Source: Loxodes magnus
Taxonomy: Eukaryota; Ciliophora; Karyorelictea; Loxodida; Loxodidae
Direction of reading: 5' to 3'
NCBI GenBank assembly: GCA_946699065.1
Contig: CAMPDV010001053.1
Coordinates: 1 to 64,000 of the forward strand
DNA length: 64,000 nt
Positions 1 through 64,000 of the stretch are shown piece by piece (position 1 is the first letter of the stretch; each line of letters opens with the position of its first letter). The notes below the pieces were generated by a model. That model had not been told where the DNA came from, ran no database searches, and worked only from the letters and a program-made list of their open reading frames with translations. The position numbers and the translations under genes are program-made.

Positions 1-3000
1 CTTTTTATCTCTAAGTTTTAGTAATTTTAACGCTGAAATTCTATCTTCTTTTCTTACTTTACTTCCTCATTTTTCTAAATACTTATAACTTCTTTTTATC
101 TCTAAGTTTTAGTAACTCTAAAACTGAAATTCTATCTTCTTTTCTTACTTTACTTCCTCACTTTTCTAAATACTTATAACTTCTTTTTATCTCTAAGTTT
201 TAGTAATTCTAAAACTGTAATCCTTTCTTCTTTTCTTACTTTACTTCCTCACTTTTCTAAATACTTATAACTTCTTTTTATCTCTAAGTTTTAGTAATTC
301 TAAAACTGTAATTCCATCTTCTTTTCTTACTTTACTTCCTCACTTTTCTAAATACTTATAACTTCTTTTTATCTCTAAGTTTTAGTAACTCTAAAACTGT
401 AATTCCATCTTCTTTTCTTACTTTACTTCCTCACATTTCTAAATACTTATAACTTCTTTTTATCTCTAAGTTTTAGTAACTCTAAAACTGTAATTCCATC
501 TTCTTTTCTTACTTTACTTCCTCACTTTTCTAAATACTTATAACTTCTTTTTATCTCTAAGTTTTAGTAATTCTAAAACTGAAATTCTTTCTTCTTTTCT
601 TACTTTACTTCCTCACTTTTCTAAATACTTATAACTTCTTTTTATCTCTAAGTTTTAGTAATTCTAAAAGCTGAAATTCCATCTTCTTTTCTTACTTTAC
701 TTCCTCACTTTTCTAAATACTTATAACTTCTTTTTATCTCTAAGTTTTAGTAATTCTAAAAGCTGAAATCCTATCTTCTTTTCTTACTTTACTTCCTCAT
801 TTTTCTAAATACTTATAACTTCTTTTTATCTCTAAGTTTTAGTAATTCTAAAAGCTGAAATTCTATCTTCTTTTCTTACTTTACTTCCTCACTTTTCTAA
901 ATACTTATAACTTCTTTTTATCTCTAAGTTTTAGTAATTCTAAAACTGTAATTCCATCTTCTTTTCTTACTTTACTTCCTCACTTTTCTAAATACTTATA
1001 ACTTCTTTTTATCTCTAAGTTTTAGTAATTCTAAAAGCTGAAATTCCATCTTCTTTTCTTACTTTACTTCCTCACTTTTCTAAATACTTATAACTTCTTT
1101 TTATCTCTAAGTTTTAGTAATTTTAAAACTAAATTCCATCTTCTTTTCTTACTTTACTTCCTCACATTTCTAAATACTTATAACTTCTTTTTATCTCTAA
1201 GTTTTAGTAATTTTAAAACTGTAATTCCATCTTCTTTTCTTACTTTACTTCCTCACTTTTCTAAATACTTATAACTTCTTTTTATCTCTAAGTTTTAGTA
1301 ATTTTAACGCTGAAATTCCATCTTCTTTTCTTACTTTACATCCTCACATTTCTAAATACTTATAACTTCTTTTTATCTCTAAGTTTTAGTAATTCTAAAA
1401 GCTGAAATTCCATCTTCTTTTCTTACTTTACTTCCTCACTTTTCTAAATACTTATAACTTCTTTTTATCTCTAAGTTTTAGTAATTTTAAAACTAAATTC
1501 CATCTTCTTTTCTTACTTTACTTCCTCACATTTCTAAATACTTATAACTTCTTTTTATCTCTAAGTTTTAGTAATTTTAAAACTGTAATTCCATCTTCTT
1601 TTCTTACTTTACTTCCTCACTTTTCTAAATACTTATAACTTCTTTTTATCTCTAAGTTTTAGTAATTTTAAAAGCTGAAATCCTATCTTCTTTTCTTACT
1701 TTACTTCCTCACTTTTCTAAATACTTATAACTTCTTTTTATCTCTAAGTTTTAGTAATTCTAAAACTGTAATTCCATCTGCTTTTCTTACTTTGCTTCCT
1801 CACATTTCTAAATACTTATAACTTCTTTTTATCTCTAAGTTTTAGTAATTCTAAAACTGAAATTCTTTCTTCTTTTCTTACTTTACTTCCTCACTTTTCT
1901 TAATACTTATAACTTCTTTTTATCTCTAAGTCTTAGTAATTTTAAAACTGAAATTCTTTCTTCTTTTCTTACTTTACTTCCTCACATTTCTAAATACTTA
2001 TAACTTCTTTTTATCTCTAAGTTTTAGTAATTCTAAAACTGTAATTCTATCTTCTTTTCTTACTTTACTTCCTCACTTTTCTAAATACTTATAACTTCTT
2101 TTTATCTCTAAGTCTTAGTAATTCTAAAACTGTAATTCCATCTTCTTTTCTTACTTTACTTCCTCACTTTTCTAAATACTTATAACTTCTTTTTATCTCT
2201 AAGTTTTAGTAATTCTAAAACTGTAATTCCATCTTCTTTTCTTACTTTACTTCCTCACTTTTCTAAATACTTATAACTTCTTTTTATCTCTAAGTTTTAG
2301 TAATTCTAAAACTGAAATTCCATCTTCTTTTCTTACTTTACATCCTCACATTTCTAAATACTTATAACTTCTTTTTATCTCTAAGTTTTAGTAATTCTAA
2401 AAGCTGAAATTCCATCTTCTTTTCTTACTTTGCTTCCTCACATTTCTAAATACTTATAACTTCTTTTTATCTCTAAGTTTTAGTAATTCTAAAACTGTAA
2501 TTCCATCTTCTTTTCTTACTTTACATCCTCACTTTTCTAAATACTTATAACTTCTTTTTATCTCTAAGTTTTAGTAATTCTAAAACTGAAATTCCATCTT
2601 CTTTTCTTACTTTACTTCCTCACATTTCTAAATACTTATAACTTCTTTTTATCTCTAAGTTTTAGTAATTCTAAAACTGAAATTCCATCTTCTTTTCTTA
2701 CTTTACTTCCTCACATTTCTAAATACTTATAACTTCTTTTTATCTCTAAGTTTTAGTAATTCTAAAACTGAAATTCTATCTTCTTTTCTTACTTTACTTC
2801 CTCACATTTCTAAATACTTATAGCTTCTTTTTATCTCTAAGTCTTAGTAATTCTAAAACTGAAATTCTTTCTTCTTTTCTTACTTTACTTCCTCACTTTT
2901 CTAAATACTTATAACTTCTTTTTATCTCTAAGTTTTAGTAATTCTAAAACTGAAATTCTTTCTTCTTTTCTTACTTTACTTCCTCACTTTTCTAAATACT

Positions 3001-6000
3001 TATAACTTCTTTTTATCTCTAAGTCTTAGTAATTCTAAAACTGAAATTCTTTCTTCTTTTCTTACTTTACTTCCTCACTTTTCTAAATACTTATAACTTC
3101 TTTTTATCCCTAAGTTTAAGTAATTCTAAAACTAAATTCCATCTGCTTTTCTTACTTTGCTTCCTCACTTTTCTAAATACTTATAACTTCTTTTTATCTC
3201 TAAGTTTTAGTAATTCTAAAACTGTAATTCCATCTTCTTTTCTTACTTTACTTCCTCACTTTTCTAAATACTTATAACTTCTTTTTATCTCTAAGTTTTA
3301 GTAATTCTAAAACTGAAATTCCATCTTCTTTTCTTACTTTACTTCCTCACTTTTCTAAATACTTATAACTTCTTTTTATCTCTAAGTTTTAGTAATTCTA
3401 AAACTGAAATTCTTTCTTCTTTTCTTACTTTACTTCCTCACATTTCTAAATACTTATAACTTCTTTTTATCTCTAAGTTTTAGTAATTCTAAAACTAAAT
3501 TCCATCTTCTTTTCTTACTTTACTTCCTCACATTTCTAAATACTTATAACTTCTTTTTATCTCTAAGTTTTAGTAATTCTAAAACTGAAATTCTTTCTTC
3601 TTTTCTTACTTTACTTCCTCACTTTTCTAAATACTTATAACTTCTTTTTATCTCTAAGTTTTAGTAATTCTAAAACTAAATTCCATCTTCTTTTCTTACT
3701 TTGCTTCCTCACTTTTCTAAATACTTATAACTTCTTTTTATCTCTAAGTCTTAGTAATTCTAAAACTGTAATTCCATCTTCTTTTCTTACTTTACTTCCT
3801 CACTTTTCTAAATACTTATAACTTCTTTTTATCTCTAAGTCTTAGTAATTCTAAAACTGAAATTCTATCTTCTTTTCTTACTTTACTTCCTCACATTTCT
3901 AAATACTTATAACTTCTTTTTATCTCTAAGTTTTAGTAATTCTAAAACTGTAATTCCATCTTCTTTTCTTACTTTACATCCTCACTTTTCTAAATACTTA
4001 TAACTTCTTTTTATCTCTAAGTTTTAGTAATTCTAAAACTGTAATTCCATCTTCTTTTCTTACTTTACTTCCTCACTTTTCTAAATACTTATAACTTCTT
4101 TTTATCTCTAAGTTTTAGTAATTCTAAAACTGTAATTCCATCTTCTTTTCTTACTTTACTTCCTCACTTTTCTAAATACTTATAACTTCTTTTTATCTCT
4201 AAGTTTTAGTAATTCTAAAACTGTAATTCCATCTTCTTTTCTTACTTTACATCCTCACTTTTCTAAATACTTATAACTTCTTTTTATCTCTAAGTTTTAG
4301 TAATTCTAAAAGCTGAAATTCCATCTTCTTTTCTTACTTTGCTTCCTCACATTTCTAAATACTTATAACTTCTTTTTATCTCTAAGTTTTAGTAATTCTA
4401 AAACTGAAATTCTTTCTTCTTTTCTTACTTTACTTCCTCACATTTCTAAATACTTATAACTTCTTTTTATCTCTAAGTTTTAGTAATTCTAAAACTGAAA
4501 TTCCATCTTCTTTTCTTACTTTACTTCCTCACTTTTCTAAATACTTATAGCTTCTTTTTATCTCTAAGTTTTAGTAATTCTAAAACTGTAATTCTATCTT
4601 CTTTTCTTACTTTACTTCCTCACTTTTCTAAATACTTATAACTTCTTTTTATCTCTAAGTTTTAGTAATTCTAAAACTGAAATTCTTTCTTCTTTTCTTA
4701 CTTTACTTCCTCACATTTCTAAATACTTATAACTTCTTTTTATCTCTAAGTTTTAGTAATTCTAAAACTGAAATTCTATCTTCTTTTCTTACTTTACTTC
4801 CTCACTTTTCTAAATACTTATAACTTCTTTTTATCTCTAAGTTTTAGTAATTCTAAAACTGTAATTCTATCTTCTTTTCTTACTTTACTTCCTCACTTTT
4901 CTAAATACTTATAACTTCTTTTTATCTCTAAGTTTTAGTAATTCTAAAACTGAAATTCTTTCTTCTTTTCTTACTTTACTTCCTCACATTTCTAAATACT
5001 TATAACTTCTTTTTATCTCTAAGTTTTAGTAATTCTAAAACTAAATTCCATCTTCTTTTCTTACTTTACTTCCTCACATTTCTAAATACTTATAACTTCT
5101 TTTTATCTCTAAGTTTTAGTAACTCTAAAACTGAAATTCTTTCTTCTTTTCTTACTTTACTTCCTCACATTTCTAAATACTTATAACTTCTTTTTATCCC
5201 TAAGTTTAAGTAATTTTAAAAGCTGAAATTCTTTCTTCTTTTCTTACTTTACTTCCTCACTTTTCTAAATACTTATAACTTCTTTTTATCTCTAAGTTTT
5301 AGTAATTCTAAAACTGTAATTCTTTCTTCTTTTCTTACTTTACTTCCTCACTTTTCTAAATACTTATAACTTCTTTTTATCTCTAAGTCTTAGTAATTCT
5401 AAAACTGAAATTCCATCTTCTTTTCTTACTTTACTTCCTCACATTTCTAAATACTTATAACTTCTTTTTATCTCTAAGTTTTAGTAATTCTAAAACTGAA
5501 ATTCTTTCTTCTTTTCTTACTTTACTTCCTCACATTTCTAAATACTTATAACTTCTTTTTATCTCTAAGTTTTAGTAATTCTAAAACTAAATTCCATCTT
5601 CTTTTCTTACTTTACTTCCTCACATTTCTAAATACTTATAACTTTTTTTTATCTCTAAGTTTTAGTAATTCTAAAAGCTGAAATTCCATCTTCTTTTCTT
5701 ACTTTACTTCCTCATTTTTCTAAATACTTATAACTTCTTTTTATCTCTAAGTTTTAGTAATTCTAAAACTGAAATTCCATCTTCTTTTCTTACTTTACAT
5801 CCTCACATTTCTAAATACTTATAACTTCTTTTTATCTCTAAGTTTTAGTAATTCTAAAACTAAATTCCATCTTCTTTTCTTACTTTACTTCCTCACTTTT
5901 CTAAATACTTATAACTTCTTTTTATCTCTAAGTCTTAGTAATTCTAAAACTGAAATTCTTTCTTCTTTTCTTACTTTACTTCCTCACATTTCTAAATACT

Positions 6001-9000
6001 TATAACTTCTTTTTATCTCTAAGTTTTAGTAACTCTAAAACTGTAATTCCATCTTCTTTTCTTACTTTACATCCTCACTTTTCTAAATACTTATAACTTC
6101 TTTTTATCTCTAAGTTTTAGTAATTCTAAAACTGTAATTCCATCTTCTTTTCTTACTTTACTTCCTCACTTTTCTAAATACTTATAACTTCTTTTTATCT
6201 CTAAGTTTTAGTAATTCTAAAACTGTAATTCCATCTTCTTTTCTTACTTTACATCCTCACTTTTCTAAATACTTATAACTTCTTTTTATCTCTAAGTTTT
6301 AGTAATTCTAAAAGCTGAAATTCCATCTTCTTTTCTTACTTTACTTCCTCACATTTCTAAATACTTATAACTTCTTTTTATCTCTAAGTTTAAGTAACTC
6401 TAAAACTGTAATTCCATCTTCTTTTCTTACTTTACTTCCTCACTTTTCTAAATACTTATAACTTCTTTTTATCTCTAAGTTTTAGTAATTCTAAAACTGA
6501 AATTCTTTCTTCTTTTCTTACTTTACTTCCTCACATTTCTAAATACTTATAACTTCTTTTTATCTCTAAGTTTTAGTAATTCTAAAACTGAAATTCTTTC
6601 TTCTTTTCTTACTTTACTTCCTCACTTTTCTAAATACTTATAACTTCTTTTTATCTCTAAGTTTTAGTAATTCTAAAACTGTAATTCTATCTTCTTTTCT
6701 TACTTTACTTCCTCACTTTTCTAAATACTTATAACTTCTTTTTATCTCTAAGTTTTAGTAATTCTAAAACTGTAATTCTTTCTTCTTTTCTTACTTTACT
6801 TCCTCACTTTTCTAAATACTTATAACTTCTTTTTATCTCTAAGTTTTAGTAATTCTAAAACTGAAATTCTTTCTTCTTTTCTTACTTTACTTCCTCACAT
6901 TTCTAAATACTTATAACTTCTTTTTATCTCTAAGTTTTAGTAATTCTAAAACTGTAATTCCATCTTCTTTTCTTACTTTACTTCCTCACTTTTCTAAATA
7001 CTTATAACTTCTTTTTATCTCTAAGTTTTAGTAATTCTAAAACTGAAATTCTTTCTTCTTTTCTTACTTTACTTCCTCACTTTTCTAAATACTTATAGCT
7101 TCTTTTTATCTCTAAGTTTTAGTAATTCTAAAACTGTAATTCTATCTTCTTTTCTTACTTTACTTCCTCACTTTTCTAAATACTTATAACTTCTTTTTAT
7201 CTCTAAGTTTTAGTAATTCTAAAACTGAAATTCTTTCTTCTTTTCTTACTTTACTTCCTCACATTTCTAAATACTTATAACTTCTTTTTATCTCTAAGTT
7301 TTAGTAATTCTAAAACTAAATTCCATCTTCTTTTCTTACTTTACTTCCTCACATTTCTAAATACTTATAACTTCTTTTTATCTCTAAGTTATAGTAACTC
7401 TAAAACTGTAATTCCATCTTCTTTTCTTACTTTACTTCCTCACTTTTCTAAATACTTATAACTTCTTTTTATCTCTAAGTTTTAGTAATTCTAAAACTGA
7501 AATTCTTTCTTCTTTTCTTACTTTACTTCCTCACATTTCTAAATACTTATAACTTCTTTTTATCTCTAAGTTTTAGTAACTCTAAAACTGTAATTCCATA
7601 TTCTTTTCTTACTTTACATCCTCACTTTTCTAAATACTTATAACTTCTTTTTATCTCTAAGTTTTAGTAATTCTAAAACTAAATTCCATCTTCTTTTCTT
7701 ACTTTACTTCCTCACATTTCTAAATACTTATAACTTCTTTTTATCTCTAAGTTTTAGTAATTCTAAAACTAAATTCCATCTTCTTTTCTTACTTTACTTC
7801 CTCACATTTCTAAATACTTATAACTTCTTTTTATCTCTAAGTTTTAGTAACTCTAAAACTGTAATTCCATCTTCTTTTCTTACTTTACTTCCTCACATTT
7901 CTAAATACTTATAACTTTTTTTTATCTCTAAGTTTTAGTAATTCTAAAAGCTGAAATTCCATCTTCTTTTCTTACTTTGCTTCCTCACATTTCTAAATAC
8001 TTATAACTTCTTTTTATCTCTAAGTTTTAGTAATTCTAAAACTGAAATTCCATCTTCTTTTCTTACTTTACTTCCTCACATTTCTAAATACTTATAACTT
8101 CTTTTTATCTCTAAGTTTTAGTAATTCTAAAAGCTGAAATTCTTTCTTCTTTTCTTACTTTGCTTCCTCACATTTCTAAATACTTATAACTTCTTTTTAT
8201 CTCTAAGTTTTAGTAATTCTAAAACTGTAATTCCATCTTCTTTTCTTACTTTACTTCCTCACATTTCTAAATACTTATAACTTCTTTTTATCTCTAAGTT
8301 TTAGTAATTCTAAAACTGAAATTCTTTCTTCTTTTCTTACTTTACTTCCTCACATTTCTAAATACTTATAACTTCTTTTTATCTCTAAGTTTTAGTAATT
8401 CTAAAACTAAATTCCATCTTCTTTTCTTACTTTACTTCCTCACATTTCTAAATACTTATAGCTTCTTTTTATCTCTAAGTTTTAGTAATTTTAAAACTAA
8501 TTTCCATCTTCTTTTCTTACTTTACTTCCTCACATTTCTAAATACTTATAACTTCTTTTTATCTCTAAGTTTTAGTAATTTTAAAACTGTAATTCCATCT
8601 TCTTTTCTTACTTTACTTCCTCACTTTTCTAAATACTTATAACTTCTTTTTATCTCTAAGTTTTAGTAATTCTAAAAGTTGAAATCCTATCTTCTTTTCT
8701 TACTTTACTTCCTCACTTTTCTAAATACTTATAACTTCTTTTTATCTCTAAGTTTTAGTAATTCTAAAACTGAAATTCCATCTTCTTTTCTTACTTTACT
8801 TCCTCACTTTTCTAAATACTTATAACTTCTTTTTATCTCTAAGTTTTAGTAATTCTAAAACTAAATTCCATCTTCTTTTCTTACTTTACTTCCTCACATT
8901 TCTAAATACTTATAACTTCTTTTTATCTCTAAGTTTTAGTAATTCTAAAAACTGTAATTCTTTCTTCTTTTCTTACTTTACTTCCTCACTTTTCTAAATA

Positions 9001-12000
9001 CTTATAACTTCTTTTTATCTCTAAGTTTTAGTAATTTTAACGCTGAAATTCCATCTTCTTTTCTTACTTTACTTCCTCACATTTCTAAATACTTATAACT
9101 TCTTTTTATCTCTAAGTTTTAGTAATTCTAAAACTGAAATTCTTTCTTCTTTTCTTACTTTACTTCCTCACATTTCTAAATACTTATAGCTTCTTTTTAT
9201 CTCTAAGTTTTAGTAACTCTAAAACTGTAATTCCATCTTCTTTTCTTACTTTACTTCCTCACTTTTCTAAATACTTATAACTTTTTTTTATCTCTAAGTT
9301 TTAGTAATTCTAAAACTGAAATTCTTTCTTCTTTTCTTACTTTACTTCCTCACATTTCTAAATACTTATAACTTCTTTTTATCTCTAAGTTTTAGTAATT
9401 CTAAAACTGTAATTCCATCTTCTTTTCTTACTTTACTTCCTCACTTTTCTAAATACTTATAACTTCTTTTTATCTCTAAGTTTTAGTAATTCTAAAACTG
9501 AAATTCTTTCTTCTTTTCTTACTTTACTTCCTCACATTTCTAAATACTTATAGCTTCTTTTTATCTCTAAGTTTTAGTAACTCTAAAACTGTAATTCTTT
9601 CTTCTTTTCTTACTTTGCTTCCTCACTTTTCTAAATACTTATAACTTTTTTTTATCTCTAAGTTTTAGTAATTCTAAAACTGAAATTCTTTCTTCTTTTC
9701 TTACTTTACTTCCTCACATTTCTAAATACTTATAACTTCTTTTTATCTCTAAGTTTTAGTAATTCTAAAACTAAATTCCATCTTCTTTTCTTACTTTACT
9801 TCCTCACATTTCTAAATACTTATAACTTCTTTTTATCTCTAAGTTTAAGTAACTCTAAAACTGTAATTCCATCTTCTTTTCTTACTTTACTTCCTCACTT
9901 TTCTAAATACTTATAACTTCTTTTTATCTCTAAGTCTTAGTAATTCTAAAACTGAAATTCCATCTTCTTTTCTTACTTTACTTCCTCACATTTCTAAATA
10001 CTTATAACTTCTTTTTATCTCTAAGTTTTAGTAACTCTAAAACTGTAATTCCATCTTCTTTTCTTACTTTACTTCCTCACTTTTCTAAATACTTATAACT
10101 TCTTTTTATCTCTAAGTTTTAGTAATTCTAAAACTGTAATTCTATCTTCTTTTCTTACTTTACTTCCTCACTTTTCTAAATACTTATAACTTCTTTTTAT
10201 CTCTAAGTTTTAGTAATTCTAAAACTGAAATTCTTTCTTCTTTTCTTACTTTACTTCCTCACTTTTCTAAATACTTATAACTTCTTTTTATCTCTAAGTT
10301 TTAGTAATTCTAAAACTGAAATTCTTTCTTCTTTTCTTACTTTACTTCCTCACTTTTCTAAATACTTAAAACTTCTTTTTATTTCTAAGTTTTAGTAATT
10401 TTAAAACTGTAATTCCATCTTCTTTTCTTACTTTACTTCCTCACTTTTCTAAATACTTATAACTTCTTTTTATCTCTAAGTTTTAGTAATTCTAAAACTG
10501 TAATTCTTTCTTCTTTTCTTACTTTACTTCCTCACTTTTCTAAATACTTATAACTTCTTTTTATCTCTAAGTTTTAGTAATTCTAAAACTGTAATTCCAT
10601 CTTCTTTTCTTACTTTACTTCCTCACTTTTCTAAATACTTATAACTTCTTTTTATCTCTAAGTTTTAGTAATTTTAAAACTGTAATTCCATCTTCTTTTC
10701 TTACTTTACTTCCTTACATTTCTAAATACTTATAACTTCTTTTTATCTCTAAGTTTTAGTAATTCTAAAACTGTAATTCCATCTTCTTTTCTTACTTTAC
10801 TTCCTCACATTTCTAAATACTTATAACTTCTTTTTATCTCTAAGTTTTAGTAATTCTAAAACTAAATTCCATCTTCTTTTCTTACTTTACTTCCTCACAT
10901 TTCTAAATACTTATAACTTCTTTTTATCTCTAAGTTTTAGTAACTCTAAAACTGTAATTCCATCTTCTTTTCTTACTTTACTTCCTCACTTTTCTAAATA
11001 CTTATAACTTTTTTTTATCTCTAAGTTTTAGTAATTTTAAAAGCTGAAATCCTATCTTCTTTTCTTACTTTACTTCCTCACTTTTCTAAATACTTATAAC
11101 TTCTTTTTATCTCTAAGTTTAAGTAATTCTAAAACTGTAATTCTTTCTTCTTTTCTTACTTTACTTCCTCACATTTCTAAATACTTATAACTTCTTTTTA
11201 TCTCTAAGTTTAAGTAATTTTAAAACTGTAATTCTTTCTTCTTTCTTACTTTACTTCCTCACTTTTCTAAATACTTATAACTTCTTTTTATCTCTAAGTT
11301 TTAGTAATTCTAAAACTGAAATTCCATCTTCTTTTCTTACTTTACTTCCTCACTTTTCTAAATACTTATAACTTCTTTTTATCTCTAAGTTTTAGTAATT
11401 CTAAAACTGTAATTCCATCTTCTTTTCTTACTTTACTTCCTCACTTTTCTAAATACTTATAACTTCTTTTTATCTCTAAGTTTTAGTAATTTTAAAACTG
11501 TAATTCCATCTTCTTTTCTTACTTTACTTCCTCATTTTTCTAAATACTTATAACTTCTTTTTATCTCTAAGTTTTAGTAATTCTAAAACTGTAATTCCAT
11601 CTTCTTTTCTTACTTTACTTCCTCACATTTCTAAATACTTATAACTTCTTTTTATCTCTAAGTTTTAGTAATTCTAAAACTAAATTCCATCTTCTTTTCT
11701 TACTTTACTTCCTCACATTTCTAAATACTTATAACTTCTTTTTATCTCTAAGTTTTAGTTTCTGTAATTCCATCTTCTTTTCTTATACTTCCTCACTTTT
11801 CTAAATACTTATAACTTTTTTTTATCTCTAAGTTTTAGTAATTTTAAAAGCTGAAATCCTATCTTCTTTTCTTACTTTACTTCCTCACTTTTCTAAATAC
11901 TTATAAATCTCTAAGTAATTCTAAAACTGTAATTCTTTCTTCTTTTCTTACTTTACTTCCTCACATTTCTAAATACTTATAACTTCTTTTTATCTCTAAG

Positions 12001-12425
12001 TTTTAGTAATTCTAAAACTGAAATTCCATCTTCTTTTCTTAACTTCCTCACTTTTCTAAATACTTATAACTTCTTTTTATCTCTAAGTTTTAGTAATTCT
12101 AAAACTGAAATTCTTTCTTCTTTTCTTACTTTACTTCCTCACTTTTCTAAATACTTATAACTTCTTTTTATCTCTAAGTTTTAGTAATTCTAAAACTGTA
12201 ATTCCATCTTCTTTTCTTACTTTACTTCCTCACTTTTCTAAATACTTATAACTTCTTTTTATCTCTAAGTTTTAGTAATTTTAAAACTGTAATTCCATCT
12301 TCTTTTCTTACTTTACTTCCTCATTTTTCTAAATACTTATAACTTCTTTTTATCTCTAAGTTTTAGTAATTCTCTGTAATTCCATCTTCTTTTCTTACTT
12401 CACTTCCTCACTTTTCCAAATACTT
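1..12425. repeat. 91 bp tandem satellite (family A)
   Basis: About 135 head-to-tail copies of a monomer of about 91 bp; for example, equivalent points lie at 271 and 362. Length varies by one base either way in a small internal segment (variants reading actaaattcc, actgaaattc or agctgaaatt). Other variable sites are cacttttc versus cacatttc, ttacttcc versus ttacatcc, and gttttag versus gtcttag. The plus strand is rich in pyrimidines and almost lacks G (about three per monomer). The array runs off the left edge, so its true length is unknown. Near its right end (11,750-12,380) several monomers are shortened, for example at 11,757, 11,903, 12,040 and 12,373, which is typical of an array margin. 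No coding potential is claimed. Confidence 0.98.
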
Positions 12426-15400
12426 ATTACTTATCAAAGCATACTCCTCAAAACTTAAATTCTTTATTCTTTTCTTACTTTACTTCCTCACTTTTCCAAA
12501 TACTTATTACTTATCAAATCATACTCCTCAAAACTTAAATTCTTTATTCTTTTCTTACTTCACTTCCTCACTTTTCCAAATACTTATTACTTATCAAAGC
12601 ATACTCCTCAAAACTTAAATTCTTTATTCTTTTCTTACTTCACTTCTTCACTTTTCCAAATACTTATTACTTCACAAAGCATACTCCTTAAAACTGAAAC
12701 TCTATCTTCTTTTCTTGCCTTACTTATTCACTTTTCTAAATATTTATTACTTCTCAAAGCATACTGCTTAAAAATTAAATCTTATCTTCATTTCTTACCT
12801 TACTTATTCACTTTTCTAAATATTTATTACTTCTCAAAGCATACTCCTTAAAACTTAAATTCTTTCTTCTTTTCTTACTTTACTTATTCACTTTTCTAAA
12901 TACTTATTACTTCTCAAAGCATACTCTTTAAAACTGAAATTCTATCATCTTTTCTTACTTTACTTATTTACTTTTCTAAATACTTATTACTTCAATCAGC
13001 ATACTCCTTAAATCTGAAACTCAATCTTCTTTTCTTACTTCACTTCTTCACTTTTCTAAATACTTATTACTTCAATAGCATACTCCTTAAAACTGAAACT
13101 CTTTCTTCTTTTCTTACTTTACTTCTTCACTTTTTAAAATACTTATTACTTCTCAAAGCATACTCCTTAACACCGAAATTCTATCTTCTTTTCTTAACTT
13201 ACTTATTCACTTTTCTAAATACTTATTACTTCTCAAAGCATACTCCTTTAAACTGAAATTCTTTCTTCATTTCTTACCTTACTTATTCACTTTTCTAAAT
13301 ACTTATTACTTCTCAAAGCATACTCCTTAAAAATTAAATCTTATCTTCTTTTCTTACTTTACTTCTTCACTTTTCCAAATACTTTTTACTTCTCAAAGCA
13401 TACTCCTTAAAACTGAAACTCTATCTTCTTTTCTTGCCTTACTTTCACTTTTCTAAATATTTATTACTTCTCAAAGCATACTCCTTAAAAATTAAATCTT
13501 ATCTTCTTTTCTTACTTTACTTATTCACTTTTCTAAATACTTATTACTTCTCAAAGCATACTCCTTTAAACTGAAATTCTTTCTTCTTTTCTTACTTCAC
13601 TTCTTTACTTTTCCAAATACGTTTTACTTCTCAAAGCATACTAATTAAAACTGAAATTCTTTCTTCTTTTCTTACCTTACTTATTTACTTTTCTAAATAC
13701 TTATTACTTCAATCAGCATACTACATAAAACTAAAATTCTAACTTCTTTTCTTACTTTACTTCTTCACTTTTCCAAATACTTATTACTTCACAAACCATA
13801 CTCCTTAAAACTGAAATTCTTTCTTCATTTCTTACCTTACTTATTCACTTTTCTAAATATTTATTACTTCTCAAAGCATACTCCTTTAAACTGAAATTCT
13901 TTCTTCTTTTCTTACTTTACTTCTTCACTTTTCTAAATATTTATTGCTTCTCAAAGCATACTGCTTAAAAATTAAATCTTATCTTCATTTCTTACCTTAC
14001 TTATTCACTTTTCTAAATATTTATTACTTCTCAAAGCATACTCCTTAAAACTTAAATTCTTTCTTCTTTTCTTACTTTACTTATTCACTTTTCTAAATAC
14101 TTATTACTTCTCAAAGCATACTCTTTAAAACTGAAATTCTATCATCTTTTCTTACTTTACTTATTTACTTTTCTAAATACTTATTACTTCAATCAGCATA
14201 CTCCTTAAATCTGAAACTCAATCTTCTTTTCTTACTTCACTTCTTCACTTTTCTAAATACTTATTACTTCAATAGCATACTCCTTAAAACTGAAACTCTT
14301 TCTTCTTTTCTTACTTTACTTCTTCACTTTTTAAAATACTTATTACTTCTCAAAGCATACTCCTTAACACCGAAATTCTATCTTCTTTTCTTAACTTACT
14401 TATTCACTTTTCTAAATACTTATTACTTCTCAAAGCATACTCCTTTAAACTGAAATTCTTTCTTCATTTCTTACCTTACTTATTCACTTTTCTAAATACT
14501 TATTACTTCTCAAAGCATACTCCTTAAAAATTAAATCTTATCTTCTTTTCTTACTTTACTTCTTCACTTTTCCAAATACTTTTTACTTCTCAAAGCATAC
14601 TCCTTAAAACTGAAACTCTATCTTCTTTTCTTGCCTTACTTTCACTTTTCTAAATATTTATTACTTCTCAAAGCATACTCCTTAAAAATTAAATCTTATC
14701 TTCTTTTCTTACTTTACTTATTCACTTTTCTAAATACTTATTACTTCTCAAAGCATACTCCTTTAAACTGAAATTCTTTCTTCTTTTCTTACTTCACTTC
14801 TTTACTTTTCCAAATACGTTTTACTTCTCAAAGCATACTAATTAAAACTGAAATTCTTTCTTCTTTTCTTACCTTACTTATTTACTTTTCTAAATACTTA
14901 TTACTTCAATCAGCATACTACATAAAACTAAAATTCTAACTTCTTTTCTTACTTTACTTCTTCACTTTTCCAAATACTTATTACTTCACAAACCATACTC
15001 CTTAAAACTGAAATTCTTTCTTCATTTCTTACCTTACTTATTCACTTTTCTAAATATTTATTACTTCTCAAAGCATACTCCTTTAAACTGAAATTCTTTC
15101 TTCATTTCTTACCTTACTTATTCACTTTTCTAAATATTTATTGCTTCTCAAAGCATACTCCTTAAAACTGAAACTCTATCTTCTTTTCTTACTTTACTTC
15201 TTCACTTTTCTAAATACTTATTACTTCTCAAAGCATACTCTTTAAAACTTAAATTTTTTCTTCTTTTCTTACTTTACTTCTTCACTTTTCCAAATACTTA
15301 TTACTTCTCAAAGCATACTCCTTAAAACTGAAACTCTATCTTCTTTTCTTGCCTTACTTATTCACTTTTCTAAATATTTATTACTTCTCAAAGCATACTC

Positions 15401-18330
15401 CTTAAAACTGAAATTCTTTCTTCTTTTCTTACCTTACATATTCACTTTTCTAAATACTTATTACTTCTCAAAGCATACTACTTAAACTGAAACTCTATCT
15501 TCTTTTCTTACTTTACTTATTCACTTTTCTAAATACTTATTACTTCAATCAGCATACTCCTTAAAACTGAAACTCTATCTTCTTTTCTTACTTCACTTCT
15601 TCACTTTTCTAAATACTTATTACTTCTCAAAGCATACTCCTTTAAACTGAAATTCTATCTTCTTTTCTTGCCTTACTTATTCACTTTTCTAAATATTTAT
15701 TACTTCTCAAAGCATACTAATTAAAACTGAAATTCTTTCTTCTTTTCTTACCTTACTTATTTACTTTTCTAAATACTTATTACTTCAATCAGCATACTAC
15801 ATAAAACTAAAATTCTAACTTCTTTTCTTACCTTACTTATTTACTTTTCTAAATACTCATTACTTCAATCAGCATACTATAAAACTAAAATTCTAACTTC
15901 TTTTCTTACTTTACTTCTTCACTTTTCCAAATACTTATTACTTCAATCAGCATACTACATAAAACTAAAATTCTAACTTCTTTTCTTACTTTACTTCTTC
16001 ACTTTTCCAAATACTTATTACTTCACAAACCATACTCCTTAAAACTGAAATTCTATCATCTTTTCTTACTTTACTTATTTACTTTTCTAAATACTTATTA
16101 CTTCAATCAGCATACTCCTTAAATCTGAAACTCAATCTTCTTTTCTTACTTCACTTCTTCACTTTTCTAAATACTTATTACTTCAATAGCATACTCCTTA
16201 AAACTGAAACTCTTTCTTCTTTTCTTACTTTACTTCTTCACTTTTTAAAATACTTATTACTTCTCAAAGCATACTCCTTAACACCGAAATTCTATCTTCT
16301 TTTCTTAACTTACTTATTCACTTTTCTAAATACTTATTACTTCTCAAAGCATACTCCTTAAAACTGAAATTCTTTCTTCTTTTCTTACCTTACATATTCA
16401 CTTTTCTAAATACTTATTACTTCTCAAAGCATACTACTTAAACTGAAACTCTATCTTCTTTTCTTACTTTACTTATTCACTTTTCTAAATACTTATTACT
16501 TCAATCAGCATACTCCTTAAAACTGAAACTCTATCTTCTTTTCTTACTTCACTTCTTCACTTTTCTAAATACTTATTACTTCTCAAAGCATACTCCTTTA
16601 AACTGAAATTCTATCTTCTTTTCTTGCCTTACTTATTCACTTTTCTAAATATTTATTACTTCTCAAAGCATACTAATTAAAACTGAAATTCTTTCTTCTT
16701 TTCTTACCTTACTTATTTACTTTTCTAAATACTTATTACTTCAATCAGCATACTACATAAAACTAAAATTCTAACTTCTTTTCTTACCTTACTTATTTAC
16801 TTTTCTAAATACTCATTACTTCAATCAGCATACTATAAAACTAAAATTCTAACTTCTTTTCTTACTTTACTTCTTCACTTTTCCAAATACTTATTACTTC
16901 ACAAAGCATACTCCTTAAAACTGAAACTCTATCTTCTTTTCTTGCCTTACTTTCACTTTTCTAAATATTTATTACTTCTCAAAGCATACTCCTTAAAAAT
17001 TAAATCTTATCTTTATTTCTTACCTTACTTATTCACTTTTCTAAATACTTATTACTTCTCAAAGCATACTCTTTAAAACTTAAATCTTATCTTCTTTTCT
17101 TACTTTACTTCTTCACTTTTCCAAATACTTATTACTTCTCAAAGCATACTCTTTAAAACTGAAATTCTATCATCTTTTCTTACTTTACTTATTCACTTTT
17201 CTAAATACTTATTACTTCTCAAAGCATACTCCTTTAAACTGTAACTCTATCTTCTTTTCTTGCCTTACTTATTCACTTTTCTAAATATTTATTACTTCTC
17301 AAAGCATACTCCTTTAAACTGAAATTCTTATCTTCTTTTCTTACTTCACTTCTTCACTTTTCTAAATACTTATTACTTCTCAAAGCATACTCCTTAAAAC
17401 TGAAATTCTATCTTCTTTTCTTACTTTACTTCTTCACTTTTCTAAATACTTATTACTTCTCAAAGCATACTACTTTAAACTGAAATTCTATCTTCTTTTC
17501 TTAATTTACCTCTTCACTTTTCTAAATACTTATTACTTCTCAAAGCATATTACTTAAAACTGAAATTCTATCTTCTTTTCTTACTTTACTTCTTCACTTT
17601 TCTAAATACTTATTACTTCTCAAAGCATACTCCTTAAAACTGAAATTCTTTCTTCTTTTCTTACCTTACTTATTCACTTTTCCAAATACTTATTACTTCT
17701 CAAAGCATACTCTTTAAAACTGAAATTCTATCATCTTTTCTTACTTTACTTATTCACTTTTCTAAATACTTATTACTTCTCAAAGCATACTCCTTTAAAC
17801 TGTAACTCTATCTTCTTTTCTTGCCTTACTTATTCACTTTTCTAAATATTTATTACTTCTCAAAGCATACTCCTTTAAACTGAAATTCTTATCTTCTTTT
17901 CTTACTTCACTTCTTCACTTTTCTAAATACTTATTACTTCTCAAAGCATACTCCTTAAAACTGAAATTCTATCTTCTTTTCTTACTTTACTTCTTCACTT
18001 TTCTAAATACTTATTACTTCTCAAAGCATACTACTTTAAACTGAAATTCTATCTTCTTTTCTTAATTTACCTCTTCACTTTTCTAAATACTTATTACTTC
18101 TCAAAGCATATTACTTAATACTGAAATTCTATCTTCTTTTCTTACTTTACTTCTTCACTTTTCTAAATACTTATTACTTCTCAAAGCATACTCCTTAAAA
18201 CTGAAATTCTTTCTTCTTTTCTTACCTTACTTATTCACTTTTCCAAATACTTATTACTTCTCAAAGCATACTCCTTAAAACTGAAACTCTTTCTTCTTTT
18301 CTTACCTTACTTATTCACTTTTCTAAATAC
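12426..18330. repeat. 80 bp tandem satellite (family B)
   Basis: About 74 copies of an 80 bp monomer; equivalent points lie at 17,461, 17,541 and 17,621. It shares with family A a core of about 50 bp (the ctgaaattct...cttcttttcttactttacttc...cttttctaaatacttat part). The rest of the 91 bp unit is replaced by tacttctcaaagcatactcc. The first few copies (12,426-12,690) form a homogeneous transition subtype with cttatcaaagc and cctcaaaacttaaattc. Copies are more diverged than in family A and are arranged in higher-order duplications. Confidence 0.97.
12761..15102. repeat. Higher-order duplication, 1,197 bp period
   Basis: Within satellite B a block of about fifteen monomers is duplicated in tandem. 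Sequence from 12,761 reappears at 13,958 and the match runs to about 13,905 and 15,102. Diagnostic monomer variants recur at the same offset, for example aatctgaaactcaatc at 13,011 and 14,208. A part of the same block reappears near 16,050-16,345. Two other offsets are visible: 956 bp (cttacatattc at 15,431 and 16,387) and 561 bp (gaaattctatcatc at 17,161 and 17,722). Confidence 0.9.
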
Positions 18331-18704
18331 TTATGACTTATTTTATCTCTTTTTTTTAGAAATTCTGAAAACTGAAATTCTTTTTTATTTCTTTCTTTAC
18401 TTACTTACTTTTCGAAATGCTAATTACTTCTTTTATCTCAAAACATGCTCCTTAAAACTGAATTCTTTCTTTTTTTTAACTTTACTTCTCATTTATTTAT
18501 ATCTCAGATCTGATTATTTTTGCAACACTTTAGTTTTTTTCTTTATTTTTCTTAATTTCGCTGAAATATAATCTTGTTTTTTATACTTTTTTTTAATTTT
18601 AACTTTCATATTTTCAATTAAAATTTACTTTTAAATCTTGGTTCTTTTATCATTTTGCAAAAAATTATATTTTATACTTTTCTTATTGATTATTTTTATC
18701 TTAA
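18331..18704. other. Decayed satellite edge and T-rich DNA
   Basis: Two to three increasingly degenerate satellite-like units are recognisable to about 18,500 (remnants of ctgaaattct, tttcttac and aaaacatgctcc). They are followed by T-rich sequence. No gene is seen. Confidence 0.7.
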
Positions 18705-18976
18705 TGAGTTTCGGACTGCAACTTCTTGCATTTTACGATCCTAACACTGCCTTCAAGGGATATCGTGAATCCTGTTGCTTTCGAAAAGCATCTTCCAGGG
18801 AGCTCCATCGCTATTGATAGCCAGTTTTCAAGCCCCTACCAGCTGTGGATAATCAAGATGAGGGCGTTCCTTTGCAAAGTTTGACTTTGACCAGGTACTT
18901 TCTCATTTGAGTAAAGGAACTTATTCCTATCCATAAAACTTAAAGGATGAATCGGAAGGTCAATCTCAGTTTCCAT
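18705..18976 (-). CDS. Small unidentified coding island
   Basis: A sharp rise in GC and complexity sits between the satellite and low-complexity DNA. On the minus strand an ATG at 18,976 opens a frame of about 90 codons beginning METEIDLPIHPLSF. It contains no TGA and one TAG read as Gln. Other frames, including the plus-strand frame from 18,704, are also open under this code, so the strand is uncertain. I do not recognise a family. It could be an exon, a transposon fragment or a structured RNA. Confidence 0.4.
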
Positions 18977-19204
18977 TATCTTTTTAATTATATTTTCTTA
19001 CTTTTCTTAGCATATTTTTATTTTATTTATTTTATCATTATTTTGAAATATTTCTTCTTAGTAGATTTTTTTTTGTTTTTTTTTGTATTTCAAGATCTTT
19101 TTTCTACTTTTATTAACTCTAAAAATTAAAAAAATTTTCATTACCCAAAAATCAAAAAAGTTATCACAAACCAATTCAAAAAAAAATTAGCACAACCCAA
19201 AATC

Positions 19205-19985
19205 AAAACATTTCGAAACCAAAATCAAAAATTTAATCCTACATTTTTTTTAATCCCAATTTTTCTCAAAACCTTTTATATTTTGAAACTTTTTTTAGAA
19301 AATTTGTTCCTTTCTGAACTTTATCTGGCCCGATTCCCCCCAGTTTGTTCCGTCCGAAAAAAGTCTTGTAGTGTAAAAAGCTGAGCAAAAAAACAAAATT
19401 AAATTTTTCACGATTTAATGCTTTAAATACTCTTATTCGCCTTTTATTTAGCTCTAAAAATCAAAAAAAATACCAAAGCCCTAATTCTTAAAATTTTTAT
19501 CATGTACCAAAATCGAAAATTTTTAAATAAAAAAACCAAAACTTAAATCTTCAAAGCCAAAATACAAAATCGAAAATTTTCAAATCCAATATCAAAACTT
19601 TCAAACCCAAATCCAAAATTTTCAAACCTAAATCAAAAAAATTCAAAACCTAAATCAAAAAATTTCAAAACCAAAATCAAAAATTTTCAAAACCAAAATC
19701 AAAAATCTAAAATTTTTCAGAACTAAAACTAAAATTTTCAAAACCATAATTCAAAAAATTCAAATCCAAAATCAAAAAAAATATTCTTCATTTTTTTATT
19801 CCCATTTTTTTTTCAAAAACCTTTTTGTTTTAAAACTTTTTCTTAAAAAATTATTCCTTTCTGACGCTCTACTTATCCCGAAATCCCCCAGCTTGTTCCG
19901 TCCCAACTCAGCCCTATAGTGTAAAACGCTGAGCAAAAAAGGCTTTCGCGTTTTTCACGATTTCAGGGCTTCTATCTCATGCAAA
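19205..19985. repeat. Direct duplication with GC-richer core
   Basis: Two copies of one block, at about 19,240-19,420 and 19,785-19,970, roughly 540 bp apart. Each runs through T-rich sequence, then cctttctga, a GC-richer core (cccgattccccccagtttgt in the first copy; the second has cccgaaatcccccagcttgt), then tagtgtaaaa and gctgagcaaaaaa, then tttttcacgattt. Between them (19,440-19,785) lies low-complexity DNA made of variants of caaaatcaaaaattttcaaaa. No protein is evident. A structured RNA or a repeat terminus are options. Confidence 0.75.
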
Positions 19986-20039
19986 TTTAATCTGCTGCAC
20001 ATTAAATGCAGTATTCTACATTTTTCCTATCGGAAAATT

Positions 20040-20440
20040 ACATTTTGCAACTTAAAAATTAGAACAAACGTAATTAAATTTTATAACAAATTTAAAAAAA
20101 AAACTTTGCACTTACACGTAACTCAAAAATTTTCTAAAGTTATGATATAAAATTAAAAAAATTTTAGCTCTAGCACATAACTCAAAAATTTTCCTAACTC
20201 TTGAAAATTAAAATAATTTAGCTGAGTATATAACTCAAAAAATTTTCTAACACAGGAAAAATCTAAAATTTTTATAACTCTAGTACGTACTTCAAAAAAA
20301 TTTCTAACACTTGAAAAAATTTAAAACTTTTTGACTCTAGTGCATAACTCAAAAATTTTTCTAACATTAGTAAATTAAAAAAAATTTGCTCTAGTACGTA
20401 ACTCAAAAAAATTTCTAACACTCGATAATTTATTAGCTAT
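20040..20440. repeat. Degenerate AT-rich tandem repeat
   Basis: Five or six degenerate units of about 60 bp built around ctctagtacgtaactcaaaa and tttctaacacttgaaaa. Matching points lie near 20,170, 20,230, 20,285, 20,340 and 20,400. No coding potential is seen. Confidence 0.65.
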
Positions 20441-20798
20441 TTTAACACTTGATTTTGAAATTAAATTAAAAAAAATATTAATAAAAATAACTAAGTTCAA
20501 TAAAAAGACTTAGAAAAAATTACGAACTTGAAAATTTTAAACTTTAGTTGTAATAATATTAAAATTAAGAACATACTTAATTAGAATAAAGACTTAGAAA
20601 ATTTTTAATATTCTTAAATGTAAAAATTAAATAGCTTAAATAGTTTAAAATAGAATAAATCACTTGATGTATCTCTACTTGTCCTCCACACTCATAATAG
20701 TATTAGCCATTACGCAATTCTAAAATCGCAATCCATAGTCAGCATATACTTTGTTCCAGTCAGTCTATATAAATGTGGTGTGCTAAATTTGAACTTAC

Positions 20799-23038
20799 CT
20801 ATTATTAGCTATTAGTATCTACTTAATTCAATATCCTTCCTAAGTTCCATCTTCTAAAGTTGTAATCTTTTGATTAAGCAGGATATACTTGTGTATTACT
20901 CGATACCAACCATTAGTTGTCCCTAGATAATGATAAACTACCCACACTGTCAGTGTGACCCAATAGTACACATTCACACTATCCATTATTGATATTTCAT
21001 ATTCTTATTGACTTGTCATAAGATCCAGATAAGATATACTTGTTGTTATTCGAGAATATTACCGATAAGACAGAAGAAGTGTGTCCCGATAAGACTTTAG
21101 TACATTGTTATGTTCTTGAGTTCCATAAACGAATAGTATTGTCACCCGATCCAGATATGATGTAAGTGGAATCACTGGATATAGCCACAGATGATACATA
21201 ATGTGTGTGACCACTCATGGTCTTACAGGTACCTGTCTTGACGTCCCATAGTCTCACCGTCTAATCATAACTTCCCGATACGATGAACTCTGAATCACTG
21301 GATATAGCCACAGATCATACTTAATTTGTGTGACCACTCATGGTCTTACAGGTACCTGTCTTGATATTGTAAAGTCTAAGAGTATTATCTGCACTTCCCG
21401 ATACGATGAACTCTGAATCACTGGATATAGCCACAGCATATACCTAATTAGTGTGACCACTCATGGTCTTACAGGTACCTGTCTTGACGTCCCATAGTCT
21501 CACCGTCTAATCATAACTTCCCGATACGATGAACTCTGAATCACTGGATATAGCCACAGATGATACATAACTAGTGTGACCACTCATGGTCTTACAGGTA
21601 CCTTCAGCTATGTTGTAGAGTTTTAAAGTTTTGTCATAAGATCCAGATACTATTAAGTTAGCATCTGAGGAGATGGCGACCGAAGATACTGAGTCTGAGT
21701 GTCCAGTATATATGTGTGGGTGTTCAGAAGAGATTGATGAGAGGTTAGCGTTAGAGAGGTCACAGTTAATAAATTTGGAGTTTCTGAGGTTGGCGAAAGT
21801 TAGATTGGAATTGGAGAAGTTACAGTTTGTGAAGGTGGTGTCCGAAATGTCCGAGTTAGTAAAGTCTATGTTTTGGAAGTTAAGTTGACTGAATTAGAGG
21901 TTTAAGTAATTTAGCATTGTCAAGGCATTTGCTGCTGCTAATTTCATTTTTGGCTGATTCTTAGCTAGATTCAAAATCTATAAAAGATTTTGATGGCTTT
22001 TTTCAGATCTTAGTTAAATTAAATCATAAAGAATCATTTATTTTTGACAAATGCTAACTACATTTAAAGGATTATTCAAGATTGTATTTACATCTAGCTG
22101 CCTGTTTTGAAACTCGCTAAGGATATTTTGAAGATGCTGAATGCTTTCTATTTTTAATTCTTCAAGAGGCTACTTTACGAGTTGAACTGGCTATATTTCG
22201 TGTTGCATTCTTTGCTATTAGATATTCTTCAATTAAACATCTTGTCTTTATACTTAAACTTTGGCTTCTTCTTAGGGCTATTTTTTTATTTAATTTTGAT
22301 TGGCAGACTTTGATTACTCAAAATATTTGCTTATAAAACCAGAGAAGTCTTAAATAATTGACCTTTATTCTTAGTTCATGCTCATGATTTCCTGTAAGAC
22401 TTATAAAGAAACTTCTTAGATTTTTTTATAATTCTAATTAGTTTCTTATTAAGTTAATTCTCTAACACTCTTGATCTTGCTTTACAGTCCTTCATATTGT
22501 TCTACTAACTTATTCAAAGTTTTTAAGCTGTTGCTACATTCTTGAATAGTTGTTCCTTTGCTTGCCTTTATTTACTAATATCTTCTTCATATTGAATTTA
22601 TCTATCTTTAGACTTACTCGATTTGAACTATGCTCGTCTAAAAGATGCTAAAGTCTTTCTGGTACAAAGTCTATGCAACTTATTTCATTATTACACTGAA
22701 GAGCTTTTAGAAATCTGTACACTATTTTATGATACTTAACATCTTTTTCTTTTGTTATTTTGCCTAACTCGATAAGTCTTAAAATAATTACTTCAGATTT
22801 GCTTCATGCTCAAACTTATTTAACTATTACATGAAGTAATCTTATATTTTGAACACTTTCAGATTCTGCTCCTCTATACTAACAAATATTTTATGAATCT
22901 TGCATTTAATTGTATCACTTATTTTAAAAAAATTTTGAATGCATTATGCACAATGAATACAGCCACAACTTAATTTTTTGGATATCTTTGATTTTAGTCG
23001 AATTCTTCTTTGCAACTTTGGCAGATAGTTAAATTCAT
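20799..23038 (-). CDS. RING finger, coiled coil, pentapeptide and WD40 repeat protein
   Basis: ATG at 23,038 begins MNLTICQSCKEEFD, the first half of a RING finger. After a one-base shift at a six-A run (about 22,971-22,976) the frame gives the second half, LSCGCIHCAQC, then CKIH. It then stays open for about 690 codons. Order: RING (about residues 5-60), a long Gln- and Lys-rich coiled coil (about 70-350), a pentapeptide-type segment (FTNSDISDTTFTNCNF, with Asn/Ser-Leu steps), then about seven WD40 repeats. Four WD40 repeats are near-identical 123 bp units with a GTCKTMSGHT motif. Three in-frame TGA codons fall where Trp fits, one being the WD-type site SIRI-TGA-NINN. The frame ends at a cluster TAA TAA TAG (20,807-20,799). 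RING plus WD40 suggests a cytoplasmic ubiquitin-ligase or scaffold role (inference). The shift could be a mutation, a sequence error or ribosomal frameshifting. Confidence 0.82.
20988..21620 (-). repeat. Homogenised 123 bp WD40 units
   Basis: The motif ggtacctg recurs at 21,228, 21,351, 21,474 and 21,597, exactly 123 bp (41 codons) apart, with almost identical sequence between. The flanking WD repeats are more diverged. This indicates recent unit duplication or gene conversion inside the WD40 domain of the gene that contains it. Confidence 0.93.
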
Positions 23039-23044
23039 TACTTA

Positions 23045-25860
23045 TAATAGACTTAAAAAAAGTCTCTCAATAAATACTATATATTACAATGAAATTAAAA
23101 TTGATAAAGGATAAATATTAATTAAAAATAAGAATTTATCAAAATTATTAATTAATTTTGATTAAAAAATATATAACTAGAAAAGAGAACAATTTAAAAA
23201 CTTGATACCTATTAGATAACAAATATATTTAAAAAAATGAATGTGCAAACTAAAATTTTACATAAATAATAGAATTATATATCCAGATCTACTTTTTTTA
23301 TAAAATTAAAAGAAATACAAAATTTTAAAATAAAATTTTTTGAAAATAAATTATTTTAAAATAATAAATAAATTTTAATTAAAAATTTAAAAATATTTTG
23401 ATATAAATACAATTAAAAAACTTTTATTTGAATATAAAAAAAATATTAAAAAATTAAATTTCAAATGATAAAAATAAAAATTAATAAGGCTATAATAATA
23501 AAAATATACTTTAAATTATAATTAAATTTTTTTTTCAAATACAAAAGCAATTCCTATATTAATTAAGTACAAATAAATTGTTTATAATTTTAAAAGAATG
23601 AAAATATATAAAATATGTATGTAATATAAAATTTAATTATTTTAAAAAAATCATATTATTTCGAATTTAGCTATCAAAAATAAATTTTTTATTAATATAT
23701 AACGTAAATTATTAAAAAATATAGAATAAAAAATCTTTATTCATCTGAAAAAACTTGTATACTTAAACCTAAATTACAAAAAATTTTTTCTATTATATAA
23801 AAAATAATAATTAATACCTGGAAATTATTCAATAATAAACAATAATGAAATAAATTATCTAAAATTAGATAGTTAAATTTATTTGCTTGAAAATTCAAAT
23901 AATATTTAAATTTATAAGATATAATTTATTTAAAAATTAGAGAAATAAACTAAGATACAATTTGAAAAAAAATTCATTATATTAATAAAATTAAACCATC
24001 ATAAGAAGCAAACTTAAAATTAAATAATTGTAAAAAAAATAATAATTAATATTAAAAGAAAAAATAAAAAAAAAGATAAAATATTATGCTAATAAAATAA
24101 AAATGTAAATATAAATATAATTTTACTTAACAGAATAGAAAAAATTATAAAAAACTAAAAATTATAATAAAATATAGATATATTAAAATTAGAAAAATAA
24201 TTTAATAAGATTAAAAAAGATAAAATATTATGCTAATAAATATAAAAATGAAACAAAAAAAGAAAATTTAATTTAACTGAATGAAAATAAAAATTTTAAT
24301 TAAAATAAGAAATAACATATAAGACTAATAAAGCCATATAATAACTAAATAAAAAAAAAAATATAATAATATTTATTAGCTTTATAAGCATTCTAAATAT
24401 CTTCTTGGTAGTTTATAAAATTTTACTAAGTATGCTTTATATTTTATCTTTAAGTAATTTTCTTAATTGTATTGCTTAATTTCTTTTAAAAAAAAGAAGC
24501 ATAGTTATTTTATAATAAATTTCGATTTTTTTCAATTAAATCGGAATTATAAATTTCTACTTTTATTTTATATCAGAATACTATTTGAATCTATTAATAT
24601 CTATTTCTCATTTTATATAGATTTATTTTGTTTTAATTAATAAAATCCTAAAATTTAGCATAAAAATTTAGAATAATTCATTATTAAGCTTATTTTAAGA
24701 TATATTGGAAGAAAATATAAAAATGAGATTCATTTTATTTGGTTTTCCTAATTATCTAATTTAACTTGCATGTTTTATTTACAACTAACATTATCAATCA
24801 ATATATTTTATTTATATACCTTATTTAAACTATAAAAAAAGGTTTATGAGGATTATAATAATAATATGAAGCAGATGATATTTACTATCTGTTTTAAGAC
24901 TAGCTTTCATAAGAAAATAATTAAATCTACATAGACTTAAATAAATAAAGATAACTAAAATTATAGAATTATAAATAATCAGATTGATAAATAAATATTA
25001 AGCTTATATATAGTAGCTTAAATTAATTAAATTCATAAAGTTATATCTATTCCTTATTTATTTTTTTATATTTTAGCTACTTTTAAATGTGATAATTATT
25101 TATTATGTAAGGTTTGTGATTGGCTTAATAATTTATTTTATTTTTAAATTTTAAAAACCTAATAATAATTTTTAGTTATAGATGGGAAATTTATTTATCT
25201 AAATTTATTAATACTATTTAGATAAATCTTTGATTAAATTATTTTAACGGTTTATATTCCTGTGAGATTGATGTTATTAATAGTGAAAATGAATAATAAT
25301 TTAACAACTAAAATTGAAATTTCAAGATCTTTTTGAAGAATGGAAAGTAAAGAAAGTAAGAAAAGAGGATCAAATAGTGAAAATATAAAGAAAATGTTTA
25401 TAATCAAGATAAAAATAGAAAATTAGGTAATATTTATACTCTAAAATTTATTAGAGTTATTTGGCAACAAATAATAAATAAAGCAAAATTTTTATTTTAT
25501 TAACTTAGTTTATTATTTTAAATTTTCTTTTCGATATTAAGAAAATACTTAGTAATATTTATTTTATTTCTTTAATATGCACGGATAGATATATGCTTCG
25601 CTATTAAATTAACGTTTCGATATTAAAGTTAAAAAAAAAATCCTTGATATTACAATTTAATTATCTATCAAGCAATTTAATATTTTAATTTAATAATAGA
25701 GTTAATTTTCAAATAATTTCAATTATTCTTTTATTATTTAAAGTAGCTCTTTTAATAGCTTACGTAGTTATTTAAAATTACTCCAAACCATATAAATTCA
25801 CTTTGATATTTAACATGTATAAATGAAAATTTCCTTCTAATAATTAAGATTGCTGAATTA
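23045..25860. other. AT-rich stretch, no gene recognised
   Basis: Long A- and T-runs with very low complexity. Positions 23,050-24,360 are strongly A-rich on the plus strand. A slightly more complex patch near 25,260-25,480 could encode a short charged peptide on the plus strand, but nothing decides it. Confidence 0.6.
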
Positions 25861-25936
25861 GGAAAGTAGATAGTTAAGGAGTTGAACTGTACAAAACTTT
25901 CTTAGATTCAAGCCCAGCTGATTTAGAGATTTAACA

Positions 25937-26433
25937 TTGACTTTAGATTGCAATGATAGACCATATGCATCGTTTTCGATTGATGGAGGCTCATATGATG
26001 CAGGATATATCACCAAAAAATCAGTTATGACTGGTGCTTTTTCAGGATTTATTTTTGATAGTTATGGTTCAGGATGAGGTCCTAAAGTTTCAGTTCTAGC
26101 TGGATTAAGAACTGATAACGGATTTATCGAACAAGCTACATTTTTAAGAGCGTAACTTTCTACAGGAAAAGCGAATTCTTACTTAGTTTAAGAAATAATT
26201 TTCTGGGCAGATTAAGTTTCAGTTTACTCTTAGAGTTGGTATAAACCTTTCGATAAAAATTCTTCAAATAATAAGTTCATAGGTTACCCAGAAGCAGGCT
26301 TGATAAAAGTAAGTACGGAAGGATTTTTCAGATATTATATTCATTTAGACAGAAATATGACGATAATTACATAGGCTTCAGTTAAAGATCCTTTAACATG
26401 TTCAATTTTCTTTTAGGTAGAAGTTAGACAATG
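25937..26433 (+). CDS. Possible H-type lectin domain protein (partial)
   Basis: A GC-richer frame starts with DCNDRPYASFSIDGG, contains GPKVSVLAGLRTDNG and IIFWADQVSVYSQSWY, and reaches a TGA at 26,431. The pattern Pro-Lys-Val-x-Val-x-x-Gly-Leu followed by Trp-Ala/Ser-Asp...Tyr-Ser...Ser-Trp resembles H-type lectin domains, which bind sugars; this is recognition by eye. TAA and TAG occur as Gln. One internal TGA (GSG-TGA-GPK) and one just upstream are compatible with Trp. The 5' end is unclear: reading continues upstream in frame, while another frame around 25,850-25,945 also looks coding, so a frame break or exon boundary near 25,945 is possible. It may be the N-terminal part of a larger protein continuing to about 30.5 kb. 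Confidence 0.5.
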
Positions 26434-29400
26434 AACTTAATTTGCTTTAATTAAATCCTATCTTTTAAGTACAAATTTAAATAAAAAGCCCAAATTAATA
26501 ATTAAATATTGCTTAAGGAATATAATTTAGATTTAAAGATTCGCTAAACGTTTATATATCTTAAGTATTTGTACTCTATGGCTTATTTATAAAATGATTA
26601 TTAATTTGATATATTTAATTTATATATTAAAGTAAAAATAACCTTAACTTAATAATAATTATGCTAGTAGCCTTCATTTTAATAAGCTATATCACTTATG
26701 ATTAAACTAATAGTATAAAAGTATTAGCCTTAATTATTCTTAATATAATATCTTTATATTTTAATTAAGAAATTATGCAAAGGTAAGCTAGATAGGTTTT
26801 AGTATTGCTAGTACGGTATTTTTCATAATTAACTAAGTTTGTTTAGTTACTATCTTTAATTCCTAAGATAGTAGTATTTAATTTATTGTTGAATATAATT
26901 AGATTTAAGTAATAAATAGTATAAGATTAATAATATAACTAGCTTTGGAAATAGATAATAAAAATAAAGCTTAATATTAATTTAATATTACAACTACTAA
27001 TTTAATAGTGTCCAGCTAATTTCTAAAATTAGTACTTACATTGATATTAGAATCTAAGAGCTTGTGCTTATAAGATAGTAAATAGTTATAAGTTAAGTTT
27101 TAAAGATTCTAATAAAGAGAATAATGAAATGGTTTATTGAATATACTTGCATTTATATTAAATTCAATTCTTAGAGTTATATTATATACATTTATCTAAT
27201 TTACTATTAATTACTCTAATCTACTTCTAAAGCTAATTCTATCATTATATAAAACAGATATCTAAACTATTTAGATATTATTAGTTATTATATACAATAC
27301 TACTTATAGTTACCTATAATTCATAGAGCTATCTAATATTATCTAACCTTTAGAAACTACTACCTATTTAGAATCTATTTACTTAATTGCTTCATTTTTA
27401 TTTAGAATGTAATTCAATTCTTTTTAAGCATGTATCTCATTAAGAAAATCTACTCTTTACATTTATTTAAGAATTCTAAGTTTAAAAGAGGGAAATTAAA
27501 AATGTCAAGCTATAATACAATTAGGATCATCCTATTCAGATAAAAATTAGAAAATAGCTAAACTTAATTCTTAATGACTCTTATATTTTATCCTTTTAGC
27601 CTTAAATAGACAAAAAACATATTTAATTATGCATTATATAAATTATAGCAATAGGAATATGCAAGCTTTAAGATTTATTATAAATTAACTAAGAAAATTA
27701 AGAATTATTATATTTTATATATACAATAATCAATCAACTAAAGCTAGAGTTATATTAGTGTCTACTTCATTAGGTCTTTTACTAAGTTATATTTAATTCT
27801 AAGCATATATCATTTTAAACTTTAAACATCTCTTTAATTAATATTTTGATTCATCATTTCTTTGCAGATAACTTTGAAGCATTTTTAATTAGAAGATATT
27901 AATAGTCTATTTGCAAATATTTTATACCTAAAGCAGAATCTAATCTAGATTTAAATAAATTAGATATTAGTGCTTTTTTTAATTTTATTCAAATTCAAAA
28001 CTATGTAGATAAGACAACTATCTTTCCAAATATTTGGTAAATAAAAGATATATATAGAGTTAACCATTTTTTAGAGGTATTTTATAAGTGAATAGAGTCC
28101 TTTCATCCCCAAATTGTTAGAATAAATATACATTTTTAAATTACTATACATTCTCATTTTATTCACTTTATTACTATTTAATCTTATAATTTTTTATTCT
28201 CATCACTTTATTCACTTTATTCACTTTAATTTTAAGAACGCCTAGTTTTCTTCAAATTATATCTAAAAGTTAAATCATTTATTTAAAAAATGACAACAAA
28301 AAGATTTATTAATAATTTAATAGTTATATTCTCAATATATTTATTTTAACTTAATTTTAATGAGAATCATAATATATTAGAAGAAGAAATAAGCATTTAA
28401 TAGATGGTACAAATAAATAGGTTTATAAAGATTTTAGATGATAAATTATTAGGTAATATTAACTAATAGATTAAAGAAATTTATCATATATTTATTCCCA
28501 TGGAACACATATATAAATAGACTTAATTTTTACTAATATTTCAATTATTTAAAGTATTAGTAATGATATACCAATAACCAGAATATTTAATTCAATCATA
28601 TTAAAAATAAAATTAATTTAGATTTAGATTTAACTAAAATAAAAGATAAAGCATGATTAAATTAGTTGAAATAAATATTAATGAATCTTATAATAGATAT
28701 TTTATGAATTATTTATAAAGATCATTAAATAAAAGTATTTCCTGCATTTTAAAATTAATGTAAAGTATCTCAGTTTTCATTGAAAAGATTAAAAGTAAAA
28801 TTTTAAATAAAATTAATGAAATGTTTAGATACATTGAAATTATACCTTTCATAATAGCATTTTTACTTTAAGAATAAAAATCACTTTTTCTTAATTAAAA
28901 GAAGCTATAAAATTGCTTAATCTATTTTCTATAGCTTAAAATATAAAAATAATCTTTATTTTTTAAATAAAAATAAGTTATAATAAGCATCTGGTATAGA
29001 TATAATGATTTTGTGGTTATCTCTTTTTTAATGTAAACTATTTGTAATAAGATAAAGCACTTTATCTATTTATAACTCTTTTACAAAAAATAGAATTTAT
29101 AAATAATATGCTTAATTAAATAAATATATTTCTAAACCTTAATCAATAGAATTATCATTATAAGGTACATTGATAACTTTGATAGACTTTGAAACTAAAA
29201 CTAGATAAAACTAAGAAATATCTTTAGTTATAGATAAAATTTAAATTAATAAAATCTTAAATATAATTAGCAAGCATTATCTAATAATTTGTAAATGAAA
29301 GAGATATTTATCTCATAAAGTTAACTAATAGAAATATATAATTATTATTTTTTATTTACAATACAACTTAGATTATATAATTTAATTTAGCTTTCCTTTA

Positions 29401-30513
29401 TTAAACTAGCATTTATTAGACTTAAAGTTATTAAATATCATATTAACTATTTATTACAATTAGAATATAATATAGTTATAAGATTTTAAAATAATTAGTT
29501 CTAGTAAAAAGTTAAATAATCTTGCTTTTTATAAGTCTATTAAAGTTTTAGCTGAAATAATAGTTAAATGTAATATTGTTAGTTAGATGTTTATTAGTAG
29601 ATATAATAATAGCATAATTGTTTATTTTAAATAAAATATAATAATAAAGCTATAAATCTCCTAACCCAATAATTAATAGCTTAATATTATATTATATCTA
29701 ATATTTTAATTCTTTCTAAGCTTTTATTATATTTATTCTACTAAAAAAACTAAAAGGAAAAGGAAATTAAAAGGAAATTAATAATTTAAGAGTCTATTTA
29801 TTTTATAATTTTGAGAAATAGTGAGATATTAAAATAAACTAAACCCTAAATAATTATTAATAAGCTAGTAATTAATTTAATAAGCTTAAGCTTTAGATTT
29901 CTAGATATATAGCTTAAACATTAAACAAATTTAATTATATTAATTAATACACTTATATTTAGAACTTCATTTAGTGAAGTATCTGCTTAAATTAGAGAAA
30001 CAGGCTTTCTTTCTAAATTAAGGTGATTTTTGATTAATTAATAGAATACTTTAATAAGATTAAATAAATTTGAAATTTAGCTCTTAAGAATCGTTAAAAG
30101 TAAGCAGTTGAAGTAGCTTCTATATAATAATTTAACTATTAAATATCTATTTAGCAGCTTAATGATATATACTCTAATAGAATAAGAAACTTAATAATTA
30201 TTAAATTAGCAATATTATTATATTAGCACTTAAAAAACTAATTAAGGTTATTCATTTAATTTCAAAGAAGAATAAAAATATAAGAATGATCAAACTTTTT
30301 AGAGTAAAATAGCTTTTAGATATAAGTGCTATCAATTAAAAGTTTTATTTAATTAAACTAGTTATTTACTAACTTGATAAGCATAAAGGTTTAAGTTTTT
30401 AAGATAAAGAATGAATGCTTATTGTAATAATAACTATTTATAAGTAACCTTGTATATAATTAATTAGTTTCTAAGTTAGAATATTTAAAGAAACTAATAT
30501 GCTATTAGTAACA
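26434..30513 (+). CDS. Long open coding-like region, unidentified large protein
   Basis: Continuing in the frame of the lectin-like segment, translation stays free of long homopolymers to about 27,773. It then switches frame at a plausible intron and runs in one frame from 27,868 to the tRNA remnant, about 2.6 kb. In this second frame TGA is clearly rarer than in the other two (one or two between 28,290 and 29,555, against about seventeen over all frames). That is what a coding frame with rare Trp would show. The protein would be rich in Gln, Asn, Ile, Leu, Lys and Tyr, with helical stretches such as QQIKEIYHIFIPMEHIYKQ and no recognised domain. Start, end and exon number are not resolved. 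Since nearly any AT-rich frame is open in this code, this could be chance. Confidence 0.42.
27774..27867 (+). other. Candidate spliceosomal intron
   Basis: The coding-like frame changes between 27,773 and 27,868. The 3' side ends in tttctttgcag (last G at 27,867), a good acceptor. Donor GT at 27,774 (94 nt) or 27,786 (82 nt) both give a phase-1 intron that joins the two frames correctly. Neither donor has a strong consensus. Confidence 0.4.
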
Positions 30514-30580
30514 GACAGTGTGGCCGAGTGGTCTAAGGCGCTAGTCTTTCGGGGCGTGGGTTCAAATCCCACCGCTGTCA
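30514..30580 (+). pseudogene. tRNA-Leu lacking its anticodon arm
   Basis: Sixty-six bases fold as a class II tRNA end: a 7 bp acceptor stem (gacagtg with cgctgtc, one G-T pair), D arm gccgagtggtctaaggc, T arm gtgggttcaaatcccac, discriminator A at 30,580 and a tttt terminator from 30,581. The D-arm and T-arm sequences and A73 match tRNA-Leu. Only about fifteen bases, ctagtctttcggggc, lie between D arm and T arm, too few for an anticodon arm plus the long variable arm. The variable-arm part (tctttcggggc) is present. The missing stretch appears to be one ctag half of the anticodon stem plus the loop, as expected from a deletion between the two ctag stem halves. It cannot decode. Confidence 0.85.
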
Positions 30581-30585
30581 TTTTT

Positions 30586-31230
30586 AATAAAAAATAGAGC
30601 ATTAAAATGATAATGATTAAATAAGCTTACAAGCATAAGTAATAACTTACATAAAATAGTATCATCATATAAGCAAAACCTCTATTATTTATTAAGAACA
30701 TAAAATGAAACTTTATGATTTAATTAACTTAACTTAAATACTTAGATTATAGATCTCCTATAGAAACTCTATAGAAAGAATAGATATTAGTTATATTAGT
30801 AGTATTAAATAAATGAAGAAAAATAAGTTTAATAATTAAATAATGTTATTATTTCTAAAATTGCTAGATAATTAAAAATAACATTATTATCTATATAGCA
30901 TTCTAACTATTTCTCTTTAAGAGAATATTATTTTAAATGGCTATTCTATCTATTTAAAATACATTATAGTTATCCATTATTAACAATTTTTAATTTTTAA
31001 TAGTTAAATTTGTTAAAATATATAAATACAAATGTATTTTAAATTTATAAGAAATAAGTTAAAAACTTTATAAAATAATTTAGAGTTTAAACAATTTCAT
31101 AAAATAAGGATTCTTAGATTAATTTTTAAACTAAGTATTCAAATTATACTAAATTTTTTTTAAATTAAATAAATGATTAAGGAATTTATTGAATAATTAA
31201 AGTAAATTATAAAATTTACGTAAGAGAAAT
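30586..31230. other. AT-rich DNA after the tRNA remnant
   Basis: No clear feature. Plus-strand frames are open, as everywhere in this code, but no motif or compositional change supports a gene. Confidence 0.5.
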
Positions 31231-32640
31231 ATAAAAACTGGAACTGATTGTATTTTCTTACAGTAATGCTACTTAAATCACTAGATTCATTCTAAAATTC
31301 ATAAACTTTAAATTAAAGCATATTTATCTTTATAGAAGCAATTTTAAATTTTACCTCTAAAGTTTAGTTTTTTATTTACTAAAATTAATGAAGTTTTAAA
31401 TTATTCTTTAATATCTAGAATGTATAATTTTAGTTAATTAAAATACCTTTATTCAACTAATTTCAATTATGGTTTGCCAAGCATCCTATTTTTATTTAAA
31501 TAAAACTTAAAATTGAAATAAATGTAAAGCTTAGATATATTTCATATGAGGCATTTAGTAAAAATAATTTTAGGATAATTAAGTTATTTATTTATTTTTA
31601 CTTAGATAAAAATAAGAAAATTAGCAAAATAACTTTTAGTTGTTATCTTTTAAAGTATCTCTTACTATTTTAAATTTAGCTTACTAAATAGATTAATATA
31701 GCTCTATTATTTTCTTTAGAGTTATAATTCTCTTATTGCTTTTTAGATATAATTATGATTAAGTTAGCATAATAATTAGCAAATTTAAACCACTTCATAT
31801 AGTTAACTTTCAACCTTTTATTATGATGCTTAAGCTTCTTCTGAATTAAAAAATTATATAATCTTTAATTATTTTAATTATATAAAATAATAGTTATTGC
31901 TAAAGTTTAATTTAGGGATGTAAGTATATTTTATTTAAAACTCTAAAGAAATTTAATTTTTCTAGGTATAATCATAAAGTAAGTATCTTTAATTAAGTTA
32001 TATTTGAAAAATTCTTTTGTTTTAATTAGAATATTAGCATAGTTATAATAATCAAGTATACTTCTTTAAGCTTTTAGTTTTATTTTTTATTTTCTAAAGT
32101 ATAAACTATATCAATTAATTGGTCTTCTTATTAGCTTATTCTAGTTTTAGAACTTTATTTGTCTTTAATTAATTTTTATAATATTTTCCTTCAATCTTAA
32201 TTTTATGTAACTTAAAATTAAAAAACTAAGACAAACTTTCAATTTCTTGATATAAGCATGCATTATAATTAGTTAAATGCTTCTTGCAAATATTAATTTA
32301 TAAATATTTAATCTAGAAGTATTTATCATAGGAATACATGGCAAGATGGTTTCCAATTATAGAAATGTTTTTATTTAAAAGCTTTTTGATATAAATTTAC
32401 AAAAACAAGAATATAAACATTTTTAAATAGAGTAATTTCTTAACTCACCACTAATTAGAGATACTTTTAATTAAATCAATTAAAGCTTGCACTTTAAATT
32501 GTAATCAATTAGGTGACTCTTTAATACAAATATATAGTTCTAATTTAGAATTATGCAAATAGTCATTTATTACATTTTATTTACAACTATTGAGAAGCTA
32601 TACATTTTACTTAGCAGTATATTCTATTTTTTTCTTAATT
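31230..32640 (+). CDS. Coding-like open region, unidentified
   Basis: From about 31,570 the plus strand keeps one frame with few long A/T runs. Gln comes from TAA/TAG and three TGA (near 31,757, 31,988 and 32,248) would be Trp. Segments such as YDAQASSELKNYIIFNYFNY and SQEYMARWFPIIEMFLFK read like a protein with several hydrophobic stretches. No family is recognised and no start is chosen. It resembles the open region before the tRNA remnant and could belong to the same gene if the tRNA-like sequence is an insertion. Confidence 0.35.
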
Positions 32641-35590
32641 ATTAAGATTTAAAGCCCAGTTGAATAAAAAATATCCAAAAAAATAAATAAAGGAAATGGT
32701 AAAATTAAAATGAAATAAACATCATAGTAATGCTCTTAAATATACATAAAATAAAGATAAATAAATAATAAAATTCACATTAAAAAAAATTAAAATTATA
32801 ATAAAACATAGCATGAAAACTAAATAAATAATTTAAATCTAATTTATCTAAAAATACATTTATTACATTAAAAGAGAACCTTTTATATTGTTTTCAAAAA
32901 CTCTTTTTAAAAAATATATTTTTTTTTATAAATATGCACTGTAAAAAATACCAATAATAATTGAAAAATTGCCTTTAATAATTGGAAAAAAAGTTATTAT
33001 TTTTTGCACTTGAATTTATTTTAGTCAAATATTTAATCAAAAACAAGAAGAAATAATTCTCAAAAAATAAATTTGATTTGATTCATTTTTATTTAGTAAT
33101 TTAAGTATAAATTAACTTCAGATCTTTTAGGGTGTTAGTCTAATAGCATTAAATATAATATAAAAGAGAACAGCAAAGTAAAATTAGTAATAAATTTTAA
33201 AGTTATAAAATAAAAAATAAAAAATAAAATTTGATTTGAGTATGGTATCATCTACCAAGTTGAAAAGTGTTCTAAAAATACATGAGTAAATTAAAAGGAT
33301 ATGCTTCTTAAGTTTTCAACATTATAGCTCATATTAATTGATTTTTTACCTTTAAATCGTAAATTTATTAAATTTTATCAAAAATACTTTCAATAAATTC
33401 CAAATAATTTAAGTTTTATTTTTTAAATTAGAAAGCTCTTTTTGAGTTCATATATTTAAGTCCTGCAAATTTTGAATAATAATTAAAATTAAAAGAATTC
33501 TAAAATTATATATGGAATGTACTAATTTCTCTTCGTCTATTATGAAAAAATATAAACCTTTTATAAATAAATCTAGTTTCTATTATTTTATAGCTGCTTA
33601 TGACTATATATCTTATCCATCATTTAATTTAAATTAGTTAGTTACTTTTTTGCTATTTTAATAATAAATTAAATTGAAAAATTGAATAAATTTAAATATA
33701 AAATCTCTTTACATATTTTTATTTCATAGCTGCTAAATCAAAAAATTTATTTAACTTGCATATAAAATAATTTGAATGATCTAATGTTTACATTTAAATC
33801 TTAGTGAAATATTTCCATATTTAACACTGACAAATCTTTATAAAAATATATTTCATAAACATTTTATTTTTATTTTTTTATATTCCTATCTTTATTAAAT
33901 AAATGCTTAATAGATATTTCACTATTTATTATAAAAAACTAATATAAATTTATAAATTTAAATAGTTCCCAATAGTAAATAAAATGAATTTATAACTCCA
34001 TTTGTAATAAATTTAGTTTTGATGCATTCAATATTTATCTCCTTAAATCCATTCTTGTAGAATATATTATTGATATTTTTTATTATAGAGTGAGATTAAA
34101 TTAATTTTATAGTTGTTTCTAAAATATTTCTCATTTGATTAATTTAATATTTTTTAATAAATCTAATTTTAGTATCCGTATATCATAAAAATTTATCACT
34201 TTTAACAAGTTTTTTTATTATTGATATTACTTTGAAAAAAAAAATTCATACATAAAATTATGCAAAATTATTTGAAATTCATAAACTATTTTTTGAAGAA
34301 TTTGTTTTAGAACTAAATTTAAAACTTGAATATTTTTTTTACTTTTTTTTACATTTTCACAAACAATTTTTAACACTTATTTTTTATTTAGTGCAAATCT
34401 TAAATATTTAAGCATTTATTTCTATTATATTTCTATATTGTTTAACTATATACATTTATATTTATTATTTTATTTCCTTTTAAAGTTTAATTTATTATTT
34501 ATTATTTTATGTCTATTAAAACCAAAAAGTTCTTTACTTTCTACGAGTTATATTAAATTTTACATATTTTAAATAAATACCAATTATAAAAATTTTAGAA
34601 GCTTTTAGAACAAATTAAAAATAAATGAAATATTAAATATAATTTATTTGGATTAGAAATTAGTAGATGAAAAGTTGCTTTATGTTCTTTTATTAATAAA
34701 TTGTTGTTTTATTACCATCTATTTTTTATCATTAGTATTTAAATTACCTTTAAGACATTTGTTATTAAATTTATAATATTTATTCAACTCTAAATTATTA
34801 TATTTGACATATACGGCCAAAATATAATATTTTTGATTAAGCTTCTAATTTATAAAATATAATTATTTTCGCATATAATTTATAAAAAATTTCTCAATTT
34901 TAAAGAATGTATTTTTATCTTTAAAGCTGTTGCAAATATTTTTATTAAAACCTGTGAATATAACTTCTGGTTGATAAAATAACTTTATTTGTTATATTAA
35001 TTTAATTTTTTTTTATTTAATTTAAACTTTTGGTAATTTTAGCTTTCTTATTTAGCTTTTATTATTCTTAAATTGTATTTAATTAAAATAATTTTATATT
35101 GCTCTCAAAATCTTTCTAATAATTAAATCTTCATTTTTCGTCTAAATTTAGAAGTTAATTTTTTTATTTTTAAATCTATTATTTTTTCTCTGTTTATGCA
35201 TTTTAACCATAAATAAGGTGTTTTTGTTTTATTATTTTTAATTGCCTTTTAATGAAATTTTGTCTTAGTATAATTTATATTTTACTTCTGTTTAATTTAA
35301 TCTACTAAATTTTAGTTTTTTTATATGAGCTAGAAATATCGAAAAAATAATAATATTTTTATTTTTACAATATTATTGAATACTTACTTCAAGTCGATTT
35401 ATGTCTTTTAATTTATAATTTCAAACTATTTAAATAGATTTTAGTAAATAGGAAGTAAAAACCTCTTATCAGAAAGAATTTAAAATTTTTTTTCCAAAAT
35501 AAACATATAATTGGCTGGAAAACTTTCGATTTAGATATGAAATATAATAATTATAATAATTTATTAGCGTAATACCTACCTTTATTTCGA
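32641..35590. other. AT-rich stretch, no gene recognised
   Basis: Long A and T runs, low complexity, no conserved motif on either strand. Confidence 0.6.
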
Positions 35591-35593
35591 CAG

Positions 35594-35745
35594 GTCCCAG
35601 TGAATCAAAATGTTGTTAATAATCATTTCTGTAGTTTTCTTCTTCAGGACTGATTTCTTCAATTATATATATATTTTTTGCAACTCCATTATGAACAACA
35701 TCGATAATAAAATATTAAAAGATCTAAGCTTCTCAATTATTATTA
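35594..35745 (-). CDS. Possible short exon with splice donor
   Basis: A higher-complexity patch on the minus strand reads IDVVHNGVAKNIYIIEEISP and then an acidic stretch, ending LGPVEIK directly before gtaggt (from about 35,593), which looks like a 5' splice site. Flanking DNA is plain AT-rich. The function is unknown. Another frame with an ATG at about 35,688 is also open, so the call is tentative. Confidence 0.35.
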
Positions 35746-35999
35746 TTAACTCAATATTTTTATATTTAGTCGAAAATTATTCATAAAAACTTTAATCATA
35801 GGTTAATTAAATTAAATAAAAAATAATATAGTTTGCTTAATAGCTTTGAAGTTTTAAGTCTAAACTCAATACATTTCTACTTTTAAGTACTCTTGAAAAT
35901 GTAGTAGTATTTCTTCTTGTCTCATTAAGATTAGATTTACTTGTCTTATTTTCATTAAGTTTTAGAAAGAATATATTTGTTTTCATGTTTATTTTATTC

Positions 36000-36290
36000 T
36001 GCTTCATGTAGATTTTATTATTCTATCAATTTGATTCATATAGTTTTTTTTGCAAAATATTTAATTTATTATGTTTTAATTATATTCTAAGAGCTCTTGT
36101 TCTATATTTTCATAAATATTTTCTTAGTTTATATTATTTTACGCTTTATTTTTGCTTTTAATAATTTTATCTATTTAGGTTTTAATATTATCTATACTTT
36201 TTTGGTAGTATTTACATTTGAATATGTGTTAGAATGTCTCTTTTTCTTGACATAAGCATTAATCATATTCTTAAGGAATATGTCTTTCTT
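36000..36290 (-). pseudogene. Non-LTR reverse transcriptase C-terminal fragment
   Basis: A minus-strand frame contains HIPQEYDQCLCQEKETFQHI followed by FKC: Cys-x-Cys at 36,258-36,251, Glu-Thr-x-x-His, and Cys at 36,216. The pattern C-x(1-2)-C...E-T-x-x-H-x(3)-C is the zinc motif at the C-terminus of many LINE-type reverse transcriptases. About 80 Lys/Asn/Gln-rich residues follow. I see no catalytic polymerase motif upstream, so this is a 3' fragment. It lies just downstream, on the same strand, of gag-like copy F, as expected for ORF1-ORF2 order. All TAA/TAG are Gln. Confidence 0.6.
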
Positions 36291-36309
36291 GAATTTAATC
36301 ATAGGTAAT

Positions 36310-36925
36310 ATTTAAAAATTTTGATTTTGATAGTCAGAATTTGTAGTTGTTTATACTTTTTCTAAATTTAGCATTAATTACATTACTTTTTCAAGTAAAA
36401 TTTGAATATATTTGAAAAATTAGATTTATACCATTTAAATAATATTAGAAAAATTTTTGAAGAGTTATAATTTATATATATTTAGAAATTGCATAAAGCT
36501 ATTCTCTCTTCTTTATCTCTTAGATTCAATATTTTTTTTAATTCTGAAATTTTAGGCAAGTCTTTTTACGAGTTTTTTGTGCTTTTATAATAATAACATT
36601 TTTTAATTCTTTTTCTATAGGTCTAAATTTTTATGGTTCTTGTTCTTCAATTTCTGAAATGTAATCTTTTAATTTTTGTAAACTTAATTAGCTCTTCCAA
36701 CTTTGGAGGATGTTATCCATCTGGTCATTTTTTTCTCTCATCTTTAAGAGTTATGATTTCGTTGGCTGATTTAATCTCGCTGGTAATTCCATAAGGCACC
36801 AATATTCTCTCTTAATTTGTAATTCTTTAATCCAGCACCTCTTAAAATTATTGTTAGTTCTACTCTGTCAGCTTAATATTTTCTTTTCGGAATTTCTTAA
36901 CCTCTTCTGGAGGTTAAAGTACAAA
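36310..36925 (-). pseudogene. Gag-like ORF1 copy F (degenerate)
   Basis: The minus strand reads PPEEVKKFRKENIKLTEQNQ, a coiled coil that matches the L-x-E-E-[V/I]-x-x-[L/F]...E-N signature of other copies. NQERILVPYG aligns with NQERELQAYWN of copy B. A TGA (DERKK-TGA-PDG) is read through in frame. The zinc-knuckle region, KKCYYYKSTKN, keeps only the first Cys, so the knuckle is dead. No start codon is chosen. It probably formed one element with the reverse-transcriptase fragment at 36,000-36,290. Confidence 0.6.
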
Positions 36926-38200
36926 ATAAATCTTCAATATTATAAATAATGTAAAATAGCAGATTATACGAAACATTAGCTTATAATTATACCAAAAATA
37001 ATTATTTTAATGGTAGATATTGCTTTTTTTATGCAAGAAGATTGTAATGTTTAGAAAAGAAAGATCATAAATTATAAAACTTAAAAGTTTATTTATTTTA
37101 AAAGTAAATTTAACCAATTAAAATAAAGAGAATAAAAAGTATAAAATAATAGAGCTTCAAATTATAGTAATCTTAAATTGCTAATGTATAACAATAGTAA
37201 GCAAATTAAAATTATTCATTAATGAAAAATGTTATATGAAAATTTAGTAGAATTATATTATTATTTGAATATAATTAAAAATATATAATTAATATTATAA
37301 TTTTATTTTTAATACTATTTTAGTTAATAAATTTTATAAATCTTATTGATTTATTAAATACACATATTTAATTATTAAAAGACTTAAAAATTGTTTTAAA
37401 TATTAAAGTAATAGTTAAAAATGGATAAAAAGTTTCAAATATAAAATGTTAAAGGATAAGAAATAAATTAAAATTTTTAGTGCAAAGCATAATATCTTAA
37501 TAAAGATAAAAAATAAATAAAATTTAGTTTATATTTAATAAGATTACTGCTTTGGATAAACTAGTTATTATAATAAATGTATAATTTGCTTTTAAATTTT
37601 GTATGAGTAATACTATAATTAGCAGCATTTTTAATATTTTATTATATAAATGCTAATTATTTTAATATTTTACTTTAGTTTAAATATAAAAGATATAAAG
37701 CCATCTCATTATTTAGAACAAAAAGAAGAAGGCTTTTTACAATATCACAACTATAAATATTTTAAAGAGATTATATTCATATTTTTTAAAAGCTAGATTT
37801 ATTATATAGACTATTTTAAATTTATTTTTAAATATTTTCCATTATTTTTTATCAACTTTTTTGCAAAATCAGTTTCTCGTTCATCTTTTATAAACAAATT
37901 AATCAAATTTAAAAGCTTTTTTAAATAAAACCATTTTAAAAAGCATCTGAACTAATAAAAATTTATTTAGTCAAATATTTCAAAATTTATAAAAGTTTGA
38001 CATTAGTTTAATCAAATAAATAAATGTCATAAAAGTTGATAGTATTATAATAATGAACAGAAAAGTTATTAATTTGCTAGTAGATAAATAAAAAGATGGT
38101 TGCAATTATAAAATATTTATTCAGCATATTAATTAATTACTTCCTAATATCAATCTTATTATAAATCTCCTTGAGTCTTTCTTTGTTTATTTGGTTAAAG
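36926..38200. other. AT-rich stretch, no gene recognised
   Basis: Low-complexity AT-rich sequence between two gag-like copies; nothing identifiable. Confidence 0.6.
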
Positions 38201-38214
38201 TTAAAAGTTAAAAA

Positions 38215-38972
38215 GCTTTGTTAAAGCCTTAGTAGTCAGCCATCTGACCTATTCTATCAGCTTGTCTCCTTTAGTTTGTCTTGAATTTCTACTAGGCTTA
38301 GTTAGGCGGTGTAGCACTTCATTAGCGCACCATCCTTTAATATTCTGAATAGTTTTCATCTTGCATGTAGTGTTCCTAATTATTTCTCCAAGGATTAAGA
38401 TTTGAATTAAAGAATTTTTTTCTATACATTTTTCCGCTTTATGTTGGATATATCCTAAATAGTTTTCTAAAAATATCTTATTTATTCTTTCTTTAAACTT
38501 CGCTTAGTTAGTAGTAGTATTTTAATTGGTGTTATTTATTGCACACGTAGCATTTTATTCTTCTTTTAAGCTATTATTCTTGTAACACTTATTTAATTTA
38601 AATTTACTACTTATTTTAAATAAACGTTTACTGTTTATTTTAATTTGAGGCTTCATTTTCTATTTCCATAGGATCTGATTAATTCTGTTAAATCGAAAAT
38701 GGCGTAACCTGAATTTATTATTAAATTTAAAGAATTCTTTGTTCCAGTTTGTTTTCTATTTCTTATGATTATTAATATTGTTTCTCAAGTAAAGACGTTA
38801 TTATTTTTTCTAATTTTTCTACTTTATCAGTGAGGTATCTATTTTTAAACATAAACTCTTTTAATGACTTAGATAATATTTCTATTTGAGTTTGTGTCGG
38901 AAGTTTTTTTAGTTCTGGATTTCCAAGTGGTTAATGTTCGTCATATCAATCATATTTTTCACTTTCACTCAT
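38215..38972 (-). CDS. Gag-like ORF1 copy A
   Basis: ATG at 38,972 begins MSESEKYD-TGA-YDEHQP. The frame stays open for more than 215 codons to a TGA at 38,319, and through it, still in richer sequence (WSATPPNQAQQKF), to about 38,215. It holds a coiled coil (about residues 25-85), a Gln-rich linker and a damaged zinc knuckle, CYVCNKQHQLKYY, with the last Cys missing. About 35 residues later comes YPTQSGKMYRKK, the equivalent of the G-x-I-Y-x-x-K motif of the other copies. The likely role is nucleic-acid binding in retrotransposition (by analogy). Whether it is still functional is doubtful. Confidence 0.68.
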
Positions 38973-39218
38973 TGTAATTATTTCGCTTTTTTATTTTTTA
39001 GAGAATTTTCCTGTTTAAATGTTTTGTTCAAAGTTCTGTTATTTCTTAGAAGCCATTTTATATTGGTAATAAAGTTGGAAAATTATTATCATGCGCTAAT
39101 AATCGAGATATTCGCAATAATTTTATCTTTTAAAAGAAGAACTTAAATTTGCGTTTTTTTCTCACTATATTGAAAATTATTTTGAATCAATTTATGAATT
39201 TAAAAGTTAAAAATTGAT

Positions 39219-39425
39219 TTAGGGTATTTCAACCTTTGATCGTTTTATGTCTATTCCATCCAAAGACAAATGGGGTTTGTTAAATTCCAACCTAATGGAT
39301 AGATCACCCTCGAAGTTAGACAGGTTCTCTTCTTCATCAAAGATATTTCTCATCATTAATCTAGGTTCCATTATTGCTTTCAGTAACTTCCATACTTCTA
39401 TTCTTCCTAATCAATTGCAATACAT
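39219..39425 (-). CDS. Small acidic ORF upstream of gag-like copy A
   Basis: ATG at 39,425, 69 codons to a TAA at 39,219. Codon 5 is TGA (Trp). The sequence includes MMRNIFDEEENLSNFEGDLS and FNKPHLSLDGIDIKR. It lies about 250 bp upstream of copy A on the same strand. A faintly similar acidic patch (HDEEDQSGPTFRKGCF) sits upstream of copy B, so a short leader ORF may be a regular part of the element. Family unknown. Confidence 0.45.
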
Positions 39426-40069
39426 TTTATAAAAATTTTTCTCACTCACTACTCACTTCGTTCTCACTAGAAAGTGTAAATTCTTTTTAATTTTTTTTCA
39501 CCTATAAAAAACAATGAGATAAATATGAGGCTGGATAATTTAAATTTAAATACTAAAAAATAAAATGTAAATTAAAAAACTTTAAAGGTTAAGTCTAATC
39601 AGAAATGATATAAGAATTATCTACTTTTTAACAAAACAATTTTTAGTCATTTTTTGTTTAATATTTCTGGCTTTTTTTCTTAAATTTTGAAAAATAAAAT
39701 TTGAGTTATTAACTAATTATGCTAGCAACTCATAACTTATAATATTTAATCATATAAATAATGCGGGTTTAAAATCTTACTATAGCGAAATATGTTCATT
39801 TTATTTATAAGGGAATTTAAAGAATCTTGTAAAGTATTGAAAATCACCAAATAGTACTTAAAATAAGGTAAAAGTCTTAACAATTTTAAATAGAAAACTG
39901 CTAAATGAATATAGAACTTATAAAAATGTTGAACAAATCATAAAAGGAATTGGACACATAAAATCATACAAAAAAAGATATAATTTTAATAGAAATACAT
40001 AGAACATAAGATATATATAATAGATAGAAAATTCATTAAAAAGCATATTTAGATAAAATAATTGTATAT
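39426..40069. other. AT-rich DNA, no gene recognised
   Basis: Intergenic, low complexity; nothing identifiable. Confidence 0.55.
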
Positions 40070-40390
40070 GAAAAATAAATTAATTGACTAATTTCTCGCA
40101 CCAAAGCGAAATTTGGATAGAATTAAAGTCTCTTAGAGAATATTTTGCAGTTTACATAGAAGAACTGGCGGCAACCAAGCTGGAACTAATTTATAAAAAT
40201 AAAAAACTAGAAATAGTGTACGAGCAGAATCTCATCCAACAGAGACTCCATTTAAAAATGAACTGGAAGTATTATATCCCTCTTAATTTGATTAGCCTAT
40301 AACTTCAGAGAAAGATCTATTATGTAAAGAAAAAATATTTTCATGCGGAAGCATTAGGTATCTTTACAGGTTTTTTCTTTAGTTTCTACA
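40070..40390 (+). CDS. Small ORF upstream of gag-like copy H
   Basis: A richer patch on the plus strand. From ATG 40,070 one frame reads MKNKLIDQFLAPKRN and later ESHPTETPFKNELEVLYPSQ. An overlapping frame, open without any stop from 40,084 to 40,302, reads SEIWIELKSLREYFAVYIEE. Both look protein-like and I cannot decide between them. Its position just before gag copy H parallels the small ORF before copy A. No family is recognised. Confidence 0.38.
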
Positions 40391-40559
40391 AAAGTAGTGA
40401 GACTATTGGTATAAACTTATTAGAACGAGCTCTAAAAGAGAAGATATCATTAATGGTTCTACTGAAATCCAAAGAGGAATTGTTACAAGAGAAAGTTGTA
40501 ATAGCCAACTCCTTAATTGTATACTTGCCTGATATATATATTTTATTAAAGATAAAAAA

Positions 40560-41265
40560 ATGACACCTAAGAAATAATAGACCTCTATAGCAAATACTTT
40601 TAAAAATAAGAATAGCAACCTAATTTAATCGAATAATCATCTTAATAAGACTAAGAATAATAATCTTAGGCATTCTTTGCATAATCAGTGCAACAAAGGA
40701 TATCAAATATATTATACAAGATAAAACAACAAAGATTAAGAGTAGAAAATTATAAAAAATGCTAGATAAATTGATTTAATAGCTAGATCTATAATTTCAA
40801 GCCATACAAGAAACTCTTGATAAACTTTAAGAGTCAATAGTAGCTAAATTTGAAAATATTGACAAATAATTCGATGAAATTCCTCAATTATTTTAATTTC
40901 AATATTCTAGATTCTAATATGGAATTAAAGAGCTTTTTTTAAGTAAAATAAGAATAATAGCAGCTAGCAGTTTAAAAATTTCAAGATTAGTAATCAAGCA
41001 TTCAAATGGAAATCGAACCTGAATAATAATAATAAGAGACAAATAAGATAAATTACTATCGTTGAAAGATCAAATGCTATATATTTCAGAAAAAAAACTG
41101 CTGAAGATAGTGTTGAAAGAAAAACGAATTTAAAAGAAATAATTAGAAATAAATATCAGACGAACTTTCCTTCTTTCGACCAACGAGAATAGGATAAATA
41201 TATTGGAAAAAAATTTTACAACTCAAGATTTCAAGAATAAAACAAAAAGTGAAATAGAAACTAGA
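40560..41265 (+). pseudogene. Gag-like ORF1 copy H (frame-broken)
   Basis: From ATG 40,560 (MTPKKQQTSIANTFKNK) the sequence changes frame near 40,750 into a clear coiled coil, ETLDKLQESIVAKFENIDKQ. It changes again near 40,915 into a frame with a Gln-rich linker and a knuckle remnant, KCYIFQKKNC-TGA-RQC. The hallmark RIGQIYWKK follows near 41,195. The Trp after NC is TGA here, while copy D has TGG at the matching place (YQ-TGG-RQ). At least two frame breaks make it a pseudogene. Confidence 0.6.
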
Positions 41266-41269
41266 AGAA

Positions 41270-41825
41270 CAAATGGTTTTAGAATGGGAGATAAGGATGG
41301 TTGACTAACGAAATCCTACGTCATCCTTTAGTTTGGTGAGAGTGGAATCAAGTTAGTTGTGAAGTTCTCTTCTAAGACTATAAACTTAATTTAACCTTTT
41401 TTATGATCCTACAGACTCTGACGACCTTTCTACTGGATGGAGCATCAGTAAACCCTCCCATCTATGAAAAGAATAGATTTAAAACGCTTAGAAGTTGAAA
41501 AACCTAAAATATTCTTAGATTTCTATTTCATATATTCATATTGAATAGACTTATTTATTTAAGTAATGACTTAATTAGCTCTATAAAATATTCTAAAACT
41601 AATTTATTTAAATATTATTATTTATATCAAAAAAATTAAGAAACTAAGTAAAAGTTAAAACGTTTGAGGAATTAATCGTATACTATTTTTTGAAAATTTT
41701 TAAAACCACTTTCTTAATAAAATAAAATAAAATAAAATAAATTAAATTTATATAATGAAAACATGCTAATTATTTTAATTGTATCTACTATCGTAAATAA
41801 TAATAATGAAATTAAAATGTTCAAA
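41270..41825. other. Intergenic between copies H and B
   Basis: Positions 41,270-41,470 are moderately complex without a recognised product. Positions 41,470-41,825 are AT-rich and include a short aataa-type simple repeat at about 41,716-41,745. Confidence 0.5.
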
Positions 41826-41829
41826 AGTG

Positions 41830-42690
41830 CCAATCTGGACACCGTTTAAAATAAGTTGTTTTATCAGCAACACTTCTCATCATTCTTGACTTTCTAATGA
41901 AATTATCTTCACTAAGGTCTTCTCAGTTTCTTTGATTTCTTGTTCTTATTATTTCAAAAGGTACTACACATCATTTTCTTCTGTAAATATCTCCATGCTA
42001 GTTACAATAGAGCCTCTAGTATTTTTCTTATTCTTTATACCAAAGTTTTTTCTTGAAATTCTAAAATTTTTAGCAATTCTTGTACAAATGTCACTTACTC
42101 TTACAGTAGTAGCATTTCTTCCTTACTTATCTGATTGTTTTTCGATTTATAACCTCTTTTTATTCCAATTCCATCTAATTTGTCTAATTAGTTATGTTTG
42201 TGCTAATATTCTTTTGCTTAATAAACTCCAGCTCTTGTTTTTATACGATATTTCCAAGCCTTGCTGTTTCTTATCTATGTTCAGTTTAAATGTTCCAATA
42301 TGCTTGGAGTTCCCTTTCTTAATTAATAATTCTAATCTCTAAATTATCTTATCCAAGCGATAATAAGTTTCTTAGTTCTTAATTTTCCAACTTAAGCACT
42401 TTAATCTCTTCCTAGAGATTGGATATTTATAATAATAACTATTAAATATTGATTTCCTTTTTAATTATCTTTGATGGAAGTTCTTTTCCTGTTATTATAT
42501 TAGATTCCTTTCTTTTTATTACTTTAGGAGGTGTTTATTATAGTTATTAGGTTCTTTATTAGTTTTGTAAGTGAGGAGAAGAAGACTCTTGATACTTTTT
42601 TTAAGCCTGCTTTTTTCTAGAGCTTTTTTCTCTTCTTTGCTCAAGAAAAAGCCGGGAACAAGATTTTAAGACTCCATTTTTTTTTCGGAG
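41830..42690 (-). CDS. Gag-like ORF1 copy B, reading frame intact
   Basis: The best long copy: about 285 codons in one minus-strand frame with TAA/TAG as Gln and TGA as Trp. It starts in a basic segment near 42,690 (FLEQRREKSSRKKQAQKK) and passes a Pro/Ser/Gln-rich part. It then has a coiled coil, NLQEEIKVLKLENQELRNLL, and NQERELQAYWNIQTE. The zinc knuckle CYYCKSK-TGA-HLYKNC has all three Cys and the His. HGDIYRRK follows about 40 residues later, then a tail with three more TGA codons and KRCPDWHF. No clear ATG is in frame near the 5' end (an ATG at about 42,677 is out of frame). The inferred role is RNA binding and particle assembly in retrotransposition. Confidence 0.72.
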
Positions 42691-43030
42691 TGTCTTAGAT
42701 AATATCTTAATTTGCAAAAATTTTTTGGATGATCTTTTTGTATTTAGGCAGTAGTATTTTAGGCTGTTAAACTAGTTTTCTACATATGTATTTATTTTTC
42801 TTTCAATAGACGCTTCAATTGATGTCCACGTTGAAAAAAATTTCGAAGTGATTTGAGTGGAACGCATAAGAATTTATTTTCTGGTTTTTAACTACAGATA
42901 TTTAGTAATTTTCCTAATAAGTTCATTATTTAGTTGGCTGATTTGATTTGTAACGGCTCCAATCCAAATATTTAAAAAGCTAATAAATTTTTAAAAAGTG
43001 ATGAACGATAAGAAATTGTAATCAGTATAA

Positions 43031-43260
43031 TTAATTATTACTATTATCTAATAATTTTATTCTTTTAAGATTGCAAGAAGAATTCCCCAGAGATGAATTG
43101 ACTGGAAAAGCAACCTTTTCTAAATGTTGGACCTGATTAATCTTCTTCATCATGGGTTGGAAATCTATTTGTAATCGCCTGTTGGCGTCCTTTGCTTTGG
43201 AGATTTTGAACTGCAACCTTGCCCACAAATAGAAGAGAGTATGCTATGGGAATATTAGAG
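43031..43260 (-). other. Higher-complexity patch, possible small coding region
   Basis: Upstream of copy B on the same strand. One frame reads PTHDEEDQSGPTFRKGCFSS; another is free of TAA, TAG and TGA for 65 codons from a TTG at 43,228 (LQIDFQPMMKKINQVQHLEK). The composition is clearly above background, but strand and frame cannot be fixed. The acidic patch in the first frame resembles the small ORF before copy A. Confidence 0.35.
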
Positions 43261-43285
43261 ACTGAAGAGACTTATAAATTGACTT

Positions 43286-43337
43286 TTTTAAAGAGATGCG
43301 TTCTATTGTAGGGCTACGCACTCTATAGTAACATTTA
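43286..43337 (+). repeat. Interspersed inverted-repeat element, copy 1
   Basis: aaagagatgcgttctattgt...gctacgcactctatag. It is related to elements at 45,152 and (inverted) 63,436. The ends pair imperfectly (agagatgcgt against acgcactct), so it could form a stem-loop. It lies upstream of copy B. Confidence 0.65.
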
Positions 43338-43339
43338 TT

Positions 43340-44745
43340 TTTTGAAATGATTTTTTAAAATGTCTAAATGAAACATTCGTTAACGAAATTTTCTAATAAA
43401 GCTTTATCTTAAATAATATCAATAAATATATAATTTGCTTTAATAAAATGTTATTATCTACATTCTTTCATTAGATTTTATTAAAATTATCAAATCAGTT
43501 TTTTAGCTTAAAATATGCATACTTCATTTTATTATGAATCCTAAATTTTCTTTTATTAAATTTTATTTATAACTATTTGTCTAATTGTTAATTCTCTAAG
43601 AGATAATCGACATAATAACTATTCTCATGAAAAGGAGGGAATATATATAGGGAAATTAGATTAAATTAAATCAAAAACTAATAAATTGTTGATTCAATTA
43701 CGAAAGTGGTTGAATTACAGGTTATTAGTGAGTAAGTTTAATTTATGCATAATTCATTTCCCGATTTAGAAACTTTTACAAAAAATGTGCGCCAAAGCAT
43801 CAAATAGAAAATGGACACTAATAGATAGATTCTGAGAGATAATCAAAATAATATCATATTTACATGCAACCTATTTAAATCCTTCAAAATATATTAAAAA
43901 TTTGTAATATTTAAAGTTGACTTTCGTTCTAGAAAAATCTATTATTTATCTTTATTAGCGAACTTAAGATTTTATAAGTGCTATGGAATATTTAAAAACT
44001 AAAAATTTCAATTTTAAGATAGGAGCTAGCTCTAAATCAGTCTTTGTTGCAAATGTAAGTTACATAATATATGAAGTTACATCTAATTTCAGAAAAATAT
44101 CGAAAAAAATAGAAAAATAATAGTGATATATATTTAAAATATATTGATATAAGAAGTTTATTTATAAGAAAAAACATTTAAATCCAATAAAGAAGCTCCC
44201 TATAATTAAAATGAAGTTAGTGAGATTAATAAAAATTATTAAAACTTAATTTATTGGAAAGAAAAGCAAAAATAATCTAAAAGCCATCAAGATTCAGGAC
44301 AAGGAGATTCAAAAAAAGTTGAGTGAATTTTTTTAATTATAGTTTTATCTCGTGAATACCTGTTAAAGGTAAAATAATGCTTTTTAAATATTATAATTCT
44401 ATTATTATCTCTTTTTGAAATAGAAACACTTGGTTACATAAAAAGAAAATCCAAATATTTATTTTAAACTAAATTATGATGTCAAAAGATATTATTTTTT
44501 CAATTCTAAGCAAAAATTTTAATTATCTAAACTCAATTTGATATAATACATAAGCTCTTCTTGGTGGTCTTCACAAATAAAAATATAAATAAATTATTAA
44601 ACTTTTCATCATACTAACTACATATTAATAAATACTGAAGTGAAAATTAAATAAAAATAATTTAATATATCTACTTAAATTAATCTAAAAACTTAAATAA
44701 ATGATCTATAATTTAAATTAGTTATTATATATATTTTTTAAAATC
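43340..44745. other. AT-rich DNA, no gene recognised
   Basis: Low-complexity sequence. A patch at 43,700-43,830 is slightly more complex, but no motif is seen. Confidence 0.55.
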
Positions 44746-44779
44746 GCCATAGTTGTTCGAAGGTGAACAACAAGGTCAT

Positions 44780-45045
44780 CTTCATCAGAGGTTGGGGAAT
44801 TTAAGTACCCATAATCGACTTTATGTCTTCCTCTGCTTTGGTTTGACCTCGAGACATAAGATTCTTAGACCTTCGACACTGACTTGGCTTCGTTTATTTT
44901 TAATTCTGGAACGAAAAAGAAATAATATTGCGAGCTTCATCAGAGGTGGGGAATTTAAGTACCCATTATTGACACATGTCGCCCTCTGCTTTGGTGATGC
45001 AATGAGACACAATCCTGCCATGTCCTTGGACCTCCAGCAAGTATT
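44780..45045. repeat. Tandem duplication of about 155 bp
   Basis: ttcatcagaggttggggaat at about 44,783 and ttcatcagaggtggggaatt at about 44,938 each continue into taagtacccat and, further on, cctctgctttgg. The two units are diverged in between. On the minus strand each encodes a GYLNSP motif, one as NGYLNSPPLMK and the other as DYGYLNSPTSDEDDL. Open frames exist on both strands, so the coding sense is unproven. Confidence 0.7.
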
Positions 45046-45149
45046 AAAGATTACGAGTATTCTAAAATTATATCAGTATTGAACATTTTTATTAGTATCT
45101 GATAATTTTATCAGTAACAAACATTCTTGTCAGTATGAAACATTTTTTT

Positions 45150-45193
45150 TAAAGAGCTGCGCACCAACGAGAGTGCTACGCGCTCTATAATCA
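45150..45193 (+). repeat. Interspersed inverted-repeat element, copy 2
   Basis: aaagagctgcgcaccaacga...gtgctacgcgctctataatc. agagctgcgca pairs with tacgcgctct around a short loop. It is the same element as at 43,286 and 63,436 and lies about 165 bp upstream of gag-like copy D. Confidence 0.72.
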
Positions 45194-45357
45194 AATTTAT
45201 TTATTTATTAATTATATAAATTTTAAAATAATAAAGAAAATAATATGAAAATCAAATTATTTTATTTTTTTCTATTAATTAATGAAATAAAGTTTAAAAA
45301 CTATAACTCATTTTATAAAACAGATTGTTTAACTTTTAATATTTTAGAATTAAAAAA

Positions 45358-46210
45358 ATGGAAACAAATCCGGGAATCTAAACCTTAAATTTTAACCTAA
45401 TAGATCAATCTTAAGTCTCAGTTAACTTGCAAGAACCAAGAATTCAAAAAAGATAAATATACTTCTGTTAAGGATTGGGAAATACTGAATTTCCTAGCAA
45501 ACTAAAAAGTGTGAGAAACCTCATGAGCAAGACATTAATTAGCTTTATTCCTTAATTGAGAAAATGAATACAGAAATTTAAACCCTGAAGGCAGAAAACT
45601 AGAATCTTAAGCTTCTTTTGTAAGATAAAAAAAGGAAGATAATGGCTAGGTAAGCTAAGTTTAGTTTTAAATTGAAGCCTTAACTTCCAAATTTGTATTT
45701 ATAGAAAATAACCTAGCAGCAAATCATAGAAAATTGAAGAAGAAGTCCAATTACAAATTAAAAAATACTAACCTCAAACAGATAAGATAGAAATAGTACA
45801 AAAAGTTTAAACACATTAAAAACTTTATTTCAAGTCCTTAATAAAACGTTGCTATTGTTGTCAAAAGACTGGATATTAATGGAGATAATCTCTAAAGTGA
45901 AGAAGAGTATTTGAGCAGCACCAAAAGAATTTGGAACATCAAGAAGACTATATTGAAACTGCTTTGAAGGTATTTATAGAAAGAAGCCAGTATTACTAGA
46001 CTTAAGTGTGACATTACTCAAACAGAATCTTGATAATTAATAGTAACAAAATAAACAACTTAAAAAGGACAACAATGACCATACAATTTATTTAGAGAAG
46101 CTGGAGTAAAATTACAAGAAGATGGAAGAGCAATTCTATTAGCTTATAGAAGAGAAGAAGAATTATCTCAGTTTGAGATTGATTCAGACGAAGATATGTA
46201 AAGTTGAGTG
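45358..46210 (+). pseudogene. Gag-like ORF1 copy D (frame-broken)
   Basis: ATG at 45,358 (METNPGIQTLNF). The frame then changes into a coiled coil, INQLYSLIEKMNTEIQTLKA, and later changes again into KIEEEVQLQIKK and the knuckle CYCCQKTGYQWRQS, where His and the last Cys are replaced. EGIYRKK follows near 45,970. A further coiled coil, YLEKLEQNYKKMEEQFYQLI, at 46,090-46,190 may be its C-terminal part or a separate small ORF. Several frame breaks indicate a pseudogene. Confidence 0.6.
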
Positions 46211-46664
46211 ATGGATATAAAAACTTTTATTTCTTTAATTTTAGGAAGTGTTTCCTCTAATTAAAGTCGATCCTAACCCTTTTATTTAAAATTAAAATTA
46301 AAAATTAATATTTGAGAACAACTTATTTCTCTCCATGCTGTTTAACTTTGAATAGCTGCTTAAACTTCAAGCTGAGATGTCCATTTTGTAATCCAATATC
46401 TATAAGAAAGCGCCTTTGAACGATTATCAGTTTTGATATAATTTAGACTATATTCGTTTATTCAAAATATTGCTCCCGTCAATTTTTTTTGATTAATCGT
46501 AAAAAATTAATAAATTCAATTAGATCTTTTTAATAATTTTTACTTTTTTTAAAACTTTTATAAACATAAAAAATGTATTCAGAAGATAAAATTTACCATT
46601 AAATCAAAAATCTCATTTCTATTAGGATAAATTTATTAATATTATAAAAACAAAGAATATAAAA

Positions 46665-47055
46665 ATGGACGAAATATAGAATTCACTAGTTTTTAATAGT
46701 GACTCTTCTTTAATTAACTCCAAAGAAGCTGCAAATTCATAAGAAAAGCATAGGCAGGAGCACTAAAACCTCCAAACTAAAGATTTGGAGTCACTACAAA
46801 TTAAATAAGTAAACCTAATCATGAATTTATTAGAGTAACTACTTAAAAATTGTAGTCAAAAACCGGAAAACAAATTCATACACGTCCCGCTAAAACGACT
46901 TAGAAACTCTCTTCATCGTGGGTATTAATTATAGCGTATTACGAAAGTGAAATCAACCTATAAACAGATAACAGATTAACCACCTAAAATAGTACCACTA
47001 AAGATACGAAACGATTACCCAAGAAATGTTTCTAAAAATAAGATATTATCCTAGA
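46665..47055 (+). CDS. Unidentified protein with N-terminal SDSSL motif, copy 1
   Basis: ATG at 46,665 starts MDEIQNSLVFNSDSSLINSK. It stays open without any TGA for about 130 codons: SLQIKQVNLIMNLLEQLLKN, then a basic segment, LKRLRNSLHRGYQ, and a run of aat repeats (47,056-47,092). A related N-terminus occurs at 61,585 (FILSDSSLF, then an ESLRN...QL...LI pattern). The frame runs into gag-like copy E on the opposite strand. The coiled-coil sequence after copy E could be the rest of the same gene, in which case copy E would be an insertion or lie in an intron. Function unknown. Confidence 0.55.
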
Positions 47056-47092
47056 TAGTTAATAATAATAATAATAATAATTAATAATAATT
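47056..47092. repeat. aat simple repeat
   Basis: An uninterrupted run of aat triplets followed by taataataattaattata, at the junction between the SDSSL gene and gag-like copy E. Confidence 0.85.
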
Positions 47093-47099
47093 AATTATA

Positions 47100-47825
47100 G
47101 TGATCCCACCTATCAATAAGGTTCGTTACTTTTTAAAGTTTAATAGTTTTGCTAAAATTTCCATTTCCAGTCTTCTTCTGGTCTTCTTCTTGAAGCACAT
47201 ATCTATCTGTGCTGTGTTCTCCTTTTATTATTTTCGTAATCTTGCTTCAATCAATCTTCATTCCAAGCATTTGTTCATTTCTTCTTTGTCCTGCTATAAT
47301 CACGTCTTCTAGAATTTCATGCCCTGCGTACAACTTTCTTCTATAAATTCTTCCTTCGCAGTGCAATATAGTTTACTTATGGTTCTTCATAGCTTTAAAT
47401 TTTCTGCTTTCTGTTTTTATTGGAATTAGAAGCAGTTTCTAACTTTGTGTCCTGGTCTCTTGCAGTATCAACATCGCAGTATTTTCCTATAGGGAATATC
47501 TTTTATTGCAGGCTGTTTCTCCACATCCATAGGATCATTCCCCTGTATATTTTGCAAAAATATGCTTTCAGTTAGTTCTGCGAATTAGTCGAATTTTTTC
47601 TCTAGCTCTTCTATTTTGTTGTTTCTTTTCTATTTATTTTCATTTATCATTTATTCTTATTAATTGTACATCAGGTGCTCTATTTTTCTTTCTAGTTCTT
47701 GAACTGTTCTTAGGAGGTTGAAATTTTCTTATTACAGCAATTGGAGTACTTAAAATATATTTTATTGCTCGTAAGATGAATCCTTTTGAGAAGAGGTTTT
47801 TTACAAGAAGTTTTCCATTTTTCAA
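47100..47825 (-). CDS. Gag-like ORF1 copy E, one frame break
   Basis: The minus strand has a coiled coil, TVQELERKIEHLMYNQQEQM, then NNKIEELEKKFDQFAELTES, then NDPMDVEK. The canonical zinc knuckle, C-TGA-YCKRPGHKVRNC, has TGA at the aromatic position. After AENL a shift of one base leads to HCEGRIYRRKLYAGHEILED and about 60 more residues. The shift site is gaa aat tta, which contains the heptamer aaattta in the register typical of -1 ribosomal slippage; a simple mutation is the simpler explanation. An ATG in frame lies at 47,650, but the coil extends upstream of it. Confidence 0.68.
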
Positions 47826-47869
47826 TTATATAGTTAGAATTCTAAGATATAGTTTAAAATCCTAATGAA

Positions 47870-49445
47870 AATTAAAATAAAGATATCCTTTCTATGGTAA
47901 TAATTCAAATAATCAATATTTAGCTGATCTATAAAGCAAACAACCTTAAAATTAAACTACTGACTTAAGAAATATAAAATAATTAATTAGTCTAATGAAA
48001 ACTTATTTACCTTAGAAATAAAAGAACTTAAACATAATATATAAAGACTAATAGATAAGAACCAATAATTAAATGAAATGCTAATTAATATAAAAACAAA
48101 ATATGAACGAGATATTGAAACATTGATAAGTAACTAAGAAATATCCAAAATATATTATAAAAATTATATAAATAAAATTTATTAGAAATATAAACTATTA
48201 TAGAGCAATTTTTAATCAATCAAATCTTATATATAGCAATATCATAAAATAACTAGTTCATAAAATTACTTAAACAAACTTTTCCACTTATTACAGTAAC
48301 TTAATCGTTTAAACAGATGAAATAATTAGTATAGTTCAAGAAATTTAGATATAATAGAAAAACTAGGAGAATTAAGTCAATTTAAGCGATGAAGATAATC
48401 TAATTAAGAGATTCAAATTGAAGCCAATGCTAATTAAAGCTTTACTTAAGCTTAAATGATAGGAGCAAATATTTCATAATGATAAAACTTTAATAAAATT
48501 AGAAATTTTACTTAAATTGAAACAGATAACTTTCTAAATAAAACTTAGCAGAGATATCAATAAATTATAATAGAATTGAACTAATATTTACTTCAAAAAA
48601 TAGCTCATAAAAATAATAACCGAAATTTAACTCTAAGAGTTATATTCTTAATATTAAAATTTATAAAACTAAAATAAGTTATTTATAGATTAAAAATAGA
48701 AAGCTTAAATGGAAATTTTAGCTTTTAAAATCGAATTAGATAAGTAAAGATAATAAAACTATGAAATAAATATAACTTTTTAAAATTAAATCTAACATAC
48801 AAAAGAATTTAGTAATTAATAGTAATTTTAGAAGAAGTAATATGTAAATGCATAAACTTAGACATTATATGGAAATATTTAAGTAAAAGATTTTATTATC
48901 TAAACAGATAATATAAATAAATAATAAACAGCTTTTTTGTGTCAAAAATTTACTCAAGCAAATATAATCAAGCAAGATAAGTTAATGCAAACTTAAAATA
49001 ATTAATAGGAAGCATCAACTAATACTATTATAACATAACATAGTAACTAATACTGTCAAGTTAAATTGTCACATGAAGATTTTGTTTTACCATAGCATTA
49101 ATATCACTAACTCAACTTAAAATTCATTTGAAGTACCCAAAATATGTAGAAACTTGAGATAAAAATAGAAGAGCTTTAAAAACTTAATTAAAATTTGAAA
49201 AAAGATATATTTAATTATTCTACTAAAAGCTGAAAAAGATTAATTAAACTTAACAGATTTGATTGATGTTATTAATCAGAATTAAACCTTACCTTCCAAT
49301 ATTAATCTTAATATTCTTAAAAGGAAACGTGAAGAAGAAGATAAAATAATTCCACCAGCAAAACGTATGAGTAAACATAATAATAAAAAAGAGTATGATT
49401 AAATAATAAGTTATTTCAATCTGACTAGTCTATAACTTTAAACAT
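47870..49445 (+). CDS. Coiled-coil protein ending in a basic nuclear-localisation-like motif
   Basis: The plus-strand frames are Gln/Lys/Leu/Ile-rich with heptad-like stretches, for example IISIVQEIQIQQ, then NLSDEDNLIKRFKLKPMLIK. Two TGA (LKLK-TGA-QEQ and QQN-TGA-TNI) are read as Trp. The C-terminal part is the clearest, LTDLIDVINQNQTLPSN. It is followed by LKRKREEEDKIIPPAKRM, which looks like a bipartite nuclear localisation signal. No ATG is chosen. It may continue the SDSSL gene beginning at 46,665. Frame continuity over the full length was not proven. Confidence 0.45.
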
Positions 49446-49920
49446 TTATTAAATCAGAAACTTGAAGACGTCCATAGTATGAAATGTGCAATATATAAGG
49501 TATATACTTCACAGTTACTTAAGTTTAGAATAAGGTATATGTGATAGTGTGAAAAGTAAAATTGATATAGATAGAAAGTTACTCTAAAAATATACGACGT
49601 AAGTAATATATATTTTGATAAAATATTTCCATTAACATCCTGAGTATGGAAAAGATTAGTACATATTTAGATTAACCATTAAGGATAGAAGAGTGTCTGC
49701 ATTATTAAAGTGGACTACCTGCAGGAAGTGGATTGTAAATTCTCATAGACGATTATATCATTGACCAGAAAAGAAGGAGTACTCTATATATGCGGGGCTC
49801 AGTAATCTTGTGAACATAAAGAACTAGAGTTAGAATGAGAGGGACTGAGGGTAGCGGATTATTCAATACTAGTGGGTGGAAATTTTTTCAGACATAAATC
49901 CACAAACTCTCACACACTTA
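49446..49920 (+). other. Moderately complex region, possible coding remnant
   Basis: Composition is richer than background from about 49,660 to 49,880. One frame reads RKEGVLYICGAQQSCEHK and ends near LRVADYSILVGG, faintly like a kelch-type repeat. Alternative frames are equally open, and no call is made. Confidence 0.3.
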
Positions 49921-50009
49921 TTCTCTTGCATCACTCCATTCCTATTCATACCCCTCCTTGAAAATTTGCTTTATTCTCTTATGATATTTGCATTTTGGAT
50001 GTCATTTCT

Positions 50010-50265
50010 TAAACTTATGGAAATTTAAAAAATAGGAGAGAGGTCTGATGGCTACTTCGAGTTAAAATGGATCTAAAATTAGCAGGAAATTGCATGACTT
50101 GAACAGAAGGATATGGCTGCTCTTAATAGATTGAATCCTCAAACAGGATGAAGAAAGTCTTGTAGAATTTTTAAAGAAATAACACATGAAAAAATACTGA
50201 AATTAAGATTATCGTTATGAAAGAAAACTACTAAAACTTTCGTCTGAAAGTTATAGCCACAAAAA
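50010..50265 (+). other. Short coding-like patch
   Basis: From ATG 50,052 one frame reads MATSSQNGSKISRKLHDLNR and then an Ile/Leu-rich part with one TGA. A second frame reads LEQKDMAALNRLNPQTG. Unidentified. Confidence 0.3.
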
Positions 50266-50269
50266 AATA

Positions 50270-51640
50270 TGAAAAATAAGTTTAACTTCCTTAAGTAAAA
50301 AATTAAAATACACTAAAGTTTAAACATTATTTCATTATTTTTGTATTATATATATTTTATCTTCTCATAAATTCAGCTGATTCATTTTAATTTTAATCTT
50401 CATTAAATAGGTATTTAAAATAAAATATTTTTAATTATAACTGTAATAATAAATATCATTATAATGATTCAAATAAATACTTTAGTTTGAATATTAAAAA
50501 TTATTTGCAAGCTAATTTATTTAATACCTAAATAAATATAAAGGGAATTAATTATATATATTATTTTTAACTTTTATATGCTTTTAACATTCAACTTTGT
50601 TTTTACTTGTTCTCATTATTCAGTTTCATATAATAAAAATAATTTTTCAGTAACTTAGTAATTAAAGAAATAATGATTTACTAATAAAACTAAATTTTTT
50701 ATATAATTTGGTTAAAATTATTTTTATTATACAATGTGATGAAAAAATAAAATATATTGTATGATGAATAAGATGTAAAATGATATAGTTTATTAGTAAT
50801 TAAAAAAAGTATTTTATATTTAGGAAATATTTAAAGGAAAAGTGAAGAATTATGGTAAAATTATAGAACTGAAACATTTAAAAAAATTATTTAATTAAAT
50901 AGATCCTTTATAATGTATTTTTTATTGAAAATCACTATCTTAAAGCTAAGAAAAAGGTTAGAAATAAGATTATGAAAGGATAAATTAACTATATACTAAG
51001 ATTATTATAGTGACTTTACATGTTTCTGCTAGACAAAATGAGCAACAAAAATTATTAAAAAAAGATATTATAGATTATAGTTAAAATTATAATTAAATGA
51101 TTTATTTTAAAAACAAAATATAGAGTTAAGCCCTTTTATAAGATTATTAAATTTGAGTTATTAAAATAAATGTATAAAATTTAGTTTATATTTCATTGCT
51201 TTGAATACTTCAAAATATTTTATTTAATTATCTATTAGAAATATTTTAGAAATACTTTTATCTAAAATGTATTATTTAATTTAAAATAAATTAATTCTTT
51301 TCTTAATTTGATTTTTATTTATTTAGAATAAATTTAATTTTTCAGTTTCTTTAAAATTTTTAATTTAAAAGTCTTTTATAGATATAAATTTTTAAATAAA
51401 TTAATTATATAATTAATATATAAAAAATGTATTATTCTATTTTCAATAAAATCCAACAAATTTTAGCTTTGGATGATATTAAAAATTTCTAATTTTTTCT
51501 TTTAATTTAAGAAGTAAATAAATGAGCTAGATATATTTTTTACATACTATATTAAGTTTTTACTTTTTTATAATTTTAAGTAATGTAGAATTATATAATA
51601 TATGATTATTCAATATTAATAATATAAATTAATATGTCTT
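50270..51640. other. AT-rich stretch, no gene recognised
   Basis: Low complexity, no motif seen on either strand. Confidence 0.6.
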
Positions 51641-51679
51641 TATTTTTTTTCATATAGGTAATAAAACTGTTTATTTATA

Positions 51680-52590
51680 TTTTTATTATCAATCCTACTT
51701 TACTTATTGCTCTTATTTTTCTACTTGTTTTTCTTCAACTACTTCATCTTTGTAGTAGTTTATCATTTCACTAGAGAATTAAATTCAAAAAGATTAAATT
51801 ATGCTGCTCACAATCGAAGTCTCCCTCTGTTGTTAGACTAGTTATGCCTCCTAGCTCCACAGGTTCTATTTTTCTCTTTAGTCTGTATATTGAACCATTT
51901 TCGCTACGTAAAATTTCGGTTTTCCTTTTCCAAATTTATTATTACACTTATTTTCTTCACGTTTATTCTTTGATTCTTCTAAATAGTTTACAGTTCTTTC
52001 AAAGATCCACTAGCTATGGCAATAATACCAGAATTTCTTAATATTACTTCTTTCTCAGTTATTTTTGCTGCTTAATTGATCCACTCAATCTCCATTTTAT
52101 CGATGCTTCGATTTTAGTCTAGTACAATCTGCTTACTTTAAAGGTTTTCTAATTCTAGAGAAAAATTTTGATCTATCAGCTTTGATATGTATCTTCTAAA
52201 CTTAAGAGTTCATCTGGCTAAAATTATTCTCTTTGTAATTTCAAAGGGCGTCTAGTTCTCTCTCTTAGTTTTCATCCTGATGTCTAAAATCTCTTGCAGC
52301 CCTTGCTATATATTTTAGAATATTTTTCATTCTCCTTATGAAATTTCCTAACCTCTTCCTGGAGGCTTAGGATTATTTTGATGAGCTGCTCCATGTTATT
52401 TGGCCAAAAGGGTTAAACTCCGATACTTCCTGGTGTAGAGCTGACTTCAAATATTTCCTAGATATCTCCTCCGATTTTGACATTGCAGTATGTGCCATTT
52501 TTAATAGCCTTTTTTGTTCCTCAATCTTTGCTATGTGCAAGGCCACTGATTCTTAGTTGCAGGAAAGAATCCCTTTCTGAAGCCTGACAT
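51680..52590 (-). pseudogene. Gag-like ORF1 copy G (degenerate)
   Basis: The minus strand starts with ALHIAKIEEQKRLLKMAHTA, then NPFGQ. The conserved coil LSLQEEVRKFHKENEKYS lies in a frame offset by one base and is restored afterwards. ENQERELDAL-TGA-NYKEN aligns with NQERELQAY-TGG-N of copy B. The knuckle region YYCHSQ-TGG-IF matches copy B's YYCKSK-TGA-HL but has lost the remaining ligands. The tail is Gln/Lys/Glu-rich. Two compensating indels and a dead zinc knuckle mark it as decayed, but it is valuable for the TGA/TGG comparison. Confidence 0.62.
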
Positions 52591-52599
52591 TTTTAAAAT

Positions 52600-52935
52600 A
52601 TTACTATTTAAAAATATTTAAAATAATTAACTACTTTTTATTAAAAAAGATATTCAGTTTTATTATCAATTTGCATAATTAAAAGAAGACGTAAAAATTA
52701 GTTACTATTAGTTTTTTTCTTCAATATTAAATTTAAAATAAAATAAAAGAAATAGCATGCTTTAGTATCATAAATAAATAGAGGATAAATTTAAGGTTAT
52801 TGATAACTAAAAGTTCTTATTTAAATAAATAATGAACAATAATTAAAAAAGATAACTTTCATATTTATAAATATTTTTAGTTTTTTAATTATTTTAGAAT
52901 TTTTTTTCGGTAAAATATAAATTATATCTAAGATA
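52600..52935. other. AT-rich spacer
   Basis: No feature recognised between gag-like copy G and the kinase remnant. Confidence 0.55.
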
Positions 52936-52939
52936 GATT

Positions 52940-53650
52940 AAGAGTTCGTCATTTAAGGTGTTGATCTTTAAAAAGTGAAGGAGATAACCAAAGATGGATT
53001 TGGGATGGTGTTCTAAGGTCTATGGAGAGAATATATAGAAGTGACTATTAAATAACTTTATAATAAATATATATCAGAAAACACAATGGAAGGATTTGAG
53101 TAAGAGGATAATAACATAAAAAATGAATAGTCTAAATGTGATTTTGTATATGAATATTGTATTTCTACGATAAATTTAGTAATTTAGTGGCTTCTCTATA
53201 CACTATTTAATTTATTAATGAGGAGGGGGAATTAACATGGGAAATGAGATATAGAATAATTTTAGGTATAGTATTAGGATTGGACTATATGCATAAGAAA
53301 AATGTAATTAATAGGGATTTAAAGAGAAACAATATATTGTTGGATATCAACTTTATAGCTAAATTAATGCTTTTGGATTATTGAGGGTGATTACTGAATC
53401 AACTTTATATTATAAAAGTAAGTCGTTGATAATATTCGCTTGTTAGCTCCGGAGTGAAAGAACTTGAGGCCGAAGTATAGTAAGTAATCTGATATATATG
53501 CTTTGGGTATGATGCTATGGAAAATAGCATCGAGAAGAAGTCCCTACTAGTAAGCTGAGGATTAGTTTATCTTGAAGGTTAGAGGGAGAAAATTCCAAAG
53601 AGTTTTCAACAGAGTTTTAAGGAATGTATAGAAATAAGGATGTTAATAGC
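52940..53650 (+). pseudogene. Protein kinase (tyrosine-kinase-like group), frame-broken
   Basis: Kinase landmarks occur in the right order but in different frames. A glycine-rich loop, DGFGMVFQGLW, is followed by the VAIK-type lysine in VTIKQL (from 52,984). A hinge and helix follow, EEGELTWEMRYRI, then GLDYMHKKNVINRDLKRNN. There HRD is changed to Asn-Arg-Asp, with its Lys and Asn present. A DFG region reads NAFGLLRVITEST, with the DFG Asp lost, and then LLAPE-TGA-KNL and KYSKQSDIYALGMMLWKIAS. At least one base is missing before NAFG. Lost HRD His and DFG Asp plus frame breaks argue for a pseudogene. The hinge and SDIYALGMMLW resemble TKL or tyrosine kinases. TGA after APE reads as Trp in frame. 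Confidence 0.7.
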
Positions 53651-53849
53651 ATATTCCTAGTAATCGATAAAATTAAAATGCTTATAAATGCATTTAAAAG
53701 GTTAAATAAATTTAAAAATGATAAACATGTAAAACAACAGATATTTAAAACTTAGAAAGAAAATTTGAATAGCATTAAATTAAAGAAAGCACACAAGTTA
53801 TCCAGTAAATTAAATTTAAGCAAAATAGGAAATTTTATAAGTTTAAAGA

Positions 53850-53995
53850 TACTGTATCTCTTGATATACAGTCTAAAATCTAAAGGGAGTCTAAGTTTTT
53901 TTTATCAGAAGCATTAACAAGTGACCAAAAATAAATCTTTTCGAGAAGTTAGGATAAGACAATAAAGATCTAAGACTTCTAAACTACAAAAATTA
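53850..53995 (+). pseudogene. Possible WD-repeat remnant after the kinase
   Basis: One frame reads FFLSEALTSDQKQIFSRS and then QDKTIKIQDFQT, close to the WD-repeat ending S-x-D-x-T-I-K-I-W-D, with Gln at the Trp site. Only one unit is seen. It may be the tail of a kinase-WD40 gene. Confidence 0.35.
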
Positions 53996-54476
53996 GTGTA
54001 TTTACATAATAAAATTTTTTTATAATCAGGTGACAGATAAAAATTTATTAGATAACAAAAATTTAAATAATTAAAACTAGAACATCTAAATGATTTTTAT
54101 CCACTTCTATAAACTTTAAAATTTACTTCTTTTACTCTGAATAAAAATTATTTTAATTATTAAAATAAGATTAGGAAAATTTTACTTAAATCATTCAAAT
54201 GTTCTTTAAAAAATGTAATCCATTAAATAATATCTAATAAATAGATAATCTAGAAATTTTCAAAGAAACATATCCTTCAAATTCTAAACATTAAAATATC
54301 TCCTAGATATATAAAATGGTAGAAGGGTTCAAGAAAGGCTTCTATACCACCTCCTAAAAAGGGGAGAGAAAGTAAGAACCCTATCTTTAACTCACAGATC
54401 TTCTTCCTAGAAATAATCTTCTTCTCAAAACCTTCAAGAATAATAGACTCTAGGAACTTCCAGACCAACCTAAAAA

Positions 54477-55210
54477 ATGGGACAAAAGCGCCAAAATGCT
54501 ACCCCGATGATACCAACTGAAGAGAAAGGACCTAGAAAGGTGCTGGAGACGCAAGAAGCAAAGTCTTGCGAGAGTTTTCGATGCCACATTTCCAGGAAGA
54601 ACAGGCATAAATTTTAGTCGCATTCTCTGACCTGAAGGAGGAAGTAAAGAGGCTACGATTAGAGAATAGAACTCTAAAAAATCAAGTTACTGAGCTCAAG
54701 GAATGGAAAGAAAGCTTCTGGGAAGTCTACAATCGAGAACGAAACACTTTCTTCAGGGAAATGGGATTGCTGCAGCAGAGAACAACTGTGCTTGAAGAGA
54801 ACAGCAAGTAGCAACAATAGTAGGAATCCAAAGTTAGGACAATTCAAGATCCAATAGACATAGAAGAAGCTACTAATTTACCGAGGAGTCCAGAAAAGAA
54901 ATGAATTAGGAATAAACCAAGATGCTTTTTATGCAAACAAACTGGACATAAATATAGACAATGTTAGAAATTGAAATTAATTAAATAATAGTACTGGAAT
55001 AGAAAATAATAAGAAAAATAATAGTACTAATATTAGGATAAGATTAGACGAGAATTCTGTAACTAATTTTATCCGTCAGGAGGTCAAATCTACAAACCGA
55101 AGTGGTACACAATCCAAGGCGACTGAAGAAAGAGTTCTGAAGGGAGCTGGTTCCAGCCAGGTTATCAAACTGGTCCTGTGAACACGAGGTTGAAAGTCCT
55201 CCAAGTTCAC
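54477..55210 (+). CDS. Gag-like ORF1 copy C, one frame break
   Basis: ATG at 54,477 begins MGQKRQNATPMIPTEEKGPR. Near 54,580 the frame shifts by one base into MPHFQEEQAQILVAFSDLKE, then a long coiled coil (RLRLENRTLKNQVTELKEWK). An acidic linker, DPIDIEEATNLPRSPEKK, comes before a TGA and then a complete zinc knuckle, CFLCKQTGHKYRQC (TGC at 54,923). FYPSGGQIYKPKWYTIQGD, another TGA read through, and SEGSWFQPGYQTGP follow. The C-terminus probably lies near the TAA at 55,208. It has the best-preserved knuckle in the window. The GC content is higher than in its neighbours, suggesting a younger insertion (inference). Confidence 0.72.
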
Positions 55211-55461
55211 TAAACTCCAATTTAAACTTTTTAATTTAGTAATATATATATAAAATATCTCCTGCAAAATATTATAAATTATTCTAGAACCTTAAAAAGA
55301 GTTGCTCTTTATTAAATTGTTCAAGAAGTTAATTTCAAAATAATAGAAAGATTTAAAGTCTATCAGGAAACAATAACTTATTTCTGATTTAAGACAAAAG
55401 ATGCTAAAAAATCAAAGTTTAATTAATTTGAATCATAAATAATAATAATGTAAACTAAATG

Positions 55462-56250
55462 TTAAGAGTTTTGGAGTTCTTCGGGATTCCAACCGATTTC
55501 GCTCCGCCTTTTTTTTAACGTGGATGTATACCACGGCCTTTTTTTGAATGTGGGTGACTACCACAATGAATTTTCCATGTTACCACTAAATAATTTCTAT
55601 TTATAAATTCCTGAGTCGGTTATTCAAAGTTTGTTTAACATCCTTCATGTTTTTATTTCTTCTCTTTTTTTCAATTTTTATCATTTTTAACAATTTTTTA
55701 ATAAGTGATATTTCGACCTACAACATCAACAATTTTTTGTCTATTTTTTTTTATTCAACTAAGGCAAAACTAATTTTTCTATTTGTTCTATTCTTTTAAT
55801 TAAACTTTTATCAACATTTTATTCTATATTTATTTCTTAATCTTTTGCTTAAGAAGGGAGGACTTCAATACTCATATTTACCCCTTGTTTAAAATTATTT
55901 TAAGACTGAGTATAGAGCTATTGTTCTGTCACAATATTGTTTTATATAAGCTATTTCCTAAGAATTAATAGTTCGTTATTTTGATCCTCAATGTTATTCA
56001 TAAGCTCTCTAATTCTTTCTCCTTGATTATATGTTTCTTCTTCATATTTAGAAATTAATTTTTTCATCTTTTCCATTTCAATTGAAAGCGAAGTGCTCTC
56101 ATTAACTTGTCCAACCATTACTTTGCCTTCTGAAGAGGAGCTTGATAAGTGTTCCATTGATTTCTACTTCTTCTCTAGTTCTTTGTTAGCTCTTCTTCTT
56201 GCGTTCCTTGCCTAATTTTTAGATAGTCGAATATTCTATTCCATTTCCAT
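55462..56250 (-). CDS. Gag-like ORF1 copy I, complete 263-codon frame
   Basis: ATG at 56,250 (MEMEQNIRLSKNQARNARRR) opens a single frame of 263 codons to a TAA at 55,462. It has a basic start and a Ser-rich patch, then a coiled coil, IEMEKMKKLISKYEEETYNQ to ELMNNIEDQNNELLIL. A Gln-rich linker and the knuckle C-TGA-CCRSKYHLLKNC follow. Downstream are SGIYKQK and GWNPEELQNS. Seven TGA codons fall inside the frame, one at the aromatic position of the knuckle as in copy E. With no frame break, this and copy B are the least damaged copies. The 3' limit is uncertain because TAA is also a Gln codon here. Confidence 0.74.
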
Positions 56251-56639
56251 TTTTTTTTGAATCATAAATTTTACAAAATAAGTTATTTTGTTGTTTTCAC
56301 ATCAGAGAAAAAAAATGTATAAGAAAATATTTAATCTCAAAAATAAGCAAGAAAGTTTAATCAAAAATATAAAATATGTAATTGAACTGGTTTTTCAATA
56401 ATATACTTTTTAGTAGAAAAATATCATAGGATGAAGCAAAAAAAATTAAATGAAAATCAATTTATAAACTTACAGCATTTGGAGACTAATCGTAGAGATA
56501 TTTAAAATATTACATATCATATTTAAGTTTCGAGAAAAATTATCAATTATGATTATCCTACTAGTATTTAATAAAATCAATTTGATTTTCTTTTGATACT
56601 TTATTAACTAAATTTTTTCCATATTTAAAAGAAGTTAGA

Positions 56640-56960
56640 TAGTTTTAACTTTTAATAACTGTGACCATAGTGAATTTTTTTCTTCTTTAATTTTTCCTTA
56701 GATCCCACTATTATCGTTATTCTTAAATATGGTTTAAGCTTTAATTGTGGGTTATTTACTCTGTGTCTTGTGCTTGTTGTATATTAAATACAATAATTTA
56801 TGCACTTTTTTAGATTTTCTTCTAATACATATCAAAAAGAGTTTTTTATTGCAATAGAATATTATACGTCTTTTTTTCTTTGCTTCAATTACCTTACCTT
56901 CTCGACGTCCATTTCTCTTTGCTTTACGTTGAATTGCCTATCCTCTTATAGAGAGGTCAT
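56640..56960 (-). CDS. Small basic coiled-coil ORF
   Basis: ATG at 56,960 (MTSLQEDRQFNVKQREMDVE) gives a frame of about 107 codons with KVRQLKQRKKDVQ, NSF-TGA-YVLEENLKKC and KPYLRITIIVGSKEKLKKKK. It is very basic, with Gln from TAA. It lies upstream of gag-like copy I on the same strand. A competing frame also reads well over the first 60 codons. Family not recognised. Confidence 0.42.
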
Positions 56961-56964
56961 CCAT

Positions 56965-57665
56965 TACCGTAGTAGTACCATTGCTTCTTAGGATTTTTTA
57001 TTGTTTTTTAATATGTAAATGGGTTTTTGGACTTATACATTTATTCCAACTCCATAAGTATACCAAACTAGAGAACATATCCTTTCAGCCGTAACTGTGT
57101 CTCAAGGTTACATAACTTCTGCTACAGATCTCTCTTGGGTGATGGATAGAAGCCTATCTTAGCATTAATTATTTTTCATTTTAGGTTAAATTTACTAACT
57201 AATGTTAATACTACAATGTTTTTAGAATTTCAATTATTTAAAATAATTTTTTTATCTATAAATATTATCCCCGATTTTTATATTTTCTTACTATGCTTTA
57301 ATATATAAAAATGAATGATATAAATAGTACCTATTATTTTTACTTTTTACTATCTAATTTGCTCTAGTTTTTTTTTAGCTTTTATATTTTTAGGTTTGCA
57401 TATTAAAAATAATTATTTTCCATTTTTCTTAATCCAATAACATTTTATAATTCCTACTTAAAATTTTTTTTTCTTGATTTAAAAAATGTTTAACATTTTT
57501 ATATTTACTATACATTAAATAATTATTATTTTATTACAGTTAATTAATTTAAGCTAAACTTTTATTTCGTTAGTATTTTTATTTATTTAATTTTTTTAAT
57601 AAATAATAATTTATTAATGTGTATTCGCATTTATTTGCTTTATCACGTATTAGTTTGCAAAAAGT
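56965..57665. other. T-rich DNA, no clear gene
   Basis: Positions 57,000-57,160 are somewhat richer and may be the upstream part of the minus-strand ORF ending at 56,640. The rest is low complexity. Confidence 0.5.
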
Positions 57666-57669
57666 CTCT

Positions 57670-58110
57670 AAAAATCATTCTAAAACTCATTAATCATCCA
57701 TTTCTTCTCTAGGTTTGTATTCTTAATTATATATCTATGGTTGCTAATCTATCCTTTCTTTACCCCTGGTATTTTAATTTAATCTCAGTCCTTTGTAAAA
57801 AAAATTTTTGTTTCTCTTTTTTGAGATTTACAATTTGCTAGAATATCTAGTCTCCACCAATCATTTTTTCAAGTATAGATCACCTTCAGATGTTCAATTA
57901 ATCTTGATTAGGTTTTTTTCTTAATTTTTATTTTCAAAGCTTTTAATTTTTTATCTCCAACAACTTTTTTGCATACCCGAGCCTTCTACAGAATCAGCAC
58001 ATAATTACTATTCTTTTTTATACTTGATTGATTATTCCATTTTTTCATGTTTGATTAATATTTAAATTCGATTGTTCAATTTCCATTGATCATACTTAAC
58101 TTTACTCGTA
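57670..58110 (-). pseudogene. Gag-like ORF1 copy J (degenerate)
   Basis: The minus strand carries C-TGA-FCRRLGYAKKL (TGC at 57,999-57,997), which aligns with C-TGA-YCKRPGHKVRNC of copy E. His and the last Cys are replaced by Tyr and Leu. A Lys/Gln-rich tail follows with MIGGDQIFQQ, a possible relic of the G-x-I-Y motif. The upstream coil is weak. The TGA at the aromatic knuckle position is the third such case in the window. Confidence 0.5.
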
Positions 58111-58569
58111 ATTTTTAAGTAGTTTTATTTAATTGATATTTCGAACCTTTTAATTTTTTGATTAAATAGATGCATTGAAGCTTTTAAAACAATTCTATAT
58201 TCAGTATTTTATTATCATTTTAAAGCGAGTTAATTTTTAAATATATGCTGCTTATTTTTTGAATTTATTGCTACACTGCATAATTTAGTTTTCTTCAACC
58301 TATAACGAATAAATCTCAATTAAGGTATATTATTGTCAGTTAGGAGATTTATTTTAGTTGAATTGCTTCTTAGGGTCCTTTTTTTAATATTAACCTTTTA
58401 ATTTATTAAAAGTAAAAAGCATTAGTATTGGCTAAGCTAACTTTAAAATATAATTGCATTTTTTTGACTTAATTTATAGAATTGTTTTTTATTATAAAAA
58501 TATAAATTTTACATTTTAAAGCTTAATCTCATCTTTTTACTTTTTAATTAATAATTTTTTAAAGTTTAA

Positions 58570-60132
58570 AATTAAATTTATTGATGATCTCTCTTTCAAT
58601 TCTAAAACATCATTTCACGAGGAAATTACAAAGGCTATCTTCTTTCTTCTTCGGAACGTTAAAAATGGTATTAGTTTTGTTTCTTCTCTTTCTCATCTAC
58701 TTCAGTCAAAAATGGCCCTTGGGAATTTACTTAAATATCTTTTAATTTAATATTCGTTCTTTTTTCCCTAAATTATAGCCTTTTTTCTTTTGCTTATTCA
58801 AAATCAGTATATTATACATTTTAAAAATCTTTAGCTGACTTTATTGGATTTAATGGATCTACAAAAAAGAAAACTATTAGCTATCTCTCAGCCATGGTTT
58901 AGCCATTATTTTTAATTTCACTAAGCATATGTAAATGCTAAGTGTTATCGAAAACAATTAAATCATTTTAATCAGTCTAAAGCTCTACGCAATCCCATTA
59001 TTCTTCTTTTTCATTATATTTTCTAATATTTCCTACTCTTAAAGAATTTTGACTCTGTTTTATTATTCCCGATACTTAGTAATAGTAAATTGCTACTGCT
59101 ATAATGTTTTCATCCAGTCCTTCTTTATGTCATCTTCCTGTATATGTTTAATTAGGCTATAATTAATAAGATAAACTTTTTACTATTACTTATAAGTTCG
59201 AACCTTCTTAGAACTAATATTAAGGAGAAAAGAGTTAGAAGTAAGGAAGACATTGAGTTAGAAGTTTACATGTTATATCGTAAATTTGCTGGTTTTCAGG
59301 TTTAATTCCAGGGATTTAAGAAGTAGAAATACAATTCCCATTTTGAATTTAGAAATCAGCAGGAACCCAGCTTCAGTGATACTTAGGAATATTTAAAGAA
59401 GGATCTATAATATCCTAAATTCTTCCATCGCCTCTTCCTAAAAGCTTACCGTCTCTAAAATCAGTTATATTTTATCTAAAGATATTAAACTATTTTTCTA
59501 TTTCGATTCTCTAATCTTCTTATGAAAAGTTTTTCAGATAAACTGCCACAAGATCATTACTACTTAATTCTTAACGGTTTGATATCTGTTCTGAAGGTAA
59601 GAAATGAGATTTAATGAATTGTTTTGTTTGAGACTTCACAATTATAGTATTTTATTCGCTTACATGAAAAACAGTTCTAATTTGCTATTAAACGCTGGAC
59701 TAAGTATTCTCCTTTATCATTTACTATTACTCAGAACTTTATATTTTCTGCTCTTTAGATTATTTTCTATTGTCACTTTTAGATACAAAGTAACCCATTA
59801 TAATATTTAAAAAATTAACTTCAAAGCAATAATTTTTATGTTGATATTAATTCTAATAGAAAATTTTAATTTAAAGCATCTAAATATTTTATTTTAAACG
59901 GAAATAGAATAATTAATTAATTAGCGCCAAGTCACCTTTAATAGGTTTATCACTAACTAATTATTGATGTTATTATAAGTGTTCTCACTAACGAGAACTC
60001 TCGTACAAGTAAGGTTTGTCTTCTTAGTTCATTCCTCCTTATCCATGGTGTCATATAGTGAGAGGCTTCTTACAATGCAGTATAAACTTCATCAGATTAT
60101 CTATAAGTTCCTCCAAATATGGCTTCATCCAT
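58570..60132 (-). CDS. DUF4246-family protein
   Basis: ATG at 60,132 begins MDEAIFGGTYRQSDEVYTAL and continues TPWIRRNELRRQTLLV, like the N-terminus of the family. The region 59,700-59,930 is unclear and may hold an intron. From about 59,600 to 58,570 one unbroken frame runs. It has IQDIIDPSLNI, then WVPADFQIQNG, KPENQQIYDITCKLLTQCLP, YTGR-TGA-HKEGLDENIIA, VAIYYYQVSG, FDNTQHLHML and LIVFFFVDPLNPIKSAKD, then a charged tail. These match in order the DUF4246 landmarks (IDPSL, YINNLHP-like, G-S-W-H-x-E-G, IYYY, NTLQH, LVFFLVDP). TGA replaces the invariant Trp before His. The length of about 500 residues fits. The molecular function of the family is not established. A 73 nt GT-AG stretch (59,663-59,591) could be an intron or coding; both readings rejoin. 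Confidence 0.85.
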
Positions 60133-60139
60133 ATTGTTT

Positions 60140-61300
60140 AGTATATAATAAATAATAAGTATTATACTTAATGTATAACGATAAACTTTATTCGAGTATA
60201 ATTTGCTCTATTTTATGAAACTTTAATTTTACTTAAATAATCTTATTTTAAACTTAACTCTTATAAATAAAATCTAAATTAATACAATTTTGTATTTTGT
60301 AATCTAAAAAGGAGCTTCCTTATCAGATTTAACTTTTTCATTATAAAGAAATTAAAAATAAATCATTATTATAATCTTTTTTAGACAAGATCAAATTAAG
60401 ATAATTGGTAAAAATGAAAGATTTAATAGATTATGTTAGGTTTAAGTTAGATTTTAGATCTAAATATAAATAATAAAGATTCTTAAACTTTTAAAAATTA
60501 TTAAAAGAAATTACCCTTTTCGTGAAAAAGATTAATCAAAAACTTTTAAATAGTTTATTTATAATGCATATAATTAACTAATGTATTAATATCAAAAAAA
60601 AGGGATTTCTTTATTTTTTGTTTATTTAAAAATAAATTATTGTCTCTGTTATGTCTAAAAATTTTCTAATTAATCTAAACATTATACTTTTTCTGGGTAA
60701 TTCAATGTTTCATAAATATTTCTAAATATCTTATTATTAACGAAAAGCTTCATACATCAAAAGGTTAAAATTTTTACTAAGTTTATCTTAGAAAAATAAT
60801 TGTTTAAACTTTTTACTAATTTAAATCTTTATTTATTAAAGATAATTAAAAAATTCTTCCATATCAATCCAAAATTTAAACTTTTAGTACATTTCATTGC
60901 ACTTAGTTAGAAATTTAAAATTATGTGATTTTCAATCACGTTAGGATTTATTAAAGTTTAGATTTATTTTATTATAAAATAAAATTTTAAATAAAGTTAC
61001 TTCAAAATGGATATACTATACATTAATACACTAATAAGTAAATAATAATCTTAGTTACTTTATTTATCTTTCTAAATATGAAAATTGCTAATTTTAAATT
61101 TCTTTTTTCTTTTCATTTCATTAAATAAAATTAATATAGAAAAAAAGAAAAAAAATCTTATATCAACATTTTTTATTATTTTTGCTAATTATTTATTTAG
61201 TTTTATTAATTCGGATAAAAATAAAAGATAGATAAACTTTTTATATTTATAACAAATCAACTACAAAATATTTTTTAATATATTAATAAAATAAAATTTA
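60140..61300. other. AT-rich stretch, no gene recognised
   Basis: Promoter-side DNA of the DUF4246 gene, followed by plain low-complexity sequence. No motif identified. Confidence 0.55.
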
Positions 61301-61308
61301 AACTAAAA

Positions 61309-61496
61309 ATGCTTTTGACGGCTTCTTTTTTCAGGAATTGCTTCCTTCATTATAGACGTTAGTAAATTTTTTTTAGTTGTTTCTTGATCTTGTCTTGATC
61401 TCATCTTCTTTCTTCAATTATCCCTATTTTCTACTCATCTTTAATTACTTCCTTTTTTGCTTTCTCCATTTCTAGAATCTCAAGTCTTCTCGTCAT
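61309..61496 (-). CDS. Small charged coiled-coil ORF
   Basis: ATG at 61,496 gives MTRRLEILEMEKAKKEVIKD, then IGIIEERR, a TGA (Trp), DQDKIKKQLKKIYQRLQ, a second TGA, and RKQFLKKEAVKS, about 62 codons. It is strongly amphipathic and richer in G and C than its surroundings. It lies head-to-head with the SDSSL gene copy 2 starting at 61,585. Function unknown. Confidence 0.5.
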
Positions 61497-61584
61497 TAGT
61501 TTCTTGTGAAATATTTGATTTATAAATCTAAATATTCAAATTTAAACCTTGAAAATGAGTTTACATATTCTTGATCATAAAAAA

Positions 61585-63085
61585 ATGGAGGAAGAAATAA
61601 ATTCGCAAGAATTTATTCTTAGCGACTCTTCTTTATTTTGAAATAAATAATTGCTATCTAAAAGGATTAGCATAGGCAAGTATTTATTACACTAAAGGAA
61701 TAGATTTAGACTATATTTAGCTATAGAGAGCTTAAGAAATTATTAACTTGTTAAGAGATTGATTAAGAAACTGCAACTAGTAACCAAATAAATAAATACC
61801 TTCGTATTCTTTTAAAATAACTTATCGTAGCTCTAAACACGGACAGTTATCGTAGAAAGCTTTAAAATAATAGAAGTATTTCTATAGGAAAATAAATATT
61901 TTACCATCTTAGATCACAAAATATATTAAAAGCATGTATATAACTAAGATATAGAATCTTCTAAAGAACTAGATATCTAAAAGATATTAAGATTACTAAA
62001 GATATGCTTTCAAATAATTAATAGAGCTAAGTCTGAAATAATTATAAGGAATTGTAATTTAATACTTTAAACTATTTTCGAAATTAACTTAAAAGTATTT
62101 CTTATTATAAAGTAAATAGACAAAACTAGTAAAACGAAATAATTACCAGAGAACAACTATATAATAATAATAAATCTAGCTTAAATAATATTAGCATTTA
62201 TTAAATAATGATTAAGTATGAAGTTTAGAAAATGATTAAAAAAATAAATAGAACTTTGATTAAAGTTTATTACTATAATGATAATAAAAATAATAATAAA
62301 TTAAGTTGGTTAGAATATAATTAATACATGAGTTTGATCTAGCTTAGCAATAATTAAGAAAATCATGCTCAATTTTAAACTAATTTGTAAGAATAAGATT
62401 TAACAGGAATTAAAGATTTAGGTATGCAATTTAAACTTAAATTTAGTGTTTAGAATTAATAAAAAACTAAAGGTGAATTTATTCCAAATAAAAACTAAAA
62501 CTTAGTCCAAAGATTTTATAATTAAGAGATTAAAGAAAAAAATAAGATTAATCAAAAGAAGAATTTATAGATATAACATTCAATTTGATTTTAATTAAGC
62601 TTTTAAATACCCAGTTTAAACTGAAACAAATTTTTATAAAAATGATTTTGGAACTAAAACTGAAATTACCAACTAATAACTATGTCTTTTCTTTTAAGAG
62701 TTATAAAAGCTAGGGTAAAATGAATTTAAAATGTAAGAAGCCTATAATGATTTGAATATTCAATATTCGTAATTGATAAAAGATTATGAGTGCGAAGTTG
62801 AACATAAGCTTGATATTTGGGCAAGATTATCTGAACTTTAGAAAAAAAAGAAAGAAGATATGGCTAAGTCAATTTTCAAATAATAAGAATAAAATTAAAC
62901 TAGTTAAACTATTTAGTTTAGAGAATTATATAACTAATGATAAATGGTAAGAGAAATTGAAAATAAGCATAACTTAATTAAGCATTTTTGAGTCCAGCAT
63001 AACAAAATTTTTATCTGTAAAATATTGATATTGAAGAGTTATAAAAGAAATATAATTTTAAAAGCGATTAATTTATTAAATGATT
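61585..63085 (+). CDS. Coiled-coil protein with N-terminal SDSSL motif, copy 2 (frame-broken)
   Basis: ATG at 61,585 starts MEEEINSQEFILSDSSLF followed by TGA, matching MDEIQNSLVFNSDSSL of the gene at 46,665. The following 150 codons need at least one frame change to keep the similarity (IESLRN, QLVKRLI). From about 62,560 a strong frame appears: YPVQTETNFYKNDFGTKTEI, then FFQELQKLGQNEFKMQEAYN and IQYSQLIKDYECEVEHKLDI, then ELQKKKKEDMAKSI and ELYNQ-TGA-QMVREIENKH. The C-terminal half is a confident coiled coil. Function unknown. The two-copy relation suggests a duplicated gene or another mobile family. Confidence 0.52.
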
Positions 63086-63435
63086 ATTATCTAAGCAATG
63101 ATAAAAGCTGAATCTATTACAAATATAGAAATTAGATATATTACTTTGTCTTGGAGATTGAATCATAAGATGGAAATTCAATATCAATAGAATAGATAGA
63201 TAATTATTATAAGAATATTAATTTACTTTATTCATTATATATGCTATAGAAATACAATACAGTTAACTCCATTCTTACTTCATTTTAAATTTAAAATTGC
63301 CAACAAGTTTGCTGCATTTATAACACAGAACTTAAAGGAGAATTGAATGAAAATATTTAAAATTAGCTCACTGTTATAAATTTAAAATTGAAACAAAAAA
63401 TTTACTAGTTTCTATAAAAATTTGATAAATCAATA

Positions 63436-63481
63436 AGATTATAGAGCGTGTAATACCTCAATGGCACGTAGCTCTTGAATA
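63436..63481 (-). repeat. Interspersed inverted-repeat element, copy 3
   Basis: In minus-strand orientation: caagagctacgtgccattga...ttacacgctctataatc, related to the elements at 43,286 and 45,150. It overlaps the end of a minus-strand coding-like frame (63,490-63,725), in which it would read IQELRAIEVLHALQS. Confidence 0.65.
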
Positions 63482-63489
63482 AAGAATTT

Positions 63490-63725
63490 TTAAGTCATAA
63501 AATTATTTGCTGAAGTCTTCCACAGTGCAAAATTTCCCTGTTTGTCTTTTCTCTATAAACCGTGATCGGAATGCTTCCTAAGAAACCTTAATATTTGACA
63601 TCTTTCTTCATTAACGTTACAATGCTTCTTCAGTATTGTCTTTTTTTTGCTCCTACCAAGCCTCTAGTTCTATTTTTCAACCATGGATACTTCCTAGTAT
63701 CAGATCTTAAGTAAATCTCAGTTGG
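63490..63725 (-). CDS. Unidentified coding-like region
   Basis: The minus strand from about 63,725 reads SMVEKQNQRLGRSKKKTILK, then KHCNVNEERCQILRFLRKHS and GNFALWKTSANNFMTQ, with ATG at 63,683 and no TGA after it up to 63,490. It continues into the inverted-repeat element. Complexity is clearly above background. It is basic and has no recognised family. Confidence 0.45.
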
Positions 63726-63739
63726 AGGATTGCTCCGCT

Positions 63740-64000
63740 CTATTTTAAAATATAATTAAATTTTTTTTAAATTCAGATATTTAAAATTCCAGTGTTTTCT
63801 ATTTTCTTTAAATTAAACTCATTTTAAAACTGTTTCAACTCTCTTATACTTAATATCTTAAGAGTTTTTACTCTATTTTTCCTATTAGAATTTAATTAAA
63901 AATTAAGCTAAATAATTTAATAAAAGTTTTAATTTAAGTACAAGAATAGATTATTATCTATTTACTTATAAATAATTTTAAGTAAAATGCTTTATTTTTT
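63740..64000. other. AT-rich end of window
   Basis: Nothing recognised. Confidence 0.55.

Follow-up and report, generated by a model that had tools for sequence, protein, structure and literature searches.

Known context-dependent codes in ciliates

Some ciliates are described as using codes in which UGA stands for either tryptophan or termination depending on its context, with UAA and UAG (collectively UAR) being sense codons. The two genera for which this was set out together are Parduczia and Condylostoma (PMC4967479); Parduczia is reported to possess an all-sense code, in which UGA makes up 0.120% of the codons (PMC4967479). The code of Loxodes is likewise described as context-dependent and corresponds to table 27 (PMC11441545). 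The same account describes its 3' UTRs as short and AT-rich, with UGA and UAA being depleted from the coding sequence over the ~20 codons ahead of the stop (PMC11441545). A broader survey of ciliates lists karyorelicts as using UGA as the stop and UAR as glutamine codons, and gives UGA as the sole stop as the commonest of the variant codes (26 of 46; PMC6935857).

The locus considered here lies in a 64-kb stretch of DNA, which was analysed as a whole and is hereafter called the window. It is like the karyorelict systems using table 27 (Loxodes magnus and Parduczia sp.), as far as these have been described, in having sense UAA and UAG, an interior UGA apparently read as tryptophan, and a final UGA in AT-rich sequence. 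We propose, with a probability of about 80%, that it represents an ordinary ciliate gene under the context-dependent karyorelict code of table 27, whose product is a distant relative of the DUF4246 proteins. Under this proposal, UAA and UAG would be decoded as glutamine and interior UGAs as tryptophan, with a UGA near the end of the mRNA terminating translation.

An open frame with all three standard stop codons in its interior

With TAA and TAG taken as glutamine and TGA as tryptophan (table 27), the minus strand displays an open frame of 400 codons (59798-58599). It starts with a methionine at 59798, calls for no intron and shows no frameshift across its entire length; together with its probable TGA stop, the gene spans 58596..59798. 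A preliminary description of this DNA had placed the gene at 58570..59650. A gene is indeed present there, with limits that make it slightly longer. The same description had reported the string YTGR-TGA-HKEG with its TGA at 59132-59130 of the minus strand, and had placed 59453, 59132 and 58706 in a single frame; both statements were borne out when the sequence was read and the frame computed.

The interior of the gene contains 29 TAA, 13 TAG and 2 TGA codons among the 400, as against 22.6, 7.1 and 6.3, respectively, expected from its own position-specific base composition. By this comparison, TAA and TAG are not avoided and TGA is just mildly rare; TAA and TAG are plainly sense codons in this gene. 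The plus strand over 58055-59617 carries a 520-codon open reading frame under table 6, antisense to the gene. It has no Pfam match up to an E-value of 1 and was set aside as a gene, being taken as a product of chance.

Relationship to the DUF4246 family

The gene had been labeled a member of DUF4246, with a comparison of its table-27 translation to the Pfam model PF14033 being suggested as a check. The frame proved open in that translation, yet a Pfam scan of the 400-residue protein yielded no PF14033 row even up to an E-value of 10, and the protein does not reach Pfam's curated cut-off for membership in the family. The read-through frame and the 400-residue protein returned a sub-threshold match to Nuc_deoxyri_tr3 alone. 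Protein-sequence searches started from the protein gave no matches, nor did a search of the PDB by sequence.

Real DUF4246 relatives were fetched using a bait, namely a DUF4246-like sequence, which Pfam assigns to PF14033. The best 120 of the 5883 proteins found in this way, which are mostly fungal, close to the bait and hence of limited diversity, provided a profile that was searched against the six frames of the 64-kb window with every TGA rendered as X. The gene emerged as the top match in the window (E = 2.5e-6), with the next, unrelated match being at 0.43. The masked protein scored 17.8 bits, as against at most 6.0 bits for its shuffled versions (487 of 500 shuffles scored). The W-H-x-E-G block and the neighbouring conserved blocks of DUF4246 are present in the gene, with the LQVIVK block also being common to it and the family. 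The gene is 18-25% identical to 49 aligned relatives, and its 400 residues compare with 501-719 in the best 120 of the 5883. Thus, the family label stands as a distant resemblance brought out by the TGA-masked profile, on which Pfam's own model is silent; judged by its sequence, we take the gene to be distantly related to DUF4246, a relationship that goes unreported in Pfam. The literature searched yielded no papers on DUF4246, which does not make the gene remarkable.

A structure model of the 400-residue protein has a mean pLDDT of 62 (59 over residues 221-230), and a fold prediction without an alignment, with a mean pLDDT of 35, is unusable. The Foldseek matches obtained from the former, weak model are 2OG oxygenases with low TM-scores. 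They point weakly to the protein perhaps being a 2-oxoglutarate/Fe(II)-oxygenase-like enzyme. The sequence suggests His-x-Glu...His as the presumed Fe(II)/2OG ligands, and the TGA-coded tryptophan would immediately precede the His-x-Glu presumed to bind the metal.

UGA as tryptophan

The TGA at 59130..59132 (minus strand) is codon 223 and falls within the W-H-x-E-G block. Its column is tryptophan in 120 of 120 DUF4246 proteins (the best 120 of 5883), and the adjoining G, H, E and G agree as well. Among the 20 residues tried at this site, tryptophan scored highest (24.6 bits), compared with 21.7 for glycine, 20.0 for phenylalanine and 17.8 for X. The claim that this TGA occupies the invariant tryptophan of the family is upheld by both the aligned block and the scoring. 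Columns that are at least 90% tryptophan account for only 6 of the 380 aligned positions of the gene; hence, a chance placement of a TGA in one of them is unlikely. The gene itself has tryptophan in two of these six, namely the TGG at residue 144 and the TGA at residue 223, with the remaining four being N, E, F and D. Given these four, it is the W-H-x-E-G block that carries the evidence from within the gene.

A second interior TGA, missing from the preliminary description, is found at residue 142 (59373..59375, minus strand) in the context YH-TGA-SWVPAD, and would also be read as tryptophan under table 27. Its profile column contains 117 phenylalanines, 2 tyrosines and 1 gap among the 120, and the scoring is indifferent, with tryptophan not being singled out. 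When both interior TGAs were replaced jointly, tryptophan came top by a small margin (24.3 bits, as against 23.6 for phenylalanine and 23.5 for tyrosine). In sum, the alignment supports the reading of the TGA at 59132-59130 as tryptophan. No tRNA-Trp was reported within the 64-kb window.

A second gene of the window, at 20907..22001 on the minus strand, codes for WD40 repeats (Pfam WD40, E = 6.4e-70; best PDB match 2ymu_A, E = 3.5e-130), with pentapeptide repeats directly upstream (Pfam Pentapeptide, E = 3.5e-08). One of its TGAs (20997..20999, minus strand; SIRI-TGA-NIN) lies at the place of the tryptophan in a WD dipeptide. This place is tryptophan in all 10 PDB alignments that reach it among the 11 listed; the query had W for TGA and was therefore not blind, with the flanks fixing the alignment. 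In the five other listed repeats of the gene that show this place, it is occupied by TGG (three) or TAC (two). Another TGA (21315..21317, minus strand; GHTNQV-TGA-SVAIS) is at a variable place, which is tryptophan in 3 of the 11 PDB alignments listed, all three to 2ymu, and serine (three times), tyrosine, leucine and glycine in six other repeats of the gene. UGA seems to stand for tryptophan inside genes, as table 27 has it, both in the DUF4246 column (120/120) and at the WD40 place (10/10 of the alignments reaching it). The WD40 frame has further TGAs beyond the stretch, at 22589, 20762 and 20741. The larger region 20907-23018 (minus strand) is a single frame that combines a Cys-rich start, the pentapeptide repeats and the WD40 repeats, some of these repeats being similar 123-bp copies.

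Across the DUF4246-like gene and the WD40 stretch, 4 of the 10 tryptophan codons are TGA, which amounts to 4 TGA in 765 codons (0.5%), as against the 0.120% of Parduczia (PMC4967479), in what is a tiny sample. Such a share of the tryptophan codons, being much larger than the low UGA usage described for Parduczia and Condylostoma would suggest, might speak for a ciliate lineage that is so far missing from those known to have UGA as both tryptophan and stop, and in which the reassignment is further advanced and UGA still terminates. We regard this as unlikely. Very unlikely, in our view, is a decayed gene in which UGA is the only stop, UAA and UAG are glutamine and the interior TGAs are true stops. 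The code that it presupposes is the commonest variant in the ciliate survey (26/46; PMC6935857), and a kinase-like stretch elsewhere in the window does not stay within a single frame and is possibly a pseudogene. Nevertheless, the 400 codons run without a frameshift and end sharply, and the two best-tested TGAs occupy the tryptophan places of two unrelated genes.

UAA and UAG as probable glutamine codons

The TAA at residue 203 (59190..59192, minus strand), in the LQVIVK block, sits in a column that is glutamine in 120 of 120 relatives; scored singly, it gives 37.4 bits for glutamine, compared with 34.0 for lysine and 33.6 for glutamate. Over the 8 UAR sites of the well-aligned core, glutamine is the top of the 20 residues with 41.5 bits (asparagine 39.2, glutamate 37.8, X 33.2). 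This latter test is post hoc, having been run after the whole-gene test and with other settings (null2 off), and is mostly driven by residue 203. In the whole-gene test, for which a large part of the gene aligns poorly to the profile, all 42 UAR sites were set to one residue: glutamine came 12th of 20 (24.3 bits), with serine at 32.0, glutamate at 25.0 and serine/threonine being favoured. For the UAG sites alone, glutamine came 8th of 20. The earlier assignment of TAA and TAG to glutamine thus holds as far as their being sense is concerned. Glutamine itself is less strongly supported, with the invariant column and the 8-site core speaking for it and its 12th rank over the 42 sites against it. 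We consider UAR likely to be glutamine, mainly on the strength of that one column and the published codes.

These scores also bear on a code like that of Blastocrithidia, which is translation table 31. In the version described for such a system (PMC12153298), UAA and UAG are glutamate, UGA is tryptophan and UAA also acts as a stop. It accommodates UGA as tryptophan equally well; moreover, several of the UAR columns are mostly glutamate or aspartate in the relatives, and glutamate stands slightly above glutamine over the 42 sites. Against this, the invariant glutamine column holds a TAA, the 8 core sites put glutamine above glutamate (albeit mostly from one site) and the probable end of the gene is a TGA, leaving this the least probable of the readings considered here.

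Other features of the window

Pfam six-frame scans under table 27 recovered the WD40 gene in one frame from 20001-25000, kinase fragments only from 52001-60000 and nothing from 38001-52000 and 60001-64000. Ten long table-6 open reading frames compared with Pfam gave a single row, below its cut-off. The protein kinase fragments, at ~52990-53640 on the plus strand, are distributed over more than one frame, which may reflect short introns, indels in the assembly or decay into a pseudogene. A site therein, LAPE-TGA-K, was considered as a further test of the code and rejected: it is histidine in 4 of the 5 PDB alignments listed, with the fifth falling short, and the frames shift. A tRNA-like gene at 30514-30580 (plus strand; Rfam, 46.3 bits) shows acceptor, D and T arms, with just 15 bases, as read by eye, for the anticodon arm and the variable loop. 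It is called as tRNA-Pyl(cta) by ARAGORN on a loose setting, presumably resembles tRNA-Leu and is probably a truncated pseudogene. Positions 1-18339 of the window are made up of tandem repeats (~18 kb), with 91-bp units (131 copies) giving way to 80-bp units (~75 copies), and show a strong negative GC skew. These repeats, along with the AT-richness, recall the genome of Loxodes magnus, which is described as repeat-rich (PMC11441545).

UGA as a probable terminator

The TGA at 58596..58598 (minus strand) is probably a real terminator. The GC content is 27.9% over the 400 codons and 11.7% in the 60 bases past this codon, and it is because of this fall right after it that we take it as the stop; the next in-frame TGA, at 58217, is ~380 bases beyond. 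The drop from 28% to 12% matches the short, AT-rich type of 3' UTR described for Loxodes, with the coding GC of L. magnus being given as 33.5%, as against the 27.9% of the gene (PMC11441545). The 177 codons upstream of the last TGA are free of TGA, but a TAA and a TAG occur 10 and 2 codons before it, respectively; the former contrasts with the UAA depletion over ~20 codons described for Loxodes (PMC11441545).

Either of these two codons could be the stop under the Condylostoma code (table 28), which has been published for C. magnum (PMC4967479) and agrees with table 27 in the sense meanings of all three codons, with UAA, UAG and UGA all being able to terminate near the end of the mRNA. Thus, the gene cannot by itself separate the two tables. 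The composition boundary that fits the TGA at 58598-58596 and the long repeats recalling Loxodes weigh weakly against table 28. We consider table 28 improbable, and retain the karyorelict code of table 27 as the preferred reading. Accordingly worded, UGA seems to be both tryptophan and stop in one gene, in which UAA and UAG are sense. The preliminary description had all three standard stops as sense in a single gene; this is right for the interior TAA, TAG and TGA codons, with the TGA at 58598-58596 probably being a true stop. It made no mention of this role of UGA in the same gene, or of such codes having been published.

Conclusions

A code of this kind has already been described in some ciliates; hence, the find is real and correctly read, and not new. 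The gene adds an example rather than a principle. Genes of this type can escape standard searches, as is seen from the DUF4246-like gene going unreported by Pfam. Codes in which all codons can be sense test how ribosomes separate tryptophan from stop at one and the same word. The gene offers a neat example of this, with a UGA for tryptophan beside the presumed catalytic site and a probable UGA stop 178 codons on.
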